This document shows positions 1 to 43,067 of a stretch of DNA of 43,067 bases, one piece after another (within the stretch, counting starts at the first letter, position 1; every line of letters begins with the position of its first letter). The DNA is from an uncultured Anaerofilum sp. (GTDB lineage: Bacteria; Bacillota; Clostridia; Oscillospirales; Ruminococcaceae). A program made the position numbers and the translations under genes. The notes below the pieces were generated by a model. That model was given only the letters and a program-made list of their open reading frames with translations, was not told the DNA's origin and made no database searches. The stretch is from assembly GCA_944385945.1 (NCBI GenBank), contig CALWZD010000002.1, forward strand, positions 1 to 43,067, written 5' to 3'.

Positions 1-490
1 CCAATGCCAGATAGGAAATAAAAATCACCATTTTCAGCACTCCTTCCAGCAAGGTGCGCACTCCATCCAGCGGAACAAAGTTAGACAAAACGCCTACGAT
101 AGCGGTAGGGAGAACGGTAAACAGCACGATCGCCATCAATCCCCCCACAACTGCTGCAAGGCTCATAACAAAGTTTTGTCCTTTTTCGCTTAGGTGTTCG
201 TTGAGCCAGCGATCCAGCTTGCTTTCTTCCTGTTCTGCCGCTTCCTCGCCCATGCTGACCTCTGCCGAATACATTAGGCAGCGATAGCCTACGATCAAAC
301 TTTCGATCATACCGCAAACGCCACGCACCAGTGGGATTTTTTGCCATGGATACGGCTGGGTATCCTCCAATTTCGTTTCGATCTGACCATCCGGTCTGCG
401 AACCGCTGTACAGATCTTTTTCGGTCCTTTCATCATAATTCCCTCGATAAGTGCTTGCCCACCCACCGATGTTTTAAATTTTTCTGCCAT
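1..490 (-). CDS. yqhQ: DUF1385 (YqhQ-like) membrane protein, truncated by window edge
   Basis: The frame opens at an ATG at 490 and stays open to base 1, so the 3' end lies outside the window; about 163 residues are visible. The N-terminus reads MAEKFKTSVGGQALIEGIMMKGP, and the GGQALIEG-MM-GP segment is the hallmark of DUF1385/YqhQ proteins. A later hydrophobic stretch (about residues 108-135) fits the first membrane segments of the family. The ribosome binding site GGAGGGC lies 5 bases before the ATG. YqhQ-type proteins are widespread in Firmicutes and poorly understood. The gene follows the terminator of the histidine kinase operon, so it probably has its own promoter between 491 and 602, although I see no convincing -35/-10 pair. 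Confidence 0.85.
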   Translation of the reverse strand, partial: MAEKFKTSVGGQALIEGIMMKGPKKICTAVRRPDGQIETKLEDTQPYPWQKIPLVRGVCGMIESLIVGYRCLMYSAEVSMGEEAAEQEESKLDRWLNEHLSEKGQNFVMSLAAVVGGLMAIVLFTVLPTAIVGVLSNFVPLDGVRTLLEGVLKMVIFISYLAL

Positions 491-503
491 AAAAGCCCTC
501 CAA

Positions 504-545
504 ATGCAGTCGGTTACATTCATCCACAAGTCGGTTTGACTGCAT
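504..545 (-). repeat. 8-bp inverted repeat in yqhQ leader
   Basis: ATGCAGTC at 504-511 is the exact reverse complement of GACTGCAT at 538-545, separated by 26 bases. A GTCGGTT motif occurs twice inside or overlapping the arms (509-515 and 530-536). It ends 14 bases upstream of the yqhQ start, so it could be an operator or a leader hairpin. No function can be assigned from sequence. Confidence 0.4.
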
Positions 546-602
546 ACAAGCATAAGTTTACACTTTTTTACCCTATTTGTACAGAACTTGCATAAAAATT
601 TC

Positions 603-631
603 AAAAAGCGATGGCAAAATCGCCACCGCTT
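603..631 (-). terminator. Rho-independent terminator of the two-component operon
   Basis: Read on the minus strand, AAAAGCGGTGGC pairs with GCCATCGCTTTT across a short loop with one mismatch, followed by a T run and further T-rich sequence. It starts directly after the histidine kinase stop codon at 632. Confidence 0.75.
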
Positions 632-2068
632 TTATGCGAAGTTTTGCGGAACAGGTCCCTTTGCTCCCAACAACGGTAAGCGCACCGTTACGGTCGTACC
701 ATGTCCTAAAGTGCTTGCAATATCTACATCGCCGTCCATCGCTTTCACGATTTCGTCTACCACTGCCAGTCCGATGCCACTGCCTCGCACCGAGTTTTTT
801 GCTTTAAAAAATTTGAGTTTTACATTTTCCAAATCATCCGGTGCAATGCCACGTCCTTCATCACGAATCTGGACAAAAGCACTTTCGCCATCCTGCAAAA
901 AGTCAATGGTGATACTGCCACCCTCGTTGGAATATTTCACTGCATTGTCCAAAATATTGATGAACACCTGTCGTAGCCGATTGGGGTCTGCCAATACGGG
1001 CAGCGGAAGCTGCGGCTCCTCGTAACACAAACGCAGCCCTTGCTGGTACATTCTTGCCTGCATCATCAACACGGCATCGCTGACTTCGGCAACCAGATCC
1101 ACACGCTGAAACTCCATTTTTACCCCGCTTTGCAGCCGAGAAAAATCCAACAATTCTTCCACCATAGCATACAAGCGATCGGTTTCTTTCGAGATGATTT
1201 CCATGCCCTTTTGATAATTTTCATTTTGCGGCGAAAGGTGGGGCAAGGTTTCCAACCACCCTTTGATGGAGGTAAGGGGGGTGCGCAGTTCGTGGCTTAC
1301 ACTGCTGATAAACTCGTTTTTCATTTTTTCGGTGCGTTGCAGTTCTTGTGCCATATGGTTTATGCTTTCGCACAAACGTCCTACCTCGCCCTCATACTCC
1401 TGCTCAATTTGAATATCCAGTTCTCCCCGTGCAATGCGACGTGCAGTTGCTTCCACTGCATTTAAGGGGCGCACGATTCCTTTCACAAAGAACAACCCCG
1501 ACGAAACGCTAAACAGCAGAATCACACCACACACCAATACCGAAAATACGACCAGTTCTGCCAGTTGCTGGTCTACCAGCATAAGGCTTGTGACCAACCG
1601 TATGGCGGCTACCTCATCTGACGGATAAGGTACCAGATAGGTAACTGCAATTACTTTTTCCCCCGTGGATGTGCGGTAGATCGTTTCTCCCCGTCCACTG
1701 CTATTTTCCACAGCCAGCAGATAATCCTCCGGCACCGCTGATCCCGGTACACGACCGCTGGAAGTGGACAAAATTTGTCCATTGTTGCGCAATAACATCA
1801 ACTCAAAGCGATCTTTTGCATCGAATTGTTCTACCATCTGGCGCAACAACAGCGCACGGTCAGCAGCGGCAGCGGCATCGGGCTGTTGAGTACCAGTAAC
1901 TTTCAAGGAACCGGAGATACTATAAAATCGGTTGTCCATCGCACGGCGTACACCATCGTAATAGCTTGTGTACATCGAACTGATAAAAATTGCTTCCGCT
2001 CCAATCAGCAATAACAACAGCAACAGCAGATTTGTTTTAATCCATTTGCGTGTAATTCCATATCGCAT
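632..2068 (-). CDS. Sensor histidine kinase (HAMP-HisKA-HATPase)
   Basis: This 478-residue membrane kinase should autophosphorylate and pass phosphate to the response regulator encoded just upstream. It has an N-terminal membrane segment (about 14-32), an extracytoplasmic region of about 130 residues, and a second membrane segment (about 172-195). A HAMP linker follows (about 195-247), then a HisKA domain with the phosphoacceptor in SHELRTPL (His259). The C-terminal ATPase carries an N box (NILDNAVKYS), a G1 box (DEGRGIAPDD) and a G2 box (GSGIGLAV). It lies 21 bases downstream of the regulator gene and is last in the operon. The external sensor domain has no recognisable family signature, so the signal is unknown. 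Confidence 0.93.
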   Translation of the reverse strand: MRYGITRKWIKTNLLLLLLLLIGAEAIFISSMYTSYYDGVRRAMDNRFYSISGSLKVTGTQQPDAAAAADRALLLRQMVEQFDAKDRFELMLLRNNGQILSTSSGRVPGSAVPEDYLLAVENSSGRGETIYRTSTGEKVIAVTYLVPYPSDEVAAIRLVTSLMLVDQQLAELVVFSVLVCGVILLFSVSSGLFFVKGIVRPLNAVEATARRIARGELDIQIEQEYEGEVGRLCESINHMAQELQRTEKMKNEFISSVSHELRTPLTSIKGWLETLPHLSPQNENYQKGMEIISKETDRLYAMVEELLDFSRLQSGVKMEFQRVDLVAEVSDAVLMMQARMYQQGLRLCYEEPQLPLPVLADPNRLRQVFINILDNAVKYSNEGGSITIDFLQDGESAFVQIRDEGRGIAPDDLENVKLKFFKAKNSVRGSGIGLAVVDEIVKAMDGDVDIASTLGHGTTVTVRLPLLGAKGPVPQNFA

Positions 2069-2089
2069 GGTCGTTCCCGCTTTCTTCTT

Positions 2090-2791
2090 TTAACCTTTCC
2101 AGCGATAGCCATATCCCCAAACGGTAAGGATGTGCTGCGGGCTGGACGGCTCGTCCTCAATCTTCATACGAAGCCGACGAATGTTTACATCGACGATTTT
2201 TACATCGCCAAAATAATTTTCGCCCCATACACCCTCTAGGATTTTCTCACGAACCATAGCCGTCCCCTGATTCTCGAAAAACAGTTCCATGATTTGGAAT
2301 TCTACCTGTGTCAGGTCGATTGGCTGATCACGCTTATACAAAATCCTGCTTTTTCGGTCCAGCGCAAAAATGCCGCTTTGGATGCGGTCAGCTTGCTGGG
2401 AAGTCTGCTCGGGTGCTGTGCGCCCAACCCGACGGCACAGTGCCTCTACACGGGCAAGCAACTCACTTACACTGAAAGGCTTGGTCATATAGTCATCGGC
2501 ACCAATCGACAAGCCTTGTATCTTATCTTGTTCCTGACTTTTTGCACTTAAAATGATGATACCGATGGAATTGTTCTGCCGTCTAATGGTTTCACATAGC
2601 GAAAAACCGTTCATCCCCGGCAACATCACATCCAAAATCGCTACATCATAGGGCTGGTTCGTTTCGATCAGCGTCAGTGCTTTTTCTGCACTTTCTGCCT
2701 CATCTACTTGGCAATCGCTCAGCCGTAAATTCAGCGAAATCAATTCACGAATGGGTGCTTCATCTTCTACAACCAGTACACGTTTTGCCAT
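2090..2791 (-). CDS. OmpR/PhoB-family response regulator
   Basis: This 233-residue DNA-binding regulator should be phosphorylated by the adjacent kinase. The receiver domain (1-120) has the acidic pair E9/D10, phosphoacceptor Asp54 (in AILDVMLPG), Ser82 at the switch position and Lys104 in TKPF. The C-terminal winged-helix domain (about 137-232) contains the typical VDVNIRRLRMKIED recognition region and ends in YGYRWKG. The ATG at 2791 follows a GGGAGG ribosome binding site. The gene sits between the lipoprotein and kinase genes, 19 and 21 bases away, so the three are almost certainly co-transcribed. Confidence 0.95.
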   Translation of the reverse strand: MAKRVLVVEDEAPIRELISLNLRLSDCQVDEAESAEKALTLIETNQPYDVAILDVMLPGMNGFSLCETIRRQNNSIGIIILSAKSQEQDKIQGLSIGADDYMTKPFSVSELLARVEALCRRVGRTAPEQTSQQADRIQSGIFALDRKSRILYKRDQPIDLTQVEFQIMELFFENQGTAMVREKILEGVWGENYFGDVKIVDVNIRRLRMKIEDEPSSPQHILTVWGYGYRWKG

Positions 2792-2810
2792 TTTTCAAAT
2801 CCTCCCGACC

Positions 2811-4076
2811 TTACAATAGATAAACTTCGTCAAAAACGATCGTTTCGTACTTAAAATAAGCTTCATTCAGCTGTGCCATCACTCTTGTTTGCCCCACTAT
2901 ACAAAGCTGTTGATATTTTTGCAAAGCATTTGGAAGCTGTTTTTCCTTTGCGTAAGCAACAACGTTTAAATACCATCTTCCACCATCCAAGCTGCACACC
3001 TGCCAACTATTGGAAAAAGAACCGTCCACGACCATAATTTTCCCCATAAGTGCAACAGGCAGGCGCACAAAGTACCCATACTCCATATCCAAAATTCCAA
3101 ATTGCACAACGGTATTGCTTTTGCGGGTGAAATCACGCCATGTAATAAAGCTTAACCGCCTTGCACTGTTTACCGTGGTAATCTCTTGCTCTACTACTGG
3201 AATCTCCACGATACCATCGCCATTGATGTCGGTGCTAAGCAGACCGGGCTTCAGACGGGCTGTCTGGTCGACCGTGGTTAGCATATCCGAAGTGACATAG
3301 GGGGAAAGCTGTTTGTTTTGTGCATCATAGCAAAGCAACTGACTGATGAGGTAGCCACTTTGGTCCAGACCGTCCACAATGATGTAATGTTGCCCATTTT
3401 TGCTAAAATAGGCAATCGCTTCACAACTGGAAAAGCGTTTATCCAGTTGCAAATCCGGAATCAGATGAAGTTCGTTTTCTGTGCCGGTCAAAATCGTTAA
3501 CGACAACTGTTCATTTTGCTCACGCACCATTACAACATCCTGTTTTCCAGCACCAGTCAAATCTTCCAACAAGTAGCCGGTACAAGGCCAGACCGAATTT
3601 TCTTTTAAGGTGGCATCTGCGTATGAGTACACCGCCAGATAGTCCTCTGCGCCTGCGGCGGCAGCTGAATATAAAACAAGCAACTCATTGCCTGTACCAT
3701 ACTGCAAATTGCCCTGCGAAATGCTTTCCACATCGGTAGAGGGGCCCTCCACCTCCTGTGTTACAAGCCACTCCTCGCCGTTGTTTTCCAATACAGCCAA
3801 GTGAACATTTAATCCTTTGCTTTCGCTTTGATACAGAACCACTGCCTCCTGTGCGCCATCGCCGTCCAAATCGCTGAATAAAAACGGGCTGGAGGTTTCA
3901 CCTCCACGTGGATACTTCAGCTGTGCCGATTCGCCTAAGTATGCATTCAATGCTCGCTGCACCACGCTCAACTCAGGAGAAAGCTGTGGCGCACGGAGTA
4001 ATTCCTCGGCAGACGGCTGTGCTGCACAACCGCAAAGAAGTGTGATAAAAACAATGCTCAACAGCAGTTTTATCAT
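2811..4076 (-). CDS. Lipoprotein with VCBS/FG-GAP-like repeats, co-operonic with two-component system
   Basis: This 421-residue protein has a short hydrophobic signal and a lipobox ending LLCGC, with lipidation predicted at Cys17. It is therefore probably anchored outside the membrane. The body contains calcium-loop-like segments of FG-GAP/VCBS type (FSDLDGDGAQEAVVLY near residue 68, DLTGAGKQDVVMV in the middle, STDINGDGIVEIPVV near 280), which suggests a beta-propeller. It is first in the operon with the response regulator and kinase, after a good promoter at 4181-4209. Accessory lipoproteins of this kind can act as ligand-sensing partners of a kinase, but that role is inference. The exact family is not recognised. 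Confidence 0.8.
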   Translation of the reverse strand: MIKLLLSIVFITLLCGCAAQPSAEELLRAPQLSPELSVVQRALNAYLGESAQLKYPRGGETSSPFLFSDLDGDGAQEAVVLYQSESKGLNVHLAVLENNGEEWLVTQEVEGPSTDVESISQGNLQYGTGNELLVLYSAAAAGAEDYLAVYSYADATLKENSVWPCTGYLLEDLTGAGKQDVVMVREQNEQLSLTILTGTENELHLIPDLQLDKRFSSCEAIAYFSKNGQHYIIVDGLDQSGYLISQLLCYDAQNKQLSPYVTSDMLTTVDQTARLKPGLLSTDINGDGIVEIPVVEQEITTVNSARRLSFITWRDFTRKSNTVVQFGILDMEYGYFVRLPVALMGKIMVVDGSFSNSWQVCSLDGGRWYLNVVAYAKEKQLPNALQKYQQLCIVGQTRVMAQLNEAYFKYETIVFDEVYLL

Positions 4077-4180
4077 TTTATATCCACTCCCTTTTTCTTT
4101 ATAAAAGCAACCGCACCCAAATGACCTTTCTAAGTAAACTCCACACTTGGCATACAGCTGGTCGATTTCAAACCACCTTT

Positions 4181-4209
4181 ATTGTACCATATTATTTTAA
4201 CATCATCAA
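4181..4209 (-). promoter_or_regulatory. Sigma-A-type promoter for lipoprotein/two-component operon
   Basis: On the minus strand, TTGATG (4209-4204) and TACAAT (4186-4181) are separated by 17 bases. A TGG before the -10 box gives an extended -10. The lipoprotein start lies about 100 bases downstream at 4076. Confidence 0.7.
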
Positions 4210-4231
4210 GCAACCCAAACCATGGTAAAAC

Positions 4232-4261
4232 AAAAGCTTCCCCTAAAACAGGGAAGCTTTT
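4232..4261 (-). terminator. Rho-independent terminator after GH25/SpoIID gene
   Basis: A perfect 11-bp stem (AAAAGCTTCCC at 4232-4242 and GGGAAGCTTTT at 4251-4261) encloses an 8-base loop. On the minus strand it is followed by TTTTGTTTT. It lies about 45 bases beyond the stop at 4305 and separates this operon from the promoter at 4181-4209. Confidence 0.8.
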
Positions 4262-4304
4262 GGCTGTTAAAAAGTTTTTTACTCTAAACAATTTTACAGG
4301 CTGT

Positions 4305-7300
4305 TCAGCTTTCGATGGTACTAATGACTGTGTTGGGGAAATAGTGGCTTAGGATTCGCTGATAGTTCCAACCTTCATACTTGATATAGCCTGCTGCTCC
4401 GTATTGGCTCATACCAACACAATGTCCGTTCCCATACGATAAGAAAACAAAGGTTTGATTTTGCGGATTATATCTGATTTCGAAATCGGTAGTAAGGATA
4501 GGAGAAAAGTTATCGTTTAAAGTCCCCGCCTTTATCGTCTTTCCGCAAATGGTCAAACTGGTGATATATCCACCGGCATTCCGTCCATTGATGGTGAACC
4601 ATGTGCCGGGGTCTGGATAACCACTTGTGTCGATGCCATGTTTCGCCTTTAACTCTGCCGACAGTTCAGCAGCTGTTCTTGTGCGGGAGGTGGTTGGAAA
4701 ATACTGTGGTGCCATTTTTTCGTCGTATTTGCTTTCGATACCCGCAACCAAATAAGGCAGATCTGTCGACCAATAGTCGCCTGAAGAATTGGTTTTGCCG
4801 TTTGAACAAGATCCATATACAGCAAGGATCGGATTCCCACCATAGGTGAGAATCTGATCCTCGACAGCAGCAATTTGTGTTTTGATCAGAGAATAGTTTC
4901 CGCTGTAATTTAGCCCTACCGAAGGAATCGCTTCGCCGTTCGTATAGTTATACATCAACCAACTGTGTGCTGCAACTGCCTGTGCCTGATACAGCTGTGT
5001 ACGGTCGTTTCCGGTCAAGGTCAAACCGTTGCCTACCTCGTTATTCACGATAGCAGCCAATATATTCAGCATCGTATCTTCCACAACTGCACCGTTGGCA
5101 TTTTCGTTGCGAACTTTAAACAAGGCGTTGACTTCATCGCCTGTATTATTACTGCCCTGAATCAAACCGCTGTAATCTTTATACAAATAGTTCATATCAA
5201 CATTTCCGTTGATACCGGGCACTCTGCCATCGCTGCGATACTGCCACATTGCACAGCGTCCTGCCCAAACGGGGTTTTGTACGCTGGTGCGATAGTCTGC
5301 GATCCACATATCGTATCCTTCACTGTAAAGCTGCTCTGCATTTACATACGATTGCGACCAAACTGTATACATATACATACCGGGATAATATCCCTTTTGC
5401 TCCAGCAAAACCATCTGGTAGCGAAGCTGATCGGTACGCTGCTGATAAGTCATCGCACTCAGCAAGGAGTTATCCTCTTGATCGACAAACACCGGCAGAT
5501 CCAAACGGTAGCCGTCTTTTTCCAGCTTTTTCATCGCTGTTACAAAAGCGTTGATCTCTGTTTGTGCTTCTGCGGTATTCACTGCATATGTGTAGATGTA
5601 AGCACCTACTTTAATGCCATATTTTTTGGCTTCACGCACATTGTAGTCGAACATCGTGTCGACACCGCCAACAGTTTGGTTCACTCGATCCCAGCCTACT
5701 GCACGGATGATGGCATATTGAATGCCGCTTTCCGCTACTGCTTTCCAGTTGATCACTCCCTGATGATAAGAAACGTCGATACACGCAGTGGCAGAAAGTT
5801 TGGTCAAAACACCGTTTTCGTCGGCACGGTAAGAAACACCATTCACTTCGATGGTCTGATTGGTCACGATCTTTCCTTGACGCACAAAATACTGGCATCC
5901 GTTATAGTCAAAGATCGCATCGCCCCACTGTTGGGCTCCATCCGGTGTAAAGAAATATAGCCATTCGCCAATTTTTACTACACCTGTTTTCATAACGCCC
6001 GTTGCAGGATCGAAATAGGAATTTGCATGGTAGCTACCAAAATCACGGTTGATCCAGCCTGTTTGTACGACACCGTTTACGATGTAATATGTTTTATCAT
6101 CATTTACTGTGATTCCGTTTTCGCCCCATTGCAAACCACCGTTGCTCATAAACAAGTAATTTACACCGTCGATCGTGCAGAAGCCTGTTTTCATAACGCC
6201 CGTTGCAGGATCGAAATAGGAATTTGCACGGTAGCTGCCAAAATCTCGGTTGACCCAACCTGTTACCAAACAGCCGTTCTGGGAACAGTATGTATTTCCA
6301 TCTAATTGCGGAAAATCGTTCCAAGCACGTGCGCCATTTTCATAAAAGAACATCTTTTGGCCATTGACTGTCCGAATCCCTATTGCTGCTGCACCGTTGT
6401 CATTGGGATCAAAGTACACTGCGGCTATATAATCTCCAAAGTCAACATTTGTCAACCCGGTATAGACCACACCGTTTTCTATTTTGTAGAATTTATCCCA
6501 ACTTAAATAACCGGCCCATGCACGTGAACCGTCCTCGTAAAAGGCACACAGTTCGTTACCGATTTTAAGGATTTTCTTTTGAGCCATCGCACCCAAATCA
6601 TTGGGATCATAGTACACATCTGCGCTGTAAGAACCAAAATTCTTATTGACAAATCCTGTCAGCAATCGTCCGTTCAATGCCTCATAAACTTTTCCATTCC
6701 ATTCAATCGGTGCTGTCCATGCCAAGGCTCCGTTTTCATAAAAGAAGAAATAACCGCCTTCGCTGCCACCGGGGCCCTGTTCAATATAGTGTGGTCCCAC
6801 CAGCAACTGACCATTGGGGTCTATATACACCGATGCACTGTATGAGCCAAAATTTTGTGATGACCATCCACTACCATTGACAGCTAACGTTGCAGAATCG
6901 GATTCCTTGTCTTGCGTACCGTCTACGGAATCTTCTGTTTCTGTACTGTCAGGAGTTTCCTCCGGTACGCTGCTATCGGGAGTTTCTCCCGGCACATTGC
7001 TGTCGGGAGTTTCCTCCGGTACGCTGCTGTCGGGAGTTTCCTCCGGTATGCTGCTATCGGGAGTTTCCTCCGGTACACTGCTATCGGGAGTTTCTCCCGG
7101 TACATTGCTGTCGGGAGTTTCCTCCGGCACGGTGCTGCTGGGAGTTTCCTCCGGCACGGTGCTGCTGGGAGTTTCTTCCAAAACTGCGCTGTCGGGAGCC
7201 TGTGTCGGCATTGCATTACTTTCAGGTTGCTCGATTTGAACGCCCTCTCCCGATCCATCTAAACTAAATTCCGTTTGCAGACTTTTTGCTGCATCTGGCG

Positions 7301-7379
7301 ACACACTGCCTGCGTAAACATTAGCGCATAGTGAAACTACCATCAAAAACACCGTAACAAGTGATACTATTTTCTTCAA
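4305..7379 (-). CDS. Secreted GH25 lysozyme-SpoIID fusion with wall-binding repeats
   Basis: This protein of about 1,024 residues is probably exported and acts on peptidoglycan. Residues 1-24 form a signal peptide ending near NVYA. Nine 9-residue TPDSSVPEE-type repeats (about 70-150) make an acidic linker. About six aromatic/Gly repeats containing FGSYxAxxYFDP and FYENGARAW follow (about 170-530), resembling choline/cell-wall-binding repeats. A GH25 muramidase domain (about 532-738) starts at CIDVSYHQG and has the acidic VDQED motif. A SpoIID-like domain (about 755-1024) has NNEVGN, QAQAVAAHSW and a GHCVGMSQYGA signature, where the family usually has GHGVGMSQYG. I prefer a TTG start at 7379, six bases after GAGGTG; the GTG at 7388 overlaps that site. 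It is last of the wecB operon. The order of the two enzymatic domains is clear, the substrate is inferred. Confidence 0.85.
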   Translation of the reverse strand: MKKIVSLVTVFLMVVSLCANVYAGSVSPDAAKSLQTEFSLDGSGEGVQIEQPESNAMPTQAPDSAVLEETPSSTVPEETPSSTVPEETPDSNVPGETPDSSVPEETPDSSIPEETPDSSVPEETPDSNVPGETPDSSVPEETPDSTETEDSVDGTQDKESDSATLAVNGSGWSSQNFGSYSASVYIDPNGQLLVGPHYIEQGPGGSEGGYFFFYENGALAWTAPIEWNGKVYEALNGRLLTGFVNKNFGSYSADVYYDPNDLGAMAQKKILKIGNELCAFYEDGSRAWAGYLSWDKFYKIENGVVYTGLTNVDFGDYIAAVYFDPNDNGAAAIGIRTVNGQKMFFYENGARAWNDFPQLDGNTYCSQNGCLVTGWVNRDFGSYRANSYFDPATGVMKTGFCTIDGVNYLFMSNGGLQWGENGITVNDDKTYYIVNGVVQTGWINRDFGSYHANSYFDPATGVMKTGVVKIGEWLYFFTPDGAQQWGDAIFDYNGCQYFVRQGKIVTNQTIEVNGVSYRADENGVLTKLSATACIDVSYHQGVINWKAVAESGIQYAIIRAVGWDRVNQTVGGVDTMFDYNVREAKKYGIKVGAYIYTYAVNTAEAQTEINAFVTAMKKLEKDGYRLDLPVFVDQEDNSLLSAMTYQQRTDQLRYQMVLLEQKGYYPGMYMYTVWSQSYVNAEQLYSEGYDMWIADYRTSVQNPVWAGRCAMWQYRSDGRVPGINGNVDMNYLYKDYSGLIQGSNNTGDEVNALFKVRNENANGAVVEDTMLNILAAIVNNEVGNGLTLTGNDRTQLYQAQAVAAHSWLMYNYTNGEAIPSVGLNYSGNYSLIKTQIAAVEDQILTYGGNPILAVYGSCSNGKTNSSGDYWSTDLPYLVAGIESKYDEKMAPQYFPTTSRTRTAAELSAELKAKHGIDTSGYPDPGTWFTINGRNAGGYITSLTICGKTIKAGTLNDNFSPILTTDFEIRYNPQNQTFVFLSYGNGHCVGMSQYGAAGYIKYEGWNYQRILSHYFPNTVISTIES
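6930..7172 (-). repeat. 27-bp tandem repeats encoding TPDSSVPEE units
   Basis: Nine consecutive 27-base units lie inside the GH25/SpoIID gene. Each encodes a TP[DS]S[STN]xP[EG]E variant, and the last (TPDSTETED) is degenerate. Silent and replacement differences between units show it is a coding minisatellite, and copy number could vary by slippage without shifting the frame. Confidence 0.85.
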
Positions 7380-7421
7380 TCGGTTCACCTCATCTGGTAG
7401 TACATTTCTGGTTTATTTCAA

Positions 7422-8717
7422 TTAAAACAATTCATCAAAGTTGACACGTGGGAAGACTTCCAGTTTTCCTCCACGGGTAGCATTGTAAATTTCGATTCCT
7501 TTTAAATCGCAAAAATATTTTGCTGTATGGAATCCTTTGGTGATGTATTCAAAGGACTTCAGCAAATCGCCTGTTTCCTGTTGGATACGCTCCATCTCTT
7601 GCTGGGTATTATAGGAATTTGAAAAATGCTGCTTTTGGGAAAGATCAAAAACAACGGTTCCATCCTCATTTGTTTTCACCGGAAAAGAATTATCAACACC
7701 CAGCAAATAGATTTTTGTAAATCCCATATAAACGGCGAAATTGATCATTTTTACGGTGATGGTGCCCCAAAAATGAACACCTTTTTCAATATCATAGTTA
7801 AACCACGCATCGCTGCGCTCGCCCACCTGCAAAAAAGGATAATAAATGGCATTTGCAATAGGAGGCAGATTTTGATTGATAATACTTTGACACGGCAACA
7901 TCAAAGGCTTTTCTTCCATCGCACTAATTTCATCGTAATAGCTTTCGATATAGCCCAAATCGGAAGCTGCCCAAACATCCGGACGCCAATCGGTTTCGCT
8001 GTAAATTTTGTTGATGCGCTTTGATGCAAAACAAAAAGCATGATTTTGCTTCAAGACGGACAAATCCTCTGCTCGCAAGCTGGGACCATTTCCGATAATA
8101 AAACAAGTTTCGCCCTTATGTGTATCTTTCAAAGCCTGCAACCGCTGACGGTTGCCCTTTACTTGCTGCTCGACCACTGCCAGCTGAAGATTAGAAAACA
8201 GGCAATCGTATCCATATTTTTCCATCCATGTTTCGGTGGAAAGGATCTTTTTCCATGTTTCCTCGTCTGTCTTATTCTGCTTGATCTGATTTTCGATAAA
8301 ATCCGTTTTTTCAAGCAACCCCCGTTCCAATTCCTGCAAGTGCTGGTCGCAAAGTCTTGCATCCTGTGCAACGGTTGCTACTTTGCTTTGCAGATCCTGT
8401 TCGGCATCCTGCAACTGCTTTTGCAAAGTTTGTTCGACGGCTCGAAATTCCTTTTGCAAGGTTCGTTCGGCAGCTTGAAATTTGTTTTCCATGCTTACCA
8501 GTTTGCTTTTGGAATCTTGTTCCAATTTGGCAGTTTCCCGCAAAATGTATCGTTCTACATTTTTTTCCAAAGCATCCATTCTGGCTTGCATATCCTGTTC
8601 AATACGCAAGGTCTGTGCAAGCATTCCCTGCTCAAGAGCATCTACTTTCCCTCTGTTTTGCTTCAGTTGCAAATCGACCGAACGCAAAATCTCACGAAGT
8701 TTTTTTACCGGTCCCAT
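7422..8717 (-). CDS. Coiled-coil protein with DUF115 / MAF_flag10-like (GT42-like) glycosyltransferase domain
   Basis: The first about 175 of 431 residues are a long heptad-rich coiled coil (runs such as EQTLQKQLQDAEQDLQSK). The C-terminal half opens with CFIIGNGPSLRAEDL and later has GFTKIYLLGVDNSF. A GNGPSL loop and a G-x-x-x-IYLxGxD strand are shared by DUF115/MptE-like proteins, flagellar Maf glycosyltransferases and GT42 sialyltransferases. A glycosyltransferase role with a nonulosonic acid donor is therefore plausible but inferred. The ATG at 8717 has GGGGGAAC upstream; the in-frame start at 8756 lies beside a hairpin and lacks such a site. It lies between the triple glycosyltransferase and the GH25 gene in one operon. 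No signal peptide is visible, so it is probably cytoplasmic. Confidence 0.75.
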   Translation of the reverse strand: MGPVKKLREILRSVDLQLKQNRGKVDALEQGMLAQTLRIEQDMQARMDALEKNVERYILRETAKLEQDSKSKLVSMENKFQAAERTLQKEFRAVEQTLQKQLQDAEQDLQSKVATVAQDARLCDQHLQELERGLLEKTDFIENQIKQNKTDEETWKKILSTETWMEKYGYDCLFSNLQLAVVEQQVKGNRQRLQALKDTHKGETCFIIGNGPSLRAEDLSVLKQNHAFCFASKRINKIYSETDWRPDVWAASDLGYIESYYDEISAMEEKPLMLPCQSIINQNLPPIANAIYYPFLQVGERSDAWFNYDIEKGVHFWGTITVKMINFAVYMGFTKIYLLGVDNSFPVKTNEDGTVVFDLSQKQHFSNSYNTQQEMERIQQETGDLLKSFEYITKGFHTAKYFCDLKGIEIYNATRGGKLEVFPRVNFDELF

Positions 8718-8758
8718 TGTCAGTTCCCCCTTTTTTCTTGTCACAGACCAATCCACAG

Positions 8759-8786
8759 GCGGTCTGCAAGCTGCCTTGCAGACCGC
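8759..8786 (-). other. Perfect 12-bp intercistronic hairpin
   Basis: GCGGTCTGCAAG (8759-8770) and CTTGCAGACCGC (8775-8786) form a perfect stem with a 4-base loop between two genes of the same operon. No U tract follows on either strand, so it is not a standard terminator. An mRNA processing or stabilising role is possible. Confidence 0.6.
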
Positions 8787-8798
8787 TTGCGGTACTTA

Positions 8799-11700
8799 TC
8801 ACAGCTGTTCCACCGCAGCAATCTTTTCGTGGTTGATCCCAATCCGTTCCATTTCGGGTCGGTCTTCTTTCAGCCATTTTACGATCTGGTCTACCCGTTC
8901 ACCTGTAATATGCGCTTGTTTGCAGCGTTCTAAACGGTCCAAAGCAGTCCAGCAATACATATCTGCCGTGCGGAAGTAGAGCATCTGTTCATTTTTCTCC
9001 TTAAAGAATGCACAGCGTTCACGCAATGCTTCTACAACATCCAAGCCTTTTACGCTAAACTGTTCGCCTGTAATGCTGTCCTCACGGGTTCGGTCATAGT
9101 GGTAAAGGGTATCGTCAATAGATACCAGACGTGCGCAGCTATAAAATGCCTTCGTGGTAAAGAATTCATCCTCGTGGTATTTTCCGACCGGATAACGCTT
9201 TCCGTCTGCAAAAATACTCTTGTGATAAATTTTGTTCCATGCAACGCATTTGAAGTATTTCCAATCAAGCTGACAGGCACAAGCGTATACCCGATCTCCG
9301 ATCGCCCACGTTCCTGTTGCGTCGGTTTCAGGGTCGGTATGCGTTTTATAAACACTGTCAAAGCTTGCTTCGGCAATCTGTGCATCACTCAAACGGGCTG
9401 CAAACAGCAACTTTTCAAACATATCCGGCTCTACCCAGTCGTCCGAATCAACAAAGCCCAGATATTCGCCATTCGCTATTTCGATACCCGCATTTCGTGC
9501 ATCTGACAATCCACCGTTTTTCTTATGCACAACCCGCACACGTACATCTTTTTTCGCATATTCGTCACACAATGCCGGACACTGATCGGGGCTTCCGTCA
9601 TCCACCAAAATGACTTCGATCTGTTCGAGCGTCTGGGCAAGCAAGCTGTCCACACACCGTGCCAGGTATTTTTCTACCTTGTATACCGGTACGACGATAC
9701 TTATCCAAGGGGTATTGATGTGCTCCATATTTTGTGCAAGCCATTCCAAACGGTTTTCGTCTTTCATGGTTCCGTCCATATCTGCCCAATGGCGGGTATA
9801 CAAAGCGCGTGCATTTTCTCTGTCGCAACGCATACGGAAATATTCCCGCACCGAAGCAAGCAACTGTTCGTAGGCTTGTTTCAAATGGGTCGTCTGCAAG
9901 ACATTCGCACCCGCCTGATAATCCAGAAGTACCTTTTGGTCCAACTGGTTTACGGTCTGTGCAACGCCTTCGGGCCATGTTTCAAACGGAACGATCCCTT
10001 CGATTTGCAGCATAAACTGATTTTTCAAACGTGCAGCCATCGTCTGCATCGTTTCACTGCGCACTCCCTGCAAAATCTGGCAAAGTGCGTTGGTATGTGC
10101 CATCTGTCTGCCATACTGCATCAGACGTCCCATTGCAACCAGTTCCCATCCACTGGGTACACTGCATCCTTCCGCATCTTCAAATACCGAAATGCCGCCT
10201 ACCAACATCAATTCATGGGTCTGGAACATCACACAACCTGTGGGATAATAGCCTGCGATGCTTTGAACGGCAGAGAACTCTTTTACAGCAGGCAATGCAG
10301 ATCTGTCTGCAACGATCTCACCGCTTATGCAGGCTGCTTCGGGATACAAGCGTGCCGCTGCCATCGCATGGTTTACAAACCCATCTTCAAAGCTGACCAT
10401 CTCATCAGCAAACACCACATAACGGCCTTTGGAAGCCCACAGACCAACGTTGGCGCATTCCGCCTGATTGACCGAGTTTGCACCCGCAAATCGGAGGATA
10501 ACTTTTTGTTCCAAGTCATCCTGCTTCAGCGATTGGAACAAACGTTCCACCTCGTCACGGCATTCCTGTGGACCGACGACCACAATCTCATACGCATCGT
10601 TTGAGTCGCTTTCAAGCAAAGAAAACAGCGATGTACGCAAGCGAGTCAGGTTGCCCTGATACGAGAAAACAACCGACAGGGCAACTTCATACTGCGGAGC
10701 TGTTTCTACTACGGTTTCCATACGGTCGAGCAAGGCATTTTTTGCCTGTACATCGAGATATACGAACATTGCCTGCTCATTTTCAAACGAAAACCAACCA
10801 CGATGATTGCACAAGAAATCCTCTGCGGTCACGGGTGTGCGACTGACCAAGCAATCCCACTTTTCGCTTACCTGTGTAGGTTTATCACACACGCACACTT
10901 TATAGCAGTTTTTCGGCAAGTTGTCTGCATTTGCTTTTTCGCCATCAAATGCCACGTATACAACGGTGGTATAATGGTTTTCACACAGCCCTGCACGGTC
11001 TTCTTCCGACTCGATCACGGTATGACCGGCAGCTTTCAACGCCTGTAAAAACTGTTGCTGACAATAGTCTGTTTTATCCAAACCGCTGAAGCTCCAGCAC
11101 AGCGGTCGCATCAAAAAGCCTCTGCGGAACTCATCCCACAGCATCAGGCGATAGCGATTTGCCGAAATTTTCAGCTGCTTATCCTGTGCAGTAAGGCTCT
11201 TGGAATGGAAACGATAGGAGTAGATAGGATCATCAAAGCTGGTGTGGCGAAGATTGAAACAATCATTGATACGCATCCAGTAGTCATAATCCTCGGTGGT
11301 ATAGCGGTTTGCGGAATAATTTCCGATGGCGTGTGCAACACTGGCACGGTACATAAACGCCGCTGCAATATAGTTATCGGGATAGATATTGAGTTCCAAA
11401 ACCGACTGCGGCAAACGCACTACTTCGGGCGACAACGGATCGGGATACCAATGCATATCGGTCAAAGGGTCACCGTTCTCATCGATGAGATCGAGGTTTG
11501 CATAGATCATGCCGGTTTCGGGATGGTTTTTCATTTCGCCGACCAGTTTTTCCAAAAAGTCGGGATGCATGATGTTGTCGGCACTGGTCCATGTCAAAAA
11601 TTCGCCACGTGCCAAAGCAAAGCCATTCGAAAGCGTACGGGGCAATTTTTGATTTTTTTGGTGTACTACACGAATGCGAGAGTCCTTCGCAGCATAGGCG

Positions 11701-12272
11701 TCCACAATTTCGGGAGTTCTATCAAAAGAACCATCGTCCATAATGATAAACTCGAAGTTGCGGTAGGTCTGGTTCAAAACGCTTTCGATCGAAAGAGCCA
11801 CCATATCATCGCCGTTGTACACCGGCAAAATCACGCTTACCATATCTTTCACGCACGGAGAATGCATTTGCGAAAGAAGGGCAGGATAGTTGCGCACACG
11901 AGCCTGTTTGTATGCATAAAACCGTGCTTCGGTGCCGGTCAGTACATGATCGTAATCAAATTCTTTTTGCTGTTGCGGCACTTCCACCGGAGCGACCGGC
12001 TGAGCTGGAACATTCTTTCGATGTTTCACTGCCCGCATTGCTTTCAGTACGTGCTGCATCCCCACTTTTGTTGCTGCGCTGCGCAGTTTCAACATGGTGC
12101 GGAACATCAACGATGCTTGGATCTGCTGAATTGCAACGTCACGCTGACGCACCTGCTCGGACAGCATTGCGATCTGCGCTGCCTGCTGCACGTTTTGCAG
12201 TTCAACGTCTTTCATCTTTCGTTCTTGTTGTTCTATTTTTTGGTTCAGCTTGGAATTCTGCCATTCTGTCAC
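8799..12272 (-). CDS. Large glycosyltransferase with three GT-A (GT2-type) domains
   Basis: This cytoplasmic protein of about 1,157 residues probably makes several linkages of a surface glycan. An N-terminal coiled coil spans about residues 8-60. The first GT2 domain (about 145-400) has VSVILPVYNG, MDDGS and TSADN. A central, more divergent domain (about 550-790) has ALSVVFSYQGN and VVFADEMVSFEDG. The third domain (about 852-1157) has ISIVVPVYK, VDDGSPD, GGLSDARNAGIE and VDSDDW, and closely resembles the whole 329-residue enzyme at 15003-15992. I prefer the GTG at 12272, six bases after GTGAGGTG; the GTG at 12281 overlaps that site. It lies 48 bases after the UDP-GlcNAc 2-epimerase gene. The sugars are not predictable from sequence. 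Confidence 0.88.
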   Translation of the reverse strand: MTEWQNSKLNQKIEQQERKMKDVELQNVQQAAQIAMLSEQVRQRDVAIQQIQASLMFRTMLKLRSAATKVGMQHVLKAMRAVKHRKNVPAQPVAPVEVPQQQKEFDYDHVLTGTEARFYAYKQARVRNYPALLSQMHSPCVKDMVSVILPVYNGDDMVALSIESVLNQTYRNFEFIIMDDGSFDRTPEIVDAYAAKDSRIRVVHQKNQKLPRTLSNGFALARGEFLTWTSADNIMHPDFLEKLVGEMKNHPETGMIYANLDLIDENGDPLTDMHWYPDPLSPEVVRLPQSVLELNIYPDNYIAAAFMYRASVAHAIGNYSANRYTTEDYDYWMRINDCFNLRHTSFDDPIYSYRFHSKSLTAQDKQLKISANRYRLMLWDEFRRGFLMRPLCWSFSGLDKTDYCQQQFLQALKAAGHTVIESEEDRAGLCENHYTTVVYVAFDGEKANADNLPKNCYKVCVCDKPTQVSEKWDCLVSRTPVTAEDFLCNHRGWFSFENEQAMFVYLDVQAKNALLDRMETVVETAPQYEVALSVVFSYQGNLTRLRTSLFSLLESDSNDAYEIVVVGPQECRDEVERLFQSLKQDDLEQKVILRFAGANSVNQAECANVGLWASKGRYVVFADEMVSFEDGFVNHAMAAARLYPEAACISGEIVADRSALPAVKEFSAVQSIAGYYPTGCVMFQTHELMLVGGISVFEDAEGCSVPSGWELVAMGRLMQYGRQMAHTNALCQILQGVRSETMQTMAARLKNQFMLQIEGIVPFETWPEGVAQTVNQLDQKVLLDYQAGANVLQTTHLKQAYEQLLASVREYFRMRCDRENARALYTRHWADMDGTMKDENRLEWLAQNMEHINTPWISIVVPVYKVEKYLARCVDSLLAQTLEQIEVILVDDGSPDQCPALCDEYAKKDVRVRVVHKKNGGLSDARNAGIEIANGEYLGFVDSDDWVEPDMFEKLLFAARLSDAQIAEASFDSVYKTHTDPETDATGTWAIGDRVYACACQLDWKYFKCVAWNKIYHKSIFADGKRYPVGKYHEDEFFTTKAFYSCARLVSIDDTLYHYDRTREDSITGEQFSVKGLDVVEALRERCAFFKEKNEQMLYFRTADMYCWTALDRLERCKQAHITGERVDQIVKWLKEDRPEMERIGINHEKIAAVEQL

Positions 12273-12320
12273 TGTATACACCTCACTGCATTTCTTTACA
12301 CAAACCCTGAAGACCGTCCA

Positions 12321-13433
12321 TTACTGTTTTTGACCCAACTTCTCCAGCAAAATCTTAACGATGCGTTCGCTTGCATGGCCGTCGCCGTAGGGGTTTTGTG
12401 CATTTGCCATTTTTTCATAGCTTCCTTTATCGGTCAGCAATTCGCTGGCGGTGTTCACGATGCTGCTTGTTTCCACTCCGACAACCTTTGCTGTTCCGAC
12501 GCTTACTGCTTCGGGACGTTCGGTTTCTGTGCGCAGCACCAAAACAGGTTTGCCCAAATGCGGTGCTTCTTCCTGCAAACCGCCACTGTCGGTCATAACG
12601 AAAAAGCAGCGAGCCATTGCATTATGCATATCCTGTACATCCAGCGGGTCGATCAGATGGATCTGCGGATGGTCGGAAAGCTTGGAAAAGACAGTTTCAC
12701 GTACTGCCGGATTCAAATGCACCGGATAAACGAACTGGCAATCGGGGAATTTTTCGCACAGTTCCAGCACAGCATCACAAATTTGTGCCAACGGTGCGCC
12801 CAAATTCTCACGTCGATGTGCCGTCATCAAAATGGTGCGTTTAGAGAAATCGACCTTTTGCAGCTGCTCCGACTTAAAGCGGTAGTCGTCTTGTACCGTG
12901 GTTGCAAAAGCGTCAATGACAGTATTTCCGGTCACGAACACATTTTGAGTGATGGCTTCGTCGTGCAGTGCTTTCTCGTTGCGCTGTGTCGGCGCAAAGT
13001 GGAAATCTGCAATACGACCGGTCAAAACACGGTTCATTTCTTCCGGATACGGCGAATACTTGTTGTAGGTGCGCAGACCGGCTTCCACATGGCCTACCGG
13101 TGTTTGGCAATAGAAAGCACCCAACGCTGCCGCAAAAGAGGTAGTGGTATCGCCATGCACCAGCACGATGTCGGGCTTGCATTCTTGAATGACCTGTCCT
13201 ATCTTCTCAACTACCGACGCAGTGATAGACGCCAAAGTTTGACGCTGTTTCATAATGTCCAAATCATACTGCGGATGAATATCGAACACTTCCAGCACTT
13301 GATCCAACATCTGCCGATGCTGACCGGTAACACACACGATACTTTCGATCTCCGGATGTTTTTGCAATTCCAAAACGAGCGGACACATTTTGATAGCCTC
13401 CGGTCGTGTTCCAAATACGGACATTACTTTCAT
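12321..13433 (-). CDS. wecB: UDP-N-acetylglucosamine 2-epimerase (non-hydrolysing)
   Basis: The 370-residue enzyme interconverts UDP-GlcNAc and UDP-ManNAc in the cytoplasm. The N-terminus MKVMSVFGTRPEAIKMCPLV is diagnostic. Other family motifs present are VTGQHRQML, VHGDTTT, GHVEAGLRT, PEEMNR, TAHRRENLG and DSGGLQEEAPHLGKPVLVLR, which cover the catalytic Asp, Glu and His positions of WecB/MnaA. The ATG at 13433 is preceded by AAGGGAAG; upstream in-frame codons are nonconserved and overlap the leader. It is first in the operon with the large glycosyltransferase, the DUF115-like protein and the GH25/SpoIID protein. Its leader contains a terminator and a possible antiterminator. Confidence 0.95.
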   Translation of the reverse strand: MKVMSVFGTRPEAIKMCPLVLELQKHPEIESIVCVTGQHRQMLDQVLEVFDIHPQYDLDIMKQRQTLASITASVVEKIGQVIQECKPDIVLVHGDTTTSFAAALGAFYCQTPVGHVEAGLRTYNKYSPYPEEMNRVLTGRIADFHFAPTQRNEKALHDEAITQNVFVTGNTVIDAFATTVQDDYRFKSEQLQKVDFSKRTILMTAHRRENLGAPLAQICDAVLELCEKFPDCQFVYPVHLNPAVRETVFSKLSDHPQIHLIDPLDVQDMHNAMARCFFVMTDSGGLQEEAPHLGKPVLVLRTETERPEAVSVGTAKVVGVETSSIVNTASELLTDKGSYEKMANAQNPYGDGHASERIVKILLEKLGQKQ

Positions 13434-13479
13434 TTCGAATCTTCCCTTTCTGTTTTCGACCCATAAATATCGACAAAAA

Positions 13480-13499
13480 TGGCAAGCTGCACTTTGCCA
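13480..13499 (-). terminator. Second short hairpin with U tract in wecB leader
   Basis: TGGCAA and TTGCCA pair (13480-13485 with 13494-13499) and are followed on the minus strand by five T residues. It lies about 45 bases before the wecB start. The 6-bp stem makes it weak as a terminator. Confidence 0.4.
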
Positions 13500-13526
13500 T
13501 TCAAAATCCAATAAAAATCGCCCTAA

Positions 13527-13563
13527 CAAAAAATCGGCAGCTGCAAATGCAGTGTCTGCCGAT
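13527..13563 (-). terminator. Rho-independent terminator/attenuator upstream of wecB
   Basis: ATCGGCAG (13533-13540) and CTGCCGAT (13556-13563) form a perfect 8-bp outer stem, with an inner CTGC/GCAG stem. On the minus strand six T residues follow. It lies downstream of the promoter at 13647-13675 and upstream of wecB, so transcription from that promoter must pass it. It may also end read-through from the glycosyltransferase gene at 13768. Confidence 0.8.
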
Positions 13564-13584
13564 CAAAACACAAATTTTTTCGAT

Positions 13585-13616
13585 GAGAACCGCCAAATCA
13601 TTCTTTATCGGCTCTC
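13585..13616 (-). promoter_or_regulatory. Leader hairpin with possible antiterminator sequence
   Basis: On the minus strand GAGAGCCG pairs with CGGTTCTC (8 bp, one G-U) between the promoter and the terminator. The segment GCCGAT (complement of 13607-13612) is also complementary to ATCGGC in the 5' arm of the terminator (complement of 13558-13563). Two mutually exclusive folds are therefore possible. No known riboswitch or T-box signature is recognised. Confidence 0.45.
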
Positions 13617-13646
13617 GAGCAAGTGCGGGCATACACATACATTTTC

Positions 13647-13675
13647 ATTATATATTCGACCAATTTTTTTGTCAA
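13647..13675 (-). promoter_or_regulatory. Consensus sigma-A promoter for wecB operon
   Basis: On the minus strand a perfect TTGACA (13675-13670) and a perfect TATAAT (13652-13647) are 17 bases apart. The predicted start near 13640 gives a leader of about 205 bases before wecB. It lies in the 334-base gap between the glycosyltransferase gene at 13768 and wecB. Confidence 0.88.
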
Positions 13676-13767
13676 GGATGCAAAATCCGCCAATTTCTCC
13701 CTATTTCATCAAAGATTTCTTTTTTCACCCTTATCGTTTGGTCAGTTTGTATAAAAGCATCTTCGCA

Positions 13768-15015
13768 CTATTGTTTTATGTGCAATACTTTGAACACTTT
13801 CGTTTTCATCCGTTCCAAGGTCACCCGCAAACCGACTGTTTTCAAATTCAATTCGGTGATCTTTGCCCATTTATGGATGAATCCCTTTTTGAAGACCTTT
13901 TGCAGCATCTGCAAAAAAGCGACCAGCCTTTGGTTTGCCTTACTCGGGTTGGGTGCAACGCTGTATATTTGCTTTCTTCTCTCGTCCTGCATCGCAGCGA
14001 TGGTGTATATCTGTTCAAGCAAGCTTTCTGCATCCAATTTTTTTACCAGCGGTACCAGCACTTCATATTCCGGCTCGATCTGGTCATATTTTTCAAATGC
14101 ATTTTGTACCAGTTCCTTGCGAAGGATCTGCTCGATCTGCTGCTTTTTCTCCGCTTCGGTCAAGGTGCATCGTTCGTTGGCAAACGAAAGGATACTTTTG
14201 ATGACCTGCCCCACCTCATAGTCGGCAATGTAACACTCATTGTCCGATGTGATGGCATTTTTTTGGGATAGCAATTCCCGTAATTTTTTTAATTGGATCT
14301 CCTGCCCTTGGTATAAATTGGGGATATATCTTTTACTCAGTGATTGTACCGGCCATATCATGTAGTAATACAACAGATTTGACAGGAACACTACTTTTTC
14401 GCATTTTTCGAAATACTCCAAATTGAACAGAAAGTCCTCTCCATACTGTAACGTCTTGCGAAACCGTATCGGCTCGCTGCCCATTATCACGCTTTTTTTG
14501 TAAAGCTTATTCACCGGACTTTCTATGGTATAGCTTTTCCAAATCAAAGCCGGCAACATCCGAAAAAACGTTTGCCCCTCCAACATACATTCCTGCCCCA
14601 AAAATTCGCAGCTGAACTTTGCGTGTAAAATTTTATTACTGGGAAGCATCGTTTTTACTGCTACCGAACAAACAACACTATCGGCATGGTGGGATTCCAT
14701 CGCTTGCAGCATTGTTTTTGTATACTCGGTGTCCACCACATCGTCACTGTCCACAAATTGCAGATACTCGCCCTGTGCATATTTGATACCGATATTGCGG
14801 GCATTGCTTACTCCACCGTTTGGGATGTCAATCACCTTTACACGGTCATCCAAACGTTCGTAGTTTTTCAGAATGCGCAAAGAATCGTCAGTGCTGCCAT
14901 CGTTGACCAAGATCAATTCGATGTCCCGATAGGTCTGCTTTAAAATGGAATTGATACACCAGCCAACTTTGTCCTGAACGTTATACACCGGCACAATGAT
15001 GCTTACTTTTGGCAT
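13768..15015 (-). CDS. GT2 family glycosyltransferase
   Basis: This 415-residue cytoplasmic enzyme is predicted to transfer a sugar from a nucleotide donor to a growing glycan. The GT2 domain lies at the N-terminus (about 1-220), with VSIIVPVYNVQDKVGWCINS, VNDGSTDDS, GGVSNARNIGI and the DXD-type VDSDDVVD. The remaining about 190 residues are an alpha-helical tail without a recognised domain. The ATG at 15015 lies inside the end of the preceding glycosyltransferase gene (13-base overlap) after GGGGGGAG, indicating translational coupling. It is last of the gtrA group, and the terminator at 13527-13563 lies downstream. Donor and acceptor are unknown. Confidence 0.88.
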   Translation of the reverse strand: MPKVSIIVPVYNVQDKVGWCINSILKQTYRDIELILVNDGSTDDSLRILKNYERLDDRVKVIDIPNGGVSNARNIGIKYAQGEYLQFVDSDDVVDTEYTKTMLQAMESHHADSVVCSVAVKTMLPSNKILHAKFSCEFLGQECMLEGQTFFRMLPALIWKSYTIESPVNKLYKKSVIMGSEPIRFRKTLQYGEDFLFNLEYFEKCEKVVFLSNLLYYYMIWPVQSLSKRYIPNLYQGQEIQLKKLRELLSQKNAITSDNECYIADYEVGQVIKSILSFANERCTLTEAEKKQQIEQILRKELVQNAFEKYDQIEPEYEVLVPLVKKLDAESLLEQIYTIAAMQDERRKQIYSVAPNPSKANQRLVAFLQMLQKVFKKGFIHKWAKITELNLKTVGLRVTLERMKTKVFKVLHIKQ

Positions 15016-15992
15016 AGGCTCCCCCCTTTTTGCTGTTTGTCACGCTGTTGCCCGAACTTTTTCAGTCCCTTTGCTTTCAGCAGCATCAATTCCTCCAAAT
15101 ACTTCTGTTTAACGGGATATTGCTTGAAATACTCCACATCCTGTGCCGCCATTTTCAACACTTCGTTTACCTTTTGCCCTTTTATCTTGTGTTTGTAGCA
15201 TTGATAAAGCCGATCCAGTAAGAGATCACAATATGCATCTCTGTTTCTTTTTTGCAGCTGTGCATCCCCCATATCGCTTGCTTGTAAAAATTCCATTCTT
15301 TGATGCAGAGCGAAGCAGGCGTCCAAGTTTGCTTCCCGAAACGGCTTTCCCATGATGCTGTCTGTGCGGGTTCGGTCGTAATTATATTTGGATACATCTA
15401 CGTATACCAGCTTTTTTGCATTTGCAAAAAAGCGATAGGTAGTAAATTCATCCTCATGGAGCATCCCTTTGGGATAGCGAATGTCGGCGATCACGCTTTT
15501 ATGGTAGAGTTTGTTCCACACGACCGGCTTAAAATGCTTCCAGCTGAGCAGCCCTTCCATTGCATCTGCCGGTGTGCCCACAAAAACGTCTGCTGTACAT
15601 TGCGTTTCTTCAAAAATCGCTTGCGGGAAAATATTTCGAAAACTGCACTCGGCGATCTGCGCATCGTATTGCTTGCATAGGCGATGCAGCTGTTGCAACA
15701 TATCGTCGTCAATCCAATCATCTGAATCGACAAACGCCAGGTATTCGCCTTTCGCTTGCTCGATGCCTGCATTTCTGGCATCCGAAAGCCCACCGTTTGT
15801 TTTGTGTATCACACGGACTCTTTCGTCCTGCTTTGCGTATGCATCACAAACCTGCCCGCACTTATCCGGCGAACCGTCTTCGACCAAAAGGATCTCCAAA
15901 TTGGTATAGGTTTGTTTTAAAACCGAATCTACGCATCTATGAAGATAGTTTTCCACTTTGTAGACAGGGATTATCACGCTGATCAAATCCAT
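15003..15992 (-). CDS. GT2 family glycosyltransferase
   Basis: This is a 329-residue GT2 enzyme. The N-terminal domain has LISVIIPVYKVENYLHRCVD, VEDGSPD, GGLSDARNAGIE and the metal-binding VDSDDW. The middle part has the WNKLYHKS and HEDEF motifs common in capsule and teichoic-acid glycosyltransferases. It closely matches the third domain of the triple glycosyltransferase at 8799-12272, including the C-terminal helix. The gene follows gtrA and overlaps the next glycosyltransferase gene by 13 bases. A GAAAGGAA ribosome binding site precedes the ATG. The sugar specificity cannot be read from sequence. Confidence 0.9.
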   Translation of the reverse strand: MDLISVIIPVYKVENYLHRCVDSVLKQTYTNLEILLVEDGSPDKCGQVCDAYAKQDERVRVIHKTNGGLSDARNAGIEQAKGEYLAFVDSDDWIDDDMLQQLHRLCKQYDAQIAECSFRNIFPQAIFEETQCTADVFVGTPADAMEGLLSWKHFKPVVWNKLYHKSVIADIRYPKGMLHEDEFTTYRFFANAKKLVYVDVSKYNYDRTRTDSIMGKPFREANLDACFALHQRMEFLQASDMGDAQLQKRNRDAYCDLLLDRLYQCYKHKIKGQKVNEVLKMAAQDVEYFKQYPVKQKYLEELMLLKAKGLKKFGQQRDKQQKGGSLCQK

Positions 15993-16055
15993 TTATCTGT
16001 TTTCCTTTCGCTGCAACAGTTACAAGCAGAGATCGACTGCTGTTTTACCATCGGT

Positions 16056-16484
16056 TCAATCTTTTTCGGAAGCATCTTTTTTAAATGCAAATACTTTTAG
16101 AATAATGAAAGTCACCGGAACACCGATCACCGCCGCCATCGCATAGGTAAGCAGTTTGTGCCAGTGCAATGTGTTGTAGAACAAAAATACCATCGCATTT
16201 TGGATGAGAAAATTCGGGATGTACGATACTGCAAAACGGATGAACTTTAACACCGACAATCGTTCTTTAAATGTGATAAAGCTGTTTAGCAGATACGAAA
16301 TAAACAGGCTGGTGATATATCCTGCAACAAAAGCCAGATTTGCATTTTCTATCACAGCAGAATAACAATATGAAAACAGCGTTCCATTGAAGGTGTTGAA
16401 AAGACCGATCAACAAAAACATGATAAATGCACGGTTCAAAAATGTTTCTTTGATTTTTTGAAAACACGTTTTCAACAATTTCAT
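16056..16484 (-). CDS. GtrA-like membrane protein
   Basis: The 142-residue protein has four predicted membrane helices: about 13-38 (IMFLLIGLFNTFNG), 45-70 (GYITSLFISYLLNSFITF), 77-101 and 107-130. The N-terminal FLLIGLFNT and the SYLLNSFITFKE segment are typical of the GtrA family. Members are thought to help move undecaprenyl-phosphate-linked sugars across the membrane. I prefer the ATG at 16484 after AGAAAGGG; the in-frame ATG at 16532 is abutted by its potential Shine-Dalgarno. It is first in an operon with two GT2 genes, a common GtrA-glycosyltransferase pairing, behind the promoter at 16556-16584. Confidence 0.88.
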   Translation of the reverse strand: MKLLKTCFQKIKETFLNRAFIMFLLIGLFNTFNGTLFSYCYSAVIENANLAFVAGYITSLFISYLLNSFITFKERLSVLKFIRFAVSYIPNFLIQNAMVFLFYNTLHWHKLLTYAMAAVIGVPVTFIILKVFAFKKDASEKD

Positions 16485-16555
16485 AACCAAACCCTTTCTT
16501 TGCAACAGCCGAACCGCACATCCGGCTTTCATACCTCGATAAAATCCTGAAAATT

Positions 16556-16584
16556 ATCATACCATCCCCATCTTTTTTCGTCAA
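16556..16584 (-). promoter_or_regulatory. Sigma-A-type promoter for gtrA operon
   Basis: On the minus strand TTGACG (16584-16579) and TATGAT (16561-16556) are separated by 17 bases. The start of gtrA lies about 70 bases downstream. It is back to back with the plus-strand promoter at 16615-16643. Confidence 0.8.
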
Positions 16585-16614
16585 GGTATGTTAGATTTTG
16601 GTTTTTTTGTCGCT

Positions 16615-16660
16615 TTGCATTGTAAGCACTGCTTATTTATGCTACACTGTACGGTATAAT
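16615..16660 (+). promoter_or_regulatory. Promoter region for plus-strand operon
   Basis: TTGCAT (16615-16620) and TATGCT (16638-16643) are 17 bases apart. A second perfect -10 box TATAAT lies at 16655-16660 with only a weak -35 (CTTATT, 16632-16637). Either could drive the gene starting at 16702. Confidence 0.6.
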
Positions 16661-16701
16661 CATGTTTGACCAAAAATTTAACTGTTTTGCAAGGAGTTCT
16701 T

Positions 16702-18351
16702 ATGAAAAAGTGGAAACCTATCGCCATTTTCGTTACCCTTATATTGTTCGCAGGTTACGTTCTTCTTAACCGAATGAACCTAAACCCTTTGTATCCCGAA
16801 TCGGCATTTTCTTACTGTGTCCTTTTCAGTGTGTTGCTGCTCATCATCACGCTCGACCGCATCGGGCGGTTTATTTCAATAAAGCAAGGCGGTAACATTA
16901 ATGTTCAGTTCGTAAAAAACAGCCGTCCCCTGCGTTGGCCTCTTATCGTTCTTGGTGTGTTGTGGGGCGCATTTTTTGCTGTTCTTATTGGTTCATCGGT
17001 GCTGTTTCAGGTAAATGCTTACCGTAACCAGATGCCCGAACTGACCGAAATGGATTTTGCCTCTGATTTTGATACCGTCAACACCAGCCAACTGCCTATT
17101 GTAGACAAAGAAATGGCGAAAAAGCTTGCCGATAAAAAACTGGGCGAGCGTTCCAGCCTTGGCAGTCAGGTAGTGCTTGGCGAACCGACTTTGCAGCAGG
17201 TAAACGGTCAGCTTCTATGGGCAGTGCCCACCTATCACTCGGGGCTGTTCAAATGGCTGACCAATCTGGACGGTACCCCCGGCTACATCACCGTTTCCGC
17301 CACCAACCCGCAGGACGTACAATATGTCGACGGCTACAAAATCAAATATCAGCCAAACTCGTATTTATGGCAGGAGCTCGGCTTCTGGGCTCGCTTTACG
17401 GCTGCACCTTTTACCGGTATCACCGACCCCAGTTTCGAACTGGACGATACAGGTCGCCCCTATTGGGTGATCACGACCTACAAATATCTGCGTGGATTTG
17501 CTTTGCCCGAAGTCACCGGTGCTGTTGTGCTTGACTGTGCCACAGGCGAAAGCGAGCGATACAGCATCGAAACCTTACCCGAATGGGTGGATCGTGTTCA
17601 GCCCGAAGATTTCATCATGACCCAGCTAAACAACAAAGGCGAATATGTCCACGGCTACCTGAACTTTAGCGACAAAGACAAATTCCGCACCTCCGAGGGC
17701 GAAACCATCATCTACAATAACGGCAACTGTTATCTGTTCACCGGTCTTACCAGTGTTGGCGGCGACCAAAGTGCGATCGGTTTCGTTATGATTGATATGG
17801 TCACCAAAGAGCCGCATATGTACCGCATCAGCGGTGCGACCGAAACCGCTGCACAGCGTTCGGCTGAAGGTGAAGTTCAGCAGTTTGGCTATCAAGCCGC
17901 TTTCCCCCTCATCATCAATTTGAACAGCCAACCCACCTATTTTATGACACTGAAAGATACCGAAGGCTTGATTAAACAATACGCCTATGTTTCGGTACAG
18001 GATTATCAAACGGTCGGTGTTGGCGAAACGATTCAAGAAGCACGTCTGAACTACGAAAAGGCCCTGAACGCATCGCCCGGCGGTCAAATGGTTGGCAGCA
18101 CCACCACCGATGCCGAAACCATTACCGGTACAGTCGCCCGTATCGGAAGCGAGTATTCTAGCGCAGGAACGGTTTATTATTTGGTTTTGCAGGAACACAA
18201 TAAGCTTTTGTTCAGCATTCAAGGTAGCTTGTCGGATGAACTCGCTCTTACCCAAGCAGGTGACCGTGTAAGTCTTTCCTACTATCCCACCGACAGTCAA
18301 ACACAGGATGTTTCCATCTTTGATAATTTGGAATTTACACAAGAAAACTAA
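16702..18351 (+). CDS. Membrane protein of unknown function
   Basis: A 549-residue protein with three N-terminal membrane segments: about 5-23, 35-53 and 82-108. A large domain of about 440 residues follows, probably external. It contains repeated beta-rich units with aromatic motifs (LLWAVPTYHSGLF, PYWVITTYKYLRGFALPEV, GAVVLDCATGESE), somewhat like tandem PepSY-type modules, and a C-terminal small beta domain (about 475-545; ITGTVARIGSEYSS). No catalytic motif is recognised, and I do not name a family. The ATG at 16702 has AAGGAG upstream; the earlier in-frame ATG at 16666 lies next to the promoter boxes. It precedes the SGNH esterase gene by 24 bases and is probably co-transcribed. Confidence 0.8.
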   Translation: MKKWKPIAIFVTLILFAGYVLLNRMNLNPLYPESAFSYCVLFSVLLLIITLDRIGRFISIKQGGNINVQFVKNSRPLRWPLIVLGVLWGAFFAVLIGSSVLFQVNAYRNQMPELTEMDFASDFDTVNTSQLPIVDKEMAKKLADKKLGERSSLGSQVVLGEPTLQQVNGQLLWAVPTYHSGLFKWLTNLDGTPGYITVSATNPQDVQYVDGYKIKYQPNSYLWQELGFWARFTAAPFTGITDPSFELDDTGRPYWVITTYKYLRGFALPEVTGAVVLDCATGESERYSIETLPEWVDRVQPEDFIMTQLNNKGEYVHGYLNFSDKDKFRTSEGETIIYNNGNCYLFTGLTSVGGDQSAIGFVMIDMVTKEPHMYRISGATETAAQRSAEGEVQQFGYQAAFPLIINLNSQPTYFMTLKDTEGLIKQYAYVSVQDYQTVGVGETIQEARLNYEKALNASPGGQMVGSTTTDAETITGTVARIGSEYSSAGTVYYLVLQEHNKLLFSIQGSLSDELALTQAGDRVSLSYYPTDSQTQDVSIFDNLEFTQEN

Positions 18352-18375
18352 AGCGTAGACAGCAGGAGGGTATGT

Positions 18376-19122
18376 ATGATTCATTCATTTTTGCTGATTG
18401 GTCAATCCAACATGGCAGGACGTGGCTTTTTACAGGACGCCTTACCGGTCGACACAAGCCATATCAAAATTTTGCGAAACGGTCGCTGGCAGCCGATGTT
18501 TCGCCCCATCAACCCTGATCGACCCTTTTCGGGGGTAAATCTCGCCGAAAGTTTTGCCGAGCGTTATTCTGCTACACACAACGTAGACGTTGGGCTTGTC
18601 TGCTGTGCAGACGGCGGAACACGTTTGGAACAGTGGCAAAAAGGGCAGGTGCTGTACGATAACGCACTTGCACAGGCAAAACTTGCTATGCGCAGTTCCG
18701 TTTTGGCAGGTGTTTTGTGGCATCAGGGCGAATCTGATTGCAGCGAAGAACTCTACCCGACCTACCGTGAACGGCTGGAGCAGATGCTGCATTCGCTGCG
18801 TACAGATTTAGGCATTGAAGACCTGCCCATCATTCTGGGTGGACTGCCTGATTTTCTTTCTCAATGCACCATCGACCCCCATGTAAAAAACTATCAGTTC
18901 ATCAATCAGGTACTTTTGCAAACTGCCCGGAACAGCTGCAACATGGCATTTGTTTCGGCAAACGATCTGCAATGCAATCCGGATAAACTTCACATTTGTT
19001 CGGCATCACTGCACGAGTTCGGCATTCGCTATTTCGAAGCCTACCGTTCTCTTTCTTACACGCCGGACGAAAGCCATTCGCTGGAATCGACCACTGCAAA
19101 AACTGCTATCGAACATCTGTGA
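18376..19122 (+). CDS. SGNH-fold acetylesterase (sialate O-acetylesterase / CE6-like)
   Basis: The 248-residue protein is a predicted carbohydrate O-acetylesterase. The N-terminal block LLIGQSNMAGRG supplies the nucleophile Ser11. The middle block VLWHQGESDC is the conserved oxyanion-region motif of the SASA/DUF303 family. DKLH near the C-terminus supplies Asp203 and His206. No signal peptide is present, so it should be cytoplasmic. An AGGAGGG ribosome binding site precedes the ATG. It is second in the plus-strand operon, ending in the terminator at 19126-19170. The family acts on acetylated sugars; a link to the nearby nonulosonic acid pathway or to acetylated muropeptides is inference. Confidence 0.88.
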   Translation: MIHSFLLIGQSNMAGRGFLQDALPVDTSHIKILRNGRWQPMFRPINPDRPFSGVNLAESFAERYSATHNVDVGLVCCADGGTRLEQWQKGQVLYDNALAQAKLAMRSSVLAGVLWHQGESDCSEELYPTYRERLEQMLHSLRTDLGIEDLPIILGGLPDFLSQCTIDPHVKNYQFINQVLLQTARNSCNMAFVSANDLQCNPDKLHICSASLHEFGIRYFEAYRSLSYTPDESHSLESTTAKTAIEHL

Positions 19123-19125
19123 CTG

Positions 19126-19170
19126 AATCCCCTGTAAACCGCCTGTGTTTGCAGGGGATTCTTGTTTTTT
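19126..19170 (+). terminator. Rho-independent terminator after esterase gene
   Basis: A 14-bp stem (19126-19139 with 19147-19160, one G-U) encloses a 7-base loop and is followed by CTTGTTTTTT. It begins 3 bases after the stop codon. Confidence 0.92.
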
Positions 19171-19236
19171 GGGGTAGCAAAATAGAAAAATTTTTTGAAA
19201 AATTCGTCTTTCTTTATCAGCATTCCCCTACCGCTC

Positions 19237-19265
19237 TTGCCGACCGTTTCAAACAGCCATATAAT
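19237..19265 (+). promoter_or_regulatory. Sigma-A-type promoter for GH3 gene
   Basis: TTGCCG (19237-19242) and a perfect TATAAT (19260-19265) are separated by 17 bases. The GH3 start lies 42 bases further on, after AAAGGAG. Confidence 0.8.
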
Positions 19266-19307
19266 AAGATTCAGCGATCCATGCATAAAGTAAAGGAGTT
19301 GTGATAT

Positions 19308-21053
19308 ATGGTAAATCTGAAAGAAAAACCGTTTTATTTGAACGACGAACAGGTAAAATGGGTAGAAGATTCCATTGCCAATATGACATTGGAAGAAAAG
19401 TTCGGTCAACTGTTCGTTCTGCTCAAAGCCATTCCCGGCGTAGACGAAGAAAAGATCAAAGCAGGTCTTGCACAATCGCATCAGGGCGGCTTGCGCTGGC
19501 AGGGCGGTGACATGGAAACCGTTTATCTGCAAAACACCACCTATCAAAAACACAGCAAACTGCCCTTGCTGGTTGCTGCAAACTGTGACGACGGCGGCAG
19601 TGGTGTTGTGCCTAACGGTACTTTTGTTGCTACCGCAGCAGAATGTGGTGCAGGCAACAGCACCGAAAATGCCTATCATCAAGGTCTGGTAGCAGGTCGT
19701 GAAGCATCGGCTGTGGGATGCAACTGGATGTTTAATCCCGTGGTCGACATCTACATGAACTGGCGCAATACCATCGTAAACACCCGCAGTTTTGGCAAAG
19801 ACCCTCAGAAAGTTTTGGATAATGCACGTGCCTATATCAAAGGCATTAAAGACGCAAACCCCAACATGGCTTGTACCGCCAAACACTTTCCCGGTGACGG
19901 TGTAGAAGAACTGGATCAGCATCTTGCTTTGGGCGTGAATGATCTGTCGGTAGAAGAATGGGAGAAAAGCTTCGGCATGGTATACCGCACCTTGATTGAC
20001 GAAGGTTTGGAAGCGATTATGGTCGGTCACATCGCATTGCCCGAAATGAGCCGCAAGCTGCGCCCCGGCATTCAAGACAGCGAGATCATGCCGGCAACCT
20101 TAGCACCCGAGTTGATTGACCAGCTACTGCGTAAAGATATGGGCTTCAACGGTTTGGTTATCACCGACGCATCCCACATGGTCGGCATGACTGCGATGTC
20201 CAAACGCAGCGAGGCTGTTCCCGGTGCAATCATTGCAGGCTGTGATATGTTCCTGTTTGCCAACGACGTTGAAGAAGACATCGGTTATATGCGTGCTGCA
20301 TACGAAAGCGGAAAACTGACCGAGGAGCGTTTGTCGGACGCTTTGCACCGTGTACTGGGATTGAAAGCAAAACTTCACCTGTATGAAGAATCGGTTCGCA
20401 TCCCTGCCAAAGAAAACCTTCAACAAATCGGTTGCGAGGAGCATCTGAGCTACACCGCACAAGCTGCTGACGAATGCATCACACTGGTAAAAGATACCCG
20501 CAACAATCTCCCCATCGACCCTGCACAGAAAAAACGTGTATTTTTGGTATATGTTCAATCCACTCCCACATCGAAAGGCTACAAAGGCGACCCTGTAAAG
20601 CAGGTTCTGGTAGAAGAACTGGAGCGTGCCGGATTTGAGGTCGATCTCTGCCCGAACTACCATGATCTGGAGGTAGAAAACGGTGTGTCGCCCATGAACT
20701 TTGTCAAAATGCTGGGACATCAAAAACGTGCCGATTTTGTAGCAAACCACGATTTTGCACTGGTCGTTTTGAACATTAAAGGCTATGCACAGGAGAATGA
20801 AGTTCGTGTACGCTGGAGCTGCAGCCACAGCTGCGAACTGCCCTGGTACAACGAGGAGATCCCCACCATTGGTATGAGCCTGAACTATACCAACCACCTC
20901 ATCGACGTGCCTCAGCTTCACACTTTCATCAACGCATACGCCCCCAACCGTACTCATATCCGTGCAGCAATCGAAAAGCTGACCGGAAAAAGCGAGTTCA
21001 AAGGAACTGCCAACGATACCGTATTCTGCGGTCGTTGGGATACTCGCCTGTAA
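19308..21053 (+). CDS. GH3 beta-N-acetylhexosaminidase (NagZ-like)
   Basis: This 581-residue cytoplasmic enzyme probably hydrolyses beta-linked N-acetylhexosamines, as in wall-fragment recycling. The (beta/alpha)8 domain spans about 20-370. KHFPGDG (192-198) corresponds to the family KHFPGHG motif with His replaced by Asp. The D-x-H pair in LDQH (Asp203, His205) matches the acid-base dyad of NagZ-type GH3 enzymes. Asp287 in LVITDASHMVGM is the expected nucleophile. A second C-terminal domain follows (about 385-575), as in Gram-positive two-domain members. No signal peptide is visible. The gene has its own promoter and ends in a bidirectional terminator. It may release GlcNAc from muropeptides, but the exact substrate is inferred. 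Confidence 0.9.
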   Translation: MVNLKEKPFYLNDEQVKWVEDSIANMTLEEKFGQLFVLLKAIPGVDEEKIKAGLAQSHQGGLRWQGGDMETVYLQNTTYQKHSKLPLLVAANCDDGGSGVVPNGTFVATAAECGAGNSTENAYHQGLVAGREASAVGCNWMFNPVVDIYMNWRNTIVNTRSFGKDPQKVLDNARAYIKGIKDANPNMACTAKHFPGDGVEELDQHLALGVNDLSVEEWEKSFGMVYRTLIDEGLEAIMVGHIALPEMSRKLRPGIQDSEIMPATLAPELIDQLLRKDMGFNGLVITDASHMVGMTAMSKRSEAVPGAIIAGCDMFLFANDVEEDIGYMRAAYESGKLTEERLSDALHRVLGLKAKLHLYEESVRIPAKENLQQIGCEEHLSYTAQAADECITLVKDTRNNLPIDPAQKKRVFLVYVQSTPTSKGYKGDPVKQVLVEELERAGFEVDLCPNYHDLEVENGVSPMNFVKMLGHQKRADFVANHDFALVVLNIKGYAQENEVRVRWSCSHSCELPWYNEEIPTIGMSLNYTNHLIDVPQLHTFINAYAPNRTHIRAAIEKLTGKSEFKGTANDTVFCGRWDTRL

Positions 21054-21060
21054 TTTCGAC

Positions 21061-21097
21061 AAAAAAAGACTCTTGGCGTTTGCCAAGAGTCTTTTTT
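21061..21097. terminator. Bidirectional terminator between convergent genes
   Basis: A perfect stem (GACTCTTGGC with GCCAAGAGTC, extended by A7/T6) encloses a GTTT loop. It ends both the plus-strand GH3 gene (stop 21053) and the minus-strand exporter gene, whose stop codon at 21096 overlaps it. Confidence 0.95.
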
Positions 21098-21557
21098 ACT
21101 TTGTAGGTTCCTGTGCTTTGTGAAACGGCTGAAACAGTTTGCTCGGCATGCCCAACACCAAAACCATCCCCAGTGCCAGCGCACCGGCGATTTTGATTGT
21201 TTCTGTCCCTTTTATCATGGTCTGTGTCGTTTGCCCTGTGATGAAGTAGTAAGCGGTGTAGTAGATTCCTGCTCCCGGTACAAGCGGAAAAATACCGCAC
21301 AACAAAAACAAGGTGATAGGTGCTTTTCTGCGGGTCGCAAACAGCCTTGCCAAGGCCGTAAGAGGAAGTACCGCCACCAAACTTGCCATGACCGTAGATG
21401 GCTGCGCCTGCATCATGGCCACATACACCAACCATCCGGCAGCACCTGTCAGCCCACACGCCACATACTGTTTCGGCGGAACATGGAACAGGATTCCAAA
21501 CGCTACTGTTCCCCAAAACGAAACAAATAGCTGATAAAGATAATCCACAAATGTCAC
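21096..21557 (-). CDS. Threonine/serine exporter small subunit, ThrE_2 (YjjB-like)
   Basis: This 153-residue membrane protein has about four helices. Motifs such as FVSFWGTVAFGILFHVPPKQY near the start and FPLVPGAGIYYTAYYF fit the DUF3815/ThrE_2 family, which makes up the short half of split ThrE exporters. It starts with GTG at 21557, overlapping the TGA of the upstream gene (GTGA), so the pair is translationally coupled. Together they should form an inner-membrane amino acid or small-metabolite exporter. It is the last gene before the bidirectional terminator, at the tail of the long legB operon. Confidence 0.9.
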   Translation of the reverse strand: MTFVDYLYQLFVSFWGTVAFGILFHVPPKQYVACGLTGAAGWLVYVAMMQAQPSTVMASLVAVLPLTALARLFATRRKAPITLFLLCGIFPLVPGAGIYYTAYYFITGQTTQTMIKGTETIKIAGALALGMVLVLGMPSKLFQPFHKAQEPTK

Positions 21558-22327
21558 AGCTGCACCCCCAAAACCATCGACGCAAAGCCCAGCACTGCAC
21601 CCACACCCGTAGCGATGGACAATCCAATAATCAAAGCGTCGATCATTCGAATGGTGCCTGACAGATAGTCGGAGTTGAAAAAGTCCCGAATCGCCATCGT
21701 CAGTGCAATACCCGGCACCAACGGCATAATGCTACCAATGATGATTTTATCCATATCGTTGCCGACGCCCAACAACATACATACACCCGCCACTGCGGTC
21801 ACCAATGCAGCCCCCACCAAGCGAGTGATGATCTTGTTCGTTTTGTGTTTGTCTGCATTCCACAAATATACCTGAAGCAATAGTCCGGCAACAAAAGCGC
21901 AAAAAAAATCCGGCCACTTTCCTCCAAACAGCAACGCAAAAAATGCCGAACCGGCACCGCAAGCAAGCATTTGCAATGGTAACGACAGCACGGGAATCAT
22001 GCGAATGCGCTCCAATTCTTCAAATGCTTCTTCCATCGGCACGTTTCCCTGTGCAATTTTACGAGAGAGAGTATTTACGCTGTCGATCCTGCCAAGGTGG
22101 ACACTTGCCTGCGGAACATTCTCCAAGCGGGCAACATGATTGACACCATCTTCAGCCATACTTGCAAAAATGCCGTTGGTAAGTACATAAACATGAAATT
22201 CTTCGGCACCGTAGGCTGCCGCCATAATTTCCATCGTTTGCTGGACTCGAAACACTTCGGCACCGTTTTCCAACAGGATCTCCCCTGCCTGCACCGCCAA
22301 TTCCAACACACTGCGCTTTTTTTGCAT
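21554..22327 (-). CDS. Threonine/serine exporter large subunit, ThrE (YjjP-like)
   Basis: The 257-residue protein belongs to the DUF1212/ThrE family. The cytoplasmic N-terminal part has AGEILLENGAEVFRVQQTME and FHVYVLTNGIFAS. It is followed by about five membrane helices with IIIGSIMPLVPGIALTMAIRDF, the typical pore-region signature. I choose the ATG at 22327, preceded by AAGGGGAG; upstream in-frame codons lie in the preceding gene. The start is 2 bases after the GNAT gene stop, and the gene ends in a GTGA overlap with ThrE_2. The family exports threonine or serine in other bacteria; why it follows a sugar cluster is unclear. Confidence 0.9.
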   Translation of the reverse strand: MQKKRSVLELAVQAGEILLENGAEVFRVQQTMEIMAAAYGAEEFHVYVLTNGIFASMAEDGVNHVARLENVPQASVHLGRIDSVNTLSRKIAQGNVPMEEAFEELERIRMIPVLSLPLQMLACGAGSAFFALLFGGKWPDFFCAFVAGLLLQVYLWNADKHKTNKIITRLVGAALVTAVAGVCMLLGVGNDMDKIIIGSIMPLVPGIALTMAIRDFFNSDYLSGTIRMIDALIIGLSIATGVGAVLGFASMVLGVQL

Positions 22328-22329
22328 CG

Positions 22330-23136
22330 CTACTCCCCTTTTTCGCCGCTTTTTCTCTCTAACCAATCGGGCAATCGCCCTTTTACCGCCCACCACTGGG
22401 GAGGCAGCATGACCTGCTGAAACCCTAACTGCCGATACACCTCGACCGCTGTTTTTCCTTTTGCGCCTGCAAACACCAAACCACCTTGGTGTTCAAATGC
22501 TTCCTGTGCTGCATATGCGATCATCTGCTTTGCCAAAAGAGGGTTTTCATAATCCAAATCGGTGTACGCATCGCTCAGCATCGTCGTGTCGCCCTGTATC
22601 GTGACCAGCAGCCCCGCCACGATCGAATCGTCACGCTTCGCAAAGAGCATTTTACTGCACTCATGCCTTAGTTCACGTTGAATGTGATACAGCGCAAACG
22701 CCCCCTCCACACAAGCACCTACAAATTCTTTTTCGCAAGCGGTCAGCTCGTTTTGCTGCCAATACAGCTGTGCAAATTGCTGTTGTGTGTCTGCAAGCGG
22801 AAGTTCACACGCCATGATCTGCCGATCGTTCAACACTTTGATCGAATAGCCATGCCGTAAAAACGACGGTCGCAACTGTTCCAAATCCAAACTGTCAGGC
22901 GCACCAAAAAAGCGACTTGGCGAGATCTCTCTGCCTGCAAATTCTTCTTCTGCCGCTGCAATAGTTTCATCGGCATCTAGCCACTGGTTGATGACCGCAT
23001 AGTTACAGGCATAACTAGATGCATTTGCCGCAAACAAACGCATCCTTCCGCCCGGAATGGGAAAGGAATCAAGTACACGTTTATCGGCAGTTTTTAAAAA
23101 GGATTCGATCTTCAACTGTATTTGCTGCTGTGTCAT
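22330..23136 (-). CDS. GNAT-family N-acetyltransferase-like protein
   Basis: The 268-residue cytoplasmic protein has a variable N-terminal half and a C-terminal GNAT-like fold (about 125-255). Its features are CSKMLFAKRDDSIVAGLLVTIQGD (beta strands), MIAYAAQEAFEHQGG (helix) and VYRQLGFQQVMLPPQWWAVKG (the GNAT C-terminal strand). The acetyl-CoA loop is poorly conserved, so activity is uncertain. The ATG at 23136 follows AAGGGTGG at 5 bases. It comes 17 bases after legF and 2 bases before the ThrE gene. It could provide the N-acetylation step otherwise missing from the legionaminic pathway here, but this is a positional argument only. Confidence 0.7.
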   Translation of the reverse strand: MTQQQIQLKIESFLKTADKRVLDSFPIPGGRMRLFAANASSYACNYAVINQWLDADETIAAAEEEFAGREISPSRFFGAPDSLDLEQLRPSFLRHGYSIKVLNDRQIMACELPLADTQQQFAQLYWQQNELTACEKEFVGACVEGAFALYHIQRELRHECSKMLFAKRDDSIVAGLLVTIQGDTTMLSDAYTDLDYENPLLAKQMIAYAAQEAFEHQGGLVFAGAKGKTAVEVYRQLGFQQVMLPPQWWAVKGRLPDWLERKSGEKGE

Positions 23137-23153
23137 GCAAACCACCCTTATTT

Positions 23154-23915
23154 TTATTTACGAATACCTTCACGTACGGCTTTGAAAGCGGGATACTCTG
23201 CATATAGATAATTTGCGATGACTTCCATCAAGCGAAAATCTTCTTCCGAGTCGATGTCCAAAATACCGGTATCCATCATTTGAGAAACACCGATTTTTCC
23301 ATCCCACAAAATGCTGGTTTTGTTGGCTGCCAAAAAGTCACGTTGGAACACATAGATGCTTGCATTCAGGTCATAAATTTCGGGTGCCTGCTGACGGGCA
23401 GTGAAATTGCTGGAAAGCACTTTTTCCACATGGTCACCTACTGCTTTTACCATATTGAAATAGGGGTTGCGACGGGATTCGGTAACACTGAAAACCAGAT
23501 CCAAGTCAGGACGTTTTTCTTTCATTTCAAACGCATTCTGCACATCCTGCGCCGTACGCAGCGGGCTGGTAATATCCAAATCCATCACATAGTCGTACTT
23601 GCGATTCAGCTTTGCTTCCATCTCACGCAGACTTTGCTGGAACACCGCCATTTTCGGCACAGTGTCGCCACTGAGAGCTGCTTCACGCTGAATATAAGTG
23701 ACCTCGGGATATTTTGCTTTGACCAGTTCTACCAACAGGGCGGAGTCGGTATTCAAACAAATGTCGACCGCCACGTCGGGTCGTACCGCTTTAAACAGCA
23801 TCGCCGCAGAAAGAGTGTAGTAGACAAGTGGTTTTTCGCAGAATGTTTTTAAATTTTTGTTGCGGAAGCCTTTGCTGCCAGCCCGTCCGCATACAGTGAT
23901 CAGCAAACGTTTCAT
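23154..23915 (-). CDS. legF: CMP-nonulosonic acid (legionaminic/sialic) cytidylyltransferase
   Basis: The 253-residue enzyme activates a nine-carbon keto sugar acid with CTP in the cytoplasm. The N-terminal CGRAGSKGFRNKN is the CTP-binding signature of NeuA/LegF/PseF enzymes. YVMDLDITSPLRTAQDVQ supplies the metal-binding and sugar-contact region, and FSVTESRRNPYFNMV follows as in the family. It overlaps the preceding oxidoreductase gene by 4 bases (ATGA). The neighbouring genes (legB, legC, ptmE-like, legG, legI) favour legionaminic over N-acetylneuraminic acid. The sequence motifs alone do not separate these substrates. Confidence 0.88.
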   Translation of the reverse strand: MKRLLITVCGRAGSKGFRNKNLKTFCEKPLVYYTLSAAMLFKAVRPDVAVDICLNTDSALLVELVKAKYPEVTYIQREAALSGDTVPKMAVFQQSLREMEAKLNRKYDYVMDLDITSPLRTAQDVQNAFEMKEKRPDLDLVFSVTESRRNPYFNMVKAVGDHVEKVLSSNFTARQQAPEIYDLNASIYVFQRDFLAANKTSILWDGKIGVSQMMDTGILDIDSEEDFRLMEVIANYLYAEYPAFKAVREGIRK

Positions 23916-24847
23916 GGATTCGTTTCCCCCAGTGTCAATTTTAATACCGCCAATGCTTGCTCGGGCGGATTGATGCTTTCCCCTACACCGTACATACTAT
24001 ATTCCAAAAAGTATTCCATCTCTCGCTCATAGCGGCGATTTACCGGCTCGGTGTAATACTGCACTGTACCATCCGCCAAGGTCAAAGTACCCTCGCCAAA
24101 ATCAGCGGTCACAGTGCCGTCTTTGCAAAACAGTTCGATGCTACGGCGATAGCTGCGCCCGAAATAGTCCAAATGCACTTCGGCAAGCAAGGTCGGGTAA
24201 CGTGCAATATAAACCGAAAGGTCGTCTGAATCAATTTCGAGGTGTGAAAAGGTTCCTTTGAAGTTGAAGCACTCCAACGGCTCGCCGAATAAATCGACCA
24301 TATAATCCCACTCGTGGATGAGGTCGATGGTAACACCGCCCCCCATATCTTTATGGGCAGAATATACCTGTCGATAATCCACATTCGGACGCCAATCCGG
24401 CAAATAAGAAGAACAAATCACTCGCACCGAATAAGGATGCAGTTGCTCCATCTGCTTTTTCAGTGCCAAAAAGGTACCACACCAGCGCATGGGTGCTGCA
24501 ACGTATGCTTTTTGCCCATCCTTCAACACAAAGTCGGACAGTGCATATTCGGTGGAATCAAAGATCGGCTTTTCGATAAAAAAGCTGTGTACCTTTCCTT
24601 TCAGCCACCCCAACGCCTGTGCGTGTAAATGGGTGGGGTTGGTGATGAATGCCATATCCCATGTTTCCTGCTCCGGCAATTCGCAGAACTCGCCTTTCAG
24701 CAGTGCTTTCACATCCTCGGCAAGTTCTCTTTTTCCCGACCGCCATGCGTAGCATTCCAGTTCGATGCCCTTTTGCTCACACAAAGCAGTCAGATTGCGC
24801 AGGTGCCGTGTGCCGATACTTCCCAGCCCTACAAACAAAGCCCGCAT
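23912..24847 (-). CDS. Gfo/Idh/MocA-family oxidoreductase
   Basis: This 311-residue NAD(P)-dependent oxidoreductase has the Rossmann motif VGLGSIGTRHLRNL at the N-terminus. It then has ITNPTHLHAQALGWLKG and SFFIEKPIF, where the EKP motif carries the family lysine. The C-terminal domain includes LPDWRPNVDYRQVYSAHKDMGGG and the HEWDYMVDLFG region. Similar proteins often sit in nonulosonic acid loci, but the reaction is unknown; they may modify the sugar or a precursor. It begins immediately after the stop of the upstream paralogue (TAAATG) and overlaps legF by 4 bases. Both oxidoreductases share the LPDWxP...YR motif, indicating a tandem duplication. Confidence 0.85.
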   Translation of the reverse strand: MRALFVGLGSIGTRHLRNLTALCEQKGIELECYAWRSGKRELAEDVKALLKGEFCELPEQETWDMAFITNPTHLHAQALGWLKGKVHSFFIEKPIFDSTEYALSDFVLKDGQKAYVAAPMRWCGTFLALKKQMEQLHPYSVRVICSSYLPDWRPNVDYRQVYSAHKDMGGGVTIDLIHEWDYMVDLFGEPLECFNFKGTFSHLEIDSDDLSVYIARYPTLLAEVHLDYFGRSYRRSIELFCKDGTVTADFGEGTLTLADGTVQYYTEPVNRRYEREMEYFLEYSMYGVGESINPPEQALAVLKLTLGETNP

Positions 24848-25828
24848 TTACTCCGCCTCCTCGATCGCATCCATGATGGCAATGGCTTTCAGGTCTTGCT
24901 CAAAGCTATAACGGGGTGCTTGCTCTCCACGCAAAGCTGCAAGAAAGTTGGCCAGCTCGTCCACATATGCATTTTCGACGATGTTGTCGGAATAGCGACT
25001 GTCATGCTCGAAGGTCTGGTAGGTGTCCACTGCAACCTTTTCTTTTTTCTCGCTGTCATAGCGGTAAAGCGCCTTGGGGTTGCCCTCCCAGAACAGGTGC
25101 AGCCCTTCGCCAAACACCTCGAAATTGCGCACGGCTTTGGGGCTTACGACGTCCACTGCCAGCATTCCCTTTGCACCGCTTGCGTGGCGCAGTGTGACGA
25201 ATACGCTGTCCTCATAATCTACTTCCAACTCGCTGATTTTGTCCTTTTCCACATGGAAAGAGGTAACATCACCAAATGTGTCAATCAGCCATGGCAATTC
25301 GATGCCAAAAATCTCTCGCACACCGCCGGTTCGTTTATTTCCTACAAAGAAATTGCGGTAGTTTTCCCATGGATGCCAATCGGGCAGATATTGACCGATG
25401 TGATAAACGTAGTTTACTTTTTTGTCGAATGCTTTTACCTGACGGTTGATGTACTGGGTTTCGCCACGGTAGAGCATTGTGGAAGACAAAAACAAAAGCA
25501 GATTTTTTTCTTTTGCCAGTGCAATGCATTCTTCGTATCCGTCTTTTACCAAGTTCAGCTCGGTAAATACCGACAAACCCAGTTTCAGCAACTGTTGAAT
25601 GATAACTGCATGACTAAGCGGCGCAGTGCAGACCAACGCTGCATCGAATGTTTCACATTCACACGCCTCTTTGATGGACGAATAGGCAGTGATACCTAAG
25701 CTGGCTGCCTCTGCACGGCGAAATTCAGTGTTATCCACACCGGAAATTTGAATGGAAGGGTCGATCCCTTTCAGCAACCTTGCACGGCGTTTGCCCATGC
25801 TGCCTAAACCAACGATTAGAAGTTTCAT
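24848..25828 (-). CDS. Gfo/Idh/MocA-family oxidoreductase
   Basis: This 326-residue paralogue of the next gene has the nucleotide-binding motif IVGLGSMGKRRARLLKG at the N-terminus. Further motifs are ALVCTAPLSHAVIIQQL and VFTELNLVKDG, where the family EKP motif reads ELN; loss of that lysine is notable, because it normally helps catalysis. LPDWHPWENYRNFFVGNKRTGGV matches the partner. The ATG at 25828 is about 11 bases after AAGGAG; an in-frame GTG at 25837 is possible. It follows legG by 32 bases. The altered EKP motif suggests a different reaction or a partner role in a heteromer. Confidence 0.82.
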   Translation of the reverse strand: MKLLIVGLGSMGKRRARLLKGIDPSIQISGVDNTEFRRAEAASLGITAYSSIKEACECETFDAALVCTAPLSHAVIIQQLLKLGLSVFTELNLVKDGYEECIALAKEKNLLLFLSSTMLYRGETQYINRQVKAFDKKVNYVYHIGQYLPDWHPWENYRNFFVGNKRTGGVREIFGIELPWLIDTFGDVTSFHVEKDKISELEVDYEDSVFVTLRHASGAKGMLAVDVVSPKAVRNFEVFGEGLHLFWEGNPKALYRYDSEKKEKVAVDTYQTFEHDSRYSDNIVENAYVDELANFLAALRGEQAPRYSFEQDLKAIAIMDAIEEAE

Positions 25829-25860
25829 TTTATTCACGGCTCCTTTTCAAGCTTGCTGTT

Positions 25861-27030
25861 TTAAATCGCATCGTAAAACCCCTTTGGCTGTAAAAAGCGG
25901 GGGTCGAACAAAGCTTTTTCCAATACATCGCACATTTTTTGTGCCGTGTCACCGCCATTATAAGGGCTTACGGTCGCAGCGGCAGCTTGTACAAAGGCAG
26001 GGCTACCTGCCGTTTGCATCGCCCGCAAAATCTCGTACTGCTCCGCTTGGCAGCACAGCACATTTTGGCAGATGATGCGTCCTTTTTGTCGATCTCCGAT
26101 ATTCACCGTGGGAACGCCGAAGGTCGGTGTTTCCACCACGCCGGAAGAAGAATTGCCCACCACCATAGCAGCGTGGCTCATTGCAGACAAATACCGTACC
26201 ACACCCAAACTAGAGAATGCAACGGCATTTTCATGAGTTGCACACCATTCGTCGATGCAGCGATTGATCTGCTCACCGCCTGCATCTGCATTCGCTTTTG
26301 TAATCAGCCATTGCAGCTGTGGCATTTGCTCCATTGCCCACAAAAGCTGCTGCATCTGCTCGAGAGGCTTTGCATCGGCGGTCGTTTCGGGGTGGAAAGT
26401 GACCAGCGCAAAACCTTTTTCTTTGAGCGGAAATCCAATGCTTTCGCTCAGCTGTTCCAACGACATACGGGGAAGCTTGCGGATGTTTTCATCTCCCAAT
26501 CCCCCCACGTTGAACACTCTCCACGGTTCTTCTCCCATACGGATGACCCGTTGGGCATACTGTTCGCAGGACGGAAAATGAATGCTTGCCATCTTGGTCA
26601 GGCAGTGGCGGAACCACTCGTCCGCCGCCCCCAGAGTGACATCTCCACCGCTGATATGCACCAGTGGGATATGCAGCATTGCTGCCGCCGAGCCGACCGC
26701 AAACATTTCGTATCGGTCGCCCAGAACCATGCAGGCATCCGGCTTGATTTGGTCGAACAGAGAAGAAAAACATTGGATGGTATAGGCAACCGTTTGTGCT
26801 GTTTGCAGCGTACCGTTGCCAAATTTCAGGATGTCGACACGGTGTGTAATGGGAATACCATCTTTTTCAATCTCCTGTACTGTATTTCCGTACAAATCAC
26901 TTAAATGTGCGCCTGTAACAATTACTTCGGGTGTGATATACTCACTTTTTAACAGCGTTTGTATCACTCGGCGCAGCAAACCATACTCTGCACGGGTCGC
27001 AGTTACCACTGCCAGCCGCTTTTTTTCCAT
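25861..27030 (-). CDS. legG: Hydrolysing UDP/GDP-N-acetyl-sugar 2-epimerase (LegG/NeuC-like)
   Basis: The 389-residue enzyme belongs to the hydrolysing 2-epimerase family and releases a free ManNAc-type sugar for condensation. Motifs are AVVTATRAEYGLLRRV, VTGAHLSDLYGNTV, MVLGDRYEMFAVGSAAAMLHIPLVHISGGDVTLGAADE and GNSSSGVVETPTFGVPTVNIGDRQ, the last being the C-terminal nucleotide-binding block. I choose the ATG at 27030, six bases after AGAGGTG, over the GTG at 27039. It directly follows legI. In the legionaminic route the substrate would be the 2,4-diacetamido-trideoxy sugar; a plain UDP-GlcNAc NeuC role is the alternative. Confidence 0.88.
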   Translation of the reverse strand: MEKKRLAVVTATRAEYGLLRRVIQTLLKSEYITPEVIVTGAHLSDLYGNTVQEIEKDGIPITHRVDILKFGNGTLQTAQTVAYTIQCFSSLFDQIKPDACMVLGDRYEMFAVGSAAAMLHIPLVHISGGDVTLGAADEWFRHCLTKMASIHFPSCEQYAQRVIRMGEEPWRVFNVGGLGDENIRKLPRMSLEQLSESIGFPLKEKGFALVTFHPETTADAKPLEQMQQLLWAMEQMPQLQWLITKANADAGGEQINRCIDEWCATHENAVAFSSLGVVRYLSAMSHAAMVVGNSSSGVVETPTFGVPTVNIGDRQKGRIICQNVLCCQAEQYEILRAMQTAGSPAFVQAAAATVSPYNGGDTAQKMCDVLEKALFDPRFLQPKGFYDAI

Positions 27031-27051
27031 CTCGTTCACCTCTGCGCTGAT

Positions 27052-28047
27052 TTACAGCTCGATTTTTTCATCCTCGGCAAAGTCACGCTTTGCCACACAG
27101 CCCAGCACATCGTACCACTTCATTGGACTGATACCATCGCCCGGACGTTTGGTCGTCAGATTTTCCGCAGTAAACTGCTCACCTTTTGCAATGGGACGTG
27201 CTGCCACGATGCTTTTGCGGGCGATGGGCTTGTTTTTTGCCTCGCTTGCCGACACCTCTTTTTTACCGCTGCCCAGTGCTTTTTCGATGTTGCGCACCGC
27301 CTGTACCATGGCTTTCAGCTCGTTCGGCTCCAAACTTGCCTGATGGTCGGGGCCTTCCATCGTCTTATCCAATGTAAAGTGCTTTTCGATGACGGTAGCC
27401 CCCAGCGCAGCCGCAGCAATATCGCACTCGATGCCCAGCGTATGGTCGGAAAAACCAACTTCGCAGCCGGTCAAGTTTGCAAGATCTGCCATTGCCGTCA
27501 GGTTAGCATCCTCATAGGGAGTGGGATACTCGGTGTTACAATGCAAAATGGTCACCTTAGGGCAACCGCCTTTTTTCAGCACTTCCACTGCCTGCAAAAT
27601 CTCGTCGGGGACGCTCATACCGGTAGACAACACCACAGGCTTTTTCAAAGAAGCGATTTTTTCCAGATAAGGCAAATTGGTGATCTCGCCCGACGGGACT
27701 TTATAAAACGGAGGGTCCATGCTTTCCAAAAAGTCGATACTGGGCAGGTCGAACGGCGTGGAAAGGTATGCGATTCCAATGGAATCGCAATATTCTTTCA
27801 GTTCCCGATGCTGCTCGAACCCAAAATGGATCTTTTTCACCATCTCCAGTTGGCTTTCCTGTTCGCCGGTCTGCTGCTTTTGGTAATCCGCTTTTTCGGC
27901 AAATTTCGAAATGACCAGTTCCGGCACAGCGGTTTGGTATTTTACGATGTCGGCACCTGCCTCTTTTGCAGCCATTGCCAGCTGCTTTGCCAGTTCCAAG
28001 CTACCGTTATGGTTCACACCTGCTTCGGCAATAATTAAAATGCTCAT
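27052..28047 (-). CDS. legI: N-acylneuraminate/legionaminate synthase
   Basis: The 331-residue enzyme condenses phosphoenolpyruvate with a six-carbon N-acetyl-mannose-type sugar to give a nonulosonic acid. The NeuB barrel (about 1-270) begins IIAEAGVNHNGSLELAKQLA. It contains FSDHTLGIECDIAAAALGATVIEKHFTLD, with conserved metal-binding and active-site residues, and SVPDEILQAV. The C-terminal SAF/antifreeze-like domain (about 270-331) has RKSIVAARPIAKGEQFTAENL. A strong AAGGAG site precedes the ATG. It lies between the ptmE-like nucleotidyltransferase and legG, which favours legionaminic acid as product. Confidence 0.92.
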   Translation of the reverse strand: MSILIIAEAGVNHNGSLELAKQLAMAAKEAGADIVKYQTAVPELVISKFAEKADYQKQQTGEQESQLEMVKKIHFGFEQHRELKEYCDSIGIAYLSTPFDLPSIDFLESMDPPFYKVPSGEITNLPYLEKIASLKKPVVLSTGMSVPDEILQAVEVLKKGGCPKVTILHCNTEYPTPYEDANLTAMADLANLTGCEVGFSDHTLGIECDIAAAALGATVIEKHFTLDKTMEGPDHQASLEPNELKAMVQAVRNIEKALGSGKKEVSASEAKNKPIARKSIVAARPIAKGEQFTAENLTTKRPGDGISPMKWYDVLGCVAKRDFAEDEKIEL

Positions 28048-28074
28048 ACAAATCGCTCCTTATTTGATTCGGGG

Positions 28075-29118
28075 TTAATTTTGCTCTAACCTACGGCGCA
28101 TATTGTCCAGTTCTTCCAACTGTCCCATATCCATCCAGCTCTGCTCGCTGACGGGGTATACCCCTGCCCGTCCGCCATGTTCACGCACACGATCGATGAG
28201 GTCGGTAAAAGGGGTCGGGGTATCGGGCTCGATGAGGTCGATGACCTGCGGTTCTACTACATACACGCCGGTATTGGTCAAAAAGTTCATCGCCGGTTTT
28301 TCCTGCATCTGGCTGATTTGACCATCGTCCGAAAGATTCACCACACCGTAAGGAATGGTAAAATGCTTTACGGCACACACCATCGTGATCCAGTTTTTGC
28401 TTTTTTTGTGGAACTCGTAAACGTCGCCAAAATCGGCATCAATCAAAATATCGCAGTTGGTCAGAAAGAAAGTCTGGTGCAGCTTGCCTTGCAACAGCGA
28501 CAGCCCACCGCCTGTGCCAAGCGGCTTGTCTTCGTCAACATACTCCACATGATATTCCTTTTCCAAATCGTTGAAATAGGATTTTATCATGTTTTTCTTG
28601 TAATTGACCACCAGCCAAAAGTTACTGCATCCCACATCTCGAAAGCGGTTGATGATATGCTCTGCAATGGGGACGTCGCCAACAGGGATGAGTGGTTTGG
28701 GGAGGATCTTTGTATAAGGATACAGCCGTGTGCCCAAACCACCTGCCATCATTACCACAGGCAGATCTGCCTGCTTGCGTGTGTCGATGTCCAGCCCATC
28801 TGCAAACAACACATCTTGAATGCGTCCGTTTTTGTCTAACAACGGCAATGCTTTGATGCACTCATCCAGCATTTTTTGCTTTGCCTGCGCACGGTGTTCC
28901 ACCAAAAGCCAGCGTGGATTTCGGTTGACAGCTCCTCCTACTGGCTCCTCCAGCTTTCTGCCCGAAAGGACGTAACGGCGGATGTCACCATCGGTGAGGA
29001 CTCCTTTCAGCACTCCGTCCGGTGCTTCGAACAATACTCCCAGCCCTGTTTCGTCCAGCTGGCGCATCGAATCCAACACACTTTGTGTCGGATCGAGCAA
29101 AATGTCTTCTATTCTCAT
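28075..29118 (-). CDS. ptmE: CBS-domain nucleotidyltransferase (PtmE-like sugar-1-phosphate guanylyltransferase)
   Basis: The 347-residue protein has two N-terminal CBS domains (about 1-115) and a C-terminal nucleotidyltransferase domain (about 117-347). The latter has VVMMAGGLGTRLYPYTKILPKPLIPVGD, the pyrophosphorylase signature with the catalytic Arg and Lys, then LLTNCDILIDADFGD-like TNCDILIDADF. This fusion is known in Campylobacter PtmE, which makes GDP-glucosamine for legionaminic acid synthesis; that assignment is by architecture and context. CBS domains often bind nucleotides and regulate the attached enzyme. It lies between legC and legI with gaps of 24 and 27 bases. Confidence 0.85.
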   Translation of the reverse strand: MRIEDILLDPTQSVLDSMRQLDETGLGVLFEAPDGVLKGVLTDGDIRRYVLSGRKLEEPVGGAVNRNPRWLLVEHRAQAKQKMLDECIKALPLLDKNGRIQDVLFADGLDIDTRKQADLPVVMMAGGLGTRLYPYTKILPKPLIPVGDVPIAEHIINRFRDVGCSNFWLVVNYKKNMIKSYFNDLEKEYHVEYVDEDKPLGTGGGLSLLQGKLHQTFFLTNCDILIDADFGDVYEFHKKSKNWITMVCAVKHFTIPYGVVNLSDDGQISQMQEKPAMNFLTNTGVYVVEPQVIDLIEPDTPTPFTDLIDRVREHGGRAGVYPVSEQSWMDMGQLEELDNMRRRLEQN

Positions 29119-29142
29119 TCTCCACCGTTTCCTTTCGTCGTT

Positions 29143-30309
29143 TTACAGGCTCAACAGGGTATCGACCACCCGCTGTGCGTCCTCTTTTGTCAGGTTTGTG
29201 GAGCATGGCAGGTTTACGATACGATTCAGATAATAATATGCCAATTCATCGCCGTAGCGTTCGTTTTTGTCATAATCAGCCTGATCTTGAATCAAAGCCC
29301 AAATCGGACGGGTCTGGATCTTTTCCTTTTGCAATGCTTGAATGATCTCATCACGGCTCAGCGGATGCTCGTCTTCTACGAGCAAGCTGTAAAACCAGTG
29401 ATTGCTGCGTGTACCCTCACGGAATGGCAGGATACGGTAATGGTTCTTTCCGTTCAAAGCATTGAAATAGAAGTTGTACATTTCGATTTTGTGCTGGATA
29501 AAACCTTCTAACTGCTCCATCTGTGCCACACCAAGGGCAGCTTGCAGATTGGTCAAACGATAGTTGTAGCCAACCTCGTCGTGCTTATAGTTCAGTTCGT
29601 CACTTTTCGCCTGTGTGGACAGATGTTTTGCGTGTTCCGCCCATTCCGGATGGTTGGAAACCACCATACCGCCCGAACCTGTCGTAATGATTTTATTTCC
29701 GTTAAAGCTGTAAACGCCTACATCGCCGATGGTTCCTGCAAATTTGCCTGCATATACACCCTCGGTGTAATAGGTACCCAATGCCTCGGTAGAGTCTTCG
29801 ATAACGATCAGATTCCACTGCTTTGCGATCTGCATCAATGCCGGCATATCTGCCAGATTTCCAAACACGTGTACAACTACCATTGCTTTGATCCATGCGC
29901 TGGTACTTTTGTTGATGCACTTACCGTCTTTCAGCTCTGCATGGCTTTGCAGATACTCACTCACCCGTTCGGGACTGATGCACAGGCTGTCATCGCAACC
30001 GATAAAAATGGGCTGCGCACCGGCATATCGAATGGGATTGACCGCTGCAATAAAGGTCAAAGTCGGTGCCAATACCTCGTGTCCTGCACCGACACCTGCC
30101 ATCATCATGGCAAGATGCAGCCCAGAACTGCCACTGTTGCAGGCCACTGCACGGTCAGTTTTGACATAATCGGCAATCAACTGCTCGAACTTAGGCACAA
30201 GGCTGCCACCGGTGGACACCCATTCGCTTACCACTGCATCATTTACGTACTCTTTTTCTTTGCCCGAAAAGTTGGGCACTGAAAGAGGGATAAAGTTTTT
30301 TTCTTCCAT
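29143..30309 (-). CDS. legC: PLP-dependent sugar aminotransferase (DegT/DnrJ/EryC1; LegC-like)
   Basis: The 388-residue enzyme should aminate the 4-keto group of the nucleotide-sugar made by the dehydratase LegB. Motifs are EWVSTGGSLVPKFEQLIADY and SGSSGLHLAMMMAGV (phosphate binding), VHVFGN, IEDSTEALG (aspartate pairing with the PLP ring) and YSFNGNKIITTGSGGMVV with the Schiff-base lysine at about 206. The ATG overlaps the TAA of the upstream membrane protein gene (TAATG). LegC is normally next to legB; here five membrane-protein genes lie between them. Confidence 0.9.
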   Translation of the reverse strand: MEEKNFIPLSVPNFSGKEKEYVNDAVVSEWVSTGGSLVPKFEQLIADYVKTDRAVACNSGSSGLHLAMMMAGVGAGHEVLAPTLTFIAAVNPIRYAGAQPIFIGCDDSLCISPERVSEYLQSHAELKDGKCINKSTSAWIKAMVVVHVFGNLADMPALMQIAKQWNLIVIEDSTEALGTYYTEGVYAGKFAGTIGDVGVYSFNGNKIITTGSGGMVVSNHPEWAEHAKHLSTQAKSDELNYKHDEVGYNYRLTNLQAALGVAQMEQLEGFIQHKIEMYNFYFNALNGKNHYRILPFREGTRSNHWFYSLLVEDEHPLSRDEIIQALQKEKIQTRPIWALIQDQADYDKNERYGDELAYYYLNRIVNLPCSTNLTKEDAQRVVDTLLSL

Positions 30310-30956
30310 TATTCACAACTTCCTTTCCCTTTATTGACTTGACTTTTTACATTCTCAAAGATGTGCAAAAGATATTTCAAAATCGCTGCACTTAGCGCAG
30401 GAATCACTGCCAAACGGAATAGACCGTTCAAGCTAATGTCCAGATACCGTTCCGGACCGGTTTGTGTATTGAAACGAATCTCCTCGATCGTGATGCCCAA
30501 ATTTTCGGCACTGCCCGGGTCGATGCGCAAAACAGAAATTTTTGTTCGAGGCAATGTGTACAGGTAACTTCCATCCGGCTGTTGTACTGCCCACACACGG
30601 CGATATTTATCAAACGTTTCATCGGCATTCTGTGTGTAGTACAAATCCAACTCGCCCGGATTGGCATCAAACTGCATCTTGATAGAAACATTGGAGAGAT
30701 ACCCGTCCACAACATACAAAAGCTGTGGGTCAGCCGTTGTACTGCGCCAGCTATTTTCTGTTTCGGCGATGAGGTTCTGCATTTGAAAGCTGAAAACCGA
30801 AACTTCTTTCTCGCTCAACTGCCCCTGCACCTTCAAAAACGAATCCTGTACAAAGCCGACCAATGCCGCAGCCAACACACACACCACATATACACTATAA
30901 CACAAAACCAACAGGTGGCTGCGCCATTTTTGAAAAAAAAGATGATTTTTTTTCAT
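30309..30956 (-). CDS. Small membrane-anchored beta-domain protein (partner module, copy 2)
   Basis: The 215-residue protein has an N-terminal membrane segment (about 16-39), an extracytoplasmic beta-rich domain and a C-terminal membrane segment (about 178-200). It is homologous to the 207-residue protein at 32993-33616: both have a [ST/SD]DPQ segment, GELDLYYTQN versus GAVVLYYRTP, and VLRIDPGSAENLGITIEEIRF versus IRIDPASNGGVILELEQLRL. The ATG at 30956 overlaps the stop of the large membrane protein gene (ATGA), and I prefer it over the in-frame start at 30989. Function unknown; it probably works with the protein encoded directly upstream. Confidence 0.82.
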   Translation of the reverse strand: MKKNHLFFQKWRSHLLVLCYSVYVVCVLAAALVGFVQDSFLKVQGQLSEKEVSVFSFQMQNLIAETENSWRSTTADPQLLYVVDGYLSNVSIKMQFDANPGELDLYYTQNADETFDKYRRVWAVQQPDGSYLYTLPRTKISVLRIDPGSAENLGITIEEIRFNTQTGPERYLDISLNGLFRLAVIPALSAAILKYLLHIFENVKSQVNKGKGSCE

Positions 30957-32989
30957 TCTACATCCTCCATAGGCACCGCCGTCATCCATGCCAGCCCATC
31001 CTTTTGCTGAATTTTATATAGGGCAGGCTGCTCGTTCGCACTTTCCAGTGCATCGTCAAATAGCTGTGCGTAACTTTGTACAAAAATATCATCACATTGC
31101 TCGATGTACATATAGTCGCACTCATTTTCCAACAAATAGGAAGAAAGCTGTTCCGGTGTGTACGGATGATAATACAAGTCGCCGTTAGCAAGCTCTTGCA
31201 AGCCGAACGTACCGCCCATTCCTCCCGACCAGCCTTTTTCTTCGTCCACCGAACCACTTGGGTCGGTGATAAGGGGAAGCAGATTGTAGGATTGGCGGAA
31301 CCAATTCTCGCCGTTATCTCCCTGATACACATAAAAGATGCGGGCATCGCTTTCTACGGCATTCACAACTGCCTGCGCATTGTTTTCGCTTTTTTTCACC
31401 TGATCGAAATATGGCTCCGGATAGCCCATGATCGTAAACTGTGGCATCAGCAAGGAAGTGAATCTCCACAACATGACCCCTGCTGCAACCAATACTGTCA
31501 GCTCCTGCAATCTCCATCTGCCACTCGGCCGCTTTTGACACCGTGCCAGCAAAGACAGCGCAACAAAAAACGCAAACAGCAGATAGGGGTAGATGTAGCG
31601 ATTGTAGCTGTCCAGCGATTGCGCCTGAAAATCTTTGAAGATAAATACATAGCTGAACAAAATCACGATATAATACGCAAAAAAGCCTGCAATCGTAGCC
31701 ACAGCCAACACTATATGACGCAAACGCTCCCGTTTTGGGCAAAAAATAGCTGCGACCACAAAAATTCCACCAATGAAAATCAGTGCTGTTAAGCTGGGAC
31801 CTGCCATCGTGATGGAAACCTTGAAAAAAGCACTCCACATATCCGCCGATACCTGTGCGAACTTCTCACCATAGGTTTGAACGATCTCGGCAGGTGCAGA
31901 TGACCGAAACAGCAAAAGGAAAATACCATTTTTCAGCACATCACCCAGTGCCATATTTGTGGTACCCATTCCGCCCTGCTGCGCCCGAAGCTGAACGGCT
32001 GCAGCTGCATGGAAGCTCCACATCATATATGCTGCGCCGATACAAGCAACACACACGGCACAAAAAGCAGCCCGTTTGCCGTACCGAATCGCAAAGCGTT
32101 CCTCCTGTTCAGTAGGCAAACCAAAAAAGAAGCAATCCAACGCTATCAATCCAAATGCGACGAGTGCAATGGGCAGCGTATTGTCTTTCACATACATGGA
32201 AGCCGTCAGCACAATGGGAACGACCCATACGCCCTTTTGTTTGCCTGATTTCAGGCACATCCAACATACGACCGCACCGCCTGCCAAAATTCCTGCCGGA
32301 ATATCACCGTAGGCATCCATGTAGACAGGACGCATGGTAGTTTCACGTTGATACACTGTAAAAAACCACGGAGATAAAAACGCTGCTAAGGAAAGCGGAA
32401 TCCATGCATTCCATTCTTTCGCTTCAAAAATGCCGATTACCGCACTGAAGCAAGCGAAGAACAGAATATCATATGCCAAATACAACTTCCACGCCGCAAA
32501 TCCACTGCCAAAAAACTGCATGAAATATCCTAATACGATCATGCCGGGCTTTTGGGTCGCTGTCCACTCCCAAATTTGAGATAACTCACTGACGGTGTAA
32601 AGCGTGTTGTCCAGTTTGGTGATTTTTGCAGCAGTCCCCCAAAACGAGGTTTCGTCCCACACCGAAAACACCGGCTGACGTACAGCCAAATATACCATGA
32701 ACACCAAACTCAGCCCCACAAACACACAAAAAGACGGGGTGAACAAGGTGATTTTTTTTCGTTTGAACGCATCTACTGCGGCAACGATGCCCAGCACAAA
32801 TGCAATGGCATAGAAGCCCCACCCCATAGGAAGCAATAGCCCTGCACATCCTGCCACGCTGAACCACATCATCGTGATGCTGACCGTTGCCAACGGTGCC
32901 ACACCTGCACACACATTCCATTTTTGATTCAGGAAAAAGCAGATTGCGACCAACGCCACAAATGCAATTCCAACATCCAAAACCTGCAT
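30953..32989 (-). CDS. Polytopic membrane protein, GT-C-like, WDE motif (copy 2)
   Basis: The 678-residue protein has about 12 membrane helices, a first large loop containing VRQPVFSVWDETSFWGTAAK (Asp112, Glu113), and a soluble C-terminal domain of about 160 residues. An acidic D-E pair in the first external loop is typical of GT-C glycosyltransferases that use polyprenyl-phosphate sugars, but family membership is inferred. It is a paralogue of the protein at 33613-35598, with WDE at the same residue numbers (111-113). It starts 3 bases after the small partner gene and overlaps the next small gene by 4 bases, so the four form coupled pairs. Confidence 0.85.
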   Translation of the reverse strand: MQVLDVGIAFVALVAICFFLNQKWNVCAGVAPLATVSITMMWFSVAGCAGLLLPMGWGFYAIAFVLGIVAAVDAFKRKKITLFTPSFCVFVGLSLVFMVYLAVRQPVFSVWDETSFWGTAAKITKLDNTLYTVSELSQIWEWTATQKPGMIVLGYFMQFFGSGFAAWKLYLAYDILFFACFSAVIGIFEAKEWNAWIPLSLAAFLSPWFFTVYQRETTMRPVYMDAYGDIPAGILAGGAVVCWMCLKSGKQKGVWVVPIVLTASMYVKDNTLPIALVAFGLIALDCFFFGLPTEQEERFAIRYGKRAAFCAVCVACIGAAYMMWSFHAAAAVQLRAQQGGMGTTNMALGDVLKNGIFLLLFRSSAPAEIVQTYGEKFAQVSADMWSAFFKVSITMAGPSLTALIFIGGIFVVAAIFCPKRERLRHIVLAVATIAGFFAYYIVILFSYVFIFKDFQAQSLDSYNRYIYPYLLFAFFVALSLLARCQKRPSGRWRLQELTVLVAAGVMLWRFTSLLMPQFTIMGYPEPYFDQVKKSENNAQAVVNAVESDARIFYVYQGDNGENWFRQSYNLLPLITDPSGSVDEEKGWSGGMGGTFGLQELANGDLYYHPYTPEQLSSYLLENECDYMYIEQCDDIFVQSYAQLFDDALESANEQPALYKIQQKDGLAWMTAVPMEDVE

Positions 32990-32992
32990 TTT

Positions 32993-33616
32993 TTACTCCT
33001 TCAGCTTATTTTTAGGGAACTTTATCCCCCGAAAAACCTTCCAGATTGCCACTGTGATCGGAGGTATGCCCAATAATAGCGCAGCCTGCTGAAAGTTTGG
33101 CAAAATTTTCCATTCACTTCCTGCACTCAAGCGCAGTTGCTCCAGTTCCAAGATAACACCGCCGTTGCTTGCGGGGTCGATGCGTATCTCCTCCACGACC
33201 TTTCCGCCCAGATCAAAGCGATAGGTCTCCTGTTCGGTGATTTGAGCATACACCATTTGGCGAGGCAAAAAATCCGGTTGCTCCGGTGTACGATAGTATA
33301 AAACCACCGCACCCGTAGGCCAAAGCGTTTTCATTTTCAGCTCTACCGTATCCAAATATTTTCCACCGCAATACCAGCGGATCTGCGGGTCGGAATCACT
33401 GGACACCAGCCAATTTCCCTGACCGATCTCTTGGATGGGTTTCTGCTCTACAAGCGAGATCAACTGTAATTCTTCCAGAGGTACCAGTTGGTTTCCAATC
33501 GCTCCTTGCATCGTATACCACACAACCTGTAAGCTGGAGGCGATAAACAATGCAATCCAAATGGCAACCGCCAAAAGATATGCCATCCACAAAGGTCGTT
33601 TATACCAATTTTTCAT
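32993..33616 (-). CDS. Small membrane-anchored beta-domain protein (partner module, copy 1)
   Basis: The 207-residue protein has a membrane segment near the N-terminus (about 10-36), a beta-rich domain with SDSDPQIRWYCGGKYLDTVEL and VEEIRIDPASNGGVILELE, and a C-terminal membrane segment (about 178-197). It resembles the 215-residue protein at 30309-30956 throughout. Its ATG overlaps the stop codon of the 661-residue membrane protein (ATGA). The topology places the domain outside the cytoplasm. I recognise no named family; a role as accessory subunit of the adjacent GT-C-like protein is inferred from coupling and duplication. Confidence 0.82.
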   Translation of the reverse strand: MKNWYKRPLWMAYLLAVAIWIALFIASSLQVVWYTMQGAIGNQLVPLEELQLISLVEQKPIQEIGQGNWLVSSDSDPQIRWYCGGKYLDTVELKMKTLWPTGAVVLYYRTPEQPDFLPRQMVYAQITEQETYRFDLGGKVVEEIRIDPASNGGVILELEQLRLSAGSEWKILPNFQQAALLLGIPPITVAIWKVFRGIKFPKNKLKE

Positions 33617-35598
33617 TGCACCGCCTCCAAATCAATCGGCTGGAACTGTGGTGTATCTTGCTGCCATACGATTCGATAAAGAGCGATTTGGGTCAGCCCG
33701 CTGTTGCTCATTTCTCCGTCGGTATACGGCTGAAGCAGTTGTTTTGTGTAATCATCCGCACGGTCTACCAGCAGAACTGTGGCACCACTGTCTTTGATAT
33801 AAGCCAATAAATCTTTTTGCTCGGTCAGAACTCCGTAATTCTGGTTCCCTAAATTGCTTTCTTCCGTCAACGTCGCAGCCGTTGTGGGCCAATACGGATT
33901 TTCCTCGCTACCATCACCGCCTCCATACATTTTCAGCAGCTGGCTTTGCAACTCATAGCCGTAATAATACCACCTTGTTCCATCGTTGCCTTGAATGATC
34001 GGATATATTTTTTCGTCTTTTTCCAGTATACCGTTTACCACATCTGCACGTTGCTGTACTTGCAGCCGTTCTTGGTAAAAGCTGTACGATGCACTCATAA
34101 AATTGTTTACCGTCTGTCCACGCAAAGCAAATGCACCTGCAATCAACCCAAAGCAAACCACAGCACACACTTCACTTTGCCACTTTCTGCAGTTTGCCAT
34201 CGCCAACAGAACAAGTGCCCCCAGCATCCATCCGAAATAATACTCCATAAAATAGCGTGGGTAGTCTTTCAGTTCGCTGCCTTCCATTGCACGGAACACG
34301 TACAGATACAAAAACCAGTGGAATATCCAAAACGCAGCAAAACCGGCACTGCTGCACACAGCATACAGCACTACTCTGCGCTTATGTTGCGTATCGCCAC
34401 ACAAAAAGGCTGCCAACAGAATGAGAGCAATGATAACGGTCACTATAAGCCCGCTGCCCAACAAACAAACAGTGCGCCCAAAGTACGCCTGAAGCATCGT
34501 TTTGCCCATTGACGAAAATTGCTCCGTTCGCTCGATGCCAAGAAGTTCCTGCACTCCTCGCACCATCATCTCGGTCATGCCCAGTGCCTGACTGTCGCCG
34601 TCGTTGCCAAGATCGAACCGATTTTCGCCCGACACCATCCCAATGTACTTGGACCAGCCAAACCAACCTGCTACCACTACCGCAGCCGACACAGCAAACA
34701 CGGTTCCCGAAACAGCAAGCCGCTTTTGTATTTTCTGTTGGTTGCCGATGAACAACAAGTCCATTGCAATCACCCCTGCTGCAATCAGCCCCAACGCCAT
34801 TCCCATATCTTTTATCAAAGACAAAACAGCAAACAGAAGTACAAGCTGCACAAAATTGGCTGGATTCTTTTTGCCACGGAAGTAGACCGCTAAAATGGCA
34901 CCGAACAATGCACCGAGAATCAAGTCTGCCTGCAAATTCAACAGCACGGTCGACGCCACACCGCTTGCAGCACCTACTTCAAAGAAAAACGGCAAAAAGA
35001 CGGCTACACCAAGCAATAATACATTTTTAATGTTGTCTGTTTCTTCTTCACCGCAAATCGTGCAGACACAAGCCAATACAAAAACTGCATAGGCGAAATA
35101 TCCAACCCATTCAGAAAAAGAACCTGCCAGCAACTGAAACATATTGACCAATAACGGCAGTGCCGGCGGATATGCCGTCGTCACCATGTTGCTCTCAACA
35201 GTCGGATAAAGAGCCTTATTTTCAAACGTCACCTTTGCGGCACTTCCCCAAAAGGTGAATTCATCCCACTGGTAGAACATCGGCTGACGCACAGCAAACA
35301 CCGCCAGCAAAAACAAACTGCCCACAAAAAAGAGGCGCACTCCACTGCAACGGAACAGGGCAAGCGACTGTTTTTTTTGTACCGCCACCTGCCACACGAA
35401 GGCAACAATGCCTGCAACGACCCAGACGATTCCGCCGATCCGCAAAATCCCCGCTATGCCTGTGGCGGTCAGCCAAACGATTCCGGCCCCCAGTACGGTA
35501 AGCGGTGCCGTTTGGGTCGAAATGTCGGTATAACGCCGTAATACAAGCGAAAATCCGCACCCCCCCAGCAATAGCAGCAATGCAGACAGTATTGTCAT
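33613..35598 (-). CDS. Polytopic membrane protein, GT-C-like, WDE motif (copy 1)
   Basis: The 661-residue protein has about 12 helices. The first external loop reads VRQPMFYQWDEFTFWGSAAK (Asp112, Glu113), almost identical to the paralogue at 30953-32989. A C-terminal soluble domain (about 490-660) has GNDGTRWYYYGYEL, parallel to GDNGENWFRQSYNL in the paralogue. The likely start is the ATG at 35598 with AAGGAG 11 bases upstream; earlier in-frame codons overlap that site. It follows the DUF2142 gene by 36 bases and is coupled to the small partner gene. Probably a lipid-linked sugar transferase or glycan polymerase, unproven. Confidence 0.85.
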   Translation of the reverse strand: MTILSALLLLLGGCGFSLVLRRYTDISTQTAPLTVLGAGIVWLTATGIAGILRIGGIVWVVAGIVAFVWQVAVQKKQSLALFRCSGVRLFFVGSLFLLAVFAVRQPMFYQWDEFTFWGSAAKVTFENKALYPTVESNMVTTAYPPALPLLVNMFQLLAGSFSEWVGYFAYAVFVLACVCTICGEEETDNIKNVLLLGVAVFLPFFFEVGAASGVASTVLLNLQADLILGALFGAILAVYFRGKKNPANFVQLVLLFAVLSLIKDMGMALGLIAAGVIAMDLLFIGNQQKIQKRLAVSGTVFAVSAAVVVAGWFGWSKYIGMVSGENRFDLGNDGDSQALGMTEMMVRGVQELLGIERTEQFSSMGKTMLQAYFGRTVCLLGSGLIVTVIIALILLAAFLCGDTQHKRRVVLYAVCSSAGFAAFWIFHWFLYLYVFRAMEGSELKDYPRYFMEYYFGWMLGALVLLAMANCRKWQSEVCAVVCFGLIAGAFALRGQTVNNFMSASYSFYQERLQVQQRADVVNGILEKDEKIYPIIQGNDGTRWYYYGYELQSQLLKMYGGGDGSEENPYWPTTAATLTEESNLGNQNYGVLTEQKDLLAYIKDSGATVLLVDRADDYTKQLLQPYTDGEMSNSGLTQIALYRIVWQQDTPQFQPIDLEAVQ

Positions 35599-35634
35599 GT
35601 GAAGTTCATCTCCTTTCGCATCTGACAAACCGAT

Positions 35635-37302
35635 TTATACAGGCATATTGTAGACCGGACCGATAAAATAGTGTTGCGCTAACAAAATACCGCTAAGCAT
35701 CGCACCTGCACTGCAGGTCCACAAGCCCAGTTTTGTGGCTTTATCGGTTTGTGCCAGTTTGGGTTCCAGCACATGGCTGAGCAAGCCTGCCAAAAGAACC
35801 AACAGCATCAAAAACGGCGGAAGCATATATCTTGCCTGTACTCCCAGCACACGTACCATTCCTACCGGCGTATAAGTGATATACAATGCTGCCATGACCG
35901 CTGCGATGTAACACACCGCCAACACACCAAGCCCGATTGCCGAACGCAATGACAAACTGCTTTTTTCGTGTACTGCCAAAGCGGTCGCCAGAAACAACAT
36001 TACAACGGATACCAACTGCACCATGGGTATCTCCAGATCCAAAGCCCCAAAAATTCCCAGCTGCCCAAAATACAGCGTATTTTCGTATAGCGTCCCCAAA
36101 AATACAGCGATTGTTCGAGGAATATTTTGCAACATAAAGGCCAGTTGCTGTCCGCCGTTTACTACTTCCGTTCCCAGCATCCTTCCGATTTCGGGATAAT
36201 TCACCCGCATCGCCGTTCCGTACCATTCTACAAAAAGCGTGATGGAAATTGCCCCTGCAATCGCCGCCAGTGCTACCTGCCATTTTTTCGCTTTCACTTT
36301 CCACGCCTTTTGGGGCAGAACCAAAGGCAACAGCAGCCACAGCAAGCTGATCCAAGGCTTGACTGCATTCATCAGCACAAATGAAACAAAAAACACCTGT
36401 ACATCTTTTTTCCGAATCTCATCCGCACAATAATAGCTTGCAGTAAGATAATACAATCCCAACAGCAAGCTGTCGTAGCTAAGGGATGCTGCCAGATACA
36501 AACTTAACGGCAGTAGCATCACCGCTGCAAAAATCGTTTGGTAACGTTTGCAATTACGCAAAGCAAACCAGCACAGTACCGTATATACTGCAAGGTTTGC
36601 CAGCCTTCCCAAATACATACATCCCAATGCCTGCAACCCTATCAGTCGGGCTACGAACATTCCCACAGCCTGTGGTAAAAACGGAATGATTTGAAACATG
36701 ATCGGCTCATTCACGCTTTCAAGTGCCGTATTCTTGAGATCCTGATATGCCTTGAATTGGTTAGATAACGAAATCAGTTCATTTCCCTGCAATCGAAGCG
36801 GAAAATTGGCACTGCTGCCTGTCCCGGTCAGTTCACCGGTTTTTTCATCTACCTCTACCCAATAGGTCGTATGCGCATTGGTCCACGCTCCGGGAAACGC
36901 ACTCAAAAGTGCCGCAACATCATTGGGATATGTGCGGTCGTGATCGAAGTTCAACCAGCCTTTGCTGATAGAATAGCTGCGCAGATAATGTACCGACTCA
37001 TCCGGTGCCTGCAACGGTGGATTGGCAAAACAAAAAACAATACCGCACACTGCGATGGCAATGGCTGCTTTTGTTGGAAATGTTTTTACATAACGCACAG
37101 TAAGCAAAACGACCACATACACCGCCGTTGCTGCCAAACAGCACAGAGCGGTCAATTTCAATGCAGAGCCGGTATAGCCATAGAATACACGCCAATAATA
37201 CACCATTGCAACCATGCACAGCTGCAACGCAAGATAGCCCGCCGTTTGATAAACGGCAGGCTTTTTGCAAAAAACTTTTATTTTCTGCAAGGTCTTTTCC
37301 AT
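35635..37302 (-). CDS. DUF2142 polytopic membrane protein
   Basis: The 555-residue protein has about 12 membrane helices. The early loop NPPLQAPDESVHYLRSYSISKG carries the DUF2142 signature (PPDExxHxxR-like), which again places acidic residues in the first external loop as in GT-C enzymes. DUF2142 proteins usually occur in polysaccharide loci and are thought to handle lipid-linked sugars. I prefer the ATG at 37302, preceded by GAGG, to the GTG at 37314, which overlaps the end of legB. It directly follows legB and precedes the first WDE module. The substrate is unknown. Confidence 0.88.
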   Translation of the reverse strand: MEKTLQKIKVFCKKPAVYQTAGYLALQLCMVAMVYYWRVFYGYTGSALKLTALCCLAATAVYVVVLLTVRYVKTFPTKAAIAIAVCGIVFCFANPPLQAPDESVHYLRSYSISKGWLNFDHDRTYPNDVAALLSAFPGAWTNAHTTYWVEVDEKTGELTGTGSSANFPLRLQGNELISLSNQFKAYQDLKNTALESVNEPIMFQIIPFLPQAVGMFVARLIGLQALGCMYLGRLANLAVYTVLCWFALRNCKRYQTIFAAVMLLPLSLYLAASLSYDSLLLGLYYLTASYYCADEIRKKDVQVFFVSFVLMNAVKPWISLLWLLLPLVLPQKAWKVKAKKWQVALAAIAGAISITLFVEWYGTAMRVNYPEIGRMLGTEVVNGGQQLAFMLQNIPRTIAVFLGTLYENTLYFGQLGIFGALDLEIPMVQLVSVVMLFLATALAVHEKSSLSLRSAIGLGVLAVCYIAAVMAALYITYTPVGMVRVLGVQARYMLPPFLMLLVLLAGLLSHVLEPKLAQTDKATKLGLWTCSAGAMLSGILLAQHYFIGPVYNMPV

Positions 37303-37310
37303 GGCAGACC

Positions 37311-38294
37311 TCACAGATTGTAGATGTCGACTTTATAGCGATCCATGTTTTGACGAACCCATTCGATTGTTTCCGCCAACCCTTGTTCAAAGGTATACTG
37401 CGGTTTCCAACCGGTCAGCTCACGCAACTTTGCTGCGCTGCCCAGCAAACGGTTCACTTCGCTTTTTTCGGGACGCAAACGCTCGGCATCAGTGGTGATT
37501 TTTGCGTTCGGGTTGATCTGGCGGATGAGTTCTTCTGCCAGCTGTCCAATGCTGATCTCCTGTTCGGTCGCAATATTCAGCTCCTGTCCAATCGCCTGCT
37601 CGCAGCCTGCAATGGTAATGAATCCATTTGCAGTGTCCTTTACATAGTTGAAATCACGAGTAGGTGTCAGGCTGCCCAGGTGGATCTCCTCTTTGCCTGC
37701 CAACAACTGTGTGATGATGGTAGGGATAACTGCTCTTGCACTTTGGCGAGGACCATATGTGTTGAAGGGACGCACGATGGTGACAGGCAAATTAAAACTG
37801 CGCCAAAAGCTTTCTGCCAAACGGTCGGCACCGATTTTGGTAGCAGAATACGGGCTTTGCCCCTGATACGGATGCTTTTCGTCGATAGGAACATACTGCG
37901 CCGTGCCGTATACCTCGCTGGTGGATGTAACCAACAACCGCTTAGTGTTTACCTGACGGGCAGCATTCAGCACATTCAGCGTACCTTTGATATTGGTATC
38001 GACATAACTATCGGGGCTATGGTAACTGAAAGGAATCGCAATCAGTGCGGCTAAATGGTACACGATGTCCTGCCCTTCCATAGCAGTACGCACACCATTG
38101 GGATCTCGGATGTCACCCATAAACACTTCGATCTCGTTTTTAATCTCAGGTGCAAGTGTATCCAGCCAGCCCCACGTACCAAACGAGTTATAGTAACAAA
38201 AAGCCTTTACCTTTTCGCCACGCTTGACCAATTCTTCGGTGAGATGGCTTCCAATAAAACCATCTGCACCTGTTACCAGAACTGTATTTGCCAT
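37311..38294 (-). CDS. legB: NAD-dependent nucleotide-sugar 4,6-dehydratase (LegB-like)
   Basis: The 327-residue short-chain dehydrogenase/reductase family enzyme starts with VLVTGADGFIGSHLTEELVKRG (NAD binding). It then has VYHLAALIAIPFSYHSPDSYVDTNIKGTLN, SEVYGTA and the catalytic Tyr/Lys in SPYSATKIGADRLAE. The LAALIAIPFSYHSP stretch is characteristic of LegB-type GDP/UDP-GlcNAc 4,6-dehydratases. It should make the 4-keto-6-deoxy intermediate for LegC. A strong AAGGGAG site precedes the ATG. It is first in the long operon behind the promoter at 38360-38388. Confidence 0.9.
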   Translation of the reverse strand: MANTVLVTGADGFIGSHLTEELVKRGEKVKAFCYYNSFGTWGWLDTLAPEIKNEIEVFMGDIRDPNGVRTAMEGQDIVYHLAALIAIPFSYHSPDSYVDTNIKGTLNVLNAARQVNTKRLLVTSTSEVYGTAQYVPIDEKHPYQGQSPYSATKIGADRLAESFWRSFNLPVTIVRPFNTYGPRQSARAVIPTIITQLLAGKEEIHLGSLTPTRDFNYVKDTANGFITIAGCEQAIGQELNIATEQEISIGQLAEELIRQINPNAKITTDAERLRPEKSEVNRLLGSAAKLRELTGWKPQYTFEQGLAETIEWVRQNMDRYKVDIYNL

Positions 38295-38331
38295 AATTCA
38301 AACTCCCTTCGGGTGTATATATATTTATAAA

Positions 38332-38343
38332 TAGAATGTTCTA
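38332..38343. promoter_or_regulatory. Palindromic site TAGAATGTTCTA in legB leader
   Basis: A perfect 5-bp inverted repeat (TAGAA-TG-TTCTA) lies 16 bases downstream of the -10 box and about 40 bases before the legB start, within an AT-rich stretch. It could be an operator for a dimeric repressor, but no regulator is identified. Confidence 0.35.
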
Positions 38344-38359
38344 AAACATACACACTGAT

Positions 38360-38388
38360 AGTATAATATAATTATTGTCAAATTTCAA
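38360..38388 (-). promoter_or_regulatory. Sigma-A-type promoter for legB operon
   Basis: On the minus strand TTGAAA (38388-38383) and TATACT (38365-38360) are 17 bases apart. legB starts about 65 bases further on. A second TTGACA overlaps the spacer but lacks a matching -10. Confidence 0.7.
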
Positions 38389-38424
38389 CCAATACAGCCA
38401 TAACATCCAAAAGATTGCATGAAA

Positions 38425-38466
38425 AGCAACAAACAGTCCATCGAATTTGATGGACTGTTTGTTGCT
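38425..38466 (-). terminator. Rho-independent terminator of chemoreceptor operon
   Basis: A perfect 18-bp stem (38425-38442 with 38449-38466) with a GAATTT loop is followed by TTTTC on the minus strand. The chemoreceptor stop at 38543 lies 76 bases upstream of it. Confidence 0.88.
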
Positions 38467-38542
38467 AAAAAATACATTTTATTGCTGTATCTACACGTTG
38501 TGGTTGCTTTCGAAAGCCCCTGCTTTCACTCAAATGCAATCT

Positions 38543-40273
38543 TTATTGTGCGTCGCCAAACTCGGTATTTACATCCTCGCTGCGTTCGACAAGATGGAAT
38601 CTATCTGTCAGATTTTTCAGCATCATTGCCTGACCGGAAAGTTCCTCACTTGCAGCGGCACTTTGCTGTGCAGTAGCGGAATTGTTTTGTATTACATTGG
38701 CGATTTGGTCAACACCGCTGGATGTTTGCTGGATAGCAGCCATCTGATTCAAAGATGTTTCGGACACTTTCTTCGCCTGTTCCGACAATTTATCAATAAA
38801 GCCCGAAACACGTTCCAAAGACGCAGCTGTTTCGTCTGCGATCGTTTTTCCGTTATTTACACTTTGGAGAGAATGCAAAATCAGCGACGAAGTATTTTTG
38901 GAGGCTTCCGCTGTGCTTGCAGCCAATCTCCGAACTTCATCTGCCACCACAGCAAAGCCTTTTCCTGCCGCACCTGCCCTTGCCGCTTCGACTGCTGCGT
39001 TCAGTGCCAAGATGTTTGTTTGGAATGCAATCGCTTCGATGTTTTTAATGATTTTTTCGATCTCGGTAGCACTCTTTTGAATTTCGTCCATAGCCGAAAG
39101 CATCTGCTGCATTTTGTCTGTGCTGTGAGAAACTTCCGTAACCGTATCGTTAACGCTGGTTTCTACCTGTTCGATAGAGTGTGCATTCTCTGTTACTTGT
39201 CCGGAAATTTCGGACAGCATCGACGCCAGCTGCTGTACGCTTGCAGCCTGTTCGGTAGAACCTTGGCTAAGTGCCTGTGCTCCATCCGATACCTGCTCTG
39301 CGCCTGTTGCGACCTGACCCGTTGCAAGACGAATCTGATAAACCACATCACTCATCACGTAGACGAGATTATACACCGAATCCCGCAGCAGAGCATACTC
39401 TCCCTGATATTGGTCGTCATCTCCGCTTTTTATGTCAAAATGACCTTCCGAAACTGCTTGTAACGCCTTTTCCAAGTCTTTGGTAATAAATACGATACGT
39501 TTCATCGTGGCAGTAATATTTTTGCTCAACTGCCCAAACTCATCCTGCGAATCATATTCAACCACGGCATTGGCAAAATCACCGTTTTCCAAAGCATTTG
39601 CACCTGCAATCAACTTTTTGATCGGAACTGAGATATACCGCATCATACGTGCAGTGAAGAAGCCTACGGCAATAAAGGCACACAGCACAACAACAATTAC
39701 GATCGCCAGTGACATAGTTCTGCCCAATTTCATCAGTTGTTCCCGCTGCATTGCGACTTCGTCTATCTGCTCGTTCAAACCGATCACGATGTCGGCAGCC
39801 TCATCAAAAGAGGCCGCATATTGGTTCAGATACAAGTCGTATGCCTGTTTTGCAGCTTCTTCGTTTTCAAATTGGTGTGCCAATTCCATAATTTGTTCAT
39901 TATACGCATCTACGCTCTGTAACTTTTCACGGACGCTATTCACTGTTTCTGTATATTGGGGTATGGCAGCTGCAATAGCATCCAACGACGCATACAATGC
40001 CTCTCGGTCTGTACTCATGCTTTCGGAAATACGTTCGTAGTCTTCCTCAGTATCGGCAACGATTGCATTCAACAGATACCTGCGCACAGAAATCATATTT
40101 CTTCTTGCCAGACCGATCTGCTCAACTGCGGGTACGACCTGTTCCGCATAGCGGATGCCCTGCTTTGTCATCATATTCACCACTGAAACAGATGACAAAC
40201 CTAAAATCAACACAAAACAAAAAATTACTCCGTAAGAAATTAAAAGTTTCCATTTGATCGGCTTATTTTTCAT
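38543..40273 (-). CDS. Methyl-accepting chemotaxis protein (4HB sensor)
   Basis: The 576-residue receptor has a membrane segment (about 9-30) and an extracytoplasmic four-helix-bundle sensor (about 35-187). A second membrane segment (about 188-212) is followed by a HAMP domain (about 213-268) and a signalling domain with the CheA/CheW-contact tip [37 protein letters not shown]. It should signal to CheA/CheW, although neither is encoded in the window. It is encoded 73 bases downstream of another receptor gene and ends before a strong terminator. The four-helix sensor carries no conserved ligand motif that I can read. Confidence 0.93.
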
Positions 40274-40346
40274 ATTTTTTACCTTTCCCTAGCCATGCAT
40301 AAAATTGCTTGTGTAACTTTATACCACAATACTCCCTATATTGCAG

Positions 40347-40931
40347 TTAATACTTTCCCATTTCGCTTATGGTGTCGACTTCTGTTTGTACCGGTTCAGA
40401 GTACGAAAACACTTCCTCCACGTCTTCTCCCAGCTTAAATTGTGCAATTTGTTGACGCATCACATTTGCCTGCCCGGACAGCTGCTGGCTGGCTGCGGCA
40501 CTTTGCTCTGCTGTTGCGGAGTTGGTCTGTACCACTTCAGAAATCTGGCTTACCCCTTCAGAAATTTCCGAAAGCTTGTTTGCCTGTTCATGGTATACGC
40601 TTGCCACCGCTTCGACCGTTTCTACCACCTGTTTGGTTCTGTCGGCTACTACTCCCAAGGAATCCGCCGTCAGCTTGGTCAGCTTATCCCCGTATTCCAC
40701 TGCACGAGAAGAATTTTCAATCAGTTCGTTGGTCTTTTTCGCTGCTTCAGCACTTTTGCCAGCCAAGTTCCGTACCTCGGCCGCTACCACAGCAAAACCT
40801 TTCCCCGCAACGCCTGCCCGTGCTGCCTCTACGGCTGCATTCAGCGCAAGGATATTGGTTTGGAATGCGATGTCGTCAATGGTTTTAATGATGCCCTTGA
40901 TAGCAGCGGATTGAACGCTGATGTCTTCCAT
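40347..40931 (-). pseudogene. 3' part of interrupted chemoreceptor gene (signalling tip)
   Basis: This 194-residue frame begins 9 bases after the TGA that ends the frame at 40938-42440 and is in the same reading frame. It carries the tip of the signalling domain ([37 protein letters not shown]) and the returning coiled-coil arm, ending in EMGKY. No good ribosome binding site precedes the ATG at 40931, so it is probably not translated by itself. Except for the stop codon, it joins the upstream frame without gap or shift. It is best read as the end of one receptor gene spanning 40347-42440 (697 codons before the final stop). Confidence 0.8.
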
Positions 40932-40937
40932 CGCTTC

Positions 40938-42440
40938 TCACATCGTTTCCATTTGCGAATTGCTTTTTTCCACTTCTTTTTGGATCTGCTCCAAGAATTT
41001 TCCTGCTTCAACAGCTTTGCCGGCTTCTTCCATCGCCTGCTCGGACAGTTCCTGTACCGAAGAAGACAATTCTTGTACAGAAGACGCCTGTTCGGTGGCA
41101 CCTTGAGCCAAAGCGTGCGAACCATTTGCAATTTGCTCTGCTCCGGCATTGACCTGCTCGGCAGATTTCGAGATCGAGGTCAGTGTGTCGGTCAGTGTGT
41201 TGCGAATGTGGAGCAAGGAATCTTTTATCTTCGCAAATTCTCCCAAGTATTCTTGCTGTAAATTGAATACCAAGTCACCTGTTCCGATTTGGTTCAAAAC
41301 TGCCGATATTTCGTCAATATAAAGGATATACTCTTTCAGACGGTTTACAATCCGAGCAACGTTTGCGCCTACTTCAGCAACCTCATCTCGTCCCTTGGTA
41401 TCTACTGCCACATCCAGTTCGCCATCTGCCAATTTTTTCACTGCTTCATCCAGTCGTTTTAGCGGTTTGGTAATAGACAAAGCAATAAACACACAGATAA
41501 TTGCTAAAAGAACACCGCTGGCAATTATCCCTATCACCAAGGTATTCATCATGGAATACGTATAAGCGGTAAATTCCGATACTGGCATCACACCCAGCAC
41601 CACACAACCTACCGAATCAATACTTTGTGTGCTGCCATAGTATTCATTTCCGGATCTTGTGTAACGGGCTGCCTGCACATTTTCCCGATTGATAATCGCA
41701 TTTTTTATATTATCCGAATAGCCCACATCCTGCACATTGGCATTTATCAATGTATCGTCAGGAGAGTAAACAACTTGATTATTGCGATCGTACAATCCGA
41801 TATATCCGTTTTCCCCTACTACAACTTCTGAAAGTATTTGTGTGATATGTTGCATATTGACATCAATACCAACGGCACCCACGATTTCATTGTTAAAAAA
41901 CACCGGACTGGTTACTGTAACGACCGTTTCACCGTTCAAACTCAAATATGCTTCGGTGGTGATGGTAGTCTGCTGTTCCATCACAAGTTTGTACCACGAA
42001 CGGGTGTCGAAGTCGATTTGTTCTGGGGCATAAACCGTGCCATCGCTTTGCACAAGTTCGCCGGTTTTAAAATTGGCGATCCAAATATAATTAATGTCTT
42101 CTGCATTATCCTGTTGGACCAGTTTTATTGTTTCCAATAAGCTTCCGTACAGATTATGTGCAGTAATACCGCCTTCTGTTTCCTCTGTGGTGGTATCCCG
42201 CACGATCTGCGTGGCTGCCAAGCACTCAGAAATTCCATAATACTGTTTAAAAAAGGCTTCGACCTCATTGGCAGCCGATTCTGTTTCGGCATTCAATTCC
42301 TGACTCATTATTTGGTCTACAGTTTTAGAAGTCTGCATTCCCAAAAATACGCCCATAATGATAAGTACAACATTTAAAGGCAATAAAATGCATACCAGCA
42401 ATTTGGGAACGATACCAAATTTTAATTGTTTCTTTTCCAC
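40938..42440 (-). CDS. Chemoreceptor with dCache sensor, truncated by in-frame TGA
   Basis: The 500-residue frame starts with GTG at 42440 after AGGAAGAGG. It has a membrane segment (about 12-34) and an extracytoplasmic double-Cache domain (about 40-290) with FDTRSWYKLV, SPVFFNNEIVGAVGIDVNM and NGYIGLYDRNNQVVYSPD. A second membrane segment (about 297-322), a HAMP domain and the first arm of the signalling coiled coil follow. It ends at a TGA after SQMETM, just before the CheA/CheW-contact tip, which is encoded in the same frame from 40931. In the paralogue downstream the matching residue is Leu in [13 protein letters not shown] product ending here could not contact the kinase. Arg CGA to TGA or Leu TTA to TGA would explain it. 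Confidence 0.85.
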   Translation of the reverse strand: MEKKQLKFGIVPKLLVCILLPLNVVLIIMGVFLGMQTSKTVDQIMSQELNAETESAANEVEAFFKQYYGISECLAATQIVRDTTTEETEGGITAHNLYGSLLETIKLVQQDNAEDINYIWIANFKTGELVQSDGTVYAPEQIDFDTRSWYKLVMEQQTTITTEAYLSLNGETVVTVTSPVFFNNEIVGAVGIDVNMQHITQILSEVVVGENGYIGLYDRNNQVVYSPDDTLINANVQDVGYSDNIKNAIINRENVQAARYTRSGNEYYGSTQSIDSVGCVVLGVMPVSEFTAYTYSMMNTLVIGIIASGVLLAIICVFIALSITKPLKRLDEAVKKLADGELDVAVDTKGRDEVAEVGANVARIVNRLKEYILYIDEISAVLNQIGTGDLVFNLQQEYLGEFAKIKDSLLHIRNTLTDTLTSISKSAEQVNAGAEQIANGSHALAQGATEQASSVQELSSSVQELSEQAMEEAGKAVEAGKFLEQIQKEVEKSNSQMETM

Positions 42441-42640
42441 GATTTCCTCTTCCTTTGTGTTTCAATAAAAATTTTTCGGCTTTACTTCGGGCGTTAGTGA
42501 CAAATAATTTTTTCAAACACCTCCTGCAACAAAACCTGCAAAGTGAACCCCATCACGAAGTCATGCCCAATATGTCTCCCAGTAGCGTACACTTTATAAC
42601 TTTGATTGCACGATTCTACAAGCATCCTGTGCTTTTTTAT

Positions 42641-42668
42641 ATTATACATAAAATCTAAATTTTGACAA
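42641..42668 (-). promoter_or_regulatory. Sigma-A-type promoter for chemoreceptor operon
   Basis: On the minus strand TTGTCA (42668-42663) and a perfect TATAAT (42646-42641) are 16 bases apart. The predicted leader before the GTG at 42440 is about 195 bases. No flagellar sigma-D motif (TAAA plus GCCGATAT) was found at proper spacing. Confidence 0.65.
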
Positions 42669-42988
42669 TATTATAACAATGTATTTTTCTTTTCTAAACA
42701 ATCGCTACTAAGAAGTTGGAATTTCGTAAACACTGATTTTTTATATTTTGTTTGGTGAAAAAAATATTACAAAAAGCAGACAAAGTATACTCATTGCGCC
42801 GATTGTTTTCAAGTCCGGCTTTTTACAACCGTTGTATTTCTATGTGAAACACGCTCTTGGGGAAGTTGCTCATGCTTTGTGCAATATAAATTAGCTAAAA
42901 GCCAGCAGCAAAAAATTGCAAATAAAAAACCACTTAGACACAAGGCTTAATAGTGATAAGGTACTATTTAGCTTTGCGAGGGGCAGAG

Positions 42989-43020
42989 AACGGTGTGACC
43001 GCAATGGTCACGCCGTTTTT
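42989..43020 (+). terminator. Orphan Rho-independent terminator
   Basis: AACGGTGTGACC (42989-43000) and GGTCACGCCGTT (43006-43017) form a 12-bp stem with one G-U and a GCAAT loop, followed by a T run. It is oriented for plus-strand transcripts, but no plus-strand gene precedes it here. Confidence 0.75.
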
Positions 43021-43067
43021 CTGCGTCCAGGGGTAGATTTCGCAACAACAGGCTCGGAAATCACAGG

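Follow-up and report, generated by a model that had tools for sequence, protein, structure and literature searches.

Glycosyltransferases of the GT-C superfamily take their sugar from a polyprenyl-linked donor and carry their catalytic residues on an external acidic loop; to our knowledge, their choice of acceptor is understood in detail for few enzymes, EmbC among them. The arabinosyltransferase EmbC carries an extracytoplasmic, lectin-like carbohydrate-binding module (CBM) in cis, at its C-terminus; extension depends on this module, to which acceptor analogues bind, as described in PMC3044687. Protein O-mannosyltransferases with MIR domains are likewise GT-C enzymes with a putative CBM in cis, in the luminal part (PMC7759382), and in the Wzm/Wzt O-antigen exporters a carbohydrate-binding module is mounted on a different glycan-handling membrane machine, in the account of PMC11127046 on its ATPase. 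A further arrangement is described for the cell-wall polysaccharide of Lactococcus, where WpsI, a GT-C-like putative polymerase and a DUF2142 protein, stands beside WpsH, a protein with a large outer loop between two transmembrane (TM) segments (PMC12599335), although in PMC13390465 these two names denote unrelated proteins. DUF2142 proteins have also been placed in polysaccharide loci of Streptococcus thermophilus (PMC9746298).

Here, we analysed a window of 43,067 nucleotides from an uncultured Anaerofilum sp., in which a sequence-only reading had described a tandemly duplicated module of a membrane protein with a WDE motif (L) and a small TM-beta-TM partner (S). All four genes are present, in the order L1-S1-L2-S2 (Table 1), and both pairs of paralogues are homologous: L1 and L2 share 26% identity over 685 columns (BLASTP, E = 1e-53), with a local alignment score of 520 where the best of 200 shuffles reached 76, and S1 and S2 share 24% identity over 212 columns (E = 2e-13), with a score of 134 against a shuffle maximum of 63. 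As WDE starts at residue 111 in both large proteins, the Asp-Glu pair is indeed found at 112-113 in each, as had been claimed, and the translational coupling was also seen in both copies, each S start codon lying within an ATGA that overlaps the stop codon of the preceding L, with GGAGG seven bases 5' of the ATG. The overlap is variable in relatives, several loci having the S start codon a few bases beyond the L stop. The genes around the cassette form a legionaminic-acid type locus, which also encodes a third GT-C-like protein (DUF2142). We propose, with a probability of about 60%, that L and S constitute a two-subunit extracytoplasmic glycosyltransferase, in which a GT-C enzyme (L) is joined in trans by an acceptor-binding subunit (S), and which builds a legionaminate-linked surface glycan. 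By fold, the pair resembles EmbC in combining a GT-C enzyme with a CBM-type part on the outer face, but that part is here a separate membrane protein with two helices.

Table 1. The duplicated cassette and neighbouring genes in the window.
Gene product	Position	Strand	Remarks
L1, 661 aa, polytopic GT-C-fold glycosyltransferase (by model)	33613..35598	(-)	W111-D112-E113 in predicted external loop; acidic C-terminal domain ~525-661
S1, 207 aa	32993..33616	(-)	TM 8-36, jelly-roll beta domain ~43-164, TM 175-197; N-in/C-in by charge
L2, 678 aa	30953..32989	(-)	L1 paralogue, own old clade
S2, 215 aa (226 aa from upstream ATG at 30989)	30309..30956	(-)	S1 paralogue, L2 partner
DUF2142 membrane protein, 559 aa	35635..37314	(-)	PF09913 match; S-type module not detected
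LegB-type 4,6-dehydratase	37311..38294	(-)	Upstream end of cassette in 16/17 loci
LegC-family aminotransferase	29143..30309	(-)	Adjoins S2 downstream; downstream in 7/17 loci
NeuB-type nonulosonate synthase	27052..28047	(-)	Context gene
NeuC-type 2-epimerase	25861..27039	(-)	Context gene
CBS + nucleotidyltransferase protein	28075..29118	(-)	Context gene

The structure model of L1 (pLDDT 87.4, pTM 0.90) was compared with the PDB using Foldseek, and ranks 1-12 were all GT-C enzymes (ArnT, AftA, OST, DPY19 and Pmt4), with E values from 1.2e-4 to 4e-2, the first three below 1e-3. This bears out the GT-C part of the earlier suggestion of a lipid-linked sugar transferase, with modest superposition (TM-score 0.22-0.48 and rmsd 8-14 Å to the twelve GT-C chains). 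By sequence, L matched no Pfam or NCBIfam family, including PMT_2/ArnT/STT3, and had no match to PF09913 (DUF2142) at E up to 1; its profile found no GT-C chain in the PDB, the only match being a flagellin chain (E = 0.9). L thus shares with ArnT, AftA, PMT and STT3 the fold and an acidic pair in a predicted external loop, but it lacks a Pfam match to any GT-C family and, in the L1 model, has four membrane-length helices ahead of the motif loop, whereas ArnT-type enzymes have one. All 34 aligned L sequences have D112 and E113, and K263 and R448 are likewise among the invariant columns. The WDE loop is placed outside by charge only, from a basic loop that precedes the helix running up to WDE and from an acidic C-terminal domain; so placed, L has the conserved acidic residues in an N-terminal external loop that are a GT-C trait. 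By its modelled fold, L is a predicted GT-C glycosyltransferase, which is likely to transfer sugars onto surface glycans outside the cell.

In the model of S1 (pLDDT 90.3) a jelly roll lies between two membrane helices, matching the two anchors and beta-rich domain expected from the sequence. Within E = 1e-3 the fold search matched 25 PDB chains, most of them CBM86, CBM6, CBM29 and CBM32, with discoidin-type C2 domains (factor V C2, neuropilin b1) in the same list, and TM-scores to stand-alone CBMs were a modest 0.29-0.60, with rmsd mostly around 5 Å or above. As the TM-scores are modest for both L and S, the fold class is firmer than any ligand assignment. The N-terminal tail is net positive in 36 of 36 S proteins and the C-terminal tail in 31 of 36, which, with the S1 model, puts the beta domain on the outer face, in keeping with the external accessory domain that had been suggested. 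As also anticipated, the small partner belongs to no named family: S had no Pfam or NCBIfam match, the Pfam scan of all 36 S found neither a CBM nor a Wzz family, and the S profile had no CBM match among PDB sequences at E up to 1. The residues invariant across the 36 aligned S (M1, D76, L136, R145, D147 and P148) may be structural. S is, as modelled, a jelly-roll protein nearest in fold to carbohydrate-binding modules, and we infer that it binds sugar; the MIR domain differs in being a beta-trefoil, and in being in cis.

Pairing was followed across relatives. In 17 loci there are 34 L and 34 S, every L being followed by an S, and in a search of 247 genomes of the family, which partly repeats assemblies of that first set, an S lies within 600 nt downstream of 72 of the 87 strong L matches. 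Co-occurrence is nevertheless not universal, and 'obligate', as the sequence-only reading had it, is contradicted by eight lone L in six genomes (G404, G406, G428, G432, G483 and, three times, G510) and by an L-L-S arrangement with a single S in two more (G489, G627). The occurrence of either gene alone, which had been named as evidence against a two-component enzyme, is therefore partly found for L but not for S, the only free-standing S without an L being one contig-end fragment. No L-S gene fusion was seen in the family, the largest open frame of an L match being 826 aa. Further afield, the S profile matched only the window's own genome among 391 genomes of the class, and among 398 genomes of the phylum gave one further match, part of a 1135-aa protein; the L profile found distant matches in 10 other genomes of the class, and 11 regions from these contained no S match up to E = 5. 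In the L and S trees the L1/L2 and S1/S2 clades agree in 37 of 38 pairs, and a recent local duplication is ruled out because these clades are old. (Two L of L025, with long insertions, were omitted from alignment A1 and from the L tree, which also leaves aside the L rows of L100 and L109, that of L100 and one of L109 being truncated by contig ends; L026, a Rickettsiaceae sequence with 276 aligned residues and without S, was omitted from all counts.) The data support L-S as an old, co-inherited pair.

S-like modules also occur in cis, fused to other membrane proteins with a likely role in glycan metabolism. Profile comparison places one at the N-terminus of some DUF2142 proteins. Where DUF2142 lies directly upstream of an L without an S (G404, G406, G432), it has 685-720 aa and carries the module; in G520, whose contig stops within L and whose genome yielded no S, the upstream DUF2142 carries it too. 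A DUF2142 that precedes a paired L has 550-574 aa and no match to the S HMM (16/16 loci and the window). Taken singly, the fused proteins gave weak HMM matches: four had E = 0.26-2.2, and G520 had no match up to E = 5; the case for these modules rests on profile comparison. Kinship with S was also considered for the N-terminal extension of further, non-adjacent DUF2142 paralogues and was not supported (hhalign 3.3% against S and 23.7% against the fused modules; 18 rows, with L113 omitted as part of the fused set and L131 for an unreadable run). An ABC-2 permease (L090) has two tandem S-like modules and its ATPase is 244 aa, a difference from the CBM-bearing ATPase of Wzm/Wzt, and the 1135-aa protein, which is hydrophobic, has a partial S match near its C-terminus.

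These contexts bear on two other readings of S. By topology, although by topology only, S is like WpsH, and it might be a polymerase regulator, acting in chain-length control or as a co-polymerase as WpsH would beside WpsI, with L a Wzy-like polymerase of GT-C fold. In PMC10821137 WpsH and WpsI are likewise described as a polymerase and its putative chain-length regulator, with the two names assigned both ways round. We regard this as rather unlikely: S is a CBM-like jelly roll, its failure to match any Wzz family eliminates a Wzz-type regulator by sequence, and chain-length control has no obvious need on an ABC-2 permease. The known pair also differs in that WpsI is a DUF2142 protein, which L is not, and in that the account of WpsI/WpsH in PMC12599335 on which we draw describes no tandem duplication. 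Alternatively, S could be a subunit that serves L solely in folding or anchoring, its jelly roll a protein-protein scaffold without sugar binding. Galactose-binding-like jelly rolls, such as the factor V and neuropilin domains matched here, also bind protein or lipid, and no tryptophan is invariant among the 36 S; against this, the fold search has CBM families at its top, and the other proteins that contain the module resemble glycan-handling membrane proteins; we judge a pure scaffold unlikely.

The surroundings of the cassette were compared over flanks of about 8 kb; within their reach, 16 of 17 loci have the order LegB-DUF2142-L1-S1-L2-S2. DUF2142 was found in all 44 L-positive genomes, in 39 of them directly upstream of an L, and in none of 20 L-negative genomes, which were the 20 listed of 203 without a match rather than a random draw. 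Strong NeuB matches were present in 42 of 44 L-positive and 2 of 20 L-negative genomes, although weak and strong NeuB-family matches together reach 14 of the 20; of the L-positive genomes, 13 have no NeuB within 12 kb of L and 2 have none at all. Nine flanking ORFs from five Gemmiger- or Subdoligranulum-type loci had no common Pfam family. A role of the module in glycosylating flagellin or other motility proteins, jointly with the window's Maf-like protein (7425-8756, PF01973, once known as the Maf flagellin family), is highly improbable, even though legionaminate is a known flagellin sugar and this genome has a flagellin, and a flagellin-specific function is rejected because flagellin does not track L (14/44 L-positive against 9/20 L-negative genomes) and is missing from the L-positive G605 (one contig, 99% complete) and G409 (two contigs, 98%).

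For the two-subunit glycosyltransferase that we favour, the following mechanism can be proposed. L would transfer a sugar from a polyprenyl-linked donor, with its acidic D112-E113 loop catalysing the step on the outer face, while S, held in the same membrane by its two helices with the CBM-like jelly roll on the same face, would most likely hold or read the acceptor glycan on behalf of L. Extending, polymerising or attaching a surface glycan, itself made with the surrounding legionaminic-acid type pathway, would be the joint task of L1S1, L2S2 and the neighbouring GT-C-like DUF2142 protein. What we infer here is that L and S are in physical contact, as well as the donor, the acceptor and what each copy does. 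It is possible, as a tentative extension, that the lectin subunits are exchangeable and choose the acceptor of the GT-C enzyme, S1 and S2 directing L1 and L2 to different acceptors; that DUF2142-L1S1-L2S2 forms one outer-face assembly line for the stepwise synthesis of a legionaminate-containing glycan; and that the S module has moved in evolution between trans (free S) and cis (DUF2142, the 1135-aa membrane protein and the ABC exporter).

Our literature searches found no paper on a GT-C enzyme with a CBM accessory subunit or on legionaminic acid in Gemmiger, nor, on the names of the gut commensals concerned, any paper on a surface glycan of the sialic-acid-like kind; a 2025 review describes the composition of the Faecalibacterium prausnitzii HTF-F capsule as unknown (PMC12413058). 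What is new relative to EmbC is that the CBM-like part is encoded in trans rather than in cis. As this part has its own gene, is duplicated and occurs either in trans or in cis among related genomes, acceptor choice becomes testable by removing or exchanging a subunit of 200 residues, and the cassette gives genetic access to a predicted sialic-acid-like surface glycan in Gemmiger, Fournierella, Anaerofilum and Faecalibacterium-related gut commensals.

All four genes of the arrangement described in the sequence-only reading, two large polytopic membrane proteins (L1, L2) each followed by a small partner with a beta domain between two membrane helices (S1, S2), were confirmed in the window. L1 (661 residues) and L2 (678 residues) align end to end with 26% identity and S1 (207 residues) and S2 (215 residues) share 24%, both far above shuffled sequences. 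In both copies the S start lies within the end of L (ATGA overlap) with GGAGG seven bases 5' of it, suggesting translational coupling of L and S. Searches with the window's L and S proteins gave only stray Pfam matches (E up to 1) far below the curated cut-offs and no match in NCBIfam; among 34 L and 36 S proteins from the alignments, no Pfam family was matched by more than two members, the best E being 0.0058.

The predicted model of L1 (pLDDT 87.4, pTM 0.90) was compared with the PDB using Foldseek, and ranks 1–12 are GT-C glycosyltransferases throughout: ArnT (E = 1.2e-4), AftA, OST catalytic subunits, the C-mannosyltransferase DPY19 and Pmt4. Among the remaining listed matches another Pmt4 stands at rank 17, and the rest are unrelated proteins with probabilities of 0.16 or less. 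As the TM-scores with the GT-C chains are modest (0.22–0.48, rmsd 8–14 Å), the model argues for the GT-C fold class and names no close relative. Residues D112 and E113 of the WDE motif (W111-D112-E113) are invariant in all 34 rows of the alignment of L1 with its relatives. The loop preceding the helix into WDE is basic (mean 3.5 K/R versus 0.6 D/E) and the C-terminal domain is acidic (mean 7.6 K/R versus 22.9 D/E), a charge pattern that would place WDE and the C-terminal domain on the outer face. In the GT-C superfamily an acidic pair in such an external loop is established as catalytic, and by this precedent D112-E113 is the putative catalytic pair of L.

The predicted model of S1 (pLDDT 90.3) consists of a helix (residues 8–36), a beta domain and a second helix (175–197). 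Its best PDB matches are the carbohydrate-binding modules CBM86, CBM6, CBM29 and CBM32; the 25 chains matched at E up to 1e-3 also contain a factor V C2 domain and an O-GlcNAc hydrolase, so that sugar binding by S is what we infer from fold matches of a model. All 36 S proteins have a net positive N-terminal tail and 31 of the 36 a net positive C-terminal tail, which predicts that the jelly roll lies outside.

With L1 as query, 18 loci were identified in named genomes, 17 of them in Oscillospiraceae/Ruminococcaceae (including Anaerofilum, Gemmiger, Subdoligranulum, Fournierella and Faecalibacterium). These 17 hold 34 L and 34 S, with an S after every L: two pairs in 15 loci, three in L024 and one in L017, whose contig ends just past its pair. 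In an overlapping survey of 247 whole genomes of the family (several are the assemblies already counted among the named loci), L was found in 44 and an S-profile match in 39, and 72 of 87 cassette-grade L matches are followed on their own strand by an S within 600 nt. The other 15 comprise eight lone L in six genomes (G404, G406, G428, G432, G483 and, three times, G510; flanks read), one L cut by a contig end in G520 (75% complete, without an S match), the first L of an L-L-S run in G489 and G627, and four in G413, G446 and G627, of which three are partial profile matches and one is in G413. Conversely, 73 of 77 S matches adjoin an L, the remainder being two halves of one fusion (G434), another fusion (G603) and a contig-end fragment; searching 391 genomes of the class for S returned none besides the window's own. 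The proposal of an obligate pair thus fails for L, which can stand alone, and holds for free-standing S as far as sampled.

Some proteins of the neighbouring DUF2142 membrane family (PF09913) carry an S-like module at their N-terminus. The S HMM matches the G603 fusion significantly (E = 1e-5), four further fusions only weakly (E = 0.26–2.2) and the G520 module not at all up to E = 5; a profile of the latter five modules, however, matches the S profile with 97.2% probability over 185 columns (97.1% over 129 columns on repeating the comparison with A3). A complete module-bearing DUF2142 lies directly upstream of the lone L in G404, G406 and G432, and likewise of the cut L in G520 (685–720 residues in all four), whereas the DUF2142 upstream of paired L has 550–574 residues and no S-HMM match (16 named loci and the window). 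Thus in DUF2142-L pairs that lack a free S, the module is found on the neighbour. In G428 the module-bearing DUF2142 is some 16 kb away from L, and in G483 a contig end truncates the DUF2142. No match to S was seen for the N-terminal extensions of a further 18 DUF2142 paralogues (3.3% probability; 23.7% against the fused modules). In G434 an ABC-2 permease carries two tandem S-like beta domains at its N-terminus, next to a 244-residue ABC ATPase and RmlD-family, dehydratase and nucleotidyltransferase genes; it is possibly an exporter with a glycan-binding part on the permease.

The genes flanking the block in the window (LegB, LegC, NeuB, NeuC, a cytidylyltransferase-family protein, GNAT, a CBS-nucleotidyltransferase and two Gfo/Idh oxidoreductases) are, by their sequences, a legionaminic-acid type set. 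The order LegB-DUF2142-L1-S1-L2-S2 is kept in 16 of 17 loci (one pair more in L024, and only the first visible in L017); seven loci have LegC downstream. In a comparison of 64 genomes (44 L-positive, 20 L-negative), DUF2142 occurs in all 44 of the former and none of the latter. A NeuB match at E below 1e-60 is present in 42 and 2, respectively (14 of the 20 controls when weaker family matches are included), and flagellin in 14 and 9; as the controls were those listed and relatedness was uncorrected, these are associations. Of the 44 L-positive genomes, 39 have DUF2142 as the immediate upstream neighbour of an L and 31 have NeuB within 12 kb of L.

In the midpoint-rooted L tree (50 rows), L1 and L2 fall into two old clades with support of 89 and 98 (cores 99 each), and eight lone L group apart from them in a clade of their own. 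For S (41 rows) the tree shows a corresponding division into S1 and S2 (SH-aLRT 88, below star level). The two trees agree for 37 of 38 pairs, the exception being G489 with its single S for an L-L run; duplication of the L-S pair as one unit therefore probably predates the split of these genera. The deeper pairing is not mirrored cleanly inside L019 and L024, and the L024 pattern looks as if one pair had entered an older one. In loci L009 and L010, LegB is 95% identical to that of the window and L1 47–59%, from which the transferases appear to evolve far more rapidly than the sugar pathway.

Coordinates of features in the window and in loci of relatives
Sequence	Position	Feature
Window	4305-7388	1027-aa protein, GH25 lysozyme domain and choline-binding-type repeat
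Window	7422-8756	444-aa protein, PF01973 (MptE-like) match
Window	8799-12281	1160-aa protein, two separate family-2 glycosyltransferase stretches
Window	22333-30309 and 37311-38294	Putative legionaminic-acid type set, split by the DUF2142-L1-S1-L2-S2 block
Window	35635-37314	DUF2142 protein
Window	40347-42440	Adjacent frames (194 and 500 aa) resembling a single chemotaxis receptor in two pieces
L024	7917-16456	Three tandem L-S pairs; S beside one L resembles another L's partner
L025	2050-7573	Both L genes with long insertions (817 and 793 aa versus about 670)
L090 (G434)	5801-7501	ABC-2 permease with S-like domains
L112, L114-L130		Long DUF2142 proteins of a second class (647-852 aa), encoded at other places in these genomes; different N-terminal extension, no detectable relation to S
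L133 (G753)	3355-6762	1135-aa hydrophobic protein

Elsewhere in the window, the PF01973 family was formerly named the Maf flagellin family; flagellin genes lie on contigs C49 and C72 of the same genome. The GH25 protein lies near a paired response regulator and histidine kinase, and the apparently split chemotaxis receptor would reflect either a sequencing error or a real break.

The CBM of EmbC is reported to bind acceptor analogues, and mutating it to inhibit chain extension (PMC3044687). EmbC is thus a precedent with the module in cis, whereas the candidate module here, S, is in trans. An EmbC-like layout is seen in G753, from another bacterial family, where a protein without a Pfam family partially matches S close to its C-terminus (E = 1.4e-4; hhalign 93.7%, 66 columns). 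The closest described arrangement to the L-S pair is Lactococcus WpsI/WpsH, a GT-C-like putative polymerase and a partner with an outer domain between two membrane helices (PMC12599335; PMC10821137). The best-supported reading is that L is a GT-C transferase and S, a separate subunit in the membrane, its putative acceptor-binding module.
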